From positions 1-64,000 of IMG/VR virus record IMGVR_UViG_3300033145_001136: a stretch of 64,000 nt of DNA; one strand, given 5' to 3'. A program made the position numbers and the translations under genes. Under the pieces are notes generated by a model. The model ran no database searches. It was not told the origin of the DNA and saw only the letters and a program-made list of their open reading frames with translations. The DNA comes from a virus. How positions within the stretch are numbered: the stretch's first letter is position 1; each line of letters begins with the position of its first letter. Below are positions 1-64,000 of this stretch, piece by piece.

Positions 1-791
1 GCTTCACTAGTTGCGTATGTGCCACTAGGGGTGGGGTTTAACGGAACAGTTGGAGCCGCATTGATCAGCTTCCACGCCAAGATCTCCTGGTCCGGACTAC
101 AGAGACAGAACTTCGGAGCCATGGCGATTATCTCACCACGGAGATCCGTCTGCTTCCGCATGTAAGTATATGCGGTACGCAGGTTGGCCTCTGTTAACTC
201 GTTCTCACCAGAGATCAGGTTCGAGTGCCCTGATGCAAATAGAGCCACACTATCCGACATAGTGGGGTTGCCAATGAAGTACTCCCAGATGTCCTTATCC
301 AGGCCACGAACCGCAGAGCGTCCCATCCGTGTAGGCATGTTCTGCAATTGGTTCATGTCATCATTCACCAGAGTTTCCCACGAGATAGCGAACATACGGC
401 CATACTTCGCGAGCTGATAGCTCATGTCTTCATCGAGCATGTCGGACTCAACATACTCACCATGTTCTTTCACCTCGACCAGATACTCGGCCTCAGACAC
501 GCGAGAGCGGTAGTTTAGCCTGAAGTCCTTCAGATTACCAACCTCTGAAGTAATAACTCTCCATGACTCCGGCCACTTTTTGAAGCCTTCCAGCATTTTC
601 TTATACATCGTGTTACGCAGAATATACGGGAAGTCATCACGAGCAGCCGCTTCCTGCAGCAAGCGTGACGTGGAACCTGACTCAATAGAATTGAGTGCAG
701 CTTCCTGGAGAGCTGTGAGGCGAACTCCACTGGCCTCGGCTTCCTCCAGCCCTTCTCGGGCCCATTCCTGAAGATTAGTTACTTCTAACAT
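1..791 (-). CDS. Major capsid protein, Mu gpT-like (C-terminus beyond left edge)
   Basis: The frame opens at an ATG at 791, with an AGGAGG-type ribosome site about 9 bases upstream, and stays open to base 1: 263 codons with no stop, so the C-terminus is missing. The protein starts MLEVTNLQEWAREGLEEAEA. Its middle part reads GRSAVRGLDKDIWEYFIGNP followed by TMSDSVALFASGHSNLISG, a pattern I know from the Mu gpT family of HK97-fold major head subunits (GRAAAR..GD..W..L..NP.MSDG..LFHADH.NL). It lies directly after a decoration protein and a prohead protease, the normal place for a capsid gene. Base composition looks more GC-rich than in the replication genes, as often seen in heavily expressed capsid genes. 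The family call is from motif memory, not a search. Confidence 0.85.
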   Translation of the reverse strand, partial: MLEVTNLQEWAREGLEEAEASGVRLTALQEAALNSIESGSTSRLLQEAAARDDFPYILRNTMYKKMLEGFKKWPESWRVITSEVGNLKDFRLNYRSRVSEAEYLVEVKEHGEYVESDMLDEDMSYQLAKYGRMFAISWETLVNDDMNQLQNMPTRMGRSAVRGLDKDIWEYFIGNPTMSDSVALFASGHSNLISGENELTEANLRTAYTYMRKQTDLRGEIIAMAPKFCLCSPDQEILAWKLINAAPTVPLNPTPSGTYATSE

Positions 792-810
792 GATCCAGTG
801 TCACCCCCTC

Positions 811-1167
811 CTATATCTCCAAGTGGAAGATTACGCCGGTACCTGTGCGACCCAGTATGTAGGTATGGGTCCCACTATCGTACGCATAGCATGCCGACCC
901 AGCTTTAGTTCGCCCACCAGCATCAGTGTCTGACAGACGATCTTGGGTGGAGTCGTAGTATACGGACGCAAAAGCGGCAATGTCATCCTCGAAGTATGCA
1001 GAGTATCGATAACCACCATGACCCAACAGGGTGATGGTATCTCCGATAGCTGCATCTTTGGACGCAATTCCGACGAAGTTATTGACGATTACGATCTGCC
1101 CTGAGCTGACCGCCACATCAGCAGTCCACGGCAAATCCTTAAAATTAAAATATCTTGTAACGGCCAT
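811..1167 (-). CDS. Capsid decoration (cement) protein, DUF2190-like
   Basis: 118 residues. The start overlaps the protease stop (TAATG), and a strong GGAGGTGA site sits inside the protease's last codons. The protein is beta-rich: a SGQIVIVNNFVGIASKDAA stretch, then IGDTITLLGHGGY, then an ASVYYDST segment and RTKAGSACYAY. This matches DUF2190-type capsid cement proteins (…FVGVA..di..Gd....l.G.f…vyyd…g…kiG.a), which sit on the outside of HK97-fold capsids and stabilise them. It lies between the prohead protease and the capsid gene, where phage decoration genes normally are. No transmembrane or signal segment is visible. I infer the function from the motif pattern and position. Confidence 0.75.
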   Translation of the reverse strand: MAVTRYFNFKDLPWTADVAVSSGQIVIVNNFVGIASKDAAIGDTITLLGHGGYRYSAYFEDDIAAFASVYYDSTQDRLSDTDAGGRTKAGSACYAYDSGTHTYILGRTGTGVIFHLEI

Positions 1168-2525
1168 TATGAGGTCACCTCCTCAGTCGCTTCTTCTTTG
1201 ACATCGAGATAGGTATCGAAACGCTTCTGCGCTGCGGCCTTTGCTACTTTAGCCTCCTGCAACGGAGTAACCTTTTCGTCATCCTTCTCGGTGTCATTAC
1301 TTTCTATGAGGTTAATATGACCTGCTTCAGCCAGTTCAGCGAGTGTGTCCTCATGCTGTGCCTTCTCGGAGTCGATCGCTTCCTGGATAACCTCGTCTTC
1401 TGCAAGATAAAGCGGCGCGCTTTCAAGCAGTCGAACAATCGCGGCTTCAGGAAGTTTTGTGTCTTCACCGATTAGGGACATGATGCGACCACGCCCAATA
1501 AATTCAGATAAAGCAGTTTGAACATCCGTGAGGGATTCCTGAATTGCAATGAGGGTAGTCTCAGTGCTTTCGCGGAAACCGTCCTGCTCATCAATGCTTT
1601 CCCGAAGTTGGCTAACGCTGGTCTCAACCTGCTCGAGACGTTCTATATCCACGTCAGTTTCCCCTTTTTCGACCACCGTAGTGGTTTTGGACTCTTGGAG
1701 TTTCTCTACTTCACCCTGTAAGCCTATGACTTGTTCCTGAAGAGCTTTTGCACTCTCGACAGCGGCCTCTTCAACCGTTCCGAGGTCGGTCTTGTGCTCT
1801 TCCTGAAGAGCCTCAATCGCCTCTGTATGCGCGGTTGCCTGCGCCTCCAAAGCAGCGGTGTTCTCTTCAAGCAGCTCTCCTTTGACGGATTCTGTGATTT
1901 CGTCAAATAGATCAGGGCGAGCCTCCTTGAGTTCCTCAAGTTTGAGTTCGTCAAGCATAGCCAATTCCTCCTCAGTCTGGCCAATGGCCTCATGTAACGA
2001 TGTGATACCGCCTCCGGCAGCTTGTTCTGTGACGAAGTCGACGCTCTTCACTCGCTCAAAAGACTCGACGATTTTACTCATCTTCCCGTCAATCTTACCA
2101 AAACGCGTAAGACCTCGGGCGTTAATGGACAAACCTATTTCATCAAGATAACCATGTTCTTGCGCTCGGCCAACGATATTGCGGAAATTTCCACCATCGC
2201 CATCTCGTAACGCAACGCGACCTACTAATGCCTTAGATCCGTCGCCAATATCCTCTACCCAACTCTCAAGCAATGTTGCAGTCCAATCACGCATTTTACG
2301 TGCTTTGGTGTTGTTGGGAGTGTCATGGTCAACATACATCTTCAGCTTAGGTTTAAATAGCTCTACTGTCTTCGGACTTTCTAGAAGCTCTGTAGAATAA
2401 TAATTACCGTTTGCTGAACGACCAGTCTTTAGGAGCACTACTTCCATAGTACCTTTATCAAGGTCCGTGTTACGTGCTTCTAATAGACTTAGTATTTGTA
2501 GATCACTAGCCATAATTTTATACAT
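1167..2525 (-). CDS. Prohead protease with fused coiled-coil scaffold domain
   Basis: 452 residues. Residues about 20-190 look like a phage prohead protease: an early GRSANGNYYS segment, a histidine in MYVDHDTPN, a serine in DEIGLSINARG, and a following VKSVDFVTEQAAGG strand comparable to the 'v..vs.v..pA' end of S78-type proteases. His and Ser would be catalytic. Residues about 190-450 are almost entirely charged and helical (long runs of E, K, Q, L), as expected of a scaffold. The fusion suggests the scaffold part fills the procapsid and is cut away by the protease during maturation. The gene is translationally coupled to the decoration protein. The start is ambiguous: ATG at 2525 lies very close to AAGGAT, and ATG at 2513 is the alternative. 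Confidence 0.8.
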   Translation of the reverse strand: MYKIMASDLQILSLLEARNTDLDKGTMEVVLLKTGRSANGNYYSTELLESPKTVELFKPKLKMYVDHDTPNNTKARKMRDWTATLLESWVEDIGDGSKALVGRVALRDGDGGNFRNIVGRAQEHGYLDEIGLSINARGLTRFGKIDGKMSKIVESFERVKSVDFVTEQAAGGGITSLHEAIGQTEEELAMLDELKLEELKEARPDLFDEITESVKGELLEENTAALEAQATAHTEAIEALQEEHKTDLGTVEEAAVESAKALQEQVIGLQGEVEKLQESKTTTVVEKGETDVDIERLEQVETSVSQLRESIDEQDGFRESTETTLIAIQESLTDVQTALSEFIGRGRIMSLIGEDTKLPEAAIVRLLESAPLYLAEDEVIQEAIDSEKAQHEDTLAELAEAGHINLIESNDTEKDDEKVTPLQEAKVAKAAAQKRFDTYLDVKEEATEEVTS

Positions 2526-2552
2526 ATCCTTAGTGAATGCGGTTCGTCAATA

Positions 2553-2612
2553 TTGAATCGGTACAATATTACATATTATATAGAACCCTATACATAATGC
2601 GTACCAATTCAA
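2553..2612. repeat. Nested inverted repeat between head genes
   Basis: In the 103-base gap between the protease gene and the upstream hypothetical gene, TTGAATCGGTAC (2553-2564) is matched by GTACCAATTCAA (2601-2612): 11 of 12 bases pair. Inside the 36-base spacer is a small second stem, TATAG (2579-2583) with CTATA (2588-2592) around an AACC loop. The region is AT-rich. It could be an RNA processing structure, a weak terminator or an operator. There is no T-run typical of an intrinsic terminator. Confidence 0.45.
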
Positions 2613-2628
2613 AATTATTATATCTACT

Positions 2629-3165
2629 CTACTTTGTAGCTGCATCTACTTGTATTGTAACTTTGTGACCCTTCTTAGATTCTCTTGCCGCACTTCCTTC
2701 ACGACTTACAACAGAACGTAGAGCATCTGTAAAGAGTTCACTAAACTTCCATCCATATCTATCTATGAATTTCTGTTTATCTTTATCATTTGGCGCGGTC
2801 ATAAGAATCTGCATCATACCAGGCGATGAATCCATAGATAGCTTAATCATTGAGATAAAATTATCGTCAGATACACCAGAAACTGGCATAGCGCCTTCAT
2901 ACGATTCTTGCAGTCCCTCTGCTATGATCATGTCCATAAGACTGGCGTCCTCACCAAGTGCTTCACGTATCTTCTTGGACATGCCGCCCTTTTTCTTCCG
3001 CTTATAATGCGCTATCGCAACTGCCCACGGATCTTTCGCTCCATCGCCCTTCGCTTTAATCCCTTCAGCCATCTTGGCTATGGAATTTGCGATAGATAGC
3101 GTAAGCCCATCCCCATACGCGTTTTTAATCCTAGCGGGAACCTTTCCTAATGAACTCCACGGCAT
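2629..3165 (-). CDS. Hypothetical head-region protein
   Basis: 178 residues from the ATG at 3165 (AAGGAG lies 6 bases upstream; an ATG one codon earlier at 3168 is also possible). The start overlaps the stop of the metalloprotease-like gene. The N-terminus, PWSSLGKVPARIKN followed by LTLSIANSIAKMAEGI and DPWAVAIAHYKRKKKG, resembles a short helical motif found in several phage head-cluster proteins, but I cannot name the family. The middle (residues 60-130) looks helical, and the C-terminus is basic. No catalytic motif is visible. Its place between the morphogenesis proteins and the protease suggests a head-assembly or internal-head role, which is inference only. Confidence 0.7.
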   Translation of the reverse strand: MPWSSLGKVPARIKNAYGDGLTLSIANSIAKMAEGIKAKGDGAKDPWAVAIAHYKRKKKGGMSKKIREALGEDASLMDMIIAEGLQESYEGAMPVSGVSDDNFISMIKLSMDSSPGMMQILMTAPNDKDKQKFIDRYGWKFSELFTDALRSVVSREGSAARESKKGHKVTIQVDAATK

Positions 3166-4151
3166 CATCTTCTCCTTTTGCTATCTTTTGGTTTCTTACG
3201 TTTTACCGCAGCTTTTTTAATGAGACGAACGCTTGCCGCAGCAGCAGCCGGTGTTAACATCGGCATAGCATGTAATACAAAAGCGGTGCGATTAGCTAGC
3301 TTAGTCCTTTTAAGTAACTCTTTACTTGCACCAGAAAGTCTTAAGTAATTTACTCCGCGTTTAGAAGCACTATATTCGTGCATTAAATGTGGTACACTAT
3401 ATGTCGCCAATGCAGCGGGTGTTAAATCACCAAATATACTAGTTGATGGTGTTAGTAGAGCAACCGCCAATCCACCTATGGCTACGCCACCTTTAGCCAT
3501 TCTGCTTCGTACCGCCAACGTACTTCTCTTTGGGCGATCTATAAATTGCCTTGCGTGACCTAGTTCGTGTGATAATACCCCAGCCCCACCGCCAAAATCT
3601 TGTCCAGCATACAACATACCGCCAGGATATTTCTTCGCCAAGATTGCAAATTCTGCCTCGCCAGTTATTTCGTGTGCCTGTCTTAGGGCTTTATTCGGAT
3701 AAAACGTACCGTCCATCCCCCACATCATATTTGAATCCATTGCGGCAGATCTAACATTAACCGCTACTCCCATCTTTTGTGCTCTAACCGCCAATCTATC
3801 GAATTGTTTGCGATCTGTCTCTTTAGACGCTAGCTCAAGTTCATGATATAATTTCTGTAGCTTACTTGTTCCTGGTAAAGATTTATATCCCACTTCTATC
3901 CGTCTATTTGGCATACCGTGTATTTTCTTTGGCTGACCTGGTTTAAAATACGGATTCTTTTTAAGTATGCCAAATTTATTATGTTTGCCCACCATAAATC
4001 CCTCAAACGCTGGTACTGTGGCCACTACTGTGCCAGCTACTTCACGTTTAATGGCACTTTCCCGTTTCTTTTTAAATTTGCCACCCGATCCCCTAGGATG
4101 TAGCTTCTCTTCCCAAGGCAAATGTCTTATGGCTTCTTGTAAAGTTAACAC
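3165..4151 (-). CDS. Putative zinc metallopeptidase in head cluster
   Basis: 328 residues with a GTG start at 4151 behind AGGGGGTG. The key motif is VLSHELGHARQF: an HExxH zinc site at residues 195-199. A possible third ligand is the glutamate in HEYSASKRG about 60 residues later, as in gluzincin-type enzymes. Hydrophobic segments follow the motif (around GGVAIGGLAVALLT and again near AMPMLTPAAAAAS), so membrane association is possible. Near the N-terminus the stretch LHPRGSGGKFKKK is a signature often seen in phage head-assembly proteins. The C-terminus is very basic. It may process virion proteins or act in the host after injection. The catalytic motif is clear, the substrate unknown. Confidence 0.65.
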   Translation of the reverse strand: MLTLQEAIRHLPWEEKLHPRGSGGKFKKKRESAIKREVAGTVVATVPAFEGFMVGKHNKFGILKKNPYFKPGQPKKIHGMPNRRIEVGYKSLPGTSKLQKLYHELELASKETDRKQFDRLAVRAQKMGVAVNVRSAAMDSNMMWGMDGTFYPNKALRQAHEITGEAEFAILAKKYPGGMLYAGQDFGGGAGVLSHELGHARQFIDRPKRSTLAVRSRMAKGGVAIGGLAVALLTPSTSIFGDLTPAALATYSVPHLMHEYSASKRGVNYLRLSGASKELLKRTKLANRTAFVLHAMPMLTPAAAAASVRLIKKAAVKRKKPKDSKRRR

Positions 4152-4795
4152 TATTTTACACCCCCTGCTACCGACGCATTTAATTTCTTCCTGGCTTTTC
4201 TCACACTTGCGGCACGTATTGAATCCGTGCGCGCTACATCTCTCGGGAATGCACGTCTCATATATTCGGTAAATCGCGCATCTCGTGCCTCTGCCTGTAA
4301 CAATAATACCTCTTCCGCTCTGCGCCTAACCCCTTGCCAATTTACATTTCTCGATGCATCCCGTCTCTCTGGTGTAATCGGAAAGAACATTAAATTACGA
4401 TATATAGCGACTTTCTTGCTGGTAGGTCCAACTCGCGTAGATACCGGAGGAGTAGTAGTAAAATAGCCGTGGAACCCCCTTGGATGTTTGCCCTCTTTCC
4501 AACGTGACAAATATGCCGGTTGTCTTGGCTTCCGTGGTTCTTGTTTTGCTTCAGTTATGATTTTGGGGTATCTAAACGACGGATCTAGCATAGACAATTG
4601 ACTAAATGCCTGACTAAATAACCGCTCTATATCTGTACGATGCTTATCAAGTAATACACGTTTCTGCTGTACTCCTTTTGCACTCTCAAGGAGCCGCACC
4701 AGATTTGGACTTAGCCCTCTTGCCCTATCCCAGAGTCGCTTATGCTCGGCAGCATTTAGAAATGGGTATATGTTCCAAGGTACTTTAGTAGCCAC
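4151..4795 (-). CDS. Hypothetical head-region protein with HPRG motif
   Basis: I chose the GTG at 4795 because GGAGG lies 8 bases upstream; an upstream ATG at 4828 has no such site. This gives 214 residues beginning VATKVPWNIYPFL (Met at initiation). The protein is basic and largely helical. It contains GKHPRGFHGYF, comparable with the HPRGSGGKF stretch of the next gene, a short motif common in phage head-completion or minor head proteins. The C-terminus is arginine/lysine-rich (ASVRKARKKLNASV). No enzyme motif is seen. It ends on the start of the metallopeptidase gene, so the two are probably translationally coupled. Function unknown; a minor virion protein is a reasonable guess. Confidence 0.7.
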   Translation of the reverse strand: MATKVPWNIYPFLNAAEHKRLWDRARGLSPNLVRLLESAKGVQQKRVLLDKHRTDIERLFSQAFSQLSMLDPSFRYPKIITEAKQEPRKPRQPAYLSRWKEGKHPRGFHGYFTTTPPVSTRVGPTSKKVAIYRNLMFFPITPERRDASRNVNWQGVRRRAEEVLLLQAEARDARFTEYMRRAFPRDVARTDSIRAASVRKARKKLNASVAGGVK

Positions 4796-4873
4796 AATAC
4801 TTACCTCCATTTTTAGTTTGGGATACACATTATAGGAGGAGTATATATTTAATAGTTACTGCTGGAGAATTAT

Positions 4874-7800
4874 TTACATGTATTCTCTCAATACCTGCGC
4901 CATGGTCTGCTGTACATACGCCACAACCTCAGGATAAAAGGAGTCAGTAGCGGCATCCACCACTAGCGTACTTGCTATATCTTTATCTATCCATCCATAT
5001 TGTCTATGTGAGTGTCCATCCTCAATAATCTTATTAACATTCGCCAAAATACGTTTCGGATCGAACCTGGAAGTAAGCTGTCCAGATTCTGCATATTTAC
5101 GTACCACTTCTTCGATAATGGTTTGTGTATGCAACACTGTATTTGTATCTCTGGCTAAACTACCTCGTACTAATTGATCTGCCCTATCTGGCGTCCTTAG
5201 TTTAATTAACTTCTTTGCCCACAACGCTTCTCTATCTAATGCGTCTACAGCGATACGATTAATACCGGATGTGCGAAATACCCTCTGAAGCATACCAAAA
5301 CTTATATTATCACCTCGCGACAATAATTCCAACTCAAGTTCTGTTTTCAGTCGTCCAAAATCACGTACCATATACCGTAATTCTTGCTTATTCATCCCTT
5401 GTATCATGTCCTGCGGTACACCATTATCAATCAACAAATTCCAGAGTTTTGGCTCCGAAAGCTTATTTAATTCTTGATATTGATAATCTATCTTTTCATA
5501 TGGTGAACGTATCTTTATTAATGTTGGTTTACCCTCACGCACGAAACTCATCCGTATTGCCTTCGGAAGCTTACCCTGTGCAACCTTCCAATCACCTGCC
5601 GCCTGTCCAAGTCGAGCCTTTGAGATATTTGGTAATTTTTGCGCCAGCAATTCTGCGGCAAGTTTTTCCTTATTAGATTGCGAGAAAATGCGAGCTATCT
5701 GTTCATGATATAATGATCTCTCCCTATCCCTCAATATCTGTACTAGATCGCCAATTGGCAACTTATCCCAACCCGTAGCTGGCTCCGGAGTAGCCATTCT
5801 TGTCAATCTATCTATTACCTCTGGTTTGTTCATCCCCACTATAGCACGTGTTCGTTCCAAATATTTCTCTACCTCATGTGCCTTTGCCATAATAGCCATA
5901 TCAGTCAATGTGTATTCATTAATGCCGTACATTTCCCCAGTATCTGTGATTGCTACTGTGATGTCGTGCTTTTTACCAGCCACATATCTCGGCAAATTTG
6001 TGATCCTTGTTAATTCTGGATTCTCTGCAACCGGAATTTGTGTTTCATCTAAAATAGAACCAATTCTTCTGCCTATTAATTCCGTAAATTTCGGATCTAA
6101 TTCATCGAACAAACGTGCCTGCGCCTCAGGCGTCATGTTATGCCAGAGCCTATCAATTTGCTCATCAAACACATCTGCAAGAGCCCTACTCTGGTAATCA
6201 GCCCCAAATACCGGCAAGTCTATTTGTCCCTCTGTCCCTAATGCGCGACGCCTATGTGTTAACATCATCCGTAGCCCCTGATCACTAATCTCTTCGAGGC
6301 TTGGTTCATGCCCAGATACATATCCATCAGATATTTTAACCAGATAAGATCGCGCTTCTTCGTTTTGCTCCATGATTTCTTCCCAACCACGGAACTGTTG
6401 CTTGTGTGCCAAGCCAGAATCTAACGCAGCCTTCTTGTGTGTGAGTTGGCCCTTAAATCCTTCTGTAGTGGCGGATCTGGTGCCATTCCATATAACGTCC
6501 TCTATTTCATCTGGATTAGGAGTTCGTCCTAGAACACGTTTCAAATAATCATATATTCGATCTATCGCCTTTGCGCCTGTAAGGGTTTCCCCTGTATTTG
6601 TAATAATTATCGATTCAGCTTCCAATAGAGTAATTGCCGGGATAACGGGTACTTGCTCCGCTACTGCTATCGCTAAGGCATCAAAGGGATGTGGGGTCAT
6701 AATTGCCCTGACCCACGAGGTTGCTCCAGAATCATCAGCTACATCACGAGCCATATCAAATCCAGAATCACGCAACGCCATATGCATTGCTGTTTCTGGT
6801 GGGTTATCTTCCAAATATCTGACAAGATTTCCATATATTTCTTCTGTAAAGGGTAAATCGGGATATTTGTCAGTAAACATTTTGCTTGCTTTTTCAAATC
6901 CAACATCCTTGCTACCAAATCCGAATTTGTGTAGCCCGGTAACTGTTTGTAGTAACCTCTGCTTTAAATTTGTTACATTTGATGCCTGAGCCAACCTAAT
7001 AACATCTTCTACGGTTTGTGATGCAGGCGATCTGCCAGCACGCTCTAATATGCGTGATCTACTAGCAGGATTCATCAGCATTTCCTGTGCAATCTTAAAT
7101 GGATTTGGTACCTGTGGAATAACCGCTGGCCCAAACGGCAATTTGCGTAACACGGATCTAGTCAACATCTGTTTAGCATAGGTACGCAACGATTCTCTAC
7201 CCCATGCTTTACTATATTCTATAGCATAATCCTTAGTCATCGCCCCGGCTATACGTGCGGCTATACCGGCTTTCTGAAGTTTGTTTTTTCTATCTTCGGC
7301 TCCACCAAAAAGCCCCGACCTTAATGTAGCCGCCTTACTTGGTCCAAGTATATCATTTTGATCTCCAGGATTCTTCCTAATAGCCCAGGCAAGCCACTGG
7401 TGCGATACTTTATCACGCTCCTCTTCATCGTACATTCTATCCAAATCTTCCAGACCTATTATTCGGATAGGCTTCATTCTATGCTTCTTCGGTTCATAGG
7501 TTGGTACAATACGTGATAATTCGTCAATTTGTTTTGTATCTAGTCCAATTAAGCGAAGCTCATGTAGCGAAACCAATATACCAACATACAAACACCTACA
7601 CTGCGAATGTGCCGGTATAGCTGGTCTTGGCTCTTCGAGCAAATATGTCTTACCCGCTAATGATCTGCAATGTTGACATGTATTACCATCCAATATCGTG
7701 ATCCTCTTAACCTTCTCAAATACATCGTTATTCTGCTGGTAGAAATCCTCCAAAGCAAGGTTAGCTCCAGCATATGATATATCTTTGGCCAAAATCTCTG

Positions 7801-10800
7801 CTTGCATCCGTGGATTAATCCCCTTTACAAGCACTTTACCATCTTCTTGATCCATAAATGAACGAATCAAATCATCTATCGCTGTAGTAACTGCTTTACC
7901 ATCTTTAATATCGCGCTCTAATTTATCAACCATATCCAACACACTAAAGCCACGTTGAATTTCGATATTTTTCCAATATGTATCTACTGGCAACCCTGCA
8001 ATGTTAACGTAGTCATTAATCCTCGCAACGCGCGCCTCAAGAAGCTTTGGATCCACTGTAAGTCTAATACCCGGCAATAGAGCTTCAACGTCCTGGCCAT
8101 GTATCTTAGTTATCGCGCGATACATACGCCCCATCGCATCTTCTACAGACCCACTCATTCTAGCAGTTATTCCACCATCAATCCCTTTCGCAGTTGCCCG
8201 CACCCATCTTTTGCTCCATGGCTCTATCTTTGGCATATCGTATGCTATCCACCGTCTTGGTAGTTTTCCACCAAGCACATCAACTACGTCCTTTTTTAAT
8301 CTATCAAATGCCTGTATTGCTCGTAAATCTCTATACACTGCATCACCATATAATTCCGCAAATTCTACAAATGCTTGTATCTGCGCTTCCGTAAACGGCG
8401 ATAATGTTGCACGCAGAAGCTTTACCAATGACGACCAAGCTGGCTCCACAATCTCATCAAGCTTATTGATAGCATACATCATGCGAATAGCTAGCCATGT
8501 CTCTTTATCTGCTACCCGTGTTTTCTGGAGGCTATAATCTAATACAGCTTGTTCGCGTGCTCGTACTAATTCATCGATCCGTGCCCTTCTATCTGTTTCT
8601 GTATGTAGCCCAAATTTGGCCTCGTGCTTCTCTATAGATATGAACTCTTCTTCCAACAGTTTAATTTGTGCATCTATCGTCGCTAATCTTGATTGCATAC
8701 CATTAAGCTCATTAAAGAATTTCTTAATAGTATCTGTTTGAACCTTTATATCAGAAAACTTCGTATATCGTATATTGTTAACCCCCTTAATTTGCCATTG
8801 TGTCCAGCTAATTCCTGTTAAATGCTCAACATCATCTACAATAGATTTAGCCCATGTAGCCCACCACTGCTCAGGAGCCAATTCTCGCAAATCATTATAC
8901 CCACTTGCTATGCCGTGCTCGAGATCTTTAATCTGTTTTAAAATCGGTGCCTCACGTTTACTAAGCTTAGCTGTCTTGTTTTCAATCTCTCGTATCCTAT
9001 CTGGTGTGAGCCTAAACCTGGTCTTACCATAGTGCTTATCTATCCATACCTGCTCCTCTGCAATGTCATCCTGAATCGACATAAGTTGTTCTTGTAATTT
9101 GGCTAATTGTTGCATTTTACGAGTAATCTGTGTCTCAACTCTATCGTAAAGTTCTGGTCGTCGTTCTGCAGTAACAGATATCTGACGTAGTTTCTGTTCC
9201 AGGGTCATATCCGGATTCATGCGCCACATTGCCTTTGCACGTGGGGCAGACTTAGTCTCATAATCGATTACCCACTCACCAAGCTTATCATCGAACTTAA
9301 ATAATTTAAGGTCTACTACCGCATTATCTGGGGCCTGCAATCTACTCAAAAATTTAATGATGTCTTCATGAGTGCGCATTCTATGTTGCAGGCTGGCCAG
9401 CTCGTCATCTAAGCGGGCTCGGCTCGATGTTAGCAACTCGCGATATTTCTCATATGGATATGCCGCATATAATTCGTCACGCACAATAGTCATGCGCCTC
9501 GATAAACGATCAATATTTGATTCCAAACCACGCACTTCTTGTAATCTCTGTATTAGTTTCTCATACTCAATTAAGTTAACTTGCTTACTAGGCATGGCTC
9601 GAATCTCTTTTAATCGCGCCAGAATAGTGGCATGTTCGGATGATTCCACAAACTTGCCATATTTTGCCTGTGCTGTTGCAAGTTGCTCCCGTACCATGTG
9701 ATACTGTTTACGCATAGTCTCGTTGGACATCTTTTGGACACCACGCTCAAAGTCCAGATCATCCAATTGTTTATTTAAACTGGCAGTGGCCCTACGCATA
9801 GTTGGATCTTTAATCGGCTCTACCAGATGCTGTGTTTGCCTAAATACAAAGTCTGCCTCTACTCCCTGTGCCTGATAGCTCTTAACCCATTCTCTACGCA
9901 CCTTGTCCATGTTTTCTAGTGCATCTAGTAATCCCTTACCTTCTTCGTTTCTTGTTAAAACTGCACGCCACTTACTGACTTTATAAAATTCCTTCGCGTA
10001 GTCCGCACCAGGGTATTCATCCATAATAATATCTATCATTTCAGTTTTAGTTAATTTGTTTATACGTCCTCGTACCCGGCTAAGCATTCTGCGCTCATTA
10101 GTTTGTGGGTCCTTTGTAGTCTGTATAAATTTTTTCAACGTCTCCTTGCTCTCAACCTTAAGCATAACTTCGTATCCATATGGGTCTCCCTTAGTTACCC
10201 ATGTCATAATATCACGCGCTCGTTGCAATTGTTCTGGCCGTGCCACTGTTTTATATATATCTTGCACTTTCTTTACGCGCTCGATAGCACTTATGTATGC
10301 CCTACCTTCAACACTTAAGCCAATCCGCCGCACCCCTCGTTCCATCCCTGCCTTTGTAATCCTGGCAAAGGCGTTCTCTGAAAAACCGAACTGCCAACCC
10401 GTAGGTCGTAACAATGCTGACGCACCAACACTATCCCGTACACCTGGCAAATATTTTGGTACCAGCCAATCTCCATCTTTATAGAGAGATGCTAACACTC
10501 GCGGCCCACCTATAATGCTCTTACGATATGTCGGATGTGTTTGTACGCCGGCTGCATTTATGATATCATGTACAACCCGTAATTTACCATCTTCTGTAAG
10601 ATATAACTTAAACGTACCTATGGCATCTGTCTTTACAAATTGCTCTGTAACCAAACTTTTAACCTTCACTGGCCCAAGGTTTAATTGTAATTCACCCCGC
10701 ATTAATTTAAGTCCCCAGGCTTTAAGATCCTTCTCCGGTAAACGTATTAAATCACCAAGTAGCTTATCAGCTCTTGTGATTGATACAACTGTACCATGTA

Positions 10801-13800
10801 GTTTCTTAATAGGCGCGAGCATCAATTTGGAATACGCTGTATATTCCCGTACATTTAGTCTAGAGAAGAGCTTATTAAGCTGCGACAACAGTAAATCTTC
10901 ATCCATAAATATCCGGATGGCTCGTTCGTGAAATTGTTTACCACGCGTAGAAATCCCAACAAGCCCCAATATCCTACGTATTGTCCTTGCTGCCTGTCTT
11001 TGTTCTTCAGTTGTACGAAACAGCGACGTATTTGCAAATGCATCTTCTATCATTTTCTGAAACATCGAGGTGGCTGGATCTAATATACTAACAATGCTTC
11101 TACGTCGCATGGCCACAGGGGCCAGTTTCATTTCTGCTTCCAATAATTCTTTAGCTGACCGCAATCGCTTACGAGATAGACTAGTAGGTTCTATAATCTG
11201 CGCAACCATATGTTCTCTGCTAATTCGGCTAATATCAATTAAACTCTCGATTTCGGAAGCATCAAGTAATCTACTACTCATATCAAATATGGCAATGTTG
11301 TGCTTGCGCGCATACTCAAATATTTCTCTATCACTCATCCTTGCTAGTTGTGTTTCTGTCGGCAAGGTCTTTATTCGCCTATTAATAATCCGCAACATAG
11401 CGGCCTTACCATCTTCTGTAGACGAAATTTCTGAAAATAGGTTCTCGGCTCCCTCCCTTAATACTCGCGTATTAATTAACTCTGGATGTAAACGATCTTT
11501 TTGTATTTCCGCAAATGTTGCTTCCACCTTAGCTAACATAGTTCTTTTAATCTGCTTCTCTATGTCTCTACTTCCCAATTTTAATTTATTAAATGCGTCT
11601 CTGCTAATGCCACGCCCTATTGCTACCCGTTCGTCGCCTACTATTTCACCTATTTCATCCGCATAAAGAAGCAATTTCTTCATGTCGTCTGGGGCTACAT
11701 CGTCTTCAAATACCCTATATAATTTCTTTGTGAACCGCTCACGATCGGCCATGATTCTTTTAAGATTATCTTGTTCTATTTTAATGTCCGATTTTAGTTT
11801 CGCAACTGTGGCTTTAGTTGTACTATCTGGTGCATCCTGTATGTACCGAGCCATTTGTGCTTTAGTCTCAGCAATTGTTTCATTAATAAGCTGTATGTCC
11901 CTATCATGCGTAGCTAGTTGTATTATGTCATCTCGCAATGTTTGCCATTTAATTATGCGCTGGATTTCTGATCTACCCATAAGATCTTCTACAAAATCTT
12001 TCGGAGACAATTGTACAAGATTGTCCACCAACATCAATCGCGCTACGATCTCCTCGTCCAGAAGCTGGACTAGATTTGCCTCAATAGTCTTATCATTAAT
12101 GCGTCTCATGCCCGCAATAAGACGATTCTTCTCTATCCCATATGCCCTAGAATGCTCCTGGAAATTATCCAATATGCTGATATAGTAGTTATGTGGTGCG
12201 AATAATTCGTCCTCCAATAATAGTAGTAACGCCTGCTGCTGTCTGAATATGTCAGTACCGTCTTGTATTTTCGTCAACATACTTTGTGTATAATCAAGCA
12301 TCTTACCTTGTAAGGCCGGTTTATCTATTTTCTCCACATATGTACGAAGTGCCTTAATACGCTGATCTAGTTGTAAAACTATGCGCTGTTGTAAAAGTTG
12401 TAATTCACCAATGTCTTTAACAGGGATTAATTTACGTGCAATTAATTCATCCAAATCACCAACAATAGCCGTAGAATCTGCTGTTAGCTTAGCCCGTAAT
12501 TCAGTAATTTTACTAACGTCCGCTGTTTTTGCTATGTCGTCCAGTATAATCAAAACATCTGTTTTTAGTGTATCTAGTGTAACCGTACGAACTGCATTTA
12601 TCCGCTTAACAATTTCTGTACGTAACTCCCGCTCTTTCTTTAGGGCATTAAATTTTTTAAGTAGCTGTTCAACACCAGCAAAATCTTGCTTAGCATATGC
12701 ATATCGTATTTGCCTAGATAAACGATCTAGTTTATTAAAGTGTGGCTCAATTACCTCATCCACCAACCCTCGAAGATCTCCACGCGTAAGCAATTGGATA
12801 GATTTCTTCCATTTGCCGATATCTTGCTTCCATTTATCCTTTATCGCATCCATATTACGTAAAGCGTGCCATTGCACCATAGATGCACGGAATTTTTCAT
12901 ATGCTAATGCTGGCATGGTCTCCACAGCGATTGTTTCTGCAACCGGAATATCGACCCCGAGATCAATTAATGCCGCAACCGTATCCTTAAGCGATAATTT
13001 TGAACTAATATCATGCGATTGCGCCAAGCGATCGATAACACGTTTCTGCAACACATCCGTTACAACTACCTCACGCCGCATCGCCGAAAAATGTTCCAAA
13101 TCTACAAAACGGATGGCGCTCCGAAATTCTGCGAGATTTGTCGAAAGATCTGCCGCTAATGCCGATCTGAGCTCGAGCAATGAGATTTGCTCTAGGCCAC
13201 GAATCGTCGAAATCCCCGACCGCCCCGCCATCACCCGAATCTGAAAATCATCCAGCTCCGCCAATACGGCCTTCAGATCATCTACTCCCATCCGATTTAG
13301 TGCCGAGGTTCGCTGCGGCATAATGTCAAAGAAATCAAACCCACTATCTATAAGATCTTCAATATGTGCTTGCACCGCAATGTCTGGGACTGTTTTTAAA
13401 GCTCCTCGTAATTTCCCGAGTTTTATAAATCGCTCTGGTAGTTTTGTAATGCGCCAATCATACCACGCTTGTCTAAGTTTATTCTGTACTACGATCCGTT
13501 GTTCAGCTATGGCTTTTTCAAATGCGTAATCTTTGTGTAACCCTTGTGCTATCGCTAATTTATGTTCCATAAATGGGTCAAACTTGATGCGAATCTGTTT
13601 TGTTCTCGGCTCGTACTTCTTGACAAATACACCAGTTTCCTTATCATATACAGAATGTGGTTGTGCCCTCCAGTATTTGGTGGGCATAGTATTGGCGGTA
13701 CGATCAAGCACACGTGTAAATTCTAGCAAGTCTTGAGAAGTAGTTGCTTTCGGATCGACAATCGACATATCAACAATATCATAGATGTGTGAAGGCAAAT

Positions 13801-16800
13801 CTTTTGGCGAGTATTTATAAGCTGGTACAGGACGAAGCAACGCTATTTTCGGACGTCGCTCATATTTTGGTACAGGGCGCACATCACCAGACACTGCTGG
13901 TTCATATATTTCATCCAAAAGAAATCCGCTAATCTTTGCTTCTGCGCTCGCAAACCCCACCCCACGCTCTGAAAATCTTTCTATCAACCCAGTTCTGCTG
14001 CGGAATTTCGGATCTTTCAGGATTCGTGCGATACGTTCCTTATCCTTATCTGCCAAAAATAAATCATATACCAAATGCTGGTCATCTTTGCCAAGTATAG
14101 CCAATGCGCCAATATCAGGCGGATTCGTTGGCCCCAATACCAATAACCCATTTAACTGCTCAATTGGCATCTTGTTCAATTTTTGAATCGGAATTTCTGG
14201 ATAAGCCAAGCGCGCTTTCGCAAGTAAAAACTGATAACGATGCCCAGTCAAGTTTTTCGACCGTACAAATCCAACTCGTTTTGACAACTGCTCTTGAACT
14301 CGCGCATCTTCAGCAGTAAATATCAGGTCTGAAAACGCCAATATCTCATCCTGTACAGATTTATATGTATCTACAAGAACGTTGTCGATAGCTGTCCGAT
14401 ATTCATGAATCGCAATGTCTACTTCTTCTGGCGTAGCAAATGTACCCCCGTATGTAATTAGTGGCTGTGTTTTTCGCACAATCTCCGATTGAAGAACAAC
14501 AGACATTTTTGGAGTAGGCCTAATCCCTTCTCCAGGAACCGCATCGTAGAAAATGTCTGCGGATTCATAAAATTTTAGTGTACCATCTGAGAAAGGGCCA
14601 TGTTTCTTAGTAAGTATATCATCTTCTAAACGATATCTGTCTTTTCCAAGGATTGGTTCGTGACTATATCTATCCGGTATATAGTGTTCAAATTCTGTTT
14701 CGACAATCATTTTAACACCATGATTGATTTTATCACCATCATATGTTAGATACGGACTTCGCTCTATATCTGAATATTCCGTAGTAGCGCTCAACCGTTT
14801 CATAACTTGATCTAACTTATCTTCTGCTTCACGTACGTCTGCCCACGCAGCACCGCCAGTATCTCGTGCAATATTGGTTAACCTCTGCACCTCCTGATGT
14901 ATAGTCTGCATCTGGTCCCGTAATTCTTTTTCAATAATATAGCTTGGACCAGTACCAAAATTAAATTCCTGCCTCGCTACCACCTCTGCCTCATGCAACA
15001 TCTTACCAAATAAATCCGGATTCTGTCCTGGTTGCCGCTCAGCAAGTGCAGCAATTCTATAATCTACCCTGGGACCGGGGCCATCGTCAGGAAACATGAA
15101 GAATGCAGATTGCGCACCTTCCGGCAACACTGGAATCCCATATTTCTCTATCATGCTATAATGCATACCTAATGGCGCTGTGCTCTGGATTTCTGGTTTA
15201 CCCAAAATCGTAGTAACTAATTCATCAGCTATATTGCGCCATTCATATGGGACTCTGACTGTACGAACATCATCAGGGGCATACGCAATCACCATATAAG
15301 CTGGTCTAACTGCCTCTGCATTAGTACGTGGTGCTCGTACCCCATCCACAAACATATCCATAGGGCGATTAGCCATTTCGATGCTACGTTCTATCTCTAT
15401 AACTGCATCGTTAAGTATTTGCTTTGATCTGGCCTGTGCTTCAACCAATGGCCCTAACTGATGATCAACTATTCTGGCATAATCCATCTGTGGACCAAAT
15501 GGATCTGGCGATGCGCCGAGTAATTGTATTGCCTGATCTACCGCCTCTTTATATTCGGGCGTATGTGGCGCAAGTATGCTTATACGTTCCATTATCACAC
15601 CGACCTCATCTAAAACACTCGCTGCCTCCTCTCTACGTAGCCGTAGATCTGCTTGTAAAGCTTCTAATCGCGTCAATACAGTCTGTCTACGTAGCTCATT
15701 ACGCCCGGCAGAAACCTCGCGTAACCTGGCTGCGTCCGCAAATGCAGATACTGTTTCTATTGGAATGCCACGATATAGTTGGTATGAGTCCGATGCCTTA
15801 GTTACTAGTTTATTTATGTGACTACGTTCTGTCTGTGTCTCAGAGATTAGTCGTTTTGTATTGAGAATCTCTGAATTCACTATCCGCGATTTATCTTCTA
15901 TTGCAATCAACCTATTTTTATACCGCGCCATATCTCGTAATTCTGGCTGTGCTTCAAATTTTGCCAATATTTCTGCGCGCTCATTAATTAAGTTTGTTAG
16001 TTCGTCTTCTGCGCTAGCTAATTCGGTCTGTGCCAATTGTAATCGCGAATCAAGCGCTGCCCCCTGCTCTGTGATTTCGTCAAGATTGTCTTTAAGACGA
16101 GTGGCATCCTCTAACATTTGTACACCAGCAACTCGCTCCGATACCTCTTGTCTCTTATTAACGGTAGTTACAATTGTATCCCAAAAATCACGCTCTACTG
16201 CAGCGACTTCATGCTTAAGTTCCCATTCATCAAGCGCAATGTGTAATTCCTTTAACTTTATTGGATCTTTTTCAATTGCAATTTGGTGTTGTAGTTCAGT
16301 AATTTTCTCCGATGCTCTAATATAGATGTTTAGCGGCCCTGCCTCCGGATCTGTTAGCCTACTCTGTATTAGCTCCCGCGTAATTGGTGTATTGGTTGAC
16401 CTAGCCCTACGCACCATGTCCTTAAATACTACTTCTCGTTGATCAAGAAGTCGGTTTTCTAATTGACGCCATCGAATAAGTAATTCCTGCTTAACTTGTG
16501 GTCTTGTTTCTAATGCCATCGCTGCTTGTACGGTCTTAAATTCGTGATATGTGGGCCGCACCAAGGTTTCAAGACGATATCTTGCCTCTTCAAACAATCC
16601 TTCCATATGAATATCGTCTAATCTTCGATATTTAATTTCTAATCCCTCATCTGCCTCATTTATAATACGATTGAATCTATCTACTAAATAAGTATGTCGC
16701 TGAGCAATATGGTCATGTACACTAGGTACGGTCTCCCCACCAATGTTAAGCCTGCCTAATGGGCCATCCGGGATCTCATTAATCCATATGGATTCTGCAA

Positions 16801-19174
16801 GTGATACCTGGCGTGCCGCAGCTTCTGGAATAATACGAGTCCGTACCATCTTGTCATCAACATAATGTGCAAGGTGTAATTCTGGAATATAATCTATGTC
16901 CGATAATATCAATATCTGTTCATGAACCGGTATTTTCGTATCGCGTAGTTCCTTAGCCAATAATTCAGACACCACAATCTTCCCATGCCCCTCTACTTCA
17001 CGCAATATGCGCCATTCTTTATTGAATTGTATGCGCACAAGCCGTTCATACTCTTCCCGCGTAACGGCTCTCCATTCCTCTTTCTTCATCGGATCGAGTT
17101 TATATCCAAGATTTCTGAGCCGTCGCTGGATTTCTACCTGCCGTTTTTCAATCTTAACAAGCTGCCGTTCTTCAGGAACTGTTAAGTCAATCACGCCAAC
17201 CCGCAATTGCTCTCTAAATGGTTCTGCTTCTATGTCCAGATTTAAAAATTCGTTGTTCATGTCTGCAAGCACACCACGAAATGCATCCGGGTCGACCGGA
17301 AACATCTTAGCCCCTTCAACCTCTTCAAGTGCATTAAACGCCACATCTATTGCTTCTTGTGACTTAATAATTGATGCATAATAATGCCCATTTGCCATTG
17401 ATATCGACAAATCCGAAGCATCCGTGATAACGTCACGAACTTTTTTGAACTCTTCAAGTGTGATAACGTCTATTTCATAACGAAGCTGCATTAACATATG
17501 TTCAAGTTTGCTAATATATGTTGGTGATGTCGCCTTTGATAAAGCACGCTCAACCTTTACGATGTCTGTCTCAGTATCTGCTACCCGAGACGCCCATACT
17601 AGCATCATTTGTTTTGCATCTGCCTCTGGTAGGATCTTTGTATTGGCCTCCATAACTTTTTGCATCACTGCAGTTCTATCTCGCACTGATACAAACTGTG
17701 TTTTCAAATTATCAATTTTATCTGGTTCTACACCGGCACGTATCAGTAATTCTAAGTCGTGTAGTCTAGCATCTTTTGTAGTATATGTATGTTCTACAAC
17801 CATGATTTCTGGTTTATTATCGAAACGCCCAACGCCCAGCATATTTCCATGTGCGTGTGCGTGCCTATATGTAGATGGCTCACGCGCAGCAACATCCGCA
17901 AATGGGGCAATAGATACACGCCTATCCGCTGGACTTACTTTCTTATTTACTTCCAATTCTTCTATACGTGCGCTTAGTAGCGCACGTTCATTCTCTATTG
18001 CTTCTGATGCCATATCTGTAATGCGTGACGGATCTAGGCCAAATTCAGAAGCGATCCTATTCACATCTTTTTCTGCGACCAACTGCTCAAATAATTTTAA
18101 TCGTTTCTTAGTATTGCTCAATGCAGGTTCGTAATGTTTTGCCCCAAGTGCGATGATCTCATCTGTTGTTGATAAGTCGTCTATTCGATCACGTAACTGC
18201 GCAATGTGCAAGTTTAGAAATTCATTATTTACATCCACGGCTGCAATATTAAATTCTTGCAATTGTTGTCTGGCAAGTTTAAGTTGCCCCTTATCAAAAG
18301 CTTGCTCTTTTATAGCAACGACAGAATCCAGACGCTCTTGTAAAGCCCTACGCCAATCCTGTCTTATGCGCTCAATCGTGATATGTTGGAATGAAGCCCA
18401 TTTCGAAGTGTGTAACACCTGTACATGTTGTAATTTACCATAATCACGCGCCATTTTATATACCGTATCACTAAGATCCTGTACTGACGCATGTCCTTTC
18501 TTACCTCTAATTCTGTATGCAAGTTCAGTCTCCTCGTTCACCGCACCAAAAAAACGATCGTAGTTACCCTCGAGAAATGCCGTGTCCGCATCTTTAATAT
18601 ACTCGTATACATCATCATAGTGCCCGTTATCTGTAACAAAAGCAATTTTACTTCCCCTATACTCCATAATAAATCCAACGGGTTCGGCAACATCGTGAGA
18701 CACAACAATCGGCCTAACCACAAATTCATTATTAAGTGTAGGGATTTTTTCATATCCCTTCGTACCAGTCTTGCGAATCTTTCTGTATGGCCCCAGCCGT
18801 TCCGCCTGCTCAGGTTTTAAATTTATAAATGTCCCATCGGTAGCATGTACAATTGGCACACGTAAACCAGCTTCTGCATGGGCCTCCTGTATGCTAATAA
18901 TGCTACGGATATGATCGGAGTGTTCGTGTGTAACCCAAATGGCCTGGAGCTGTGATTCTACTATCTTTCCTCGTTCAAGCCGGATCACACCTTCTTGTTG
19001 AAGCTTACGTTTCAATACATTAGGAGAAATGCCCGCATCTATTAAAACATATCCTTCCCTTGGAATTCTAATTAACATAGCATTACCAGAAGAGGAAGAT
19101 CCCAGAGACCTAAATAAAATATGGGTATTCTTTAGCTCTTCCTTAGATACTATCCGACTTGGAGGACTAGGCAT
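4874..19174 (-). CDS. Giant 4,766-residue head-region protein: metallo-beta-lactamase + Mu gpF-like domain
   Basis: A single uninterrupted 14.3 kb frame whose ATG overlaps the end of the portal gene. Residues about 20-290 form a metallo-beta-lactamase fold of the WalJ/YycJ kind: GSSSSGNAML, VTHEHSDH (HxHxDH metal site), VVSHDVAEPVGF, FVTDNGHYDD, KGHASVQDLS and a terminal LHTSKWAS. All expected metal ligands are present. Then come about 3,300 residues of mostly helical, charged sequence with a few globular islands. Near residue 3,831 DGNTCQHCRSLAGK and near 3,859 PAHSQCRC form the zinc-like motif that ends Mu gpF/SPP1 gp7 minor head domains. Another 900 residues follow. The position after portal suits a minor head protein. 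The architecture recalls 'polyvalent' proteins packaged in the virion and delivered with the DNA. The domain calls are good; delivery and enzyme activity are inference. Confidence 0.85.
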   Translation of the reverse strand: MPSPPSRIVSKEELKNTHILFRSLGSSSSGNAMLIRIPREGYVLIDAGISPNVLKRKLQQEGVIRLERGKIVESQLQAIWVTHEHSDHIRSIISIQEAHAEAGLRVPIVHATDGTFINLKPEQAERLGPYRKIRKTGTKGYEKIPTLNNEFVVRPIVVSHDVAEPVGFIMEYRGSKIAFVTDNGHYDDVYEYIKDADTAFLEGNYDRFFGAVNEETELAYRIRGKKGHASVQDLSDTVYKMARDYGKLQHVQVLHTSKWASFQHITIERIRQDWRRALQERLDSVVAIKEQAFDKGQLKLARQQLQEFNIAAVDVNNEFLNLHIAQLRDRIDDLSTTDEIIALGAKHYEPALSNTKKRLKLFEQLVAEKDVNRIASEFGLDPSRITDMASEAIENERALLSARIEELEVNKKVSPADRRVSIAPFADVAAREPSTYRHAHAHGNMLGVGRFDNKPEIMVVEHTYTTKDARLHDLELLIRAGVEPDKIDNLKTQFVSVRDRTAVMQKVMEANTKILPEADAKQMMLVWASRVADTETDIVKVERALSKATSPTYISKLEHMLMQLRYEIDVITLEEFKKVRDVITDASDLSISMANGHYYASIIKSQEAIDVAFNALEEVEGAKMFPVDPDAFRGVLADMNNEFLNLDIEAEPFREQLRVGVIDLTVPEERQLVKIEKRQVEIQRRLRNLGYKLDPMKKEEWRAVTREEYERLVRIQFNKEWRILREVEGHGKIVVSELLAKELRDTKIPVHEQILILSDIDYIPELHLAHYVDDKMVRTRIIPEAAARQVSLAESIWINEIPDGPLGRLNIGGETVPSVHDHIAQRHTYLVDRFNRIINEADEGLEIKYRRLDDIHMEGLFEEARYRLETLVRPTYHEFKTVQAAMALETRPQVKQELLIRWRQLENRLLDQREVVFKDMVRRARSTNTPITRELIQSRLTDPEAGPLNIYIRASEKITELQHQIAIEKDPIKLKELHIALDEWELKHEVAAVERDFWDTIVTTVNKRQEVSERVAGVQMLEDATRLKDNLDEITEQGAALDSRLQLAQTELASAEDELTNLINERAEILAKFEAQPELRDMARYKNRLIAIEDKSRIVNSEILNTKRLISETQTERSHINKLVTKASDSYQLYRGIPIETVSAFADAARLREVSAGRNELRRQTVLTRLEALQADLRLRREEAASVLDEVGVIMERISILAPHTPEYKEAVDQAIQLLGASPDPFGPQMDYARIVDHQLGPLVEAQARSKQILNDAVIEIERSIEMANRPMDMFVDGVRAPRTNAEAVRPAYMVIAYAPDDVRTVRVPYEWRNIADELVTTILGKPEIQSTAPLGMHYSMIEKYGIPVLPEGAQSAFFMFPDDGPGPRVDYRIAALAERQPGQNPDLFGKMLHEAEVVARQEFNFGTGPSYIIEKELRDQMQTIHQEVQRLTNIARDTGGAAWADVREAEDKLDQVMKRLSATTEYSDIERSPYLTYDGDKINHGVKMIVETEFEHYIPDRYSHEPILGKDRYRLEDDILTKKHGPFSDGTLKFYESADIFYDAVPGEGIRPTPKMSVVLQSEIVRKTQPLITYGGTFATPEEVDIAIHEYRTAIDNVLVDTYKSVQDEILAFSDLIFTAEDARVQEQLSKRVGFVRSKNLTGHRYQFLLAKARLAYPEIPIQKLNKMPIEQLNGLLVLGPTNPPDIGALAILGKDDQHLVYDLFLADKDKERIARILKDPKFRSRTGLIERFSERGVGFASAEAKISGFLLDEIYEPAVSGDVRPVPKYERRPKIALLRPVPAYKYSPKDLPSHIYDIVDMSIVDPKATTSQDLLEFTRVLDRTANTMPTKYWRAQPHSVYDKETGVFVKKYEPRTKQIRIKFDPFMEHKLAIAQGLHKDYAFEKAIAEQRIVVQNKLRQAWYDWRITKLPERFIKLGKLRGALKTVPDIAVQAHIEDLIDSGFDFFDIMPQRTSALNRMGVDDLKAVLAELDDFQIRVMAGRSGISTIRGLEQISLLELRSALAADLSTNLAEFRSAIRFVDLEHFSAMRREVVVTDVLQKRVIDRLAQSHDISSKLSLKDTVAALIDLGVDIPVAETIAVETMPALAYEKFRASMVQWHALRNMDAIKDKWKQDIGKWKKSIQLLTRGDLRGLVDEVIEPHFNKLDRLSRQIRYAYAKQDFAGVEQLLKKFNALKKERELRTEIVKRINAVRTVTLDTLKTDVLIILDDIAKTADVSKITELRAKLTADSTAIVGDLDELIARKLIPVKDIGELQLLQQRIVLQLDQRIKALRTYVEKIDKPALQGKMLDYTQSMLTKIQDGTDIFRQQQALLLLLEDELFAPHNYYISILDNFQEHSRAYGIEKNRLIAGMRRINDKTIEANLVQLLDEEIVARLMLVDNLVQLSPKDFVEDLMGRSEIQRIIKWQTLRDDIIQLATHDRDIQLINETIAETKAQMARYIQDAPDSTTKATVAKLKSDIKIEQDNLKRIMADRERFTKKLYRVFEDDVAPDDMKKLLLYADEIGEIVGDERVAIGRGISRDAFNKLKLGSRDIEKQIKRTMLAKVEATFAEIQKDRLHPELINTRVLREGAENLFSEISSTEDGKAAMLRIINRRIKTLPTETQLARMSDREIFEYARKHNIAIFDMSSRLLDASEIESLIDISRISREHMVAQIIEPTSLSRKRLRSAKELLEAEMKLAPVAMRRRSIVSILDPATSMFQKMIEDAFANTSLFRTTEEQRQAARTIRRILGLVGISTRGKQFHERAIRIFMDEDLLLSQLNKLFSRLNVREYTAYSKLMLAPIKKLHGTVVSITRADKLLGDLIRLPEKDLKAWGLKLMRGELQLNLGPVKVKSLVTEQFVKTDAIGTFKLYLTEDGKLRVVHDIINAAGVQTHPTYRKSIIGGPRVLASLYKDGDWLVPKYLPGVRDSVGASALLRPTGWQFGFSENAFARITKAGMERGVRRIGLSVEGRAYISAIERVKKVQDIYKTVARPEQLQRARDIMTWVTKGDPYGYEVMLKVESKETLKKFIQTTKDPQTNERRMLSRVRGRINKLTKTEMIDIIMDEYPGADYAKEFYKVSKWRAVLTRNEEGKGLLDALENMDKVRREWVKSYQAQGVEADFVFRQTQHLVEPIKDPTMRRATASLNKQLDDLDFERGVQKMSNETMRKQYHMVREQLATAQAKYGKFVESSEHATILARLKEIRAMPSKQVNLIEYEKLIQRLQEVRGLESNIDRLSRRMTIVRDELYAAYPYEKYRELLTSSRARLDDELASLQHRMRTHEDIIKFLSRLQAPDNAVVDLKLFKFDDKLGEWVIDYETKSAPRAKAMWRMNPDMTLEQKLRQISVTAERRPELYDRVETQITRKMQQLAKLQEQLMSIQDDIAEEQVWIDKHYGKTRFRLTPDRIREIENKTAKLSKREAPILKQIKDLEHGIASGYNDLRELAPEQWWATWAKSIVDDVEHLTGISWTQWQIKGVNNIRYTKFSDIKVQTDTIKKFFNELNGMQSRLATIDAQIKLLEEEFISIEKHEAKFGLHTETDRRARIDELVRAREQAVLDYSLQKTRVADKETWLAIRMMYAINKLDEIVEPAWSSLVKLLRATLSPFTEAQIQAFVEFAELYGDAVYRDLRAIQAFDRLKKDVVDVLGGKLPRRWIAYDMPKIEPWSKRWVRATAKGIDGGITARMSGSVEDAMGRMYRAITKIHGQDVEALLPGIRLTVDPKLLEARVARINDYVNIAGLPVDTYWKNIEIQRGFSVLDMVDKLERDIKDGKAVTTAIDDLIRSFMDQEDGKVLVKGINPRMQAEILAKDISYAGANLALEDFYQQNNDVFEKVKRITILDGNTCQHCRSLAGKTYLLEEPRPAIPAHSQCRCLYVGILVSLHELRLIGLDTKQIDELSRIVPTYEPKKHRMKPIRIIGLEDLDRMYDEEERDKVSHQWLAWAIRKNPGDQNDILGPSKAATLRSGLFGGAEDRKNKLQKAGIAARIAGAMTKDYAIEYSKAWGRESLRTYAKQMLTRSVLRKLPFGPAVIPQVPNPFKIAQEMLMNPASRSRILERAGRSPASQTVEDVIRLAQASNVTNLKQRLLQTVTGLHKFGFGSKDVGFEKASKMFTDKYPDLPFTEEIYGNLVRYLEDNPPETAMHMALRDSGFDMARDVADDSGATSWVRAIMTPHPFDALAIAVAEQVPVIPAITLLEAESIIITNTGETLTGAKAIDRIYDYLKRVLGRTPNPDEIEDVIWNGTRSATTEGFKGQLTHKKAALDSGLAHKQQFRGWEEIMEQNEEARSYLVKISDGYVSGHEPSLEEISDQGLRMMLTHRRRALGTEGQIDLPVFGADYQSRALADVFDEQIDRLWHNMTPEAQARLFDELDPKFTELIGRRIGSILDETQIPVAENPELTRITNLPRYVAGKKHDITVAITDTGEMYGINEYTLTDMAIMAKAHEVEKYLERTRAIVGMNKPEVIDRLTRMATPEPATGWDKLPIGDLVQILRDRERSLYHEQIARIFSQSNKEKLAAELLAQKLPNISKARLGQAAGDWKVAQGKLPKAIRMSFVREGKPTLIKIRSPYEKIDYQYQELNKLSEPKLWNLLIDNGVPQDMIQGMNKQELRYMVRDFGRLKTELELELLSRGDNISFGMLQRVFRTSGINRIAVDALDREALWAKKLIKLRTPDRADQLVRGSLARDTNTVLHTQTIIEEVVRKYAESGQLTSRFDPKRILANVNKIIEDGHSHRQYGWIDKDIASTLVVDAATDSFYPEVVAYVQQTMAQVLREYM

Positions 19175-21086
19175 CCAGTTTCTCTATATTCTTCTTCGCA
19201 ATAGCGAATATGCCAGAATCAATACCACCAATTAGTTCAGCCTCTGATAAAACCTGACTAAACCGTCGTGCCCGCTGTGTCAATGATTCCTGCTGTACCG
19301 ATTCCTTTAGGGGCTTTTTGCCCGTCCCTGTTTCCGCAGTAGCCATTGCCAATTCTGCCTCAGTTCTACGCATTGATATTTCTGAACCAAGCTGTAGCAA
19401 CGGATCAACATCCTGCATGGTCGCAGGGGCTCTAGGTAACGAACGTAAATGCTGCCCGGAAGGCACAGAACCGGAAGCGGAAAGTCCAGATAACGCCACC
19501 TGCGACTTCATGAGCTGCGCAAGTTCTACACCCTGCTCCTGCTCTATAAGCCTTGTCTCAGTGTTGTGATCCTGTCCAAGTATTGTCCTACCAGTCTGCT
19601 TCGAAGTCATCCGCGTCTCTACTAGTTGTGTAACCGCAGTAACCAATTCTGTAAATGACTCATCGTCAAGCCGTGGGAACTTAATCTGTAACATATTAAA
19701 TATATTTCGTTGCGTTGGTACTGGGTTACCTTCTTTATCATATATCATAACCTCCCACATTAGTGGAATATCGCGATAAGCTAGCGCCGCATATAATGGT
19801 ACTCTCATCATTCCCCTGTATCCGTACTGCCATAGATCCTGCCACGCTTCCATCATCTTAATAAAAGAGAATTTGGTAGCCTTTGCAGATGAGAAATTGC
19901 CATGCTCAATATTACCAGTTACCATAAATTCTGGTAAATCTGTGCCAGCAGTAGTTTGCAAATTAACTGCTCTAAGATCTGCTTCTGCATCGCCTGCATT
20001 GATTTGTGGAGTCGGATAACTAATTGTTACCGCACTTGAATGAACCTTAACTGTGCCTGGTCTTGGCTGATTTCTGTATTTTTGGGCCTCTGCTAGTACT
20101 TCATCTTTATCTCCCTCCACTGAAACATCCATCACATATGCCGTACGTGCCTTGTTCAATGTGACACGATTCTGCAGAAGCTGCTTATATTGTTTCATCC
20201 AGTATAATACTGAATGTAATGTGGGCATACCTCTACGCCTACGCGCCGCAGTTGGGGCTTTGAAATGGAATATGAATGATACCCACTCATTATTTGGAGC
20301 CAGTGATCCTTCTAGCCATGTTTCATCAAAATTCTTAACAGATGCGATTGCTACCTCTAGCATACGCTGATTTATCATCCCTCTGTCTGTAATAACATCT
20401 ACGCTGGGAATTAATTCGGTGCGCTCATCCCCGGAGTGTGCAACGGTATCACCATCCTGCTGTATTTTCGGTTTCCATTTTCTCTTATATAATACCACCG
20501 AGTCCTCATCACCGGGGAGAGTGATAAATCCCTTAATTTCTTCTGGGATGACCGATCGAATAGTAACATCCCCATTAATCGTATTTATCCAAAACCGCCA
20601 AAAATTTTCACCATCTAACTGAAACTGATTTGCGGACTCGACCAGGAATATTGGTAGCTTGTTATCCCATCGATCCCAAAATCTTTCTGCAACATCCTGG
20701 ATTAGAATCTCGTCTGACTTTGGCCGTACGCCTCTACCAGTCACGAATTTCGTATACGTAGACACAACTCGCTTTGCTTGCGGATTAAATCTCCATGCCT
20801 GCCACGAACCTCGCACTATTTTAAAATGATCGACATCAGATATTTGTCGCCCGGTTACAATTGCACTACCCGATGCATCTGACCATCCAACGTCCTCCAT
20901 GGACATTGATTGCAAATGCGATTCTGCAGACTCCCTGAGTAAGACTTCTCGATCATATGCTATTTCCTTAAGCAACATAAGCTGATCATTCAGTCTTTGC
21001 ATTTCCACAGATTTGCTTTCCTGCAATTCATCTAGTTCTGCCTTACGTACTAATCCGACTCTTTCCAGAATGTTCATTTTCGTCAC
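19167..21086 (-). CDS. Portal protein
   Basis: 639 residues. The frame opens with GTG at 21086, but an ATG three codons later (21077) is better spaced behind AGGTGA. Recognisable portal features are YTKFVTGRGVRP near the N-terminus, the QFQLDGENFWRFW segment, NRVTLNKARTAYVMDV (the long stem-helix region) and the later DLPEFMVTGNIEHGNFSSAKAT followed by FSFIKMMEAWQDLW, typical of dodecameric portals. The C-terminal 150 residues are Gln/Glu-rich and helical. It lies between terminase and the gpF-like giant protein, the canonical order terminase-portal-minor head protein. The portal forms the DNA entry vertex and docks the terminase motor. The call rests on pattern and gene order. Confidence 0.88.
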   Translation of the reverse strand: MTKMNILERVGLVRKAELDELQESKSVEMQRLNDQLMLLKEIAYDREVLLRESAESHLQSMSMEDVGWSDASGSAIVTGRQISDVDHFKIVRGSWQAWRFNPQAKRVVSTYTKFVTGRGVRPKSDEILIQDVAERFWDRWDNKLPIFLVESANQFQLDGENFWRFWINTINGDVTIRSVIPEEIKGFITLPGDEDSVVLYKRKWKPKIQQDGDTVAHSGDERTELIPSVDVITDRGMINQRMLEVAIASVKNFDETWLEGSLAPNNEWVSFIFHFKAPTAARRRRGMPTLHSVLYWMKQYKQLLQNRVTLNKARTAYVMDVSVEGDKDEVLAEAQKYRNQPRPGTVKVHSSAVTISYPTPQINAGDAEADLRAVNLQTTAGTDLPEFMVTGNIEHGNFSSAKATKFSFIKMMEAWQDLWQYGYRGMMRVPLYAALAYRDIPLMWEVMIYDKEGNPVPTQRNIFNMLQIKFPRLDDESFTELVTAVTQLVETRMTSKQTGRTILGQDHNTETRLIEQEQGVELAQLMKSQVALSGLSASGSVPSGQHLRSLPRAPATMQDVDPLLQLGSEISMRRTEAELAMATAETGTGKKPLKESVQQESLTQRARRFSQVLSEAELIGGIDSGIFAIAKKNIEKLDA

Positions 21087-21090
21087 CTAT

Positions 21091-21249
21091 TTAAGGTTTA
21101 TAGCGATTATTCCTGACCTCTTCGCTGAAACGCGAAAGCGATCGACACTTTTTATTGCAATATAGCTTTTGGTCAAAGTGATAGTTGCTGAAGCAATCTT
21201 CTCGTTTTATTTCAGCTCCACAATATTTACACTGCTTAACAGAAACCAT
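21091..21249 (-). CDS. Small zinc-ribbon protein (52 residues)
   Basis: A short gene filling the gap between terminase and portal. Its ATG at 21249 overlaps the terminase stop (TAATG), and its TAA is at 21091-21093, just ahead of the portal start. The protein starts MVSVKQCKYCGAEIKRED and contains QKLYCNKKCRSLSRF. The four cysteines, C-x2-C and, about 20 residues later, C-x3-C followed by R, predict one structural zinc. The same C..C / YC...CR pattern occurs twice in the sigma-like protein upstream. Tight coupling on both sides supports a real gene. It may bind nucleic acid or assist packaging; function unknown. Confidence 0.75.
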   Translation of the reverse strand: MVSVKQCKYCGAEIKREDCFSNYHFDQKLYCNKKCRSLSRFSEEVRNNRYKP

Positions 21250-22991
21250 TAGTATCCGCCATCTTCTTCCATATCATAATGCCCATGCCACGCAGGTGTA
21301 GTCAATTCGTCTTCTCCACCATATGTAGATATATCATCGTGTTCCCCACCATACCCACCATCTTCTGGTACAACATCATGGTCCATTCCACCTGGATCAT
21401 CCGCTGTATATGGTCGTACAACAGCTATGTCATCTGCAAACCCACATATGAAAGCATCGAATGGATGATCTGTTTTTGTCTTAACCACTTTCTTAGACTT
21501 CGGATCTCTACGAGACGACTTTATTGCTTTGATAAGTTTCTTATATTTAAGATCTACTCTAATTGCTCGTTTTTCTAACTGATTGATTACCGCAGAAATA
21601 CAAATCTCTTTTTCTTGCCCAAAATCCACTGTACGTACATCAAACCCCAGCTTTTCTAACCGCGCATTCTCAAACGGGTGTGACGAATCAGCATATATCT
21701 TATTAGTACCGTATTCGAGCTTAGCAGCTTTGAGATATGTGTATATACCCTCTACTTCTTCTGTGAAATATTTTGTAGCAATAACTTCATGTAATCCATT
21801 ATCCCAGATTTGCCATACTTGTATCGCGGTCTCACCAGAAAAACCCCAGTCAACTTGGAATCTACGTTTTGTTTTGTGTGTGATCTCTGGTTGTACCATA
21901 CCTATGACATCTGTAATAGCTTCCTCTAATAGTGCTGTATCAAATGTCCTGGACTCTCCACCAGGACGTAATCCCATAATCTCAACTTCAAACCAAGATT
22001 CTGGCTTGTTTTCATAATACCATTTGATACGAGAAATCTTTAACCAACCACCATCACAATCTCGAGCTTTACGTCTGATACGCGATCGACAGTCTACACA
22101 ATATATAGCATGTGCATCTGAATCTGCTTTTATTGGAAATTGATTCGCTGGATACTCCTTATCAATCCCATATTTGTCTTTACATTTACAACTCCAACCA
22201 CAATATTTTTCTGTAAATTTTTTATAACAATCTTCGCATTTGTCCGTACATGGCTCGCACACATCAAATGCATCCCATTGCACCTTCATGTATTCAAATT
22301 TTACTTCTTCAGCTTCGTTATCCCATAATTCCTGAAATGGTCCAGAAACCTGGTTGAATGTCGACAACAACATTGATACCATTACACCCGCAGTATCTAT
22401 CATTGGTAAGGCCGCAAACATAACATCCTCGTCTACCAGCGCAGCCTCATCTATTACTATAACACCAACCGCCTTGCGTTCACCACCAGGGTGAGGCCCA
22501 CGCACCTGTTTCTCTGAGCACGCTACCGATGTAATATATGGTGTAGGTGGCTTGCCTTTCTTACACGTATATGACATTAGTGATCGGTCAACTTCACGCT
22601 CTACCGCTTCGTCATTATATATGTATGCTCTTAAATATTGATACACGATCTTTGCTTGCTCTTCCGACCCCCCACTATTAATTGTATCTGCATCTAGAAA
22701 ATACCAAAAAGAAAATTCTATGCAAGAAGTCAATTTGGATTTGCCACCACCACGCGGCGCTGTCATCATTATGTGGGTGTCAATCCCGGCTTTGACCCTA
22801 TCATATATGTATATAAATATTTGTCTTAATTTAGGCGGAAAATGCGTATCATGTCTTTTAGCAAAATAGGCTATTGGATCATTATAGTAAGCCACTTTTA
22901 CATCGTGTGCTGGTAATATTTCTCTAGCTAATGCATCAGCATCAAGAATTAGTTCAGAATTCTCTTCGTCCCAACTATTGTTTGATCTCAT
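21249..22991 (-). CDS. terL: Terminase large subunit with cysteine-rich insertion
   Basis: 580 residues. Packaging ATPase motifs are clear: Walker A APRGGGKSK (Lys84) and Walker B GVIVIDEAALVDE (Asp181-Glu182). The nuclease half begins with FQVDWGFSGETAIQVW (Asp381), followed by IYADSSHPFENARL with a second acidic residue. An unusual feature lies between the ATPase and nuclease domains: residues 245-301 hold nine cysteines (245, 248, 252, 255, 264, 268, 270, 298, 301), a zinc-binding insertion absent from standard large terminases. The C-terminus is acidic and Gly-rich. The start overlaps the end of the probable small subunit. The enzyme would cut concatemers and drive DNA into the procapsid through the portal. 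Confidence 0.93.
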   Translation of the reverse strand: MRSNNSWDEENSELILDADALAREILPAHDVKVAYYNDPIAYFAKRHDTHFPPKLRQIFIYIYDRVKAGIDTHIMMTAPRGGGKSKLTSCIEFSFWYFLDADTINSGGSEEQAKIVYQYLRAYIYNDEAVEREVDRSLMSYTCKKGKPPTPYITSVACSEKQVRGPHPGGERKAVGVIVIDEAALVDEDVMFAALPMIDTAGVMVSMLLSTFNQVSGPFQELWDNEAEEVKFEYMKVQWDAFDVCEPCTDKCEDCYKKFTEKYCGWSCKCKDKYGIDKEYPANQFPIKADSDAHAIYCVDCRSRIRRKARDCDGGWLKISRIKWYYENKPESWFEVEIMGLRPGGESRTFDTALLEEAITDVIGMVQPEITHKTKRRFQVDWGFSGETAIQVWQIWDNGLHEVIATKYFTEEVEGIYTYLKAAKLEYGTNKIYADSSHPFENARLEKLGFDVRTVDFGQEKEICISAVINQLEKRAIRVDLKYKKLIKAIKSSRRDPKSKKVVKTKTDHPFDAFICGFADDIAVVRPYTADDPGGMDHDVVPEDGGYGGEHDDISTYGGEDELTTPAWHGHYDMEEDGGY

Positions 22992-23625
22992 AATCAGCGT
23001 CTTCTACGTCCACGTTAAACCCCTTATCGAACTCCCCACGCTCAATCAATATCGCAAATTTCTTTGAACAACGGGGGCATTCTCTAATTATGTCAGCAAT
23101 CGCTGCTATAACATTTTGTTGTGCCTGTTCGGCCTGTTTAACCTTTTGGACAATTTCAATAGTTTTTGTATCAAGTTTCTGTAATTTAGCGATTTGCATA
23201 GTGTTGTCTTGGATTTGCCCCAATATTTTAGCCCTCAGCGCAGTCCCGCCTTTTTGATCATTTAAATCATCGAATTCTGTCCACAATTGTGCACTTATGC
23301 GAACCAATTCATCTATTCTGGCATGTAAATGTTCTAAACTTTTGTCCAAATAATATGGATCTCTTTTAACCCTAGCCTGCAACGCAACCTGATTCGTCCG
23401 TAAATCACTAATTACATCACTAATATTACAATCGCTGAAATCATGTTCTTCATATTCATGAAGTAATTTTAATATTTGGGGAGCAGACTTTCTTTCTAAT
23501 GTCCATTTATATACTAAATCCCGACGATAGTCTAATTCTCCTTGATTTTCAATATATTCTGTAACTTCATTTAGATCTTCATCACGTGTATTAACAGGTA
23601 GATTATCGGACATATTATTCTCCAT
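22975..23625 (-). CDS. Probable terminase small subunit
   Basis: 216 residues from ATG 23625; ATG 23613 has the better-spaced GGAG site and may be the true start. The N-terminus is acidic. Residues about 35-75 (YRRDLVYKWTLERKSAPQIL onwards) could form a helix-turn-helix. Residues 90-170 are long helices suited to oligomerisation. The C-terminus carries ECPRCSKKF, half of a zinc site. I do not recognise a specific family; the call rests on its place directly before, and overlapping, the large subunit, and on the HTH-then-coiled-coil layout common in small terminases. If correct, it would recognise the packaging start on the phage genome. Confidence 0.6.
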   Translation of the reverse strand: MENNMSDNLPVNTRDEDLNEVTEYIENQGELDYRRDLVYKWTLERKSAPQILKLLHEYEEHDFSDCNISDVISDLRTNQVALQARVKRDPYYLDKSLEHLHARIDELVRISAQLWTEFDDLNDQKGGTALRAKILGQIQDNTMQIAKLQKLDTKTIEIVQKVKQAEQAQQNVIAAIADIIRECPRCSKKFAILIERGEFDKGFNVDVEDADYEIKQ

Positions 23626-23687
23626 ATATTTTGATAATACATCATTAGCTTTAAAGAGGTATCGAACGTGGAAAATGTTTAAAATAA

Positions 23688-23900
23688 TTAATCGTCAATA
23701 ATAACTACGTATTGTAGTAGATTTGTCCACCACACAGCCACGGAAAGTGCCGTATCCTTAGTTTGCCAAGCTGTATTATCGTTATCATCTGTTAATCTAA
23801 TTATCCTATCATATGCTACTAGCCGCACTATCCATATACCAGCCCACTGAGTGTGTCTTGCTACGTGGATATAGCGTTGCTCTCCTGTAATTTCGCACAC
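23688..23900 (-). CDS. Small hypothetical protein
   Basis: 70 residues with a GTG start at 23900, an AAGGA site nine bases upstream and a 40-base overlap with the end of the sigma-like gene. The sequence is beta-like and Trp-rich (HTQWAGIWIVRLVAYDRIIR; DTALSVAVWWTNLLQYVVII), which could fold as a small barrel or OB-like domain. No cysteine pairs or signal peptide are seen. The frame fills a gap that would otherwise be empty, and its composition resembles its neighbours. Function unknown, and it may be spurious. Confidence 0.5.
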   Translation of the reverse strand: MCEITGEQRYIHVARHTQWAGIWIVRLVAYDRIIRLTDDNDNTAWQTKDTALSVAVWWTNLLQYVVIIDD

Positions 23901-24724
23901 GATTCTATGTCCTTATCTTTCTTCCTTGCCTTTAGAGTACCATCTTCATTTAACCAAGGACGCTGGTACTCTATGTAAATCTCATTATAGTGGTCCGTTC
24001 TACACTTTTTAGAATGGTAAACCTGATTACCATATGAGGGAACAAATAATATATTACATAGAGGATTCTTACAATTTATTGCTTGTTGTACCTTTTTCGG
24101 TTTCTGTGCCTGTTTCTTACGGTACCTACGTAATTTTGCAGCAGCCCACCTACATCGATCATTACAATATTTACGAGTGCTGGTTGGGTTCGCCACCCTA
24201 AATTCGACCTCACAAAATTCATGTGCGCATTTTCTATATGCTGGATAGGATTGATCAAGGATGTATCTACGTAATTTGTTTACCCCGGCTATAACACTGG
24301 CTCGTACCGCCGTCCAGTGAACGTGCCCAATGTCATTACCATCATCATCGAATTTTCTCATTAATTTAGCGATTTTAGAAAATGGCAGACCATCAACATA
24401 TTTAAGATGTAAACATACGCGCTGTCGTTCCGTAAGATAATCGTCACTCTCGAGTAATTCACATAGTGCCTGTTTATATGCCTCTGGCATATACTTAAGA
24501 TCTTTAACCCATTCAGAATTATTAATCGCATGCGCCATAATGTATTCAATTTTATGTTCTGGGTATGGTACTTCTGCAAATTCTGGCTCAGCGTTGTGTA
24601 AACTCGAAAGAAGTTCCTCGACCTCTTCACACACATTACCAGTAACTTCACATTCCTTAAGCCCGGTCTTTTCATCTATGCGTAAGCAATTTTCGCAATT
24701 TATAGACTCTTCTTCTTTAGGCAT
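23861..24724 (-). CDS. Sigma-region-4-like HTH protein with zinc fingers
   Basis: 287 residues; ATG 24724 sits behind GGAG. Three parts can be seen. Residues 1-40 contain INCENCLRIDE and a further CEVTGNVC (four cysteines). Residues about 75-150 include LTERQRVCLHLKYVDGLPFS then KIAKLM and, after an insertion, WTAVRASVIAGVNKLRRYI, the pattern of a sigma-70 region 4 helix-turn-helix. The C-terminal half has two zinc-like modules, CAHEFCEVEF…YCNDRCRW and CKNPLCNILF…YHSKKCRT. It resembles phage late-gene regulators that sit just before terminase. No region 2 is visible, so it is unlikely to be a complete sigma factor; it may redirect host RNA polymerase to late promoters or recognise packaging DNA. 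Role inferred. Confidence 0.6.
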   Translation of the reverse strand: MPKEEESINCENCLRIDEKTGLKECEVTGNVCEEVEELLSSLHNAEPEFAEVPYPEHKIEYIMAHAINNSEWVKDLKYMPEAYKQALCELLESDDYLTERQRVCLHLKYVDGLPFSKIAKLMRKFDDDGNDIGHVHWTAVRASVIAGVNKLRRYILDQSYPAYRKCAHEFCEVEFRVANPTSTRKYCNDRCRWAAAKLRRYRKKQAQKPKKVQQAINCKNPLCNILFVPSYGNQVYHSKKCRTDHYNEIYIEYQRPWLNEDGTLKARKKDKDIESCAKLQESNAIST

Positions 24725-24842
24725 TGTCCAACTCCATTGTCTTTCTAGCTATCCCGCAATTGTGCTATTGGCATGCATAAACCCTCATATAATAATTTAT
24801 TAGCATTAATGTTTCGTATCTTATAGTTATATCGACATTAAA

Positions 24843-24878
24843 TATGTGGAGAATAAATATTAATACATGTATGTGGAG
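24843..24878. repeat. Two direct copies of TATGTGGAG, 27 bases apart
   Basis: On the plus strand TATGTGGAG occurs at 24843-24851 and again at 24870-24878. The start-to-start distance of 27 bases is close to 2.5 helical turns, so the copies would face opposite sides of the DNA. They lie upstream of the sigma-like gene (minus strand) and could be a protein binding site. Nine bases is short, and chance is not excluded. Confidence 0.35.
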
Positions 24879-24904
24879 GACCTGTGTAAATACACATATA
24901 CATC

Positions 24905-24934
24905 GCCCCGATCTAACGTATGCTAGATCGGGGC
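24905..24934 (-). terminator. Perfect 11-bp GC-rich hairpin downstream of the 138-residue gene
   Basis: GCCCCGATCTA (24905-24915) pairs perfectly with TAGATCGGGGC (24924-24934) around an 8-base loop. It lies 27 bases past the stop of the 138-residue protein gene in the direction of transcription, where a terminator is expected. There is no U-tract after the stem on either strand, so it may instead be a pause site, an RNA-stability hairpin or a processing site at the middle/late gene boundary. Confidence 0.55.
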
Positions 24935-24961
24935 TTCCGAACAACGGCTTATTAGGTAGGC

Positions 24962-25378
24962 CTAGGTCCCAATGCCGAACGGCAGGCGGAAAGATGCAGC
25001 GATAGCTGGAAGATCCAGGTTAGTTAGGGAATCGGCTGTAGGTGTTTTGGTCTTGAAGGCATTGTTAAGGGACTGAACAGCGGCTGAAATTCCAACCATG
25101 AAAAGTCTCTTATCAAATGGTTCCAGCCAAAACGGGAATTTGATCATATCATCAAGCACCTCGGCTGCGTACTCAATACGATCTTTCTTATCAATCCCCC
25201 CTATTTCAGACCATACATATTCTACCACCGCAGCAACTTTCTGCAGGATTTCCCATATTACCGCAAATCCGTGCAAAAAGTCCTTAAAACCATCAATCTT
25301 GAGAACATCAGCAATCTGATCCTCTGTTTCCTCATTGATCAATAGTTCCTTAATCTTTTCAATGATCTCTGGATTCAT
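24962..25378 (-). CDS. Hypothetical protein, probably well expressed
   Basis: 138 residues, acidic and mostly helical. Starting MNPEIIEKIKELLINEE, it continues with a hydrophobic helix (FAVIWEILQKVAAVVEYVW) and IKFPFWLEPFDKRLFMVGI. I cannot assign a family; the two hydrophobic helices may pack in a soluble bundle or associate with a membrane. The codons look richer in G/C than those of the glycan genes upstream and closer to those of the capsid genes at the left end, which hints at high expression. A strong hairpin follows the stop. The start overlaps the preceding zinc-ribbon gene by 20 bases. A structural or virion role is possible but unproven. Confidence 0.65.
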   Translation of the reverse strand: MNPEIIEKIKELLINEETEDQIADVLKIDGFKDFLHGFAVIWEILQKVAAVVEYVWSEIGGIDKKDRIEYAAEVLDDMIKFPFWLEPFDKRLFMVGISAAVQSLNNAFKTKTPTADSLTNLDLPAIAASFRLPFGIGT

Positions 25379-25553
25379 GTGTAGATACCTCCGATTTATG
25401 CCAGTTTAACATATACCCACATTTATTGCACCTATATGGACTACTACCCAAAATATAAGCTATATATAAGTCTCTAGTAATACTATATTTTGTGCGACAC
25501 CTATTACAATATAGCCACTTCGTAAGAATAATCTTATGCATACTATGTTCCAT
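25359..25553 (-). CDS. Small zinc-ribbon protein
   Basis: 64 residues. Two cysteine pairs, LYCNRCRTKY and YRCNKCGYMLNW, about 25 residues apart form a classic four-cysteine zinc ribbon; the rest is basic or aromatic. The start overlaps the stop of the methyltransferase gene, and the end overlaps the start of the 138-residue gene, so it belongs to the same transcript. Such ribbons in phages usually bind nucleic acid or other proteins. No more specific function can be given. Confidence 0.65.
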   Translation of the reverse strand: MEHSMHKIILTKWLYCNRCRTKYSITRDLYIAYILGSSPYRCNKCGYMLNWHKSEVSTHESRDH

Positions 25554-26223
25554 ACTCCATAGGGGCTTCTTTGATAATGAGTGCTAAAAGCATCCGGTGC
25601 TTTGTATTTTCGTCTGCGGTTGAGCGCATGATCTCTTCAACGGACCATCCCAGCACATCAGAACTAACAGCCGTACGAATTAAATACTGCAAATCATCTG
25701 CACTAAGAAACTGTCTCCGCATTGGCTCGTGATAACTCCGCAACTTCGGCATAAAGAGTATCACATTATATTTTGCCATCTGTACCGCTTTGGCAATCAA
25801 TGGGGCAGGATCTTCTTCACGCTCTAGCTCATTCATGATTATGACCGTACCAAATTGCCCAAATGGGGTAGCCGTAACGGGGATCTCTTCAAAAAATTTT
25901 CTTTTCATAATTAGATGTGATTCTGGTATCTGCATAGTCCTCTGATTTCTAATACAATCAAACATAGCTTGCTTTGATCCGTCTATTCCAACCACCTTAT
26001 GTCCTAGAGATGCCAAAAAAAGCGCAAATCTACCATCCTCTATGCCAGTAACCAGGATTGGGGATTCTACTGGGTACGTTTCCCATACATGTCGCTCCAC
26101 ATGCATTAGCGGTGGCATTTCTCCCAGTTTTAATGGATGCGCCTGCCTATGTGCCAGTGCTCTTGGGCGCATATAATATGCGTCGGCTGTCTTTGTTTTA
26201 TATTCTATTTTACCATCTACCAT
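25543..26223 (-). CDS. SAM-dependent methyltransferase, class I
   Basis: 226 residues. A Rossmann methyltransferase core is visible: SPILVTGIEDGRFALFLASL (motif I with a glycine-rich turn), VVGIDGSKQAMFDCIRN (acidic residue at the end of strand 2) and FGQFGTVIIMNELERE (strand 4 region). The substrate-binding part is not recognisable. It is the last gene of the glycan island in transcription order and overlaps the GT-B-like gene before it, so a sugar or phosphonate O-methylation is more likely than DNA methylation. No DNA-methylase catalytic motif (DPPY or PCQ) is seen. Confidence 0.7.
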   Translation of the reverse strand: MVDGKIEYKTKTADAYYMRPRALAHRQAHPLKLGEMPPLMHVERHVWETYPVESPILVTGIEDGRFALFLASLGHKVVGIDGSKQAMFDCIRNQRTMQIPESHLIMKRKFFEEIPVTATPFGQFGTVIIMNELEREEDPAPLIAKAVQMAKYNVILFMPKLRSYHEPMRRQFLSADDLQYLIRTAVSSDVLGWSVEEIMRSTADENTKHRMLLALIIKEAPMEYGT

Positions 26224-26935
26224 TTCTTATCTCTTCCACTATGGGATCTATCTCACCATACAAAGTGTCAATCGATATCACATTATCTTCCCATTCCATT
26301 GGCACAAATTGCTGCACATCCTTTGAAAGTATGACCGTGCATATACCCTGTGATGCAGCGGCTAGTGCCTCTTCTCCCCTTCTACCGATCACAATGTCCG
26401 ATTGCTTAATATATGCCCATTCCTGTATATAGTCATATGGCTTAGTCGATTCTATTACCTGTACATATGTTGGTAATGCGCCCGTAGGCATTCCGCGATT
26501 CCCCAATATTATAAAATGCAAATCATCGTTAGTCCGCTTAAGTACGTCAATAAGTACTGCAACCCAGTGTAAGGTTGCACATAACGTCGATATAACAAAA
26601 CATATTACTGGGGTATCGAAATCCGCTTGGATTGATACAGGGACCGGTGTATATAGAATAATTTCTTTAGGGATTTTGTGTTTTGGGCTAGTTATACTGG
26701 GATTTATGTATGATTTATGTTTAGTGGCGCTTGTCAACAACGCAACATCAAATATCTCTAGATAATTTACGGTTAGCCATGGAACAGTACTAAACATCGA
26801 TTTTGCAATGGGGAGGATGTTTGGGGAGGTCTCAAGGTCTAACTCTACATCGTCGTCCTGCTCCGCTATACCGCATAGCTTCGCATACAATATGAAAACG
26901 TCTTCTGCGGTGGCTGGGGTTGAGTAGTATATCAT
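26210..26935 (-). CDS. Putative GT-B-type glycosyltransferase
   Basis: 241 residues from ATG 26935, which overlaps the preceding stop as ATGA and has GGAGGAG upstream; an ORF extension to 26959 lacks a site. Sequences such as VICFVISTLCATLHWVAVLI, LHFIILGNRGMPTG and YIKQSDIVIGRRGEEALAAA followed by SQGICTVIL match the C-terminal nucleotide-binding half of GT-B enzymes (a GT28/epimerase-like 'aD.vigr.G..al.ea..G.p.i'). The protein is short for a complete GT-B enzyme, and the N-terminal acceptor domain is reduced. It sits in the glycan island between a methyltransferase and a sulfotransferase-like gene. Donor and acceptor unknown. Confidence 0.5.
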   Translation of the reverse strand: MIYYSTPATAEDVFILYAKLCGIAEQDDDVELDLETSPNILPIAKSMFSTVPWLTVNYLEIFDVALLTSATKHKSYINPSITSPKHKIPKEIILYTPVPVSIQADFDTPVICFVISTLCATLHWVAVLIDVLKRTNDDLHFIILGNRGMPTGALPTYVQVIESTKPYDYIQEWAYIKQSDIVIGRRGEEALAAASQGICTVILSKDVQQFVPMEWEDNVISIDTLYGEIDPIVEEIRNGRW

Positions 26936-27669
26936 ATTGACCGTATCTCCTCCACCCATTCACAGATGTCTGGATGTGGATCCCGAAACGCTCGTATTGC
27001 TAAATCTACGAGTTTTTTGTTATTTGCTAGTTTGTGCATTATTGGGTGGCCTATATACGTACGCCACCTATCAAATACTTTCATACTGTCTGCAGTATCG
27101 GCATAATTAAATGCATCGAAACTAGATCCACCACCCTCACGAGTTACTTTAACATATGGCTTAAAGCAGTCTGGTGTAAGGCCCAAATATTCACCTATTT
27201 GTGCCCTATATGCATGCGACATAACCCACCTATTATATGATATTTGCAGCGTATCTATTGGTAAGTATGCTGTACTAATATATTCTTCGCACAGCTCAAG
27301 ATATATGTTTATCGTTCTCTCCGATAGTCGCCCATTATTCCCTTTCATATTAAGCCAACTAGCTGCCCAATTAAATGGATCACGTACCATGACAATATTT
27401 TTTACCTTATCACCATGCTCTGGAACTCTTTTCTGTATTAAGCCTACCTCATCTGGCCAATCAGCAGGTGTCTCTACACTAGTAACAAGTAATTCAACAT
27501 GTTTAGTTGAATGTAAACTATAACTCATCCTCCGTTGCATAGAATACTCATCACCAAAAGCATTATTAAAGTATTGCCACGATCCACCAGAATGGTCAAG
27601 TATCCAGTGAATAATTGGGTGGTGCCCGGAGCGACCCATCGCCCAAACCCTTATGTCATCAAAGTTCAT
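26932..27669 (-). CDS. Sulfotransferase-like protein, paralogue 1
   Basis: 245 residues; ATG 27669 with GGAG upstream. The N-terminus has VWAMGRSGHHPIIHWIL at residues 8-24, comparable with the 5'-phosphosulfate loop of PAPS sulfotransferases (PRSGTT), though His replaces the usual Thr. IVMVRDPFNWAASWLNM in the middle matches the 3'-phosphate site (RDP…S). The C-terminal third has the shared family signature GGGSSFDAFNYADTADSMKV then FDRW. Two paralogues lie at 27659-28393 and 36525-37391. It probably transfers sulfate from PAPS to a sugar or glycan, but no PAPS-making genes are visible, so the host must supply the donor. Family call moderately sure, acceptor unknown. Confidence 0.6.
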   Translation of the reverse strand: MNFDDIRVWAMGRSGHHPIIHWILDHSGGSWQYFNNAFGDEYSMQRRMSYSLHSTKHVELLVTSVETPADWPDEVGLIQKRVPEHGDKVKNIVMVRDPFNWAASWLNMKGNNGRLSERTINIYLELCEEYISTAYLPIDTLQISYNRWVMSHAYRAQIGEYLGLTPDCFKPYVKVTREGGGSSFDAFNYADTADSMKVFDRWRTYIGHPIMHKLANNKKLVDLAIRAFRDPHPDICEWVEEIRSI

Positions 27670-28393
27670 TAGGTAGCTCCGTTAATTTTTGCATATCCAT
27701 ATTGAAAATCTCTAATGATATTTCTTGCATACGCGAATGCGCAGCAAGTCTTTGCATGTATGGGTGTTCTTTGTATAATTTATATCTATTTAGCACGTCC
27801 ATTTGATCTGCTCTTCCTAAATATCGACGTCCATCGAAGCTAGATCCCTTACCAAATAGCGGCACGCCCATATATTGTTTCCAGCACGATTTTCGCAGCC
27901 CAAGCAACTCTCCTAATTGTACGCGATACGCTTCGCTAGTAAACCAATTATTATAATTAATCGGTATAAAAGGCTCTTCTAGTCTAGTTGTTAATCTTAA
28001 GTATTCTCGCGCATACTCCATATAACCAAACATAAACGTGCAATATACTTCGCCGGTATAGGTTTCCGTGTGAGGCCACCATTTCTTAATTGTACTCGCA
28101 AGCGTATTTAAAGGATCTCTCAGTGTTACTATATTTACACTGTGCATCCCGTCTGTCTTATATGTAAATAATTCTGATGGGAATAGGCTACTTTCAATAT
28201 TAACAAGCGCACCCATTTTTTTGTGCTGTGTTATCGTTATGTATTCTGATTTAACTTTATCTAGCCATTCAGTAGTTTGGGCCAAGCGACGCGTATAGTC
28301 AAGAAGGCCATCGTGATGTGTCCATATCCAGTCATTAACAGCATTGTGCCCCGTACGTGGCGGTGCATATACCCTGTAGTCATTATACTTCAT
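27659..28393 (-). CDS. Sulfotransferase-like protein, paralogue 2
   Basis: 244 residues, directly upstream of paralogue 1 and overlapping it by 11 bases. It shares the architecture: VYAPPRTGHNAVNDWIW at the N-terminus (P-loop-like, RTGHN), NIVTLRDPLNTLASTI in the middle, and GKGSSFDGRRYLGRADQMDV near the C-terminus. Sequence identity to paralogue 1 is low outside these motifs, suggesting an old duplication and different acceptors. It follows the alcohol dehydrogenase of the phosphonate block, so sulfation and phosphonylation genes are interleaved on one transcript. Activity is inferred from the RDP…S motif. Confidence 0.58.
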   Translation of the reverse strand: MKYNDYRVYAPPRTGHNAVNDWIWTHHDGLLDYTRRLAQTTEWLDKVKSEYITITQHKKMGALVNIESSLFPSELFTYKTDGMHSVNIVTLRDPLNTLASTIKKWWPHTETYTGEVYCTFMFGYMEYAREYLRLTTRLEEPFIPINYNNWFTSEAYRVQLGELLGLRKSCWKQYMGVPLFGKGSSFDGRRYLGRADQMDVLNRYKLYKEHPYMQRLAAHSRMQEISLEIFNMDMQKLTELPNEL

Positions 28394-29165
28394 TTAGCAG
28401 ATCTTTCAGTATTGTTCTACTAATGTCCATATCTACTTCATGAACTTTACCATATGTGAACGCCTCATCAACCACAAGATTGATATCAATCTCTTCATCC
28501 AGCGTAATATCAAGCTCGCCAATCATAATTGGGATGTCCACTCCCATATATTTGGATATGCTCGGTAGCAAGTATCCAAGCGCTTTACCATGCGGCACAC
28601 CGTAAAACCCTGTTAAGGGATATGACAAAGCGTGCAATAAATTGGTACCAGTTACTTCGATCAATTCACCAGCGGCATTGCCCAATTTCACAAGAGCAGA
28701 TGGATTAGCGATATACTTTATATCACCCAAAATATCTATAGCCCGATCCACGATTTCAACTGTGGCATTAATAGACCACATACTGTCAAGGCAATGGCTA
28801 ATAACATCATATAATGAGTACCTAAACATATACATGGGCAAATCCGCAGCAAACTCGTCGACTATTTCCACCTGGCTTGGTTTATATCTTCTCACAGAGC
28901 ACTTACGCGGCCCATCCCAGTAAACAGCCCATGACGTTACTGCAGATCCTGCACCCGTTGTTGGATAGCATTTTATTGGGGTTTTTGATAATATCTTTGC
29001 TGTGTCTATCACCGCACCTCCACCTATTGCCACCACCGATTCATAGAAGCCCAATGCAGAAATGTCCGTTGGCGCGGCTTCTACTACAAAAATATGTTCA
29101 AAATCCGCTTCTAAGAATTTCTTTGTAGACTTAGAACAAACTAACAAAGTATCTACCTTGTCCAC
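28383..29165 (-). CDS. Iron-type alcohol dehydrogenase, predicted phosphonoacetaldehyde reductase
   Basis: 260 residues with a GTG start behind GGAGG. NAD(P)-site features VVAIGGGAVIDTAKILS and YPTTGAGSAVTSWAVYW are present. All four metal ligands of group III alcohol dehydrogenases can be placed: Asp120 and His124 in YDVISHCLDS, His178 in LLHALSYPL, His192 in GVPHGKALG. Family members normally have about 380 residues, so this is a trimmed version. Related enzymes (PhpC, FomC, DhpG) reduce phosphonoacetaldehyde to 2-hydroxyethylphosphonate. The gene overlaps the phosphonopyruvate decarboxylase genes, which make that aldehyde, so the same reaction is predicted here. Family is sure; substrate is inferred from context. 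Confidence 0.82.
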   Translation of the reverse strand: MDKVDTLLVCSKSTKKFLEADFEHIFVVEAAPTDISALGFYESVVAIGGGAVIDTAKILSKTPIKCYPTTGAGSAVTSWAVYWDGPRKCSVRRYKPSQVEIVDEFAADLPMYMFRYSLYDVISHCLDSMWSINATVEIVDRAIDILGDIKYIANPSALVKLGNAAGELIEVTGTNLLHALSYPLTGFYGVPHGKALGYLLPSISKYMGVDIPIMIGELDITLDEEIDINLVVDEAFTYGKVHEVDMDISRTILKDLLNEV

Positions 29166-29617
29166 AATGCCTCCTTTACCTCTACTGTGTTAATTCTACT
29201 ATCCACATCAACCCTGTCTGCTTTACCATCATTAGTTATTTTTATAATTTCCGTCACACCGGGATATTGCCCCTCCAACCTAGAACACTTAAATCCGCCC
29301 ACAGATTCATGGCATCCGTTGTCTAACACATAGACATATAGATTACTAAGGGCGTAATCTCGTATTGTATGCGTTATGCCAAGATGCATCAATAAGGCAG
29401 CGTCTCCGCTAATAACAACTATTTCCTTATCACTATTTAACGCCATACCAAGACCTATACATGGAGCCAACCCCATGCTACCCTGCATATAAAAGATGTT
29501 TTTCCGTAATGGGTACATATTATATGTTGCTCTAGATATGTACCCGGTACTTGTTACATACACCGCATCACCATGTTTATCAAAAATGTATCGTAGTGCT
29601 GCCTCTCTACTAATCAT
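29153..29617 (-). CDS. Phosphonopyruvate decarboxylase, ThDP-binding half
   Basis: 154 residues. It matches the C-terminal half of phosphonopyruvate decarboxylase: [45 protein letters not shown], then the thiamine-diphosphate site ISGDAALLMHLG (residues 70-80, GDA instead of GDG) ending in VYVLDNGCHESVGG (Asn100), which closely matches the LDNGxHDSTGGQ signature of Ppd/Fom2 enzymes. The PYR half is a separate gene just upstream (29610-29984) with an 8-base overlap. The two chains should associate to decarboxylate phosphonopyruvate, the step that pulls the unfavourable mutase reaction forward. Sulfopyruvate decarboxylase is related and also two-chain, but the neighbouring mutase favours phosphonopyruvate. 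Confidence 0.88.
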   Translation of the reverse strand: MISREAALRYIFDKHGDAVYVTSTGYISRATYNMYPLRKNIFYMQGSMGLAPCIGLGMALNSDKEIVVISGDAALLMHLGITHTIRDYALSNLYVYVLDNGCHESVGGFKCSRLEGQYPGVTEIIKITNDGKADRVDVDSRINTVEVKEALWTR

Positions 29618-29984
29618 AGCTCACCTCATAGTTACCATATCCCAAAACTACCAGTAAATCCACATCACATCTACCCATTACCTCATGTTGAAACGGAGCC
29701 GTCCTATGTCCAATTATAAGTAACGGCTCGATACCATATGGCATACATAGGCTAGCCAATGGGTTTATAGCGTTACCCAATCCTGAATTTTGCATATACA
29801 CACATGTCTTTTTACCAGCCAATTCTGCGCCAACAGCTATACCTATCGCCTGTGACTCATGCGTAGCTATGACATGCTCCACACCAGAGTCGATGATATC
29901 CTGTATAAATCCTTTTAAGGAACTATCCGGAACCCCGACAAAGAAATCATACCCCTGGTCCATTAATTTCTGTACACTAATCAT
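29610..29984 (-). CDS. Phosphonopyruvate decarboxylase, PYR half
   Basis: 124 residues: [41 protein letters not shown] (Glu43 is the cofactor-activating glutamate), [18 protein letters not shown] and [12 protein letters not shown]. This is the N-terminal pyrimidine-binding domain of phosphonopyruvate decarboxylases. In bacteria the enzyme is normally one chain of about 375 residues; here the two halves total 278, so the linker and middle portion are missing. The gene overlaps the mutase gene before it and the ThDP half after it. Family assignment is strong; activity of the shortened pair is inference. Confidence 0.87.
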
Positions 29985-31251
29985 TTGGTATCATCTCCAC
30001 GATATCTCTTATTGGCATACATTGTCGGTTCGCTTCAAAGCACCGTCCATGCATTAGGATCACCTTGGCTACGTCTATCATTGCTGGGTAGGCTGCCCTC
30101 AAAAGATGATTCGCATAAATAACCACGCTAACGCCCATCGCCGCAAGTTCTGACTCGAGAATGTAGCCATATGTGGATGGCACTACCACCACCGGTACTT
30201 TACCACTATATTTCTCCATGAATTGGACAATTTCTGTGACCGATTGCTGCTTACTATGTATCATAATCGCATCAGCACCAGCATTAACATATGCCTCTGC
30301 TCTATCCAGCGCATCATCCAGCCCCTTACCCAATATAAAACTTTCTATTCTGGCGATAATCATGAAATCTTCTGTTACCTGCGCACGTTTACCCGCCTGG
30401 ATTTTTTCACAGAACCCCTCTATTGTATCTTGCGTCTGATCGGACGTATTTTCAAATAGAGAATTCCGTTTCAAGCCAATCTTGTCCTCCACAATAGCCG
30501 CAGACACACCAAAACGTTCTAAATTCTTAACCATTGATGTAAAGTGTTCTATTGGACCGCCATTGTCCACATCTACAATCATCGGTTTCGTTGTAACTCC
30601 AAAAATCTCGTTGATGGTATGGTCTATGGTAGTAATGTCGACAATTTGATTATCTGGCTTGCCCTTTGAAGTAGAGTGCGTAAGACTGCTTAACCACATA
30701 CCATCAAATCCATATCCATCAAATTCAGTTTTTTCCACAATAAGCCCCGTCAACCCATTATGGACCTCAAGAATGCGCACAGTTTCTTTGGATTCAATTA
30801 AACGTCTTAATGTTCCCATACGTACGCCGGGAGTTGTGCCCAATTCTTTTATAGCCTTATGAAGTTGTGTAGACGAAATGCCTTCGGTATATGGTATTTC
30901 TATTAATTCGCCACCCCAATTGGTCAATATATCTATAACTCTTTCCCTTGTTTTTCTTTGCGGCCCCTCTTTCCAATCGTCACCATGTACCACAAACGCC
31001 GGTTGTAACAAAAGTAAATTTTCGGTATAGTCCAACGTATCTTGCGGCATAACCTCGTCCACATACCTAATACTCTTAATGATCGTTTCTCTCTGTCCAT
31101 AAGTCAATGCCGGGAGTCGCTTATATGACGCTATTGCTTCATCAGTCAATAGCCCAACTATAACTTCTCCATATTCACTTGCTTCCCTGAGAACATTGAT
31201 GTGCCCCTGGTGAATTAGGTCAGCGCTCATGCCAACATAGACTAAGCTCAT
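29977..31251 (-). CDS. Bifunctional cytidylyltransferase / phosphoenolpyruvate mutase
   Basis: 424 residues; ATG 31251 with GGAGGAG upstream. Residues 1-140 form a TagD-like nucleotidyltransferase: [19 protein letters not shown] (HxGH, His14-His17), [11 protein letters not shown] and EGISSTQLH. Residues about 155-424 are PEP mutase: [36 protein letters not shown] and the diagnostic [13 protein letters not shown] (EDKxxxxxNS, which separates mutases from isocitrate lyase relatives), then [13 protein letters not shown]. Bacterial fusions of this length are known in phosphonate clusters (aepX type). The mutase half turns PEP into phosphonopyruvate, the entry step of nearly all phosphonate synthesis. 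The other half should activate the final hydroxy-phosphonate with CTP. It is the key gene of the block and full-length. Confidence 0.95.
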
Positions 31252-32093
31252 AACAACTCCTCCAGTACATCAACGAATCTGCTTGCTGCAACCCCTTGAT
31301 ACTCACACAACATCTTTGAATGCCTCAACCGTTCTTCCTCTAAATAAAGTGGGTCATTAATATACCGTATCACCGCCATTTCCATCTCTTCTTGCGAATG
31401 TGCAACAATCGCGGCCTCATTAGCACACCCAGAAATATGAGAGTTGTCAACCCCCCATCGCGCATCCCCAATTAATATAGTCGGTATATTCAACACTATT
31501 GACTCAAGGTAGATCGAAGAATAATCAGATATTACCACTCCAGCCTCCATCATGTCTTCGTTTACAGATCTTGGATTAACACTATATGCCGGATGTGGTC
31601 GCACGCGAATACAAAATCCATATCTTTCCAAAGCCATAATCGCTATTTTATCGCCAGCATACACATTAGGCGATTTTTTATGATGTGTTGGTGCATATAG
31701 AGCCCATTTACCATTTATGTTGTTAAATAGTTTATCTAGCCTTGGCATGCCAACCACCTTAATCGACAAGCCATGCATCTCATGCCACTCCGCCCAAGCC
31801 TCGGAGAATGTAAAAATAAAATCGGAGTTTTTCTGGAGATCTGCTTTAAACTTTGGTTCGGTATAGAAAGCATTTTGTGGAACCACCGGGAACGCATGCC
31901 CTATCCAAACGCCCCTACCACCCATTCTGGTGCATGCCTCATCTGGTTGTATTGTAAAATCCGCATCGTCCCAATATGCCCTATAATCATCACATATTAT
32001 GGATTCGTGCCCTCGCCTAAGTAACTCCTCATGAATGTCTGTACAATATTCTTCATGAAATTTAAAAACCGAACAGTTATGTATAACTTTCAT
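31248..32093 (-). CDS. CDP-glycerol glycerophosphotransferase-like enzyme
   Basis: 281 residues from ATG 32093 (ATGA overlap with the previous stop, GGAG 6 bases upstream). The family is the TagB/TagF teichoic-acid polymerase group: [21 protein letters not shown] and [20 protein letters not shown] then TILIG, the last being the conserved 'tDYSS..fe…..kP.i' site that binds the CDP-alcohol. It is shorter than teichoic polymerases. These enzymes move a phosphoalcohol from a CDP carrier to a sugar hydroxyl. Directly coupled to the mutase-cytidylyltransferase gene, it is the natural candidate to transfer a CMP-activated hydroxyethylphosphonate to a glycan. Family is well supported; the donor is inferred. 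Confidence 0.78.
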
Positions 32094-33211
32094 TGTGTTC
32101 TCCACAATGACTCATAATATATGTGATCATCAATTGACGGATCTGTTACATCATCTTCTATCCAACTTTGTAACTCCTCTACCTCGCTTGTTAGTAGCTC
32201 CCAGTCCAGTTTTTCAGATTTACAATTTTTTGCTATTAATTTATCTAAATCACCAGGTACGAAATCACGAGTCAAATGTTGAAAAAATAGTCTATGATTT
32301 TTATGCAAAAAATAGCCACCGGGCTTGGAAATCTTGTTTATCAATGCTACATAATTAAGTACTACCTCATTGGGCATTTCCGTTAGGCTATGGGAATTAA
32401 ATACTAGGTCGGCAATGTTATCCTGGAAATAGGCGGGATCATATGCGCATCCAGAGGGCAATAACAAAATATCATTATCACCATCATCTTGCTCTCCAAA
32501 TAAAACAATTTTTTTATCGGGTAGGGCATGTATTAAGAAAAATGCGGAAAGAACACCTACTTGTGGCAAGTCGATTGATATATATTGCCCATCAAAATCG
32601 TTAAACTTAAATAAGTGATATGGGAAAGAACCCCACCCACCACCAATTTCAACTATTGTGTTTTTGTTGTCCGCTAAAATATTGCTAATCTGGTATGCAT
32701 TGTATGACTGACGCATCGCTGCTCTTATCAGCACACCTTTCCCATCAGTTGATTCGTACCCAAAAAAGTTCCCAAGGCCAATAGGGTAAAATAACGACTC
32801 CTCACTAATCACACCACTTGTCAGCTCTCTCCATTTTTCAATTTGCCATAATGTTGCGTCCACAAACCAATCAAACCCATATTGCTTAACAATTTTTATA
32901 TCATCATATAAGGATAATCCTTGTGTTGCTGGTTTTCGCCCAAAATTGAACAAGAATTTGCTAAGTGGAGCAATATCACCAAATTTAATTAGCCTATCTA
33001 TCGCAGTTATTATATTTGATGGATGCCACAGATCTGTTCCCACTGGTATAGATACCAAATCGGTATTTAAGTGCGGCATATCTTGCCCATATGCCATAGA
33101 CACATTGTAAAAATTGATAAGCCTTTCATACGTTTCATCTGATAAACTACTGTTTATCTTCGTTCGACCATGTGAGGCCGTTAACCCATCAACAGTTATT
33201 ATTTTGTCCAT
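32090..33211 (-). CDS. Putative sugar O-methyltransferase
   Basis: 373 residues. The C-terminal two thirds hold a SAM-binding core, NKNTIVEIGGGWGSFPYHLF (motif I E-x-G-x-G), followed by QYISIDLPQVGVLSAFFL, LLPSGCAYDP and ADLVFNSHSLTEMPNEVV. This resembles the family annotated as putative sugar O-methyltransferase in polysaccharide clusters. The N-terminal 120 residues (MDKIITVDGLTASHGRT onwards) are helical and of unknown role. It overlaps its neighbours at both ends in the glycan island. Methylation of a sugar hydroxyl, or of a phosphonate oxygen, would fit. The SAM fold is sure, the substrate is not. Confidence 0.68.
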   Translation of the reverse strand: MDKIITVDGLTASHGRTKINSSLSDETYERLINFYNVSMAYGQDMPHLNTDLVSIPVGTDLWHPSNIITAIDRLIKFGDIAPLSKFLFNFGRKPATQGLSLYDDIKIVKQYGFDWFVDATLWQIEKWRELTSGVISEESLFYPIGLGNFFGYESTDGKGVLIRAAMRQSYNAYQISNILADNKNTIVEIGGGWGSFPYHLFKFNDFDGQYISIDLPQVGVLSAFFLIHALPDKKIVLFGEQDDGDNDILLLPSGCAYDPAYFQDNIADLVFNSHSLTEMPNEVVLNYVALINKISKPGGYFLHKNHRLFFQHLTRDFVPGDLDKLIAKNCKSEKLDWELLTSEVEELQSWIEDDVTDPSIDDHIYYESLWRTQ

Positions 33212-33924
33212 AATGCTTTCTGATAATCGGAATAAAATGTGACCACGTTTTTGTAGTATGGTTCCAATTTAAGTCCTAGTTTCACCAATGTGTTCGTAAA
33301 TGGGACTTCTCCAGCCCATACATGATGGTCTACATTGGTTTCTTCTTCTGGCCCTTTATAGTGTGGAATACACCCATGAACTGCAACAATTTCATCTATG
33401 TATTCCCTACTGGTACAGCCAGCTCCACCATGCACGTGCTCTGTTGATCTACCCCTATGGCCAAGCTCCCCATGTACAGCTACATATGCAATCAACTGCT
33501 CACTATTCAATTGCCCTATACACCCCATTATACAATGTTGCTCAATAAGTAATTGGTCATCCTCTAAAAAAATCCAGTACTCATATTGTTCCCGCAACTG
33601 TTTAAATGCGTAATTATATCCCCCAAAAGCTCTCCCAACATTCTCCCTGGTTAATATAACCATTTCCCCATTCTTTGTTTTTGTTCCATTTATTGATGCA
33701 AGATATTTATTCCCTGGTGTATACCCAATATCGTTATTAACGATAATGGTATCAACGCATATGCCATTATCTACCGATTGCTCTAGCTGATATATTACTT
33801 TTAACATCTCCAAAATACCTTCAGCATCTAATCCCTCTTGACTATGCGAAGGCCACGTGCGCACCTCTTTTTTCCTGTTAGCAAAAGTTGTTACAATTAC
33901 TTTTGCCACATTTGCGTTCGACAT
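33199..33924 (-). CDS. GT-A-like glycosyltransferase
   Basis: 241 residues. The pattern fits a GT-A nucleotide-sugar enzyme: AKVIVTTFANRKKEV at the N-terminus, IIVNNDIGYTPG, a donor-site region NVGRAFGGYNYAFKQL and YWIFLEDDQLLI with an acidic EDD metal motif. C-terminally, HVHGGAGCTSREYIDEIVAV and ETNVDHHVWAGEVPF may form the acceptor site. It is diverged from ordinary GT2 enzymes, and I cannot name the donor. It lies between two methyltransferase genes in the glycan island. Start ATG 33924 has GAGG upstream. Confidence 0.6.
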   Translation of the reverse strand: MSNANVAKVIVTTFANRKKEVRTWPSHSQEGLDAEGILEMLKVIYQLEQSVDNGICVDTIIVNNDIGYTPGNKYLASINGTKTKNGEMVILTRENVGRAFGGYNYAFKQLREQYEYWIFLEDDQLLIEQHCIMGCIGQLNSEQLIAYVAVHGELGHRGRSTEHVHGGAGCTSREYIDEIVAVHGCIPHYKGPEEETNVDHHVWAGEVPFTNTLVKLGLKLEPYYKNVVTFYSDYQKALWTK

Positions 33925-33927
33925 GCC

Positions 33928-34527
33928 CTACCTCTTCACACAAATGGTGATTGATGGATATGGCCTAATAACAACTGCATCATAAATTGTGCCAATTAAT
34001 GGGTGTCCGTTTATTACTGGTTGAATTTTGGGTTTATTAAATTTCTTCATCCAGGGTACCATATCGCGTTTCTCACTCCCACCCTCGAATATTAGTACCC
34101 CGCCAGTAGTTAGCTTATACTCTGCATCTACCAAAAATCTATCAAATACAGCTCCATTATTGGATATGTCGACATGCATAAAATCAATTGTGTTATCTTC
34201 ATAGTCGTCTAGCACACTGTATGCATCTTTTTGAATTAAATCTACCCAATCCTGCAATGCTACAGCATCGATACTCAATTGTGTCTCACTCTGGAGCGTA
34301 TGGTGATATGCATACTTATCCCATAAATCATATGCATATAGATGCCCATAGTTGTTATCTCTCAATGCTGCAGCTATAAAAATAGTACTATATCCACCCA
34401 GTGTACCTATTTCTACGCACCTACTTGGATTTATGCAACGTAGTAATGAATAGAACATTTGTCCATAATTATTACGCTTATAAGAAGATGTTATTAAGTT
34501 TGCCTGTGCTATTACGTCATCTATCAT
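33928..34527 (-). CDS. Class I O-methyltransferase-like protein
   Basis: 199 residues: RCVEIGTLGGYSTIFIAAAL is motif I, GHLYAYDLWDKYAYHHTLQ the acidic turn after strand 2, VLDDYEDNTIDFMHVDIS strand 4 with an acidic residue, and TTGGVLIFEGGSEKRDM strand 5. This is the compact methyltransferase type (Methyltransf_24-like) often found in sugar clusters. The start follows the aminotransferase stop by one base. It probably methylates a sugar, possibly the amino sugar made by the neighbouring aminotransferase. Fold sure, substrate unknown. Confidence 0.65.
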   Translation of the reverse strand: MIDDVIAQANLITSSYKRNNYGQMFYSLLRCINPSRCVEIGTLGGYSTIFIAAALRDNNYGHLYAYDLWDKYAYHHTLQSETQLSIDAVALQDWVDLIQKDAYSVLDDYEDNTIDFMHVDISNNGAVFDRFLVDAEYKLTTGGVLIFEGGSEKRDMVPWMKKFNKPKIQPVINGHPLIGTIYDAVVIRPYPSITICVKR

Positions 34528-34528
34528 C

Positions 34529-35710
34529 TTACCAACCCTTCTTAATCATTTCGACTATATATTCCGCATCTTCTGATGTTACCCAATGCCCCACCGGGAT
34601 ACTAATTTGGTGCTTATCACAATATTCCAAGTTATGTAAGCATTCTTTTGATTTAAATTCACTAAATACCGCATATTTATCATTCCTGACATGTACAACA
34701 CTCGTATGTATATTTCTATCTCGCATCGCCCTAATAAAGTCATCACGTTTTTCAACAAATATAGTATATAAATAGTATGCAGACTTTGTGCCTACTTTCA
34801 TTTGCTCATGTAGCGGGACCGGTAGCGACAAAATCCCCGGCACATTCATTAGTTTGTCATCATAAAACATAGCGTTAAGTCTGCGTATTTCTAAATTCTC
34901 ATCAAGATATGGTAATTGTGATAGCCCAATTGTTGCAGAAACATCATTCATGTGCCCTTTCAGCCCAACCTCCATTATTTCCCAATCGTCGTGCCCTGTA
35001 AGTGCTTTTCTTCTATATCGCCTATCAATCCCATACCATCTCAAAACTCTGATATGTTCATAGTCTTCTGCCTTATATGTAGTAACTAGCCCACCATCTA
35101 TAGATGTCATTTGCTTAACAGCTTGTAGGGAAAACATGCAAAAGTCTGAGTGTTTGCCGAGCCCATAATTGCACACGCCCACAGGACGGCCATGATAGTA
35201 TGCCCCATTCGCATGTGCGGCATCCTCTATAATATTGATATATTGTCCAGGGCCTTGGCTCACAGCAGCTCTAAGCCTATACATATCAATTGGATATCCG
35301 CCCCAATGTACAGCGGCCACTGCTTTTGTCTTGTTGGTAATTAATTGTGACACTGAGTTTGGGTCTATATTACCTGTCTCTGTATCAACATCTGCCCAAA
35401 CTATTTTTGCTCCCGCTCGTAGAAACGGTAATGTCCCCGCAGTACACGTCAATGGGGACATTAATATCTCGTCCCCAGGTGCAATATCTAGCAACATAGC
35501 TATTAAATCAAGCCCTACTGTCCCGGAACACACAGCATTGACAAATGTGGTATCAAACCTCTCTGCGAATTTTCCCTCTAGCTCCTTCACCTTTGGCCCC
35601 TCGCCAATCCATCCACTCTCGAGTACTGGCCTTAATGCATCTAAAACTTCATCTACAGGAGGCATAAACACCTTAAGCAGTGGTATCATTTCTTTTGGCT
35701 TATACGACAT
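34529..35710 (-). CDS. DegT/DnrJ/EryC1/StrS-type sugar aminotransferase
   Basis: 393 residues, full-length for the family. PLP-enzyme landmarks: NAVCSGTVGLDLI (cofactor phosphate region), PLTCTAGTLPFLRAGAKIVW then ADVD, INIIEDAAHANGAYY (Asp163 contacts the pyridine nitrogen) and FCMFSLQAVKQMTSIDGG with Lys199 as the Schiff-base lysine. The C-terminal part contains HISIPVGHWVTSED. Such enzymes convert a nucleotide keto-sugar to an amino sugar. It is not of the class V type used for 2-aminoethylphosphonate, so it most likely serves the sugar backbone. Its substrate must come from the host or from genes outside the window, because no sugar dehydratase is seen here. Confidence 0.88.
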   Translation of the reverse strand: MSYKPKEMIPLLKVFMPPVDEVLDALRPVLESGWIGEGPKVKELEGKFAERFDTTFVNAVCSGTVGLDLIAMLLDIAPGDEILMSPLTCTAGTLPFLRAGAKIVWADVDTETGNIDPNSVSQLITNKTKAVAAVHWGGYPIDMYRLRAAVSQGPGQYINIIEDAAHANGAYYHGRPVGVCNYGLGKHSDFCMFSLQAVKQMTSIDGGLVTTYKAEDYEHIRVLRWYGIDRRYRRKALTGHDDWEIMEVGLKGHMNDVSATIGLSQLPYLDENLEIRRLNAMFYDDKLMNVPGILSLPVPLHEQMKVGTKSAYYLYTIFVEKRDDFIRAMRDRNIHTSVVHVRNDKYAVFSEFKSKECLHNLEYCDKHQISIPVGHWVTSEDAEYIVEMIKKGW

Positions 35711-35712
35711 TA

Positions 35713-36528
35713 TTAATCTCCTAGTAGTTCACCAAGTCTAAACACTTCGTTTTCAAATTGCCTTGTTGAAAATCCCCATTTTTCCTCAAACATCTTATGT
35801 GCCACTTGCCTTGCGGACCATGCCCATTTGCTTGTAGTGGCCTCTACAAAATGGTACACAAGGCATTCGGGCACATTACACATTCTCTCTGGATGTCCTT
35901 TGTGGAATCTGTTATAAAATTGTACCACCCAATCAGGGTCAGAACAAAATCCTGGCCAAAATCTTGTATCCCACCCACCGAGATCAATCCAATCCTTTGT
36001 CCTAACTACCTGTGGCTCCATTGTTATTTTTCTGTCTTGTTTAATATTATTATCCACAAACCAAGTTAATAAAGCTTGCTCTCTAAAGGTTTCTATGTAA
36101 CGCCCAAAGTCTTTTTGAATAGTTATATCACCCCTGGAAGGCACAGGCTCAATCAGCGATAAAGCTCTCCAAATACCCGGTTCATCCGGATCGGTTATAC
36201 TTTCCGCCAGCGCTTTATCCCATCCTGGTAAATAATACATATCGTTGTCTGTCGGCAATACAAAATCAACTTCTATCTTCGGTGTTAATACCTCATACGC
36301 CAAAGGAATACCCTGGTTATCAGGAGAACATGTCCAATCAAAATGATGCCATTCTTCCTCAAGACACTCAGCGGCAAATCTATCTTTGTCAGAAAATTCG
36401 TTAAAATGTACCAAAAATTGATGATTATCTGGCCATTCGCTATTCTCTATTATGCTCCGTGCCGACAGCTTAACAAGGTCTGGTCGATTCAGTGATGGAA
36501 CTAATATTGCTACACTAATTTCATTCAT
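35713..36528 (-). CDS. Family 2-like glycosyltransferase
   Basis: 271 residues. I chose ATG 36528 (ATGA overlap with the previous stop, AGGGA upstream) over the ORF start at 36555. SVAILVPSLNRPDLVKLSAR is the GT2 opening strand, WPDNHQFLVHFNEFSD the second, IPLAYEVLTPKIEVDFVLPT followed by DNDMYYLPGWD gives the metal-binding D-x-D region, and DWIDLGGWDTRFWPGFCSDPD is the acceptor-side motif (GG.D..f). The last 60 residues include a Trp-rich segment. A soluble GT-A enzyme with no membrane anchor. It lies between the aminotransferase and a sulfotransferase-like gene. Donor unknown. Confidence 0.78.
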   Translation of the reverse strand: MNEISVAILVPSLNRPDLVKLSARSIIENSEWPDNHQFLVHFNEFSDKDRFAAECLEEEWHHFDWTCSPDNQGIPLAYEVLTPKIEVDFVLPTDNDMYYLPGWDKALAESITDPDEPGIWRALSLIEPVPSRGDITIQKDFGRYIETFREQALLTWFVDNNIKQDRKITMEPQVVRTKDWIDLGGWDTRFWPGFCSDPDWVVQFYNRFHKGHPERMCNVPECLVYHFVEATTSKWAWSARQVAHKMFEEKWGFSTRQFENEVFRLGELLGD

Positions 36529-37391
36529 GGCAAATCCCTTATGGTCTCTATCCAAGTTTCTATAGGGTGTAGGTGCCCAAATATTTGTATTGCCATATTC
36601 GTGAGTTCTTTGTCTTCAATGAGCTCTTTTAATTGTTTTGCCACACGTGGATCTTGCCAACGCTCCAGTACACGCATATTGTTAGCTTTCCCATCGTAAT
36701 CAAATTTATTGAAACTGCTCCCACCACCTCTCCATGGTATGTCATTATATGGGAGTGCGCATCCTGGTGCTAGATCAAATTTTTCCCCTATTTTTGCCCT
36801 ATACTCCGCGCTAAGGAACCACTCATTAAATAAAATAGGAATCAGTTGATATTCTGTTACATTTGTTTCCCCCAAAATTTCCCGACACAAACTTTTATAA
36901 CATTCTATATATTTTGGATTATCTAATACATCGTTCTTGTGCATAAGTCTACTAGCTGTCCAATTAAATGGATCTCGCAATATAAGGATATCGTACACAC
37001 GCCTGCTAGCTCCCCTCTTCCAGTATTTATGTCGTGCTACCCCCTTGTCTCCACGAAATAGTTCAGTTCTTTCAGTTGGTTGGTTCAGTTCTTGAATGGC
37101 TTCCCCTAACGAAAATTCTAGTTCTATGGAATACATGAAAGTCTCGCGATAAGGGAAACCATTCAAGATATCTAATGCACTTGTGATAGTTGTATGTGAA
37201 AGTTCTGCTCTGCATTCTCTCTGTGTATACCCCCGAAGCACTGAACAATTTCTAAGAGCCTTCTCCCTATCGAATACCCCCTGTATATGCATACATGGGA
37301 TCTGTGCATGGTATTCAATCCAATGCGTTACGGCCTGATGCCCGCCCCTACTTAAGGCAAACATCCTTAATTCTCGTTCATTAAATATCAT
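36525..37391 (-). CDS. Sulfotransferase-like protein, paralogue 3
   Basis: 288 residues. It has the features of the two copies at 26.9-28.4 kb: RMFALSRGGHQAVTHWIEYH near the N-terminus (loop with GGHQ), YDILILRDPFNWTASRLMH (RDP…S) and WRGGGSSFNKFDYDGKANNM followed by RVLERW. The GGGSSF…RVLERW end links all three as paralogues; the central RDPFNW is identical to that of paralogue 1. It is longer, with an extra segment before the RDP motif. This copy is separated from the other two by nine genes, so it is not a simple tandem duplicate. Predicted PAPS-dependent sulfation of a glycan; acceptor unknown. Confidence 0.6.
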   Translation of the reverse strand: MIFNERELRMFALSRGGHQAVTHWIEYHAQIPCMHIQGVFDREKALRNCSVLRGYTQRECRAELSHTTITSALDILNGFPYRETFMYSIELEFSLGEAIQELNQPTERTELFRGDKGVARHKYWKRGASRRVYDILILRDPFNWTASRLMHKNDVLDNPKYIECYKSLCREILGETNVTEYQLIPILFNEWFLSAEYRAKIGEKFDLAPGCALPYNDIPWRGGGSSFNKFDYDGKANNMRVLERWQDPRVAKQLKELIEDKELTNMAIQIFGHLHPIETWIETIRDLP

Positions 37392-38182
37392 AAATACTCC
37401 ACATAATTGCCTTCATCATCAAATGTTGGGCCATGTTCCGCATGAGGCTGCATTTCGATACTCATTTTTCTTACAGTGGACCCACATTCTTTAGCAAACA
37501 TCTGTTCATATTTATGTACCCCCTTTATAAATCTGGCCCTACCCTGTGGTCGCGTTGTAAGCCTAAAATGATAAATAAACGATGCTGGATGATTTAGTTG
37601 TAACCTACCGCGTTTTTTACAATATTTATATGCATTGTATAACAAATAAAATTCGCCAAGAAAACACCGTTCATCAAACCCACCTATTTTCAAAAAATCT
37701 TCTGTCCGCATCGCGGCAGGCAAATACGAAGCAACATATCTGACCGGATGCATTCTATGTGCAAAATCTTTTTTAAGTCGCTCTTCCTCAAATGTATCGA
37801 TGGTTCTACCATAATCGCCGACAATCGATCTATTAGGACGATCAGGTTCAATTTGTGTTGGTGCCCTCCATGCACCAATACCGGTTAATTCATCCGTAAT
37901 ACAGTCCCACCCAGGTAACATATACATATCTACATCACAAATAAACATCGTTTCATATTTCACGTCCTGAGCCATTGTGTTGTAGGCCACACCAACGCCT
38001 ACGTTATTCAGTTGTCGGTAACATTGTACATCTTTTGAGTCACACCAATCTGCAGTGCCATCTTTACTACCATTATCCCACACCATTAATTCATATGGGC
38101 CAACAGTATGCTCTTCTAGCGATTTATGTAACAATTTAAGATAATCTAACTGATTATGGCATGGTACTAGTACGCTAATCAT
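37388..38182 (-). CDS. Family 2 glycosyltransferase
   Basis: 264 residues. A clear GT2 enzyme: MISVLVPCHNQLDYLKLLHK, ELMVWDNGSKDGTADW, LNNVGVGVAYNTMAQDVKYE and MFICDVDMYMLPGWD (D-x-D metal motif), then FLKIGGFDERCFLGEFYLL on the acceptor side. No transmembrane segment, so cytosolic. The start overlaps the stop of the GT92-like gene. It belongs to the glycan island; donor and linkage cannot be deduced. Confidence 0.85.
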   Translation of the reverse strand: MISVLVPCHNQLDYLKLLHKSLEEHTVGPYELMVWDNGSKDGTADWCDSKDVQCYRQLNNVGVGVAYNTMAQDVKYETMFICDVDMYMLPGWDCITDELTGIGAWRAPTQIEPDRPNRSIVGDYGRTIDTFEEERLKKDFAHRMHPVRYVASYLPAAMRTEDFLKIGGFDERCFLGEFYLLYNAYKYCKKRGRLQLNHPASFIYHFRLTTRPQGRARFIKGVHKYEQMFAKECGSTVRKMSIEMQPHAEHGPTFDDEGNYVEYL

Positions 38183-39405
38183 AATTTAGATTTTATCCAT
38201 TTTGGCATTGTCTCCACATACTCTTGTCCATCGAAATAGTATGATCGGTCATGCTCTTCTTTTGTTTTTAATCGCTGGTGCCACCCGGTCATAATATTAC
38301 CACTCCTGGCAAATGTCTGCTGCGATCTCCATAGGTGCCGCTCAAGACACCAATCGTAATCTACCCTATGTAAGTGCACAAAAATCAGGTCTTCGTCTGT
38401 TTCTATGTCCATCGCTATATGTATTCCATCTATTAATTGTGATGCTGCTTTATACGCAAGTCCCCAATAAATAGGGATTTTAGTTATTGCGGGCTTATCC
38501 GCATGATCACCAGCACCTCCTACCCGTGTGGTTGCATCTCGCCTATACCAATACTTGCGCTGCTTCAAAATAGGTTTTGTAAAATCTAATGCTGGTTCCT
38601 CATCTGGATTATGCCACACTTCATAACACACATTTCTAATAACATCAGCCTCCATTTTTTCAACATAATCCATCAGGTCAGCATATTTATCAGAATTAGG
38701 TATCAAAAACTCATCTGTTTCCACAAATATGACGGTCTCATATTCTTTAAGCAATTCGTGCTGGAATTGATTAACCATGTCCACCATCCAGCGACGAGCA
38801 AAGTACTCCTCATTCTTAATTAGAATCGTGTTACATAATAAATCATCAGTTGACCCATCGTTACTTTGATGATCAAGTATGTACACATTCTCATTACCAA
38901 ATATCTTTGCATAATAATCAACCCATATTGGTAAGATTACTGCCTCATTTTTAGATATAGTAAATACAGCACACTTACGTTTCTGTGTCTTAAATATTCC
39001 AAGCGATTTGGCATCAATTATTTCCGTAATCTTCGGAGTAGGCTTTGCATCATCCTGTAATTCAACTTTGGCAATCGTTCTGGCTGCTAAAGATTTGTCA
39101 TGTTTGGTTTCGTTTTGTGCTTGTTTAAACGAATTTGGCACAACACCCTTAGCAATTTGTTTAAGTGTGTCAAGCATTAAATTATATTTAGATTTAAACT
39201 CCGCCCCTGATTTTGTACCAACATCTGGTATGCTAAGTCTTATTTGCAACGTTAAATCTATTGCAGACCCTTCCTCGGAAACCTCGATTTTTTTAATAAT
39301 ATCAGATTTTTCCATTGCTGGCTTCAGTGCTTTTTTCGCTGTTTTCTTTATTCCTTTCTTATTATCGCTTGGCAAATGTCTTGCCTTACCCCCTGAAATT
39401 GGCAT
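38179..39405 (-). CDS. GT92/GT2_4-like glycosyltransferase with basic N-terminal extension
   Basis: 408 residues. From about residue 150 it reads KRKCAVFTISKNEAVILPIW, NVYILDHQSNDGSTDDLL, YETVIFVETDEFLIPN (acidic motif) and YWGLAYKAASQLIDGIHIAM, as in enzymes of the Glyco_transf_92/2_4 type that start with 'ev.....vkNE...L.ewi.yh…g.….iyd..S.D.s'. The first 140 residues are unusual: a lysine-rich stretch (KKGIKKTAKKALKPAMEK) followed by a small beta/alpha segment (SAIDLTLQIRLSIPDVG). That extension could tether the enzyme to DNA, RNA or a virion protein. The gene lies between the GT9 and GT2 genes. Confidence 0.72.
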   Translation of the reverse strand: MPISGGKARHLPSDNKKGIKKTAKKALKPAMEKSDIIKKIEVSEEGSAIDLTLQIRLSIPDVGTKSGAEFKSKYNLMLDTLKQIAKGVVPNSFKQAQNETKHDKSLAARTIAKVELQDDAKPTPKITEIIDAKSLGIFKTQKRKCAVFTISKNEAVILPIWVDYYAKIFGNENVYILDHQSNDGSTDDLLCNTILIKNEEYFARRWMVDMVNQFQHELLKEYETVIFVETDEFLIPNSDKYADLMDYVEKMEADVIRNVCYEVWHNPDEEPALDFTKPILKQRKYWYRRDATTRVGGAGDHADKPAITKIPIYWGLAYKAASQLIDGIHIAMDIETDEDLIFVHLHRVDYDWCLERHLWRSQQTFARSGNIMTGWHQRLKTKEEHDRSYYFDGQEYVETMPKWIKSKL

Positions 39406-39407
39406 TC

Positions 39408-40340
39408 TTATACCTCTCTATACATTATTTGGTTAAATATACTATGTGGAGTTAGTTCATTCATACACACATATTCACTACAAGTATCCCACCTAGAAGT
39501 GTACTGACATGGCGCACAATCTAAGCTAACTCGCAAAATCTCTGCATTTGGTTCTAGTGGTCTATTTTTAACAAGTGATGTGGGCCCCCATATGAAAAAG
39601 GTTTTTATTCCCAATACTGATGCCATATGTCCTGGCCCACAATCATTCGCTATAACATAGTCGCATTGTGACAGTACATGAGAAGTTTGAAACAAAGTAT
39701 ATTTTCCTATACGATTATGTATAACCGCAAAAGCATCCCCCTCTATGGTGGCATTATAGGCATGGTAGTCGTCAAAATCCTCGTGTTCTCCCCCAATAAT
39801 AATAACTTTGTGTCCATCGCGCTGCAATAGCTCTGCAAGTTCTGCAAAATGGGGCCATTTCTTACGTCCCCACTGCCAATCTGAGCGACCACCAGGTATT
39901 AAGCCGACTATTTTCTTAAATGGTTCTTGTCCATCTTCATAATCGAACGTTTCCCCACTATTCGATGTGAGTAGTGCCATGTTTCTTGGTGGCATTTCCC
40001 CTACATACCCCAACAATCTTACCGCATCTAGATTGGATTCTGTTTCATGGATCTGTGTAACCCTATCTCTCGGTGCCCTTACTATGCGATCGTATTTGTA
40101 TCCTTTTAATTCCTCATCAGCATGAAAAATGGATTGCACCACTAAGTCATACTGTGTATGTGATGGTTGCTCACCGGTTTTGTATGTATTATTACACAAA
40201 CCGATCCATAATTCAGGAAATTCTGTGAGCACATCAATACTATTAGATGGAGCAGGGAACACCATGTGTAGCGCAGCTACTGCTGGAGAAGCGTTAAGAT
40301 TATTCCCTATGCCCGATACAGAATGGTATAATATCTTCAT
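39408..40340 (-). CDS. Family 9 (heptosyltransferase-like) glycosyltransferase
   Basis: 310 residues. GT-B fold of the ADP-heptose:LPS transferase group: MKILYHSVSGIGNNLNASPA at the N-terminus, IVGLIPGGRSDWQWGRKKWP in the middle (glycine-rich loop and 'kkWP.f..l'), HKVIIIGGEHEDFD, and YVIANDCGPGHMASVLGIKT followed by FFIWGPTS in the donor site. Near the end SLDCAPCQYTSRWDTCSEYVC is the Cys-rich 'CaPC….C….C' segment common in this family. It is the first enzyme of the glycan island in transcription order. Heptose as donor is only the family default. Confidence 0.85.
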   Translation of the reverse strand: MKILYHSVSGIGNNLNASPAVAALHMVFPAPSNSIDVLTEFPELWIGLCNNTYKTGEQPSHTQYDLVVQSIFHADEELKGYKYDRIVRAPRDRVTQIHETESNLDAVRLLGYVGEMPPRNMALLTSNSGETFDYEDGQEPFKKIVGLIPGGRSDWQWGRKKWPHFAELAELLQRDGHKVIIIGGEHEDFDDYHAYNATIEGDAFAVIHNRIGKYTLFQTSHVLSQCDYVIANDCGPGHMASVLGIKTFFIWGPTSLVKNRPLEPNAEILRVSLDCAPCQYTSRWDTCSEYVCMNELTPHSIFNQIMYREV

Positions 40341-40385
40341 ATTTAAGTATCCCAGAAAGCCAGAGGATTCCCCAGAAATGGCCCC

Positions 40386-40631
40386 TTACCAAATGTTGGG
40401 AGCTGGCCTACTAGCTTTCTCCTCTTCTTTCTCATCCTCTTCATCAACGAGAGGCGTAACCTCATGGATATCCATAGAAACCGGCTCGTCCTCGAGAATT
40501 GGTTCGCTATCCTTAAGAATCTTTTTTGCCTCCGCAATCAATAGTGCAAATGCATTTTTACACGTCTTGAATGCCATCGGCGTATTCATTCCAGCCACTT
40601 TTTTCACAAATACTTCGAACTTGTCTTCCAT
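40386..40631 (-). CDS. Small acidic hypothetical protein
   Basis: 81 residues. The start overlaps the stop of the SbcD-SbcC gene (ATGA type). The first 45 residues are amphipathic helices (MEDKFEVFVKKVAGMNTPMA, KNAFALLIAEAKKIL). The rest is strongly acidic (DEEDEKEEEK) and probably disordered. No family recognised. It could be a small partner of the upstream nuclease/ATPase. A longer-codon overlap frame at 40343-40537 was not chosen because this one is coupled to the gene before it and has the more natural composition. Confidence 0.6.
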   Translation of the reverse strand: MEDKFEVFVKKVAGMNTPMAFKTCKNAFALLIAEAKKILKDSEPILEDEPVSMDIHEVTPLVDEEDEKEEEKASRPAPNIW

Positions 40632-43600
40632 TAGTTTGCTCCCTTTTTATCTATGTAACTTACCTTGTGTCGCATATTAACAACAGTTACTCGATCGAAC
40701 ATGTGATGGTACTCTGCAATGTCACAGTGAGTAATCAAATAAATAAAAATACCATACATTTCTTTTAACATGTGTAGTAGACTTACCAACTGCATTCTAT
40801 CATGTTCATCGAGATTTCCCACTCCCTCGTCCATAAATAATATCGGTAGCGTGATGGCCTTACGATTTATTAACATAATCGATAAAGCCAATCTTATAGA
40901 TATATCGATCCATAGCCCCTCTCCACCCGAGAATTCCTCCAACATTCTCTCTACACCATTTACTGATGCGATAATCTTGAATGTGTCCATCCATTTTAAA
41001 TTACCAGCTTCATCCTTAACCGTTTTCGCCTGCTCTCGTACCACAATGGAAACCTGCTCATCTCTTCCAACATAATCCAGGAAACCATTTGCAATCGTTT
41101 CTACCGCAACTGACGCGTTTTCTATAATATAAGACTGTATTCCATCTGGCCCAAATACGCCATAAAGTTCTTGGAATATATCCCGAAGGTATTCGGCCTC
41201 TTCAATAGCTGTTCTATGCCCCTCGATATCTTCACGTGTCTTCTCGATAGTTTCTAGTCGTCCTTCGATATGTCCCTGTTCACGCTCCGCATCCCGTCTG
41301 GCAGCCACATATGTGCTATGTTTGGACTTTGCCGCAACAAGCTTGTTCTCTATAGTATGAAGCTTGTCAGCAAATTCTTCCATCATTTGTGTTTCATCAG
41401 CCATAGTGTCAGCCAAAGCATCAACCTTGACACCAATCTCTGCTTCTTCTGCTTCTACCGTAGCAAGCGATTCCTCTATGTCTACTTTGCGCTCTCGTGC
41501 CTGTTGTACCGCTATCTCAGATTTCCCCTTATCTCTACGCCAATTTTCAATGTCTACCACTCTCTTATCAAATGCATTTGTTGCAAACTGAACTTCGCGT
41601 AATTGGGTTTCAACTTCGGAAAGTTTATCGATAACTGATTGGAGTTCAACCTCAATATCTCCTTTTGTTTGTTCAGCTTCAGTTAAAATCTTCTGTCTCC
41701 CTGTCAATAGTTCGGTAAATACACTGTCATCCAACCCCTCTCTACCACAAGTTGGGCATTCTTCTTCTTGTGCTTTTTCGGTATCTCGTAATCTAGCCTG
41801 TGCCTTGCCGATATCATTTTCTATTGTTACTAATCGTTTATTTATATTGGACCGTTCACCCAATAGGCCATCATGCATCACTGTTAATTCTTGCCCTGTA
41901 GCCTTTAGATCATCTATATTTTCTTCCTGTTTATGCTCAAGTTCTAACCTAGCCAATGTACTGGTTGCAGAATCTATAGCCTCCTGCCATTCTTGTATTT
42001 CTTTGCTAACATCCTGCCGTCTAACATTAAATCCGGCAATATCACTTATTAAACATTCCCGTGTACTTTGTAACTCGTTAAAATCAGCTATCTTAGTCTT
42101 TATCTCTTGCATATCCTTTTTAGTATCAAGTAAATCTGCTTCTACTTCTTCTACTTCTTTCTCCGCCATCTCCACTGCCAAGCCAGTGTCTCGTAATTTT
42201 AAAACCATTTCTGCAAGTTCTTTGCGCAAATCTTCCTCTACCTCTTGCCCAAGTAGTGTCTCAAGGGCCTCTAGCTGCCCCATACGTACCTTCAGCTTGT
42301 CATTTACAACATCGCGTTGTCCCTTAGCTATGCTTCGATATATGGGCCAAACATTAGCGTCCGGGAGCATGTTCATGAACTTCTCTTTAGCAACCGCATT
42401 CTCCAACCCCGAGAACCGATCGAATTCATTCTGCTCCAGCCATAGCGAATGCCTTATGGTATCCGCCGACATACCCAAATATTGTATTATTTCCTGCTCT
42501 GTCTCGTCTATTTTATGACAAGTGGTGATCTTACCCGATACAGTTAACTTAGTAGATTTATCTCTCGTTCTACGTCGTTTGATTGTTGTCCCATCCATAA
42601 ACACAATTTCAACCTGCATATAGTCTTGAAAATCCCTAATAAGATGATCACCAGCAGGATATTTCCTTGTACCTGGCCCCGTCCCGAACAAACACCACAT
42701 AATCGAACCAATGATGGTAGATTTACCAGAACCAATGCTTTTAGTCGGGTCACCATTTATCATTCCAACTATTAAGTTTACCATTGGCCTACCTTCATTT
42801 TCCTCAAAGGTAAGTCGTTGATTTTCACCATACGATCTATAATTACTGATGATTATTTCTACAATCGGGCTAACATCGCGAACATCGGAATATAGGGTGG
42901 GAACATCTCCATGTTTCCCATCTATAATTTCGTGTCCAAGCATAAGTACATCATCCGATGCGCCCATATGAATATGATCCATATATGATACAAATGCGTC
43001 TGTTGGCGACTCCGTAGCACTAATATCTACATCCCGTACTTCTTTTGTCCCAAGCTTCTTGATCTTATAATCTAGCTTACGTGATTTCTTTTGTGCATCT
43101 CGTATTAACTGATGTAATTCCAAACTTCGACTTTCCTGCTCAGTACAATCCAACGTTAAATATGTATCTGGCATCCCTTCCATTGTCTCTACAAAAATGC
43201 GCGCATCAACAAGCGTACCATCAAAACGAGTCGCAGGGTGTAGTTTCAACGACTCCGATCCGATTACACCATCATCTATCGTCACAAATCGCTTAGATTG
43301 ATCCCATTCAGACTTATTTGATCGTATCAATGAACCCGTATACAAAATTGGTAAATGATCATCAATCGTCTGTGGCGTATGAATGTCTCCCAGAACCACA
43401 CCGATACAGCTCTTTTGTTGTGAATTTTTAATCGCTTTAGTTACACGCAATATGTCTTTTGCCGATAAATCTGCCTCATCAACCTTTCGTACTCCTGCAG
43501 GCACAGACGCCTCTTGTAATGGCGGGTTAGGGTGCGAAATTATGATGTATTTCCCACCTTCTGGTACGTGCTGTACCTGTTCCTTAAGCATGGATAACCA

Positions 43601-44032
43601 TGCATCTGCATAGGTTGTATTCTCATACCTCTGCATAATATCTTTAGGAATGTGTGGAATAGCAACAACGTGATAATTATCGCCAGGAATAGTGTCAGGG
43701 AATGCGCACACATTAATACCGTTTACATCAAGTATTGCAAATTCAGTTACCGCATGTTCTAGATGATCTTTAAAATCGTGATTACCCGGGATAATCCAAA
43801 TTTCCGAATACACCTCTCGCATATCCATCAGTTTCTTGTGCAAGGCTATTTCTACCGACTTCGCTGGACGATATGATTGATATATGTCACCAGCTATAAA
43901 TAAGCGCAGGCGTATATCACTACCTGCTGGCCTACGTTTTTTGCCATATTCGATGATCTGGTCTACTGCAGCAAGTTGGTCACCCAATTTTGCCGCCATA
44001 AAATGCCAGTCAGCAGTTATAACGTCAATCAT
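40631..44032 (-). CDS. Single-chain SbcD-SbcC-type nuclease/ATPase
   Basis: 1,133 residues. I chose ATG 44032, which overlaps the polymerase stop and has AAGGAG 7 bases upstream, rather than the ORF start at 44080. Residues 1-300 are an Mre11/SbcD-like phosphoesterase: VITADWHF (Asp8, His10), LFIAGDIYQS, IPGNHDFKDH, ISHPNPPLQE, LGDIHTP. Residues about 400-1,133 are a Rad50/SbcC-like ATPase: Walker A ending SIGSGKST (about 436), two long coiled-coil arms, a CPTC zinc hook (about 758), signature EEFSGGEG and Walker B LPILFMDEGVGNLDE. T4 (gp46/gp47) and bacteria use two separate proteins; here they are one chain. Likely roles are DNA-end processing, recombination-dependent replication and host DNA breakdown. 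Confidence 0.92.
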   Translation of the reverse strand: MIDVITADWHFMAAKLGDQLAAVDQIIEYGKKRRPAGSDIRLRLFIAGDIYQSYRPAKSVEIALHKKLMDMREVYSEIWIIPGNHDFKDHLEHAVTEFAILDVNGINVCAFPDTIPGDNYHVVAIPHIPKDIMQRYENTTYADAWLSMLKEQVQHVPEGGKYIIISHPNPPLQEASVPAGVRKVDEADLSAKDILRVTKAIKNSQQKSCIGVVLGDIHTPQTIDDHLPILYTGSLIRSNKSEWDQSKRFVTIDDGVIGSESLKLHPATRFDGTLVDARIFVETMEGMPDTYLTLDCTEQESRSLELHQLIRDAQKKSRKLDYKIKKLGTKEVRDVDISATESPTDAFVSYMDHIHMGASDDVLMLGHEIIDGKHGDVPTLYSDVRDVSPIVEIIISNYRSYGENQRLTFEENEGRPMVNLIVGMINGDPTKSIGSGKSTIIGSIMWCLFGTGPGTRKYPAGDHLIRDFQDYMQVEIVFMDGTTIKRRRTRDKSTKLTVSGKITTCHKIDETEQEIIQYLGMSADTIRHSLWLEQNEFDRFSGLENAVAKEKFMNMLPDANVWPIYRSIAKGQRDVVNDKLKVRMGQLEALETLLGQEVEEDLRKELAEMVLKLRDTGLAVEMAEKEVEEVEADLLDTKKDMQEIKTKIADFNELQSTRECLISDIAGFNVRRQDVSKEIQEWQEAIDSATSTLARLELEHKQEENIDDLKATGQELTVMHDGLLGERSNINKRLVTIENDIGKAQARLRDTEKAQEEECPTCGREGLDDSVFTELLTGRQKILTEAEQTKGDIEVELQSVIDKLSEVETQLREVQFATNAFDKRVVDIENWRRDKGKSEIAVQQARERKVDIEESLATVEAEEAEIGVKVDALADTMADETQMMEEFADKLHTIENKLVAAKSKHSTYVAARRDAEREQGHIEGRLETIEKTREDIEGHRTAIEEAEYLRDIFQELYGVFGPDGIQSYIIENASVAVETIANGFLDYVGRDEQVSIVVREQAKTVKDEAGNLKWMDTFKIIASVNGVERMLEEFSGGEGLWIDISIRLALSIMLINRKAITLPILFMDEGVGNLDEHDRMQLVSLLHMLKEMYGIFIYLITHCDIAEYHHMFDRVTVVNMRHKVSYIDKKGAN

Positions 44033-47000
44033 AGCTCTCCTTCTTATCGATAAGTGGTTTCCCGGCAAGCTCTGTACCATCCGTCAAGTCCCACGCTTCA
44101 AATCGGTCCCATGTAGAGAATGTTTTCGAACCTTTAAATTCCCCTATTGTTCCTATTAGTAGGTATGGCTCCCCTGTTCTAAATTTTCCTGCGTATCTAT
44201 CTTTTGTTTTTCCAAAGATTACTATTTCTAATGTATCCATGGAATCACCGATATTAATACGCATACATGGGTTACCCTTTGCCGACACAAATTCGGTCGT
44301 TTTGTCCACAATACCCATGATCCCCACTGCCATGGCCAAATTTTGTTCCTCAATTTCGTGCATATCAATAATGTCCATGTCCTTTACTCTTATTATTTCT
44401 TCTGCGCGATCATCATATAGTGACAGTCTATCATCTTCCTTACCACAATTTACCCCTAACATATCTACTTCGAATCGTAACAGTATCTCCGGTATGTATT
44501 CTGGCTCATCCTCATACTTCGAGAAAGCCTCCCCCATGTCCTCCCACGCAAGTCCCCCTGTTCTGTATTTATCTTTTTTCGAATAATTAATGATTCTATC
44601 TAATACAGGTTGCGTTACTTTATCGGGCTTACCACTCTGTTGAATAAGTTCTTCCCTAAGTATTGAAAATAGTGTAATCGGCTTGCTCCTACCTCGCGGC
44701 AACCCACGGAAACACCCCGCTTTTAATAACGCCACTTTGACAGTCTTATTACATAGTTTGGCCGAAATCCGTCGTGAAAAGTCTAGGAAATCTAGAAAAT
44801 CTCCCCTGTCCTCGCGTTCTTCTATAATAGCGTTACAGGCTGCTTCCCCAACCCCCTTAATAGCGCGTAATCCAATAGTAACGCTATCTGCTTCAAATGT
44901 TGTATGTGCCTGTGCAGTATTAATTGCTGGCGGCAAAAGCTCACCCTGGTCTAGCGTTTTTATTAATCGTTTAATTTCCTTATAGGCCCGCAATTGTTCA
45001 TCCGATTTACCTTCGTATGAATTTAGCTCTGCTACCATATATGCCAGTGGGTAGTGCGCCTTAAGATAGGCGGTGGCGTAAGTTATTAGAGAATATCCGA
45101 CGGCATGGCTGAGATTCCAATTATAGGCGGCTGATGGCTTAATGTCTTCAAATACCTGTTTTGCCAATACCCCGTTTTTCCCCCTGGCTACAGCCCTCTT
45201 CAAGAAAATCTCTCCCTCTGCATCCATATCTGCTTTGACTTTTTTGCCAATAATTCTCCTTAAATTATCTGCCTCATCATCGGTATACCCAGCAATTACC
45301 TTGGCCGCTTCCATAATCTGCTCTTGGTATAACATAATCCCATATGTATCTTTAAATATTTCTTCTAGCTCTGGGTGTATGTATTTGATCTTGGTTGAAT
45401 CATGTCTACGTTCTATGTAATTGGCCGAAGCACCCGATTCTATCGCCCCCGTACGGTGTAGTGCATTTAAAGCCACAAGCAATTCAAATGTATCCGTATC
45501 CAATTGTTTTGCCATGTGTCTAAATCCAGGCGATGACAGTTGAAATATATGCTTGGTCTCACCCGACTTAATCAAATCAAATGTTTTCTTGTCATCAAGT
45601 GGCATTCGCCACGGAGCACCAGTCGGCAAACCCCCGTATTGCTCAGCTATGATCCCCATTGCAGCATAGATTACGTCTATTGTGCGCAAGCCAAGCAAAT
45701 CGAGCTTAACAAACCCCAAGTCCTCTATATCATGCATATCTACTTGCGTAACCTCGGTGGGATCTTTACTACTTGTTTTAGCCATCGAAACAAATTTGTC
45801 TAAATCTTCGTTAGTAATAACCACCGCAGCAGCATGCTTACCAAGTGATTTTGGCGTCCCGGTTATTGCCTCGGCATACTCCACCCATCTAACTTTCGTT
45901 AATGGTTCGCGTCCTTGTACAAGCCGCCTATTTTCTGTCACCTCCTCTAAGAAAGTGACCTCTCGCTTTTCCATATCAGTAAGTACTGAATTGCCCTTGT
46001 CCCTCATTGATTGGATCGTTGTTCCCGGCTCTTCTGGAACTCGCTTGGTCATCTCGTTGGCATATGTAAATCCCAACTCATACCCCCGCGCTACCTCCTT
46101 AATCGCCAACTTTGCACCATAGGTATTGAATGTACCAATATGCGCCACCATCGCACCTTTAAATAGCTCTTCTAAATACTTAAGGCATTTCCCTCTAACT
46201 TCACCCCCAACATCAATGTCAATGTCCGGGAGTGTTACTCTCGATTTGTTAAGAAATCTTTCAAACGAGAGTTTATATTCGATAGGGTCCACGACAGTAA
46301 TATTGAGGAGGTACACAACAAGACTCCCCGAACAACTTCCCCGGCCAGGCCCAACAGGAATGTTGTTTTCACCTGCCCATTTGACGAAATCCCAGAACGT
46401 GAGGAAGTAGTCTGCGAATCCAAGCTCATTGATAACCCTCAATTCTTTCTCTAATCGCTCTCTGTATACATCCTGATCTTTAGTAGCGATATGATTAAAT
46501 GTAATATCCCAGTTATCTTCACAAATCTTCCGCAAAAGATCCTGCGCTGTCAACCCAGTTGGCACCTTTGGGTATTGTGGCATATATTTACCCGGCACGC
46601 GCTCAACCTCATAGTCTTCTACCCTATCGGCAATATATGCAGTATTAGTTAGCCATTCCTCCGGTATATCTCCCTTCTCGAGTAGTTCATCAACAGTCTT
46701 CATCCAAAATTCATTATGTTCATACATCATTCGATTAGACTTGTCCGCCCAAATGTTTTTACCGGTCCGTACCGCCAACAAAAGATCCTGTCGCCAATAA
46801 TCCTCTTCCGTCATATAGTGCACGTCATTAGTCAAAATAATCGGCACATTTTTTAATTCTGGCGTATTTAATACAAACTCTCTTATTACATCTTCCTCTG
46901 TTATGCCATGCTTCATAAGCTCTATAAATACGTTGTCCTCACCAAAATACTCCTTATATATTGAAATTAACTCTATTGCCCTTGCCCCATCCCCATCAAT

Positions 47001-47459
47001 GATAGCACGCGCAAATTCACCCTGTATACACCCCGTACCAATGGCTATCCCTTCTCCATGCTCTGCCATTAACGCATGATCAATCCGTCCCTGCATCCTA
47101 TAATATCCATCACGAAATCCAAGTGTACTCAGTTTCATCAGGTTGTGATACCCAATCTTATTCATGGCCCACATAGTCAAATGCCACGAGAACCGCTCAA
47201 GTTTTCCATCCGGTCCCTTATGGTATGATTTCTTATCCTGCCCTCCGACCGCTATATATGCCTCCATCCCGGCTATGGGTTTAATCTTTGCTTTCTCACA
47301 CGCCCAAATAAAGGATGGCATCGCAAACATGTTGCCATGCTCGGTCACACAACACGCCTGTGGGTCAAATTGTTTTGCAGCTTCTATATATTCTTCTCGC
47401 TTCGCGACACCATCAAGAAGGCTATATACACTATGGTTGTGTAGGTGTACGAATCTCAC
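44025..47459 (-). CDS. dnaE: DNA polymerase III alpha subunit (DnaE type)
   Basis: About 1,144 residues; GTG 47459 is preferred (GGAGG nine bases upstream) over a TTG two codons earlier. The PHP domain opens with RFVHLHNHSVYSLLDG and contains CCVTEHGNMFAMPSF. The polymerase core includes NIPVGPGRGSCSGSLVVYLL, the catalytic PDIDIDV (about residue 415) and DLGFVKLDLLGLRTIDVI, then the HhH region RAIKGVGEAACNAIIEE. An OB fold near the C-terminus (AVGIMGIVDKTTEF…LEIVIFGKT) ends the protein. It lacks an inserted proofreading exonuclease. Replicative polymerases of this type in phages usually replace PolA or PolB enzymes. It overlaps the tandem-HTH gene and the SbcD-SbcC gene, making a replication operon. 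Confidence 0.95.
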   Translation of the reverse strand: MRFVHLHNHSVYSLLDGVAKREEYIEAAKQFDPQACCVTEHGNMFAMPSFIWACEKAKIKPIAGMEAYIAVGGQDKKSYHKGPDGKLERFSWHLTMWAMNKIGYHNLMKLSTLGFRDGYYRMQGRIDHALMAEHGEGIAIGTGCIQGEFARAIIDGDGARAIELISIYKEYFGEDNVFIELMKHGITEEDVIREFVLNTPELKNVPIILTNDVHYMTEEDYWRQDLLLAVRTGKNIWADKSNRMMYEHNEFWMKTVDELLEKGDIPEEWLTNTAYIADRVEDYEVERVPGKYMPQYPKVPTGLTAQDLLRKICEDNWDITFNHIATKDQDVYRERLEKELRVINELGFADYFLTFWDFVKWAGENNIPVGPGRGSCSGSLVVYLLNITVVDPIEYKLSFERFLNKSRVTLPDIDIDVGGEVRGKCLKYLEELFKGAMVAHIGTFNTYGAKLAIKEVARGYELGFTYANEMTKRVPEEPGTTIQSMRDKGNSVLTDMEKREVTFLEEVTENRRLVQGREPLTKVRWVEYAEAITGTPKSLGKHAAAVVITNEDLDKFVSMAKTSSKDPTEVTQVDMHDIEDLGFVKLDLLGLRTIDVIYAAMGIIAEQYGGLPTGAPWRMPLDDKKTFDLIKSGETKHIFQLSSPGFRHMAKQLDTDTFELLVALNALHRTGAIESGASANYIERRHDSTKIKYIHPELEEIFKDTYGIMLYQEQIMEAAKVIAGYTDDEADNLRRIIGKKVKADMDAEGEIFLKRAVARGKNGVLAKQVFEDIKPSAAYNWNLSHAVGYSLITYATAYLKAHYPLAYMVAELNSYEGKSDEQLRAYKEIKRLIKTLDQGELLPPAINTAQAHTTFEADSVTIGLRAIKGVGEAACNAIIEEREDRGDFLDFLDFSRRISAKLCNKTVKVALLKAGCFRGLPRGRSKPITLFSILREELIQQSGKPDKVTQPVLDRIINYSKKDKYRTGGLAWEDMGEAFSKYEDEPEYIPEILLRFEVDMLGVNCGKEDDRLSLYDDRAEEIIRVKDMDIIDMHEIEEQNLAMAVGIMGIVDKTTEFVSAKGNPCMRINIGDSMDTLEIVIFGKTKDRYAGKFRTGEPYLLIGTIGEFKGSKTFSTWDRFEAWDLTDGTELAGKPLIDKKESYD

Positions 47460-48000
47460 GCCCAAGGTCCTCCATTAAATTTTTATAGGCCTTTTCCGAA
47501 AAATAACCCAGGCGCGGATTTGCGCCTGGTCTAGATTCAGACGTATCAACTAGCCTTACCTTACCCCTAATCACCGGCTGCCTGCCATGTCGCTGAAGCA
47601 CCCTGGTTATCGTATCTCCAGTTACATCGTGTTTTCTAGCCAATTGTGCTCGCGTAGCCCCAATTTTATATTCGTAACAAATATCCTGCTCTTCTCTTGG
47701 TGTAAATCTATACCAATAATATCCAGCCTTACCATCACTTGTTATAATGGCCCGCATATATCCCTTGACCTTTGCCTTAGTTTTTCTTGGACATGTGCCA
47801 TGACGTTTAAGCACCCTAGAGATTGTACTTACCGACACTTCGTGTTTTTTAGCTAGCTGTAATCTCGTAATCCCCATCTTGTGTTCACAGCAAATATTCA
47901 GCTCTTCATTTGGCGTAAACCTATACCAGTAGCTCCCAAGCCTCCCATTTTCCAGAGTAAGGACCCGCATATATCCTCTTACTTTAGTTTTGCCAGCCAT
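47431..48000 (-). CDS. Protein with two tandem HTH repeats
   Basis: 189 residues from ATG 48000 (TAATG overlap with the previous stop). Two copies of a ~75-residue unit follow each other: KVRGYMRVLTLENGRLGSYW…LAKKHEVSVSTISRVLKRHG and KVKGYMRAIITSDGKAGYYW…LARKHDVTGDTITRVLQRHG. In each, a beta segment ending YWYRFTP is followed by a helix-turn-helix of the 'qLa.kh.vs..ti.rvl.rhG' type. The last 45 residues (LGYFSEKAYKNLMEDLGREI) are different. It should bind DNA with two half sites in one chain. Such units are found in phage AP2/HNH-like proteins, but no nuclease motif is visible. Possible roles: transcription regulation or origin binding just ahead of the polymerase. Confidence 0.7.
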   Translation of the reverse strand: MAGKTKVRGYMRVLTLENGRLGSYWYRFTPNEELNICCEHKMGITRLQLAKKHEVSVSTISRVLKRHGTCPRKTKAKVKGYMRAIITSDGKAGYYWYRFTPREEQDICYEYKIGATRAQLARKHDVTGDTITRVLQRHGRQPVIRGKVRLVDTSESRPGANPRLGYFSEKAYKNLMEDLGREIRTPTQP

Positions 48001-48350
48001 TAGTTGATATACCACATCCCTTCGGGACGCTGTTCGGCCCAAGCCAGTAACGTTGCTATTGCGATACCGACATTCCCAGGTGTGGGTATCCAATAATCAT
48101 CTGTCATTGGGTTTGTGCCTAGTTTCATCACTGCAGCCCGTAATTCTGGGATTGTGTCTTCTGCAAACCGCTCATGAAGTCCCCCAAAACTGAAACCTAT
48201 CAAATGTGTAACTTCTGCATAATTATACGTTACATTAAGCCATGTTTCTGTGTATCCGCCGTCTACTGTTGTACCGCCACCTTCATGATGCGGTACATCT
48301 GTATATAGCCGCGCTTCTACTGGATCTCTAAGCTCAATATCCCAACTCAT
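48000..48350 (-). CDS. Conserved phage protein of unknown function
   Basis: 116 residues behind GGAGG: MSWDIELRDPVEARLY, then TETWLNVTYNYAEVTHLIGF, FAEDTIPELRAAVMKLGTNP and YWIPTPGNVGIAIATLLAWA. The pair 'S.DI.L.dP' and 'LN.TYNY' occurs in a small family I have seen in phages and bacteria without an assigned function. It is soluble and acidic. It lies between the small zinc proteins and the tandem-HTH gene, with a one-base overlap with the latter. No enzyme motif. Confidence 0.65.
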   Translation of the reverse strand: MSWDIELRDPVEARLYTDVPHHEGGGTTVDGGYTETWLNVTYNYAEVTHLIGFSFGGLHERFAEDTIPELRAAVMKLGTNPMTDDYWIPTPGNVGIAIATLLAWAEQRPEGMWYIN

Positions 48351-48378
48351 TCAAATACCTCCCAAGCTTGATGACCAT

Positions 48379-48660
48379 TTAGACAGAATTAATAATGATC
48401 TCCGTTCCTTCTAAGTTATTCGCCATATTGCGCAATCCATTAATTAAGCGTTGTTTTTCTGCTTCTATTTCAGCATTAAGCCTGCCTAAGTACTTTTTCG
48501 CCCCTAGGCACACACGACACTCATCAAATAACATATCGTTTCCGGTTAGTCCAGAATCGCGCCTCTTAGCATGCACCTGGAAACCTTCGGCCCCTCGTAC
48601 ATCATCGATAATTGTAGAATCTTTTGTTAGGCCGCAATCCACACATGTTTTTGTACTCAT
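48379..48660 (-). CDS. Small four-cysteine zinc protein
   Basis: 93 residues; ATG 48660 with AAGGGAAG upstream. KTCVDCGLTKDSTII and DECRVCLGAKKYLGR give two C-x2-C pairs about 43 residues apart, a likely zinc site. The C-terminal half is one long amphipathic helix (LNAEIEAEKQRLINGLRNMA). It may be a protein-binding or nucleic-acid-binding adaptor. Family unknown. It follows the 107-residue zinc protein by one base. Confidence 0.65.
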   Translation of the reverse strand: MSTKTCVDCGLTKDSTIIDDVRGAEGFQVHAKRRDSGLTGNDMLFDECRVCLGAKKYLGRLNAEIEAEKQRLINGLRNMANNLEGTEIIINSV

Positions 48661-48661
48661 T

Positions 48662-48985
48662 TTACTTCCCTTTCTTCATGTCAGTGAGTATTTTGGATAT
48701 TTCTTTAAAAACTCCGTAATGAACTTTCCCACATTCCTGACATACCCATCCCCCAGCTATAAATTCATGTAGTGTCGGGGCATGCTTATTAAGCGGAACC
48801 CTATTACAGTGGACACACGTAACGTGTTGCAGAATACCATCCAATAAACTTCTCATTCGCTCTTGTACCCCCGGACATTGCTCCGCTATGGCTTCTTCAA
48901 GCTTATCAGCCATCTCGCGAAAATATTCGATGGCCTGCTCGCAAAGTTCTGCCGACATTCTTACAGTGTGATCTCCCTCAGGCAT
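48662..48985 (-). CDS. Zinc-binding hypothetical protein
   Basis: 107 residues; GGAGGATG lies just before the start. The N-terminal half is helical (AELCEQAIEYFREMADKLEE). The C-terminal half has VTCVHCNRVPLNKHAPTLHE and GGWVCQECGKVHYGVF, a CxxC…CxxC zinc ribbon with histidines between. No family recognised. Part of a run of small zinc proteins in the replication region. Confidence 0.62.
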   Translation of the reverse strand: MPEGDHTVRMSAELCEQAIEYFREMADKLEEAIAEQCPGVQERMRSLLDGILQHVTCVHCNRVPLNKHAPTLHEFIAGGWVCQECGKVHYGVFKEISKILTDMKKGK

Positions 48986-49000
48986 TTTTGTTCATCCTCC

Positions 49001-49108
49001 TTACCAAACTTCTATTGATAATGTATCCATTTCTTTAATAATTTTCACCACACCAAATGCTGTCAGTACCGCTATGCCCACAACAATTAACCACTTAAAT
49101 ATATTCAT
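49001..49108 (-). CDS. Tiny single-span membrane protein (35 residues)
   Basis: ATG 49108 overlaps the glycosylase stop as ATGA, and TAA at 49001-49003 runs directly into the GGAGG site of the next gene. The sequence is a charged N-terminus (MNIFKW), one hydrophobic helix (LIVVGIAVLTAFGVV) and a polar tail (KIIKEMDTLSIEVW). The start overlap, stop position and membrane pattern support a real gene, although it is very short. Function unknown; small membrane proteins in phages can act as host inhibitors or lysis helpers. Confidence 0.6.
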   Translation of the reverse strand: MNIFKWLIVVGIAVLTAFGVVKIIKEMDTLSIEVW

Positions 49109-49716
49109 TTTATCATCCCCGCTATTTTCATTGCAGCCAAATAATCTGGTGACACCAGACTAACCTTGTTTGTAATTTCTTCTATCGAACCACGCATCAA
49201 ATATGATGGATGATACGTCGGCACTATTGGCACCCCATTAAACATGCGCCAAATGTTTTTCTCGTGAAAATCTTCTCGGAAGTCTCTTACAGAATGATTT
49301 TGTTGGGTAAGTGCGCGCATAGGCCATTTCCCCAAACCCATAATCACTTTAGGAACAACAATTCGGACTGCCTCAGTCCAACAAAACCGACACGCTTCCT
49401 GCTCTGCTATTGTAGGATCTCGATTTTCTGGTGGACGACATATGAGCGTGTTCATTATAAAAACATTCTCTCGACCTACCCCTATCGCAGCCAGCAAGTC
49501 ATCCAGAAATTTACCCGCCCTGCCAACGAATGGGCGACATTGCTCAACTTCATGCTTACCGGCAGCTTCTCCCAATAAGAAAATTTTCGCATCAGATGAT
49601 CCATCAGAAAAAGCTATTTGATCTGGTTCAGGACGATGTTGTTGCAGACTACACCTCTCGCACCCCTGTGCTTCTCCGAGAAGATCCTCAAGTGTGAGAA
49701 GTGCTTCCTGTTTCAT
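49105..49716 (-). CDS. Uracil-DNA glycosylase, family 4 (Fe-S)
   Basis: 203 residues from ATG 49716 (GGAG 10 bases upstream); the ORF runs 27 codons further without a site. The family is shown by FLLGEAAGKHEVEQCRPFVG then RAGKFLDDLL (uracil-binding motif), MNTLICRPPENRDPT and VPTYHPSYLMR. The four iron-sulfur cysteines are Cys19 and Cys22 (GCERCSLQ), Cys93 (LICRPP) and Cys109 (EACRFC). It removes uracil from DNA, or in some phages attacks uracil-containing host DNA. It complements the dUTPase encoded upstream, which keeps dUTP low. Confidence 0.92.
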   Translation of the reverse strand: MKQEALLTLEDLLGEAQGCERCSLQQHRPEPDQIAFSDGSSDAKIFLLGEAAGKHEVEQCRPFVGRAGKFLDDLLAAIGVGRENVFIMNTLICRPPENRDPTIAEQEACRFCWTEAVRIVVPKVIMGLGKWPMRALTQQNHSVRDFREDFHEKNIWRMFNGVPIVPTYHPSYLMRGSIEEITNKVSLVSPDYLAAMKIAGMIK

Positions 49717-49720
49717 TGTG

Positions 49721-49773
49721 ATATGTCTCCGACATATATAGTTTGAGGTTGGTGGCAGAATGCTTTTCTGCCA
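49721..49773 (-). promoter_or_regulatory. Two hairpins in the leader of the uracil-DNA glycosylase gene
   Basis: In the 70-base leader, ATATGTC/GACATAT (49721-49727 and 49731-49737) form a 7-bp stem whose 3-base loop and flank contain the GGAG ribosome site. Upstream, TGGCAGAA/TTCTGCCA (49753-49760, 49766-49773) form an 8-bp stem with a 5-base loop. The first could limit ribosome access to the glycosylase start at 49716. Seen directly; the regulatory role is inferred. Confidence 0.4.
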
Positions 49774-49786
49774 AATCCATCGTAAA

Positions 49787-50173
49787 TCACCGCTCAACTA
49801 GTGCCCAACCTTTAATCGCCATAGCCGCATCAGCCACAGTTAATGCATTAATTTCTAAATCGTGCATAATTAGTTTCTCAGGGTATTTCTCCGGTAGGCC
49901 ATATTCTGGATTACAAATGTGTATTGTGTGCCCCGTTGATAAATGTAGTGTTATTACTCCATTCAGTGTATTATTAATGCTCGCTATTGGAGCTTCGTCA
50001 AATACTCCCATCTCCCAGGAACGAATTAATTTGCGATGCACACCATTGGCAAGGGTTGCAAGCGCAGCACTAGTGAGGATTAGTAGCACTCCTCGCCTTT
50101 CTTTACTACCTATGATCCAATCAAGTACCGATGCATAAAATCCAAGATTAATCAACGAACTCTCCCTTTGCAT
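49787..50173 (-). CDS. Hypothetical protein
   Basis: 128 residues if started at ATG 50173; a TTG at 50155, well spaced behind GGGAGAG and overlapping the previous stop, is also possible and gives 122 residues. Content: LINLGFYASVLDWIIGSKER, a hydrophobic stretch RGVLLILTSAALATLANGVH, then VITLHLSTGHTIHICNPEYG and a helical C-terminus. No family recognised. The hydrophobic stretch may be a buried helix. It lies between zinc proteins and the glycosylase gene. Confidence 0.55.
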   Translation of the reverse strand: MQRESSLINLGFYASVLDWIIGSKERRGVLLILTSAALATLANGVHRKLIRSWEMGVFDEAPIASINNTLNGVITLHLSTGHTIHICNPEYGLPEKYPEKLIMHDLEINALTVADAAMAIKGWALVER

Positions 50174-50597
50174 TGGTTTTCCATCGATAATCACAGATAA
50201 GGCATCGCCAAAAAGCACCACCCATCTTTAACCCCGCAGCATGCCTAATTTTACCTGATCCACAACCAGGTCGCTGGCAACGTGGGTCAAGAATCGGATT
50301 CGGGAACGGTGGGCGCGTTTTATGAACCTCATTGGCTTCGTCTACACCCCCAGGGGCAGCAGACAAATCTGGCAAAGCTCCATCAGTAACAGGCTCCGGG
50401 TTCCCGTCAAGATTTGTTAGGGAGCTTACTTCAGCTTCTTGATTCGGCAGAGTATTGAGATCTACCTGTTCGTCGACGCCCTCTTCTCCTTGTTTCACTT
50501 TACATGCAAAACATAATTTAATATTCGGAGCAAATTTCGTCACCGTTAACGAAATCCCACAATCAGCACATTTAATTATCTTAGTCTCTTTAGCCAT
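50148..50597 (-). CDS. Zinc-ribbon protein with two cysteine modules
   Basis: 149 residues from ATG 50597, which overlaps the previous stop; an upstream ORF extension to 50630 has no site. N-terminal module: TKIIKCADCGISLTVTKFAP…LCFACK, the same unit that occurs twice in the next protein upstream. The middle 60 residues are acidic and disordered. C-terminal module: RCQRPGCGSGKIRHAAGLKM then FWRCLICDYRWK, a second four-cysteine ribbon of the TFIIS type. Two zinc sites on flexible linkers suggest an adaptor or nucleic-acid protein. Function unknown. Confidence 0.65.
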   Translation of the reverse strand: MAKETKIIKCADCGISLTVTKFAPNIKLCFACKVKQGEEGVDEQVDLNTLPNQEAEVSSLTNLDGNPEPVTDGALPDLSAAPGGVDEANEVHKTRPPFPNPILDPRCQRPGCGSGKIRHAAGLKMGGAFWRCLICDYRWKTNAKGEFVD

Positions 50598-51282
50598 CTG
50601 TCTCATCCAAGTTAAATAGTCCGCCAGCAATAATTAAGTCATCTAGATCTATTCTTGCAGATGTGGGCATCTGTTTATAATATGCTTGTTCTTTATGTAT
50701 AATATCTGTATCGTGATCATCAAACGCTACATGGAATCCATAAAAGATGCCGAGCATAAATACCAACGATATTTGCACATCGGGATATTTTTTATACAAT
50801 ATCCCATTTTCAGTGATATCAAACCCTTTTTCACTAAGCAGATATAAATAGATTTCACGCCTAGTAAAAACCTCTACCGATGCAATTTGTGTATCATCTA
50901 AAGCAAGTAAATCTTTTTTAATCTTATCTATTTTAAGTTGGATTAGCTCAGCAGTATTCCGTATAGACTTAGCAATATCCTCCGCCAATTCTGATTTATC
51001 GAGTTTGACTTTGGGAATAGCATTATCATCTGGTCTACGGGATTTGTCTCTATCGGGGACGCTTTTTACACGTTTCTTTTCTGGTTCGCACGCATTACAG
51101 TACTGAGTATTACTTGCATAGCGATGTATTTCGATCGATTCTCCACACCCCACACACTCAACAGTCTTGGTAGCACTACTATCCGGCCCGGCGCAATCCG
51201 TACATTTTTGCTCATTCGGCGTAAACTTGCCAACTTCTATGTTTTTACTACATGAAGAGCACTGAATAACTTTTGTACTCAT
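50590..51282 (-). CDS. Double zinc-ribbon protein with acidic C-terminal domain
   Basis: 230 residues from ATG 51282 (AGAGGA upstream); the ORF start at 51372 has no site. Two tandem ribbons: KVIQCSSCSKNIEVGKFTPN…CTDC and KTVECVGCGESIEIHRYASN…CNAC. After a basic linker (EKKRVKSVPDRDKSRR), residues 90-230 form a helical/beta domain (LAEDIAKSIRNTAELIQLKI, VEVFTRREIYLYLLSEKGFD, SLVFMLGIFYGFHVAFDDHD) that I do not recognise. The next gene carries a third copy of the ribbon. It lies just after the reductase, so a regulatory or redox role is conceivable but unproven. Confidence 0.62.
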   Translation of the reverse strand: MSTKVIQCSSCSKNIEVGKFTPNEQKCTDCAGPDSSATKTVECVGCGESIEIHRYASNTQYCNACEPEKKRVKSVPDRDKSRRPDDNAIPKVKLDKSELAEDIAKSIRNTAELIQLKIDKIKKDLLALDDTQIASVEVFTRREIYLYLLSEKGFDITENGILYKKYPDVQISLVFMLGIFYGFHVAFDDHDTDIIHKEQAYYKQMPTSARIDLDDLIIAGGLFNLDETDG

Positions 51283-51375
51283 GTTTAAATCCTCTGCTAA
51301 GACATACGCCCATCCACTCTGAGCGTTTATTGGCTTTGCAGAAATTTTAAATAAAGTATAGAATGATGCCATATA

Positions 51376-54300
51376 CTACGAGCAACCGGTACTCGTCCCA
51401 CAATGTCTACATATGTAGCACGTTCCTTGCTTTTCCATTTCCATTCCACAATCTGAACATATCTGCGTATCCTCCCATCCATCAACATTCTGTTCTAGCT
51501 CATTCACAGACATGTCCCCATTACCATTCGTTAAGTCCACGTCAAACCATATGGCTAAACATTTAACAATATAGTCAACCAATGACTTAGCAATTGGGAT
51601 GTCTTTATTCTTAGTAAATCCCGATGGCTCAAATCTGATGTTAGATAATTTTCTGAGAGTGATATCTAATGGCACACCAAATTGTAGCCCTATTGACCAC
51701 AATATACCAATTGTTTCCATTAATCCAGAAATTGTGGACCCCACTTTTGCCATTACAATAAAGATTTCTCCTGGCCTACCATCAGGGTATCTGCCTACCT
51801 TCAAATATCCTTTGTGATTTGCCACCACAAATTTATGTCGTATCATATTATCTGATGTATCTGGTAATTTTTCTCTTGTTGGTTTAATCACACCTATCTT
51901 CGGTTCCATGTCTACATCCATTGCGTGCGGCACTGTCTTTATTGATTTTTTGCTTTCGACTGTCACTGGTTGTATCTTCTTACTCTGGTCTCGATATATA
52001 GCCAAGGATTTCAGCCCCAACTTCCATCCTTCCATATATAGGTTGTAAATGTCGTCCACTGTCGCAGTATTTGGTAAATTTACTGTGTTGTGGCTGATGA
52101 TCCCATTTGCAGCATAGCTATGTGTCTCAGGCACAGACAAATCATAAACAAGCTGTGCCTCTGACTGGCGTACGTCAACAACAGGAACGTAAATATACTC
52201 TACGATCTCCGGGTTAAACTCAAATTCAATACGAGTCGCCACGTCTAAAAACGTACTCATCCTAATCATCCTGGTCCTACTATCAAACATGTTTCTAAAT
52301 TCTTGTGTCTTATGCAAAAACCTAATCTTATCCAACAACTCAAGACGAATATTGTGGAATGGGAACTTGTTTACATTTATCCCATTAGATAATTCCCGAG
52401 CACGGGTACGCTTATGTTCCTCAAACCAAGTTAAAAGTTTCCCGGCATCCCTAGCCTGATGCCTAGACACATGTAATACCGGGTAGTTTACCTCTCTTAC
52501 GACATTGTCAGTCATGTAGGTTTGTATCCCAAGATTTGTCCAAATCATTTGAACATCACGTAAGAGTCCATCCCTCCTCTGACACAATCTAAGAGACGAT
52601 CCGACATACGAATCTAGGTATAATCCAGAAAGGTAGGCTAAGCAAACGCCTCTTGAAGAACCTAGTATAATAGAGGGGACACACTCTTTGGTAAACCCAA
52701 TATGGTCTAAGAACTCAACAAGTCCCTTGGACCCAACTAATATACAGTGGACCCCAGTCCGTGCGTCCACCTTATCATAGGCCTGTAATCCAAACAAACT
52801 GGAGAACAGCTCCAAGGCCCTAGTACGAACCTCAGGGTTATTTTTCGTAATTCCGACCACGTAATTAGATCTGATAACATGCCCATCAGCCGTCAACATA
52901 CCAAGAAATGTGGCAAGATCCTCCGTCATACGATCAGGAAAGATAACCCCCTTGTGTTGAGTACCATATATAGAAGCCGGTACAAACTCAATTGTCTGAT
53001 TACTCCCCCATACATCTTGGCCCAGGGAAACCGCTGCCATATCTCCAGGCTCAAGCTCATCAAGAGACTTCCAATAGAGGCTATCTTGCCCAGCAACCAA
53101 GATCTTGTGACCCCCAGTCCCAACGAGTCTGCGCCCATCGTTCAATGTAACAGCAACCGTCTCTCTAACTCCGTTATAATAAGTTTCCGCCGCTATGTTT
53201 AATCCCCCGCGCCCAGAGACTGGAAGATTAAGAGAATCAAACGAGTCCTCAACCATCTCCCCTCCGTAGATTTCCCCAATACGCTTCATACCATCCGCTG
53301 TATTGACGATTGTATCCCCCGAAACACATTTCGAAATACCACCGGAGAGATATGGTTGCACTGCCGCCATCATCTTAATGTGGCCCTCCGGAAATATTTG
53401 ATTATCACCCAATGCCGTAGCAAAGATGGGGGCCTCATCCGGCAATACCCAATTGGATATGTTATCACCCATAGTAAGCGCTTTCATAGTCTCACTGATC
53501 ATAACATCGTCATATCCTAGATCGTCAAGAATATATGAGATGTCACGATTAACCATACTTATAATCCCACCGCCTATTAATTTCTTTTTCTTTACTAGTG
53601 CAATATCCGGCTCAATGCCAGTAGTCTCACAGTCCATCATAAAAGAAATTGTGCCTGCGGGCGCTAATACGGTTACTTGTGCATTGCGAAAGCCACCTAT
53701 GTGCATGGGTAACATGTCATAATATGCGCTTAATTCCGACAATATTTCTGGGTCCACATATTTGCCATACTCAGGTACATTATGTTGGAAGGCACCTGCG
53801 TGTAACCCCATTACATTTGCGTATGATCGCTTGCACTGTTCATATGCTGGAAATGCGCCCAGTACCTTTGCCAACTCCATGGATTGCATTAGTGCATGTA
53901 CGTGCATCGTCGCCGTTATTACCGCCGCTGTCGCGCGTGCTTCGGGCGAATCGTATGGCATCAATTTACGCATTAATAACGAACCGAGATTCGTATAGCC
54001 CAATCCAATTGGCCTATATTTCAAAGAATTATGTGCGATTTTGTCAGTAGGATATCCCGCGAGGTTAATAATGATATCCTGCGCGATTATCATAATCCGT
54101 ACAGTATGTGCAAAATCATGCATTTCTAGCAATTTTTCCGGGTGCCAAAATTTCATTAGATTAAGTGAAGCCAGGTTACATGCAGAATCGTCTACAAAAG
54201 CGAACTCGGCACAATTATGTACCATATAGCCATTTGCATAGAAATGATGAACATCGTCCACAACAAAATCATAAACATCTTCTTCTACACCAGTGTCAAT

Positions 54301-56343
54301 AACTTCCTTTACTTTTATCTCCCATCTATCGTGCCCATAATTATCAACAGGATGTGCCATTATTTTGGATAGCAGTTCAGCCTTATGCCTACTTAACATA
54401 AATGGGATCATATCCCTTGCAAGTCGTCTAAGACTGTCTCCATTTATGATTAATTCCCAATATTTGTGGCTATTTTCAAACCCACCTTTTGGCCTTTTTC
54501 TATAGTATAGTTTACTTATAACATTCCTACCAAGTAGCGCAATATGTAAATCATTTAATAAATCAAATGATGCGGACCCAAACCTAATATTTACATCCTT
54601 CCCCACTCTAAAATTGCATGTACCGTCTGCGCTAAAATATCCCGCCAAAAACGCATAAAATTCGTCATTGGGTAGTCTCATTATCTCGGGACCAAGCCTC
54701 TTCGTTCTGGCCTTCCCAGAATATCCCAATCTCAAAAATCGCGCATGGTACGCCTTTCGTGCAACCCTTAGATTCCACGGTGGCTCACCCACACTACCAC
54801 TACTTTGTTTAATGTCGTTGGTTGGCAACCCCTCTGTTTTTAAAAATTTAACATATTGACCAAGCGCATATTTGTCGTCTTTACCGAAGCACATCCCGAC
54901 CAGATAGCTTTTGAATAAGGGACTATTATGTTTTTTAGTTTGTGCCACCCATCCATCGCCTAGAGCAAATCCATAGAATCTAAGAAAATCAATGGACTCC
55001 CCAGACCGCTCAGAATGTATCGTATCAACCAAGTTATGTGGTGATAGGTTATCAGATTCCATAAGGTTAGCAGCCTCAATCCATCCCCTATTTGTTTTTA
55101 TTGGGTGATTGCCGGTCACCTTTATTACGCCGCCAATAGACGTTTTTATATGGAATATTCGTTTGCGCCCAGTTTTGATCAACTTGGCTAATTTTGGCCC
55201 TTGTTCTGTAGTAAGCATAATCTCTGTGGAATCAAGTAACTCATCTACTCGTACACATCCATCTGGCGTAAGAACCCACGTATCCCCAGTAACACAGGGG
55301 TTACAACTATTAATGCGCTCAATCTCTCGAACCGGGTTATATTCATTAATAGTTGTATCATATTGTATCCCAGGATCGCCACATTCCCATGCCGCCTCTG
55401 CCATTTGCCGCAATATATCTCTTGCCCGCACCATTTTCACTATCCATGATGCATCTTGCTCTTTGCGCGACATCAAAGCCCATTCCCCGTCCGATATGGC
55501 AGCCTGCATAAACGCATCTGTTACACGTACCGAATGGTTAGCATTCTGGAAATATAGATTTTTGTATACCAGTCCTTCTAAATCACCGTCATGCCCCATT
55601 TCAATAAGATCATGTGCCTTGCGCTCTTCAAGCGGTTTGCACCAAATAAATTCTTCTATATCAGGGTGATCTGCCTCTAAAATGCGCATACATGCGGCTT
55701 TTCTGCTCGTAGTCCCCGACTTTATTACACCCGCAAATGCGTCATACCCTTTCATAAATGGGACCGGGCCAACAGCCAGACTTTTGTGTGAAATCATCTC
55801 ATGGGATGATCGAATGGGTGATAGATTCGTCCCAGAACCCCCACCTTGCTTAAAAATCATTCCTTCTGTTTTTGCTAGCTCAAGGATAGACTCCATGGAA
55901 TCTTCCACACTGTTGATAAAACACGCAGATAAAATTGACTTAGAATTGCTCTTTACACCAAGATTAAACCATACCGGACTATTAAAGGAGGCTCGTTGGT
56001 CTAGTAGGATATAGGTTAGTTCATCACGAAATGCAAAACTCTCTTGATCGGTTGTGAAATAGCCATGTTTAACGCCACCTTGCACAATGGTATCCACTAC
56101 CCGCTTTACCATCTGTGCCACAGAGATTTCTCGCTCTGGTGTATCTTGCGCACCACTGAAATATTTTTGTGCAACTATATTTACTGCGGTCTGCGACCAA
56201 CTTTCTGGCACCCTTACATCGTCTTGCTCAAAAACGATTGTCCCATCTACTTTTGCAATCTCCGCCCGTACTTCTTTCCATGGGAATTGACTAACTACCG
56301 GTACATTTTCCTCCGTAAAGACACGCGTTACCTGCAGTCCCAT
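51376..56343 (-). CDS. nrdJ: Class II-type ribonucleotide reductase interrupted by two inteins
   Basis: 1,655 residues, of which 775 are inteins (residues 350-710 and 1006-1419), leaving an 880-residue enzyme. Reductase features: ASFNSPVWFNLGV, LSACFINSVEDSM, FKQGGGSGTNLSPIRSS, the split active-site motif INSCNP / CAEFAF (N-x-C-x-E), VLAPAGTISFMMDCETTGIE, SGGISK / TVNLPNTAT, and a C-terminal cysteine domain CSDCGMEMEKQGTCYICRHC then GTSTGCS typical of NrdJ enzymes. It should reduce ribonucleotides using adenosylcobalamin. No separate radical subunit is seen nearby. It is followed by zinc-ribbon proteins and preceded by the dUTPase gene. Class II is inferred from the motif style and the terminal cysteine domain. 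Confidence 0.93.
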   Translation of the reverse strand: MGLQVTRVFTEENVPVVSQFPWKEVRAEIAKVDGTIVFEQDDVRVPESWSQTAVNIVAQKYFSGAQDTPEREISVAQMVKRVVDTIVQGGVKHGYFTTDQESFAFRDELTYILLDQRASFNSPVWFNLGVKSNSKSILSACFINSVEDSMESILELAKTEGMIFKQGGGSGTNLSPIRSSHEMISHKSLAVGPVPFMKGYDAFAGVIKSGTTSRKAACMRILEADHPDIEEFIWCKPLEERKAHDLIEMGHDGDLEGLVYKNLYFQNANHSVRVTDAFMQAAISDGEWALMSRKEQDASWIVKMVRARDILRQMAEAAWECGDPGIQYDTTINEYNPVREIERINSCNPCVTGDTWVLTPDGCVRVDELLDSTEIMLTTEQGPKLAKLIKTGRKRIFHIKTSIGGVIKVTGNHPIKTNRGWIEAANLMESDNLSPHNLVDTIHSERSGESIDFLRFYGFALGDGWVAQTKKHNSPLFKSYLVGMCFGKDDKYALGQYVKFLKTEGLPTNDIKQSSGSVGEPPWNLRVARKAYHARFLRLGYSGKARTKRLGPEIMRLPNDEFYAFLAGYFSADGTCNFRVGKDVNIRFGSASFDLLNDLHIALLGRNVISKLYYRKRPKGGFENSHKYWELIINGDSLRRLARDMIPFMLSRHKAELLSKIMAHPVDNYGHDRWEIKVKEVIDTGVEEDVYDFVVDDVHHFYANGYMVHNCAEFAFVDDSACNLASLNLMKFWHPEKLLEMHDFAHTVRIMIIAQDIIINLAGYPTDKIAHNSLKYRPIGLGYTNLGSLLMRKLMPYDSPEARATAAVITATMHVHALMQSMELAKVLGAFPAYEQCKRSYANVMGLHAGAFQHNVPEYGKYVDPEILSELSAYYDMLPMHIGGFRNAQVTVLAPAGTISFMMDCETTGIEPDIALVKKKKLIGGGIISMVNRDISYILDDLGYDDVMISETMKALTMGDNISNWVLPDEAPIFATALGDNQIFPEGHIKMMAAVQPYLSGGISKCVSGDTIVNTADGMKRIGEIYGGEMVEDSFDSLNLPVSGRGGLNIAAETYYNGVRETVAVTLNDGRRLVGTGGHKILVAGQDSLYWKSLDELEPGDMAAVSLGQDVWGSNQTIEFVPASIYGTQHKGVIFPDRMTEDLATFLGMLTADGHVIRSNYVVGITKNNPEVRTRALELFSSLFGLQAYDKVDARTGVHCILVGSKGLVEFLDHIGFTKECVPSIILGSSRGVCLAYLSGLYLDSYVGSSLRLCQRRDGLLRDVQMIWTNLGIQTYMTDNVVREVNYPVLHVSRHQARDAGKLLTWFEEHKRTRARELSNGINVNKFPFHNIRLELLDKIRFLHKTQEFRNMFDSRTRMIRMSTFLDVATRIEFEFNPEIVEYIYVPVVDVRQSEAQLVYDLSVPETHSYAANGIISHNTVNLPNTATVDDIYNLYMEGWKLGLKSLAIYRDQSKKIQPVTVESKKSIKTVPHAMDVDMEPKIGVIKPTREKLPDTSDNMIRHKFVVANHKGYLKVGRYPDGRPGEIFIVMAKVGSTISGLMETIGILWSIGLQFGVPLDITLRKLSNIRFEPSGFTKNKDIPIAKSLVDYIVKCLAIWFDVDLTNGNGDMSVNELEQNVDGWEDTQICSDCGMEMEKQGTCYICRHCGTSTGCS
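52087..53328 (-). other. Intein 2 in the reductase (414 residues)
   Basis: Begins with Cys (CVSGDTIVNTADGMKRIGE, block A) and ends HSYAANGIISHN before Thr of TVNLPNTAT. Block B is GRRLVGTGGHKILVA. A LAGLIDADG-type homing endonuclease is present: LATFLGMLTADGHVIRS and LAYLSGLYLDSYVG; the second acidic motif looks degenerate. The first residue, the penultimate His-Asn and the +1 Thr are all present, so splicing should be possible. Its codons look somewhat richer in G/C than the surrounding reductase, consistent with a separate origin. Confidence 0.93.
54214..55296 (-). other. Intein 1 in the reductase (361 residues)
   Basis: Begins CVTGDTWVLTPDGCVRVDEL (block A) after INSCNP and ends VHHFYANGYMVHN before Cys of CAEFAF. 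Block B is GVIKVTGNHPIKTNRGW. It contains a LAGLIDADG endonuclease with two motifs, FYGFALGDGWVAQ and FLAGYFSADGTCNFR. All splicing residues (Cys1, block B TxxH, terminal His-Asn, Cys+1) are intact. The insertion falls exactly between Pro and the catalytic Cys of the reductase N-P-C-x-E motif. Confidence 0.95.
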
Positions 56344-56357
56344 AATATAAAGCTCCT

Positions 56358-56882
56358 CTATTTGCCTGTACTACCAAATCCTTTATCACCACGATCTGTT
56401 TGTGGTAATGTATTAACAGCACGTACCTTTATCCCACGAACTCGACGCATCATTATTAGCTGAAACAGTCTGTCTCCATTACATATTTCTATGGCCTCAT
56501 TTGTATGGTTGTGGAGATATGACATCAATTCGCCTGTGTAGCCTTCGTCAATGATCCCGGTCAAAACAGAAACCCCTCGCACACCAGTCGATGAACGACC
56601 AACAATTCTACCCCAGCAATTTCTAGGAAGTTTTATATGTACTCCTGTACTTACGTCGATTGTTCCACGTGGTGGGAGAATAATTCTACCTTCTGGAATC
56701 CAACATTTTAGATCTATTCCACAATCACCAGAATATTTAAATCCTAATCCCCTGTGTGATTCTGGTAAGCCATAAGCATATTTGATTTTGAGACATACAC
56801 CTGGAGCTCGAATAAGTAATCTTATGAGGAGTATACTATTCAGGCTCGTCAGGAAGTAAAGAACCAGCGTCAGCATATCCAT
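56358..56882 (-). CDS. dut: dUTPase (trimeric type)
   Basis: Five dUTPase motifs are present in order: SGDCGIDLKCW, GRIVGRSSTGVRGV, GIIDEGYTGELMSYL, NGDRLFQLIMM and GDKGFGSTGK at the C-terminus (the flexible lid). The start is uncertain: the frame overlaps the upstream gene, and ATG 56882 (GGAG 6 bases before) gives 174 residues with an odd hydrophobic leader MDMLTLVLYFLTSLNSILLI. A shorter form starting near LKIKYAYG would match usual dUTPase length, but no ordinary start codon exists there. The enzyme turns dUTP into dUMP, supporting dTTP synthesis and keeping uracil out of phage DNA. It lies between the deoxyribosyltransferase-like and reductase genes. Confidence 0.9.
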   Translation of the reverse strand: MDMLTLVLYFLTSLNSILLIRLLIRAPGVCLKIKYAYGLPESHRGLGFKYSGDCGIDLKCWIPEGRIILPPRGTIDVSTGVHIKLPRNCWGRIVGRSSTGVRGVSVLTGIIDEGYTGELMSYLHNHTNEAIEICNGDRLFQLIMMRRVRGIKVRAVNTLPQTDRGDKGFGSTGK

Positions 56883-57381
56883 CATCTGCTCCATTGCTAT
56901 TAATCGATGTTGCGTCACGTAACTGAGAAACCAATTCATACAAATATTCCGGCAGGGTATCTGCTGTCGCCTTTATATCGGCATATACATTTGCATATAC
57001 AGAAACCGACCCGGGCACAACCAACGCGATATTGCTAATAATTTTGTGTTCAAAATTCTGTAGATATTCGGCACTCGATATCAATAACTCTATTGGCGTC
57101 CCAATAGATAACCTTGATGGATTAGTGAAATTGAGAATAACTATGTCTGCTTCCAATACCGCTGCTCTATTTATTTCTGCTATATAATTACTAACTTGCA
57201 CACTTGTTGGTGGGCCATTTAATTTATATGGACGATCTGGTAAAAAGATACAATATCCAACTCCCAATTTCTCACACACCACTTCAATGAGTTCCATTAC
57301 CTCACCCTGTGATATACCAGCATGAATCTCTGGTGGGCAGTCAATCGGCCCACCAAGATAAAAATTAATTGCCATATCCAT
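56836..57381 (-). CDS. Nucleoside 2-deoxyribosyltransferase-like protein
   Basis: 181 residues; AGGAGA lies before ATG 57381. INFYLGGPIDCPPEIHAG at the N-terminus and INRAAVLEADIVILNFTNPS then SIGTPIELL in the middle match the nucleoside deoxyribosyltransferase family (y.aGP… / n..al..ad.vva.l….dsGt..E), where the glutamate of TPIE would be the nucleophile. The C-terminal 40 residues are acidic and disordered. Such enzymes move a deoxyribose between bases or hydrolyse nucleotides. The location in a run of nucleotide genes fits. The specific substrate is unknown. Confidence 0.7.
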   Translation of the reverse strand: MDMAINFYLGGPIDCPPEIHAGISQGEVMELIEVVCEKLGVGYCIFLPDRPYKLNGPPTSVQVSNYIAEINRAAVLEADIVILNFTNPSRLSIGTPIELLISSAEYLQNFEHKIISNIALVVPGSVSVYANVYADIKATADTLPEYLYELVSQLRDATSINSNGADDGYADAGSLLPDEPE

Positions 57382-57383
57382 AA

Positions 57384-58028
57384 TTATGTTCTCCTATGGC
57401 GGAATTTCTTAAGTTGCGCAGTCATTTCTTGTCTAATCATGGTGGCGATTGGCTGAATACCACCAGCCGATAGTTCTTGCTTCGTACTGTGTATAAATTT
57501 ACAATATGGTAAGGTATCTTGGATCGTTAGATAAATTGTACCCGTACCTGTAAATGTAGTAGCTGTAGGATACTCTTCCCGTATCGCCGCAATAGTCTCA
57601 ACACATCTAGCAGTATCTGCAACAATACGCTTATTAACGCTGTCCGTGGTCATATCATATATGTCACGACCACGTGCAAGACATCGCTTAAGTAAAATTT
57701 CTCTCTGACATTGAAAATCAACGCACACATCGATTTCAATGTCATTGTCTTTTAAGAATTGGACCTGTTCTGCTGTACGTGGAAATCCATCCAAGATGAT
57801 CATTTTATTACTGTTCTCTTCCATCATTCGTAACACAGTATTTCTTATAATCTCCTCTGCTGGATGCAATTCCCCCTCTGCAAGTGCTGCATCTGCTTCG
57901 TCTGACTCAATGGTTCTAGCTATATCGCCAGAAGAAATATGTGCAAATTCATCAGTCTGCTTAACAATTTCTCTAGCATATGACGACGTACCGCTTCCTG
58001 TCGGACCTACAAATGTAATAACGATCAT
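57384..58028 (-). CDS. Adenylate kinase-like nucleoside monophosphate kinase
   Basis: 214 residues: the P-loop ITFVGPTGSGTSSYAR (residues 4-19), FAHISSGDIARTIE (NMP-binding), MIILDGFPRTAEQVQFLK (DGFPR motif) and RCLARGRDIYDMTTDSVNKR (lid region). It lacks a zinc lid. It would phosphorylate AMP or another nucleoside monophosphate. Encoded between adenosine deaminase and the deoxyribosyltransferase-like gene, with GAGG before the start. Precise base specificity cannot be read from the sequence. Confidence 0.85.
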   Translation of the reverse strand: MIVITFVGPTGSGTSSYAREIVKQTDEFAHISSGDIARTIESDEADAALAEGELHPAEEIIRNTVLRMMEENSNKMIILDGFPRTAEQVQFLKDNDIEIDVCVDFQCQREILLKRCLARGRDIYDMTTDSVNKRIVADTARCVETIAAIREEYPTATTFTGTGTIYLTIQDTLPYCKFIHSTKQELSAGGIQPIATMIRQEMTAQLKKFRHRRT

Positions 58029-58030
58029 TG

Positions 58031-59098
58031 TTATTCCTCTCTTGGCATCGAAACTTTATTTCCTGGTTGAGCTTCGTTAGGGATTTCACCCCTATAATCA
58101 AATGCATGAACAAACCCACCACGAATAATATTGAGCATTTCAAAGTCAGCAACAAAATCACTTATCATACAAAGTTCATTGGTAAGGTTTGTATTTGATA
58201 TTGTTAAGTTGTCAGAATTTATTGTTACCGGGATTCCAAAATCTAACATATATCTAAGTGGAAACGCGTGCTTGTATTTTACCGATCCCGTGTGAAAAGA
58301 TGAAGACGGGCATAATTCAATTGGCGCGCCATAATCTCGCAATAATCGCATAATTCCTTTGTCATCCACTGCTCTATAACAATGTCCCAATCGATCCGGT
58401 TCAAGAGCTTCCACTGCTTCACCAATCATGTATGCCGGACAATTTTCTCCTATGTGAAAAGTCGCCTTCATCCCGCATCCCCTAGCCATAGAAAAGGCTT
58501 CATGAAATAATTTAGGAGAAATCGCTTCGTATCCTGCAGCATCAAACCCAACTACAAACTTATCCATTAATTGTGTTCTGTGACTAAATACCTCGTCAAG
58601 CATATGTGTGGCTACTTTGGGCCCTTCCTGTCGCATAGCGATAACAATAGCTCTACCGGTGATGTCGTCAAACATATCCCCTACCATCGCTAATCCCTCA
58701 CATACCGCATTTACTGTATCTGCGACACCAAGTCCACGTCGCATATGTAGAGTTGGCGCAAATCTCAATTCAAAATATGTAACATTATCTTTTTTTAGTT
58801 GTTGACCTATGTTTATTACGCTATCCCGCAATAAATCGTATGTCTGAGTTATCCACAGTGGATAAAAGAAACAATCCAAATATTCTAATAACGTATTAGC
58901 ATTTGCCGCAGATAGTTTTGCTCGTAATCGTCCAACATCTTGTAATTCTGGTGGCAGTATAACTCCTTCACCCATGTGCTCCACTTCTTTAGACAAGTGC
59001 ACCATAAATTCCGGCTCTATTGATCCATCCAAGTGCAAATGTAATTCTGCTTTTGGAATTTGCCGTATTGTTTTATACCACTTATGATAATCCCTCAT
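58031..59098 (-). CDS. Adenosine deaminase family protein
   Basis: 355 residues. AELHLHLDGSIEPEFM gives the zinc ligands His20 and His22; later landmarks are GCGMKATFHIGENCPA (third His and Glu), RLGHCYRAVDDKGIM, ELCPSSSFHTG and VTINSDNLTISNTNLTNE (catalytic Asp). All family landmarks are intact. It would convert adenosine or deoxyadenosine to inosine. Rare in phages. Its location next to the kinase suggests purine salvage or removal of a deoxyadenosine-type inhibitor. Adenine deaminase or a modified-nucleoside deaminase are alternatives. Confidence 0.9.
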   Translation of the reverse strand: MRDYHKWYKTIRQIPKAELHLHLDGSIEPEFMVHLSKEVEHMGEGVILPPELQDVGRLRAKLSAANANTLLEYLDCFFYPLWITQTYDLLRDSVINIGQQLKKDNVTYFELRFAPTLHMRRGLGVADTVNAVCEGLAMVGDMFDDITGRAIVIAMRQEGPKVATHMLDEVFSHRTQLMDKFVVGFDAAGYEAISPKLFHEAFSMARGCGMKATFHIGENCPAYMIGEAVEALEPDRLGHCYRAVDDKGIMRLLRDYGAPIELCPSSSFHTGSVKYKHAFPLRYMLDFGIPVTINSDNLTISNTNLTNELCMISDFVADFEMLNIIRGGFVHAFDYRGEIPNEAQPGNKVSMPREE

Positions 59099-61863
59099 CC
59101 TCCCTCCTGACTACCTGGTATCATAGCGTCTATAATAAGTGGATCTGTCACTTCGTTTGTTATCTCGCTATCCGATGTCGATGTTTCCACAACAAGCGAA
59201 TCTATCTCTTCAAATTGCAGAGTACCTGGCATGTCATATTCACCATTGTCGTATAACACCCGGAGTGTGTCCCCCATTTTCCCATATCTGTGCTTATCTA
59301 TGGTAATTATAACATTGCCGAACTGCAAGCCTCGTTTTTTAACGATTGAATCTGGAATCTTCTTTAGTGCGATTTGTTTATCTGCATCTGCCCCCATCCC
59401 CTTTGCTCCAGCTAGTTTATATGTGGACTGTTTCATCGCATCTTGGTCATTTTCTGGTGGTTTTAACTGCTGTATCAATGTGATACTTATTTCACAATCT
59501 CGTTTCTCAGCCCTATTCTTTAAAATGGCTGTGGCTCGCTTTAGTACCTCCCATCCCTGTGTGGTATCACGCAATCTCTCCGGGACCAATAACTGCATAT
59601 AATCAATCCAGAAGTATTCGCAACCATTTTCATAGTATTCTTTATCTATCAGCGACAACCACGATGTAATTGTCATCTCCCTTGGTCTTAAAATACGTAA
59701 TTTGCCTTGTGCATATATATCTCGCACTGCCTTTACTTTGTCCATTTGTTCCACTGTTAATTGGCCAGACCTCAGTGGTGTTAGTGGAACGCCTGCGTGT
59801 TGTGCCCACATACGATATATTAGCTCTCTAGGAGGCATTTCTCCAGAGATAAACGACACCCCCACCTGTTCCTCTGCTGGGGCCAAAACCGCCATATTTT
59901 TACACACATCTACCGCAAAGGCTGTTTTGCCCACACCGAATGGGGCGGCCACATAAAATAATTGCCCCTTTTCAATCCCCTGTAATATGCGTGTTAATTT
60001 AGGCCAGTTTTCTCCCAAACTTACTCCAACTATGTCTTTACCCATATGTTGTCGTTCTAACAATACCTCAAATGCCTCATCTGCCTGATCCAGTGGATTA
60101 GAACTTCCACTAAATCGATCTATCATACCAACATTAGTCATCTCAAGCTTGTGCTGTACCACTATATCTATAAGTTCTGTAGATAGATCTGTCGCTGCAG
60201 CAGTAAGCCGCTCTGATGATATTTTTGCTTTCCTCCTACTTGACAGATCTATCAATTTCTCTATTGCAGACTCTATATCTACTTCATAATCATCTGCCAA
60301 ACTGCGGACATAATCTGCAACCCCTGATTGTTCTATTCGATCAAAATGTTCGCTAATAGCATCCTTAGCAATTGGAGATTCTGTGCGATATTTCTTTACT
60401 ATTATGTTGAAAATTTCTATGTGCCTATTTAAATAAAAATCATCTTCTCGTAAATCAAGGATTGCTTTTGCTGCCGCTTTTTTGTCTATCATCATCGCAG
60501 TTATGACTTGTTTTTCTAGTCCAGTAGCCCGCAAATGTGCGTCGTCGCTTGTTACATTTTCCGATAACCAGTCCTTAATCAATAATGCCTCTATGTCGAG
60601 CTTTGTGGCAAGAAGGCCAATCGCGAGCTCTAGCTCCAGCCCACCGAAAACAGCTACTTGTTCACCAACTTTGGCCAAGAATTCTAATTTGTTCGTAATA
60701 GTTTCTATCGGTTCATCTGTTAGATATGCATCGATGAAAAATTCTACCGGATGTGTCGCTGATTCAATAAGCCCCATAAATATGTCTGGGCCATTATCTT
60801 TAATAAAGCTGTCTGGATCGTCTTCCACCATGTGTGCAATCCGCACCAATGGTGGAAATGTCAATTTTCGCATAGACTCAACTAAATTAGCTGCCGACTC
60901 CAATCCTCCCTTATCACCATCTGGGCACCATATAAACTCCCTAACCTTTAATTTAGTCATTTCGTCCAAATGTTCTTGTCGTATACTTGTTCCTCGTAAG
61001 CCCACAACATTCTTAATCCCACGACTATGTGCCATCAGTACATCGTGCACTCCCTCCACACCAATAAGCTGATGTCCTGTTTTTAATAAGTTTCGCCTGG
61101 CAATATGTGACCCATATAAAAAGTTGTTATACTTTCGTAAAGGATGCTTGTTTGAGAATCCCTTGTATTTCCAATCGTCAACCCCTATGCGCGTTATTTG
61201 AAAATCAACAATGAAATCCCCGCTAATCCCTTGGGCCGTGGCGTAATGTGGATACACCAATACTTCACGAAATCGCTCTGGTATGTTATCTTGTGTACTT
61301 CCTGGTATTACTAATTCTAGTTGTATGGCCTCATCATATGACACATCATTATTCCGCAGGTGCTCCATTAGGCCTGCCTCGTTACTACACCAGCCAATAC
61401 CAAAAGCATTTATTGTATCAAGGTCAATCCCCCGAACATCTATTAAATGATTATATGCCGCTGCATTTTTTATTAGTTCGGCACTAAAATAATCACCCGC
61501 TAATTTCATAATTGTAAAATATCTAAACATCGCCAACTCTGCGGGCGTTGGCTCCCTATGGTATTTATCTACATCAATTGCAAATTCTGACGCCAAATGT
61601 TCTAGAGCTTCAACGTACGTCAATCCATGCATAAACTCTACCCAACTAATTATATCACCCTGTGCCTTACACCCAAAACAATAATATCCATTTGATTCGT
61701 GATATACTGTCAACGATGGAGTTTTCTTATCTTGATGAAATGGGCACATAAATTTTGTATATGACGAGGTCTCAAGACATGGGGCCAGGTCTTGTCCCAT
61801 ATACTCCACCAGCGGGATCGCGCTCTTTACAACATCTCTAAGTTGATTTGTTTCAATAAGCAT
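59095..61863 (-). CDS. Bifunctional DNA primase-helicase (T7 gp4-like layout)
   Basis: 922 residues. Zinc-binding primase domain: KFMCPFHQDKKTPSLTVYHE…YYCFGCKAQGD (Cys40, His43, Cys62, Cys65). Toprim region: LIGVEGVHDVLMAHSRGIKN and FIWCPDGDKGGLES. Helicase domain at the C-terminus: GQLFYVAAPFGVGKTAFAVD (Walker A), SFISGEMPPRELIYR, YFWIDYMQLLVPER (Walker B) and the DnaB-like end KGMGADADKQIALKKI. A single protein primes lagging-strand synthesis and unwinds DNA, as in T7 and many other phages, here alongside a DnaE polymerase. It overlaps the adenosine deaminase gene downstream. Confidence 0.93.
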   Translation of the reverse strand: MLIETNQLRDVVKSAIPLVEYMGQDLAPCLETSSYTKFMCPFHQDKKTPSLTVYHESNGYYCFGCKAQGDIISWVEFMHGLTYVEALEHLASEFAIDVDKYHREPTPAELAMFRYFTIMKLAGDYFSAELIKNAAAYNHLIDVRGIDLDTINAFGIGWCSNEAGLMEHLRNNDVSYDEAIQLELVIPGSTQDNIPERFREVLVYPHYATAQGISGDFIVDFQITRIGVDDWKYKGFSNKHPLRKYNNFLYGSHIARRNLLKTGHQLIGVEGVHDVLMAHSRGIKNVVGLRGTSIRQEHLDEMTKLKVREFIWCPDGDKGGLESAANLVESMRKLTFPPLVRIAHMVEDDPDSFIKDNGPDIFMGLIESATHPVEFFIDAYLTDEPIETITNKLEFLAKVGEQVAVFGGLELELAIGLLATKLDIEALLIKDWLSENVTSDDAHLRATGLEKQVITAMMIDKKAAAKAILDLREDDFYLNRHIEIFNIIVKKYRTESPIAKDAISEHFDRIEQSGVADYVRSLADDYEVDIESAIEKLIDLSSRRKAKISSERLTAAATDLSTELIDIVVQHKLEMTNVGMIDRFSGSSNPLDQADEAFEVLLERQHMGKDIVGVSLGENWPKLTRILQGIEKGQLFYVAAPFGVGKTAFAVDVCKNMAVLAPAEEQVGVSFISGEMPPRELIYRMWAQHAGVPLTPLRSGQLTVEQMDKVKAVRDIYAQGKLRILRPREMTITSWLSLIDKEYYENGCEYFWIDYMQLLVPERLRDTTQGWEVLKRATAILKNRAEKRDCEISITLIQQLKPPENDQDAMKQSTYKLAGAKGMGADADKQIALKKIPDSIVKKRGLQFGNVIITIDKHRYGKMGDTLRVLYDNGEYDMPGTLQFEEIDSLVVETSTSDSEITNEVTDPLIIDAMIPGSQEGG

Positions 61864-62495
61864 TATATATCGCGCCTCAGTATTCTCAATTCATCTTTTT
61901 TGATTTTCCATTCATCCAGCTCGTCCTGTACTTGGTCCGGATCAAGTATCAAAGTCTGCTCCTGCTTTATTTTCTTAACTGGCGCATCATAGATTTGTTG
62001 CATACGCCTGTCTTCAACTTTTTCTCGCTGTATAGCCCCATTTAGTATGCTTCTCCAGTAACCATAGTGTCGTTTATCCATTGCGACTTTATCTAATGCC
62101 TCGAAAGAATCATTAAAGACTTCTTGAGGATGTGTTTGTGCAAGCTCAACCAAATCTTGTAATTGATCTCTAGAAATGTCCTGGGTAAGATATTCGGTTA
62201 GCCCTGAATATAGGTGTGTCGTACAAGCAGTCCACTTTGGGTCTGGGAATTGACGATAGTCAGGCCTCTTACCATATTTGTTTTTAAATATCTGATAATA
62301 ATATTTATTAAAACTATGAAAAATTTTAGAGGTCTCTGATGCCCTAGGCGCAAATTCATCAACCACATTTAACATAGCCACCGGGTAGAAACTATAAGCC
62401 AGTTTCTCTACTTCTATGAGATCATATTCTGGCTGTTGATCTGGTAAAACCCATTCAAGCCACCTAGTCAGAACTCTCCTGGCCGGTGTGCTCAT
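61863..62495 (-). CDS. Hypothetical replication-region protein
   Basis: 210 residues from ATG 62495 (start MSTPARRVLTRWLEW); a TTG at 62552 behind GAGGAG and a CTG closer to the previous stop are alternatives. It overlaps the TPR gene by tens of bases. Helical throughout: YDLIEVEKLAYSFYPVAMLN, IFHSFNKYYYQIFKNKYGKR, QDLVELAQTHPQEVFNDSFE; a highly charged tail ends ELRILRRDI. No family recognised. Adjacent to the primase-helicase, it might be a loader or accessory factor, but nothing in the sequence proves it. Confidence 0.6.
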   Translation of the reverse strand: MSTPARRVLTRWLEWVLPDQQPEYDLIEVEKLAYSFYPVAMLNVVDEFAPRASETSKIFHSFNKYYYQIFKNKYGKRPDYRQFPDPKWTACTTHLYSGLTEYLTQDISRDQLQDLVELAQTHPQEVFNDSFEALDKVAMDKRHYGYWRSILNGAIQREKVEDRRMQQIYDAPVKKIKQEQTLILDPDQVQDELDEWKIKKDELRILRRDI

Positions 62496-64000
62496 CACTA
62501 AGGGAAGTGCTGCGATTCTCTCTGTGATCAAGTCGTCGTCGTGCTTCTGCAAGTCTTTTCTTCTCCTCGTCTGTTTCTATCAATTCTTCAAACTTGTTAA
62601 GCCATTCCCTAGCTGCAGCAAACTTATCTAACTGCTGAAAGGCCAGTAAACCAAGGTTCCACAATACGGCTTTATCGTCCTTGGTGATGGTATTATAGAA
62701 CCGCTCATACCATTCGTATGCTTCCTGATTCATTTCTTGTCTATGAAGAAAAGAAGCATAATCTTTAATATTGAGCGCCACCATTTCTGGTTCTGGAATA
62801 TCGGTCATCTCAGCCGCCCGCAAAAAGCATCTCTTAGCCTCTTCTATTTCGTATCGCTCTTCATGGATGAGCCCAAGATTATGCCACTCTGTATAATCAA
62901 TACGATCTTCCGGGAAAGCATAGATCTGTTCTAGCAAATGGTCCACCTTGAAATTCACTTTTTGTTTTGTGTGCATTAGCGCCATCATGACCATGTTAGT
63001 AATCGATGATTCTCCATCGCGTCTTTCGTAATCTATCTCTGCCTCTATGGCCCTAAGAAGCAAGGCCTGTAAATCATCCCCACGCTTATGCATTTTTTTA
63101 TATTCTTTAATCCGACCCTCTGCAATGGCATAATTCTTATCCGCAATGTCTACCTTAAGCTGCAATACAACCGCATCAAATTCATCAGTACTATTGTCTA
63201 TCACATCCTGAATCAATGCACGTACTTCATCAACCCTGCCACATAATAGGGCCGCTTCTACATATCGTCTTCGCAACATAGGATCATCTATCACATCTTC
63301 AATTGCCCTACCTAACAACTCAAATGCTCTCTCTAAATTACCCTGTCGCACCATTAGTGTTGACAAATTCACAAGCACAAGTGAATCATTTGGTGCAATG
63401 GCATAGGCCGTTTCAAGGTGGTGCAGTGCTTTTTCAGCATTGTTGTGATGGTCCATATAGTACGCCGCTAAGTTAAGGTGCGGTTCTATAGCATCTGGCT
63501 CAAGCTCTAGAGTTTGTTCATAGTAACCTCTGGCCTTTTCCCAATCCTCTCGATGCATGGCAATTAGTCCAAGGTTATTATATATTTGTGGCATATATGG
63601 TAATAGTTCTGCGGCTTTCAGAAACAATTTTTCTGCTTTAGTTGGATTACTATCAATTACGATATTCGCCAATGCTAAATATGCATCGCCCAGCTTAGGA
63701 TTAAGTTCTATGGTAGTTTCTAATGCAACTATTGCTTCTTGTACCCTATCCTGACGTATTAGGGTAATCCCATAATTATACCATGCATCCGCATAGTCCG
63801 GCTTTAATGCGATTGCCTTTTCTAACTGTTCTTGTGCACTACTAACATCATTTTTAAATTCCATATATTGTAGAGCTAATTCAAAACATGCCTTTGCATT
63901 TTCTGGATCTCCTTCTACCTTCTTTTGGCCAACTCTAATAGATTGGTCTCCCTTTCCTTTCATACGTTCTGTGTCACGAATCTTACCATAGTGATGTACC
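62464..64000 (-). CDS. TPR protein, probably the C-terminus of a glycosyltransferase-TPR protein (runs off right edge)
   Basis: The frame is open to base 64000 with no stop, so the N-terminus is outside the window; ATG 63963 is only an internal candidate. The visible part starts VHHYGKIRDTERMKGKGDQS then IRVGQKKVEGDPENAKACFE. The 'HYG…K…n…dP.n…f.La..y' pattern is how GT2-TPR proteins join their catalytic and repeat halves. At least ten tetratricopeptide units follow (examples: DYADAWYNYGITLIRQDRVQ, PQIYNNLGLIAMHREDWEKA, NDSLVLVNLSTLMVRQGNLE). The C-terminus is basic. The repeats serve protein binding. The N-terminal glycosyltransferase is a prediction from the junction pattern. Confidence 0.75.
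   Translation of the reverse strand, partial: VHHYGKIRDTERMKGKGDQSIRVGQKKVEGDPENAKACFELALQYMEFKNDVSSAQEQLEKAIALKPDYADAWYNYGITLIRQDRVQEAIVALETTIELNPKLGDAYLALANIVIDSNPTKAEKLFLKAAELLPYMPQIYNNLGLIAMHREDWEKARGYYEQTLELEPDAIEPHLNLAAYYMDHHNNAEKALHHLETAYAIAPNDSLVLVNLSTLMVRQGNLERAFELLGRAIEDVIDDPMLRRRYVEAALLCGRVDEVRALIQDVIDNSTDEFDAVVLQLKVDIADKNYAIAEGRIKEYKKMHKRGDDLQALLLRAIEAEIDYERRDGESSITNMVMMALMHTKQKVNFKVDHLLEQIYAFPEDRIDYTEWHNLGLIHEERYEIEEAKRCFLRAAEMTDIPEPEMVALNIKDYASFLHRQEMNQEAYEWYERFYNTITKDDKAVLWNLGLLAFQQLDKFAAAREWLNKFEELIETDEEKKRLAEARRRLDHRENRSTSLSDEHTGQESSD

Follow-up and report, generated by a model that had tools for sequence, protein, structure and literature searches.

A 4,766-residue phage protein that joins a metallo-beta-lactamase-type domain to a portal-associated MuF head domain

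The giant gene within its head operon

The viral record is 102,947 bases long; the analysed window covers its first 64,000 and contains a minus-strand head operon, read in the order TerL, portal, giant gene, four further genes, decoration protein and ClpP-like protease/head protein (Table 1). The record is probably incomplete, given that its end truncates the last head gene and that no tail genes were identified among the genes searched.

Table 1. Coordinates of the giant gene, its parts and the neighbouring head genes
Feature	Position	Strand	Size or residues	Remarks
Giant gene	4874..19174	minus	4,766 aa	MBL, orphan middle, MuF, orphan C-terminus
Metallo-beta-lactamase (MBL) domain, predicted phosphodiesterase type	18332..19120	minus	~19-281	all metal ligands kept; cysteine 0
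Middle region	8063..18331	minus	~282-3704	helix-favouring composition; cysteine 0
MuF/gpF-type head domain	7304..8062	minus	~3705-3957	
Zinc-knuckle-like motif CQHC...HSQCRC	7592..7678	minus	3833-3861	holds the chain's only four cysteines
C-terminal region	4877..7303	minus	~3958-4766	without recognisable homologue
Portal protein	19167-21086	minus	639 aa	cysteine 0; PHROG_10963 2.4e-29
TerL (terminase large subunit)	21249-22991	minus	580 aa	15 cysteines; PHROG_2 2.1e-12
Four head-operon genes	4151-4828, 3165-4151, 2629-3168, 1167-2525	minus		mostly unknown function; cysteine-free
Head decoration protein	811-1167	minus		PHROG_122 6e-13
ClpP-like head maturation protease/major head protein	3-791	minus		PHROG_4523 3.4e-52; cut by record end

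The giant frame starts with ATG, runs for 14.3 kb and has its sole stop at the end, and the plus strand across the same stretch is full of stops. Scoring by codon usage, with the phage's remaining genes as the training set, put this frame ahead of the five others in every one of 30 overlapping windows of 300 codons; it is therefore unlike several falsely joined genes. The false fusion that the first-pass annotation had named as fatal to its reading was dropped, as the coding signal lay in this frame throughout. The gene thus encodes one unbroken protein that joins an MBL domain to a portal-associated MuF head protein, and the frame, the coding windows and the PHROG and Pfam matches all agree with the earlier description of a head-region protein of this length carrying an MBL and a gpF-like motif.

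The MuF domain matched PHROG_241 (6.5e-16) and PHROG_115 (6.9e-10), and the Pfam model PF04233 remained below its cutoff (0.0011). PaMx74, Elanor, ZQG1 and others have MuF proteins that align with this domain. The end of the portal gene overlaps the start of the giant gene by 8 nt, and a MuF gene that adjoins and overlaps the portal gene was also observed in PaMx74, Elanor and ZQG1; a place beside the portal is usual for MuF genes. Both the sequence match and the portal-adjoining position of a MuF/gpF minor head protein were thus found, in line with the gpF-like motif that had been read near residue 3,840 of a gene following the portal. The layout of MuF polymorphic toxins, with an N-terminal MuF domain and a C-terminal toxin, was not observed: the domain is preceded by some 3,700 residues and followed by some 800, and Pfam and PHROG searches revealed no toxin domain after it.

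The remainder of the chain gave no matches. Neither the middle of about 3,400 residues nor the C-terminal 800 or so matched anything in Pfam, PHROG or the other homology searches, and the middle returned nothing from 50,697 phage records even at E<=1. A sequence search of the whole chain against the PDB gave no match, and internal repeats were absent. An AlphaFold model of residues 1230-1930, computed from the single sequence without relatives, was uninformative (pLDDT 36). The "about 3,300 mostly helical residues" previously placed between the two domains are closer to 3,400, and the word helical describes their composition alone.

The MBL domain and the relatives of both domains

The MBL domain matched PHROG_392 (5.5e-26) and the Pfam models PF12706 (1.8e-12, above cutoff) and PF00753 (1.2e-8). 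The ligand motifs HEHSDH, SHD, TDN, GHAS and LHTS are retained, and residues H83, H85, D87, H88, H160, D182, H228 and H255 are invariant in comparison to the homologues; the metal ligands expected from the motifs noticed earlier (HEHSDH, SHD, TDNG and GHAS) are all present in the alignments. The AlphaFold model built with 27 viral homologues reached a pLDDT of 87, and its fold neighbours in the PDB were PqqB, PNGM-1, YhfI, RNase Z and PhnP, with Apyc1 at rank 41, which corresponds to the wider RNase Z/class II phosphodiesterase group. With this fold and a complete HxHxDH-H-D-H metal site, as in RNase Z/WalJ-type enzymes, the domain is predicted from alignment and model to be a metal-dependent phosphodiesterase.

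The nearest sequence relatives were YycJ/WalJ-type proteins and MBLs of recombination modules. In the MBL tree, the fused domain stood alone on a branch of about 3.9 changes per site and could not be placed among either the bacterial WalJ-like or the recombination-module MBLs. The label "WalJ-like" of the first-pass annotation was thus correct at the family level, but the long branch and the breadth of the fold group mean that the substrate cannot be read from this name, and, given the length of the branch, the function of the family may not carry over. Membership in the Apyc1 family was considered and dropped, as the profile match was weak (6.5e-5) and several other MBL proteins scored better in both sequence and fold. 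Membership in a defence system was likewise dropped; the best PADLOC match, LmuA (9.5e-5), covered the generic MBL core alone.

Among the best 80 MBL-matching viral contigs, the MBL almost invariably stood alone, as a protein of about 230-320 residues. The exception (L094) was a 489-aa frame (8268-9737) that is extended at the C-terminus and lies in a phage locus with SbcC, and in one of the 80 loci (L015) the MBL could not be read as a single frame. An SbcC-like gene was present in 68 of these 80 loci and an annealase gene just before the MBL in many, a neighbourhood that suggests DNA-end processing by the stand-alone proteins. The present phage encodes RecA and a fused SbcD-SbcC-like protein, a 1,149-aa chain (40631-44080) consisting of a calcineurin-like phosphoesterase and an SbcC/Rad50-like ATPase. 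A second MBL was not found in the phage, nor was an annealase with the seeds used. In the case of Porphyromonas phage005b, a gene annotated as an anti-Pycsar nuclease (Apyc1-like; 5923-6765) lies directly after SbcC-like and RecT genes; this annotation may be wrong, because the context is that of the 68 loci.

The best 80 MuF-matching viral contigs contained MuF frames of 218-737 residues, with 113-323 residues ahead of the motif, and their loci showed no MBL; the giant exceeds these relatives 6- to 20-fold in length. Across the two sets of 80 best viral relatives there was no MBL-MuF fusion, as judged from loci that extend no further than 10 kb from the match, scanned by exact peptide patterns, which rarer fusions may escape. 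When viral contigs were scanned with one protein at a time (the giant, the portal and TerL), no relative of the whole protein emerged, and an MBL scan of bacterial genomes yielded none. The plasmid search matched the MBL part alone, a single Sodalis locus came from scanning genomes for MuF, and none of the 12 loci returned by a TCQHC...GK pattern scan was a convincing MuF gene. Comparison of the C-terminal half with 27 viral records produced MuF matches only.

Cysteine content of the chain

The four cysteines of the giant chain (3833, 3836, 3859 and 3861) all lie in the MuF knuckle. At the rate of the non-head proteins of the phage (1.63%), about 77 more would be expected, and the chance of finding none outside the knuckle is approximately 10^-34, assuming independent draws and comparing with non-head proteins only. 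The six other head genes together encode one cysteine in 1,941 residues, in comparison to 15 in the 580 residues of TerL. TerL is the packaging motor and is absent from mature virions. The stand-alone MBL homologues had at least 2 cysteines in 63 of 63 cases (mean 4.6), whereas the fused domain has none; among the sites affected are four at which a cysteine occurs in 11-18 of 27 homologues.

A similar distribution was observed in other phages. The N4 virion RNA polymerase (3,500 aa) and five further N4-type virion RNA polymerases (3,264-3,632 aa for all six) contain no cysteine, and neither do T7 gp15 and gp16, in comparison to 12 in the T7 RNA polymerase and 10 in the T7 DNA polymerase. The absence of cysteine from N4-like polymerases has been noted before and was tied to passage through the tail and periplasm (PMC3715699). 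P1 does not conform, as its injected protein DarB contains 9 cysteines (0.40%), close to the content of a cytosolic P1 protein (0.41%). Cysteine content thus separated virion from cytosolic proteins in the N4-type phages, T7 and the present phage, but not in P1.

Like injected giants, the chain runs for thousands of residues with no cysteine except in a metal motif, a correlate drawn from a few phages and not a formal definition. The pattern agrees with exit of the chain through the tail, and a chain free of cysteine throughout, MBL included, is what would be expected if the whole of it were packaged and injected, a reading that the pattern supports. Low cysteine is a mark of virion proteins in general, the portal and its neighbours being free of it too, and alone is therefore no proof of injection. 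As a hint obtainable from sequence only, the pattern could nevertheless mark injected or virion giants; if this holds, metagenomic sequence by itself would allow one to ask which giant phage proteins are packaged.

A proposed role for the fusion and its alternatives

We propose that the giant is a virion-packaged, injected MuF fusion whose MBL cuts phosphodiester bonds, likely at DNA ends; taken as a whole, we regard this proposal as evenly poised between right and wrong. The packaging, injection, catalysis and substrate that we infer would proceed as follows. A MuF minor head protein of the Mu gpF/SPP1 gp7 type would form the base of the giant virion protein, and its MuF domain would anchor a small number of chains at the portal within the procapsid. 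The roughly 3,700 residues ahead of the MuF domain, MBL first, would then sit inside the head. At infection, the chain would exit with the DNA via the tail, a passage that would explain its near-total lack of cysteine. In the new cell, the MBL would cut phosphodiester bonds, most likely at DNA ends, to judge from the genes found around its stand-alone relatives. In SPP1, the portal recruits a small number of gp7 molecules to the procapsid interior, and gp7 helps infection to get started (PMC6316719); by analogy, the MuF domain of the giant most likely acts likewise. Several results count against the proposal: cysteine is scarce in virion proteins at large, injected P1 DarB breaks the pattern, the MBL stands on a very long branch, the seeds used found no annealase in the phage, the middle matches nothing, and no second genome with the fusion was found.

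Fusions to MuF domains (PMC5576092) and phage polyvalent proteins (PMC5512222) are already known kinds of protein. Mu gpF, SPP1 gp7 and the MuF polymorphic toxins (PMC5576092) resemble the giant in the MuF domain, in a gene that comes right after the portal and in the fusion of a head protein to an enzyme-like domain. However, in known MuF proteins the extension follows an N-terminal MuF domain, whereas here some 3,700 residues with an MBL cargo precede it. Polyvalent proteins are likewise very large (often over 2,000 aa), encoded in portal/terminase operons and predicted to be packaged and injected, and the giant agrees with them in size and context. In contrast, they carry several effector domains, and Pfam and PHROG searches, which may have missed further domains, recognised the MBL alone besides MuF in the giant; conversely, the polyvalent survey describes no MBL (the word "lactamase" is absent from PMC5512222). 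The earlier suggestion of polyvalent effectors riding with the DNA was partly supported, by the MuF position, the MBL active site and the virion-type cysteine-free chain, but no effector beyond the MBL was recognised. The N4-type virion RNA polymerase (gp50) is also a giant, cysteine-free, enzyme-bearing chain, with a different enzyme, no MuF anchor and podovirus ejection; its injection is known from experiment, that of the giant predicted. The PHROG_392/WalJ (YycJ)-like MBLs, including those of the phage SbcC-annealase-MBL module, belong to the same family and have the same ligands, but they are free proteins, less divergent and with cysteines. Apyc1, a phage-encoded class II MBL phosphodiesterase with the HxHxDH motif (PMC9117128), is free-standing as well. 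As far as we found, the MBL cargo, its N-terminal position and the giant size are new.

Alternative readings differ in where the chain ends up and what the MBL does there. It could be packaged without being injected, as an internal head or portal-vertex structural protein whose MBL has a part in assembly, such as acting on DNA ends during packaging, or is a remnant fold. Cysteine is also missing from adjacent head proteins for which injection is not assumed, and the MuF domain is itself structural; nevertheless, retention of every metal ligand on so divergent a branch argues for a working site, and the 3,700 residues before the MuF domain far exceed the distance seen in the 80 MuF relatives, so that we consider this reading rather unlikely. 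Injected counter-defence, in which the MBL would destroy cyclic-nucleotide immune signals like Apyc1, appears unlikely as well. Delivery with the DNA, before phage gene expression, would suit pre-emptive action, and the cyclic-nucleotide phosphodiesterases YhfI and Apyc1 are among the fold neighbours, but Apyc1 ranks low in fold and profile, behind several other MBL proteins, and the closest sequence relatives are of the YycJ/WalJ and recombination-module types.

It is still less probable that the head maturation protease or another peptidase cuts the chain into parts that act separately, with perhaps MuF alone in virions. Zincin-like peptidases have been proposed to process polyvalent proteins (PMC5512222), processing in the course of head maturation has been noted for P1 DarA, and the operon of the giant encodes a ClpP-like protease/head protein. 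However, no cleavage site was identified, and the MBL and the middle are as cysteine-free as the MuF flanks, which would be unexpected of parts kept in the producing cell. An assembly or sequencing error that joined several genes is very improbable, even for a single metagenomic record whose fusion was found in no second genome, as several independent errors would be required to yield the stop-free frame, its coding windows and the uniform absence of cysteine.

Returning to the packaged and injected fusion, we tentatively envisage the MBL enzyme as tethered by an arm of about 3,400 residues to a portal-bound MuF domain and preloaded in the head, the cysteine-free chain of about 4,800 residues being injected; this falls somewhat short of an even chance. 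With similar reserve, such a tethered, injected MBL may represent the N4 virion-polymerase strategy with another enzyme and another anchor. If true, MuF head proteins would carry very large N-terminal cargo, beyond C-terminal toxins, and an MBL-type phosphodiesterase would join the enzymes that phages deliver with their DNA.

Several other genes of the phage were recorded. A run of sugar/glycosyl-, aminotransferase- and methyltransferase-like genes, few of which were searched, lies between the packaging and replication genes (26210-39405) and is apparently a surface-modification or small-molecule cluster. Within it (28383-31251), apparent phosphonate biosynthesis genes encode a phosphoenolpyruvate mutase that also contains a fused cytidylyltransferase-like domain (TIGR02320 1.2e-111, above cutoff), a phosphonopyruvate decarboxylase-like protein in separate halves and an alcohol dehydrogenase-like protein of the phosphonate type. 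An adenylosuccinate synthetase-like protein (record positions 73563-74666) also matched PurZ with 221.9 bits (cutoff 300), and a modified-base (Z) genome is possible on this match. The B12-dependent ribonucleotide reductase (51376-56343; 1,655 aa) contains apparent inteins, with N- and C-terminal splicing models matching at approximately 1006-1420 and a second insertion likely near residues 350-700.
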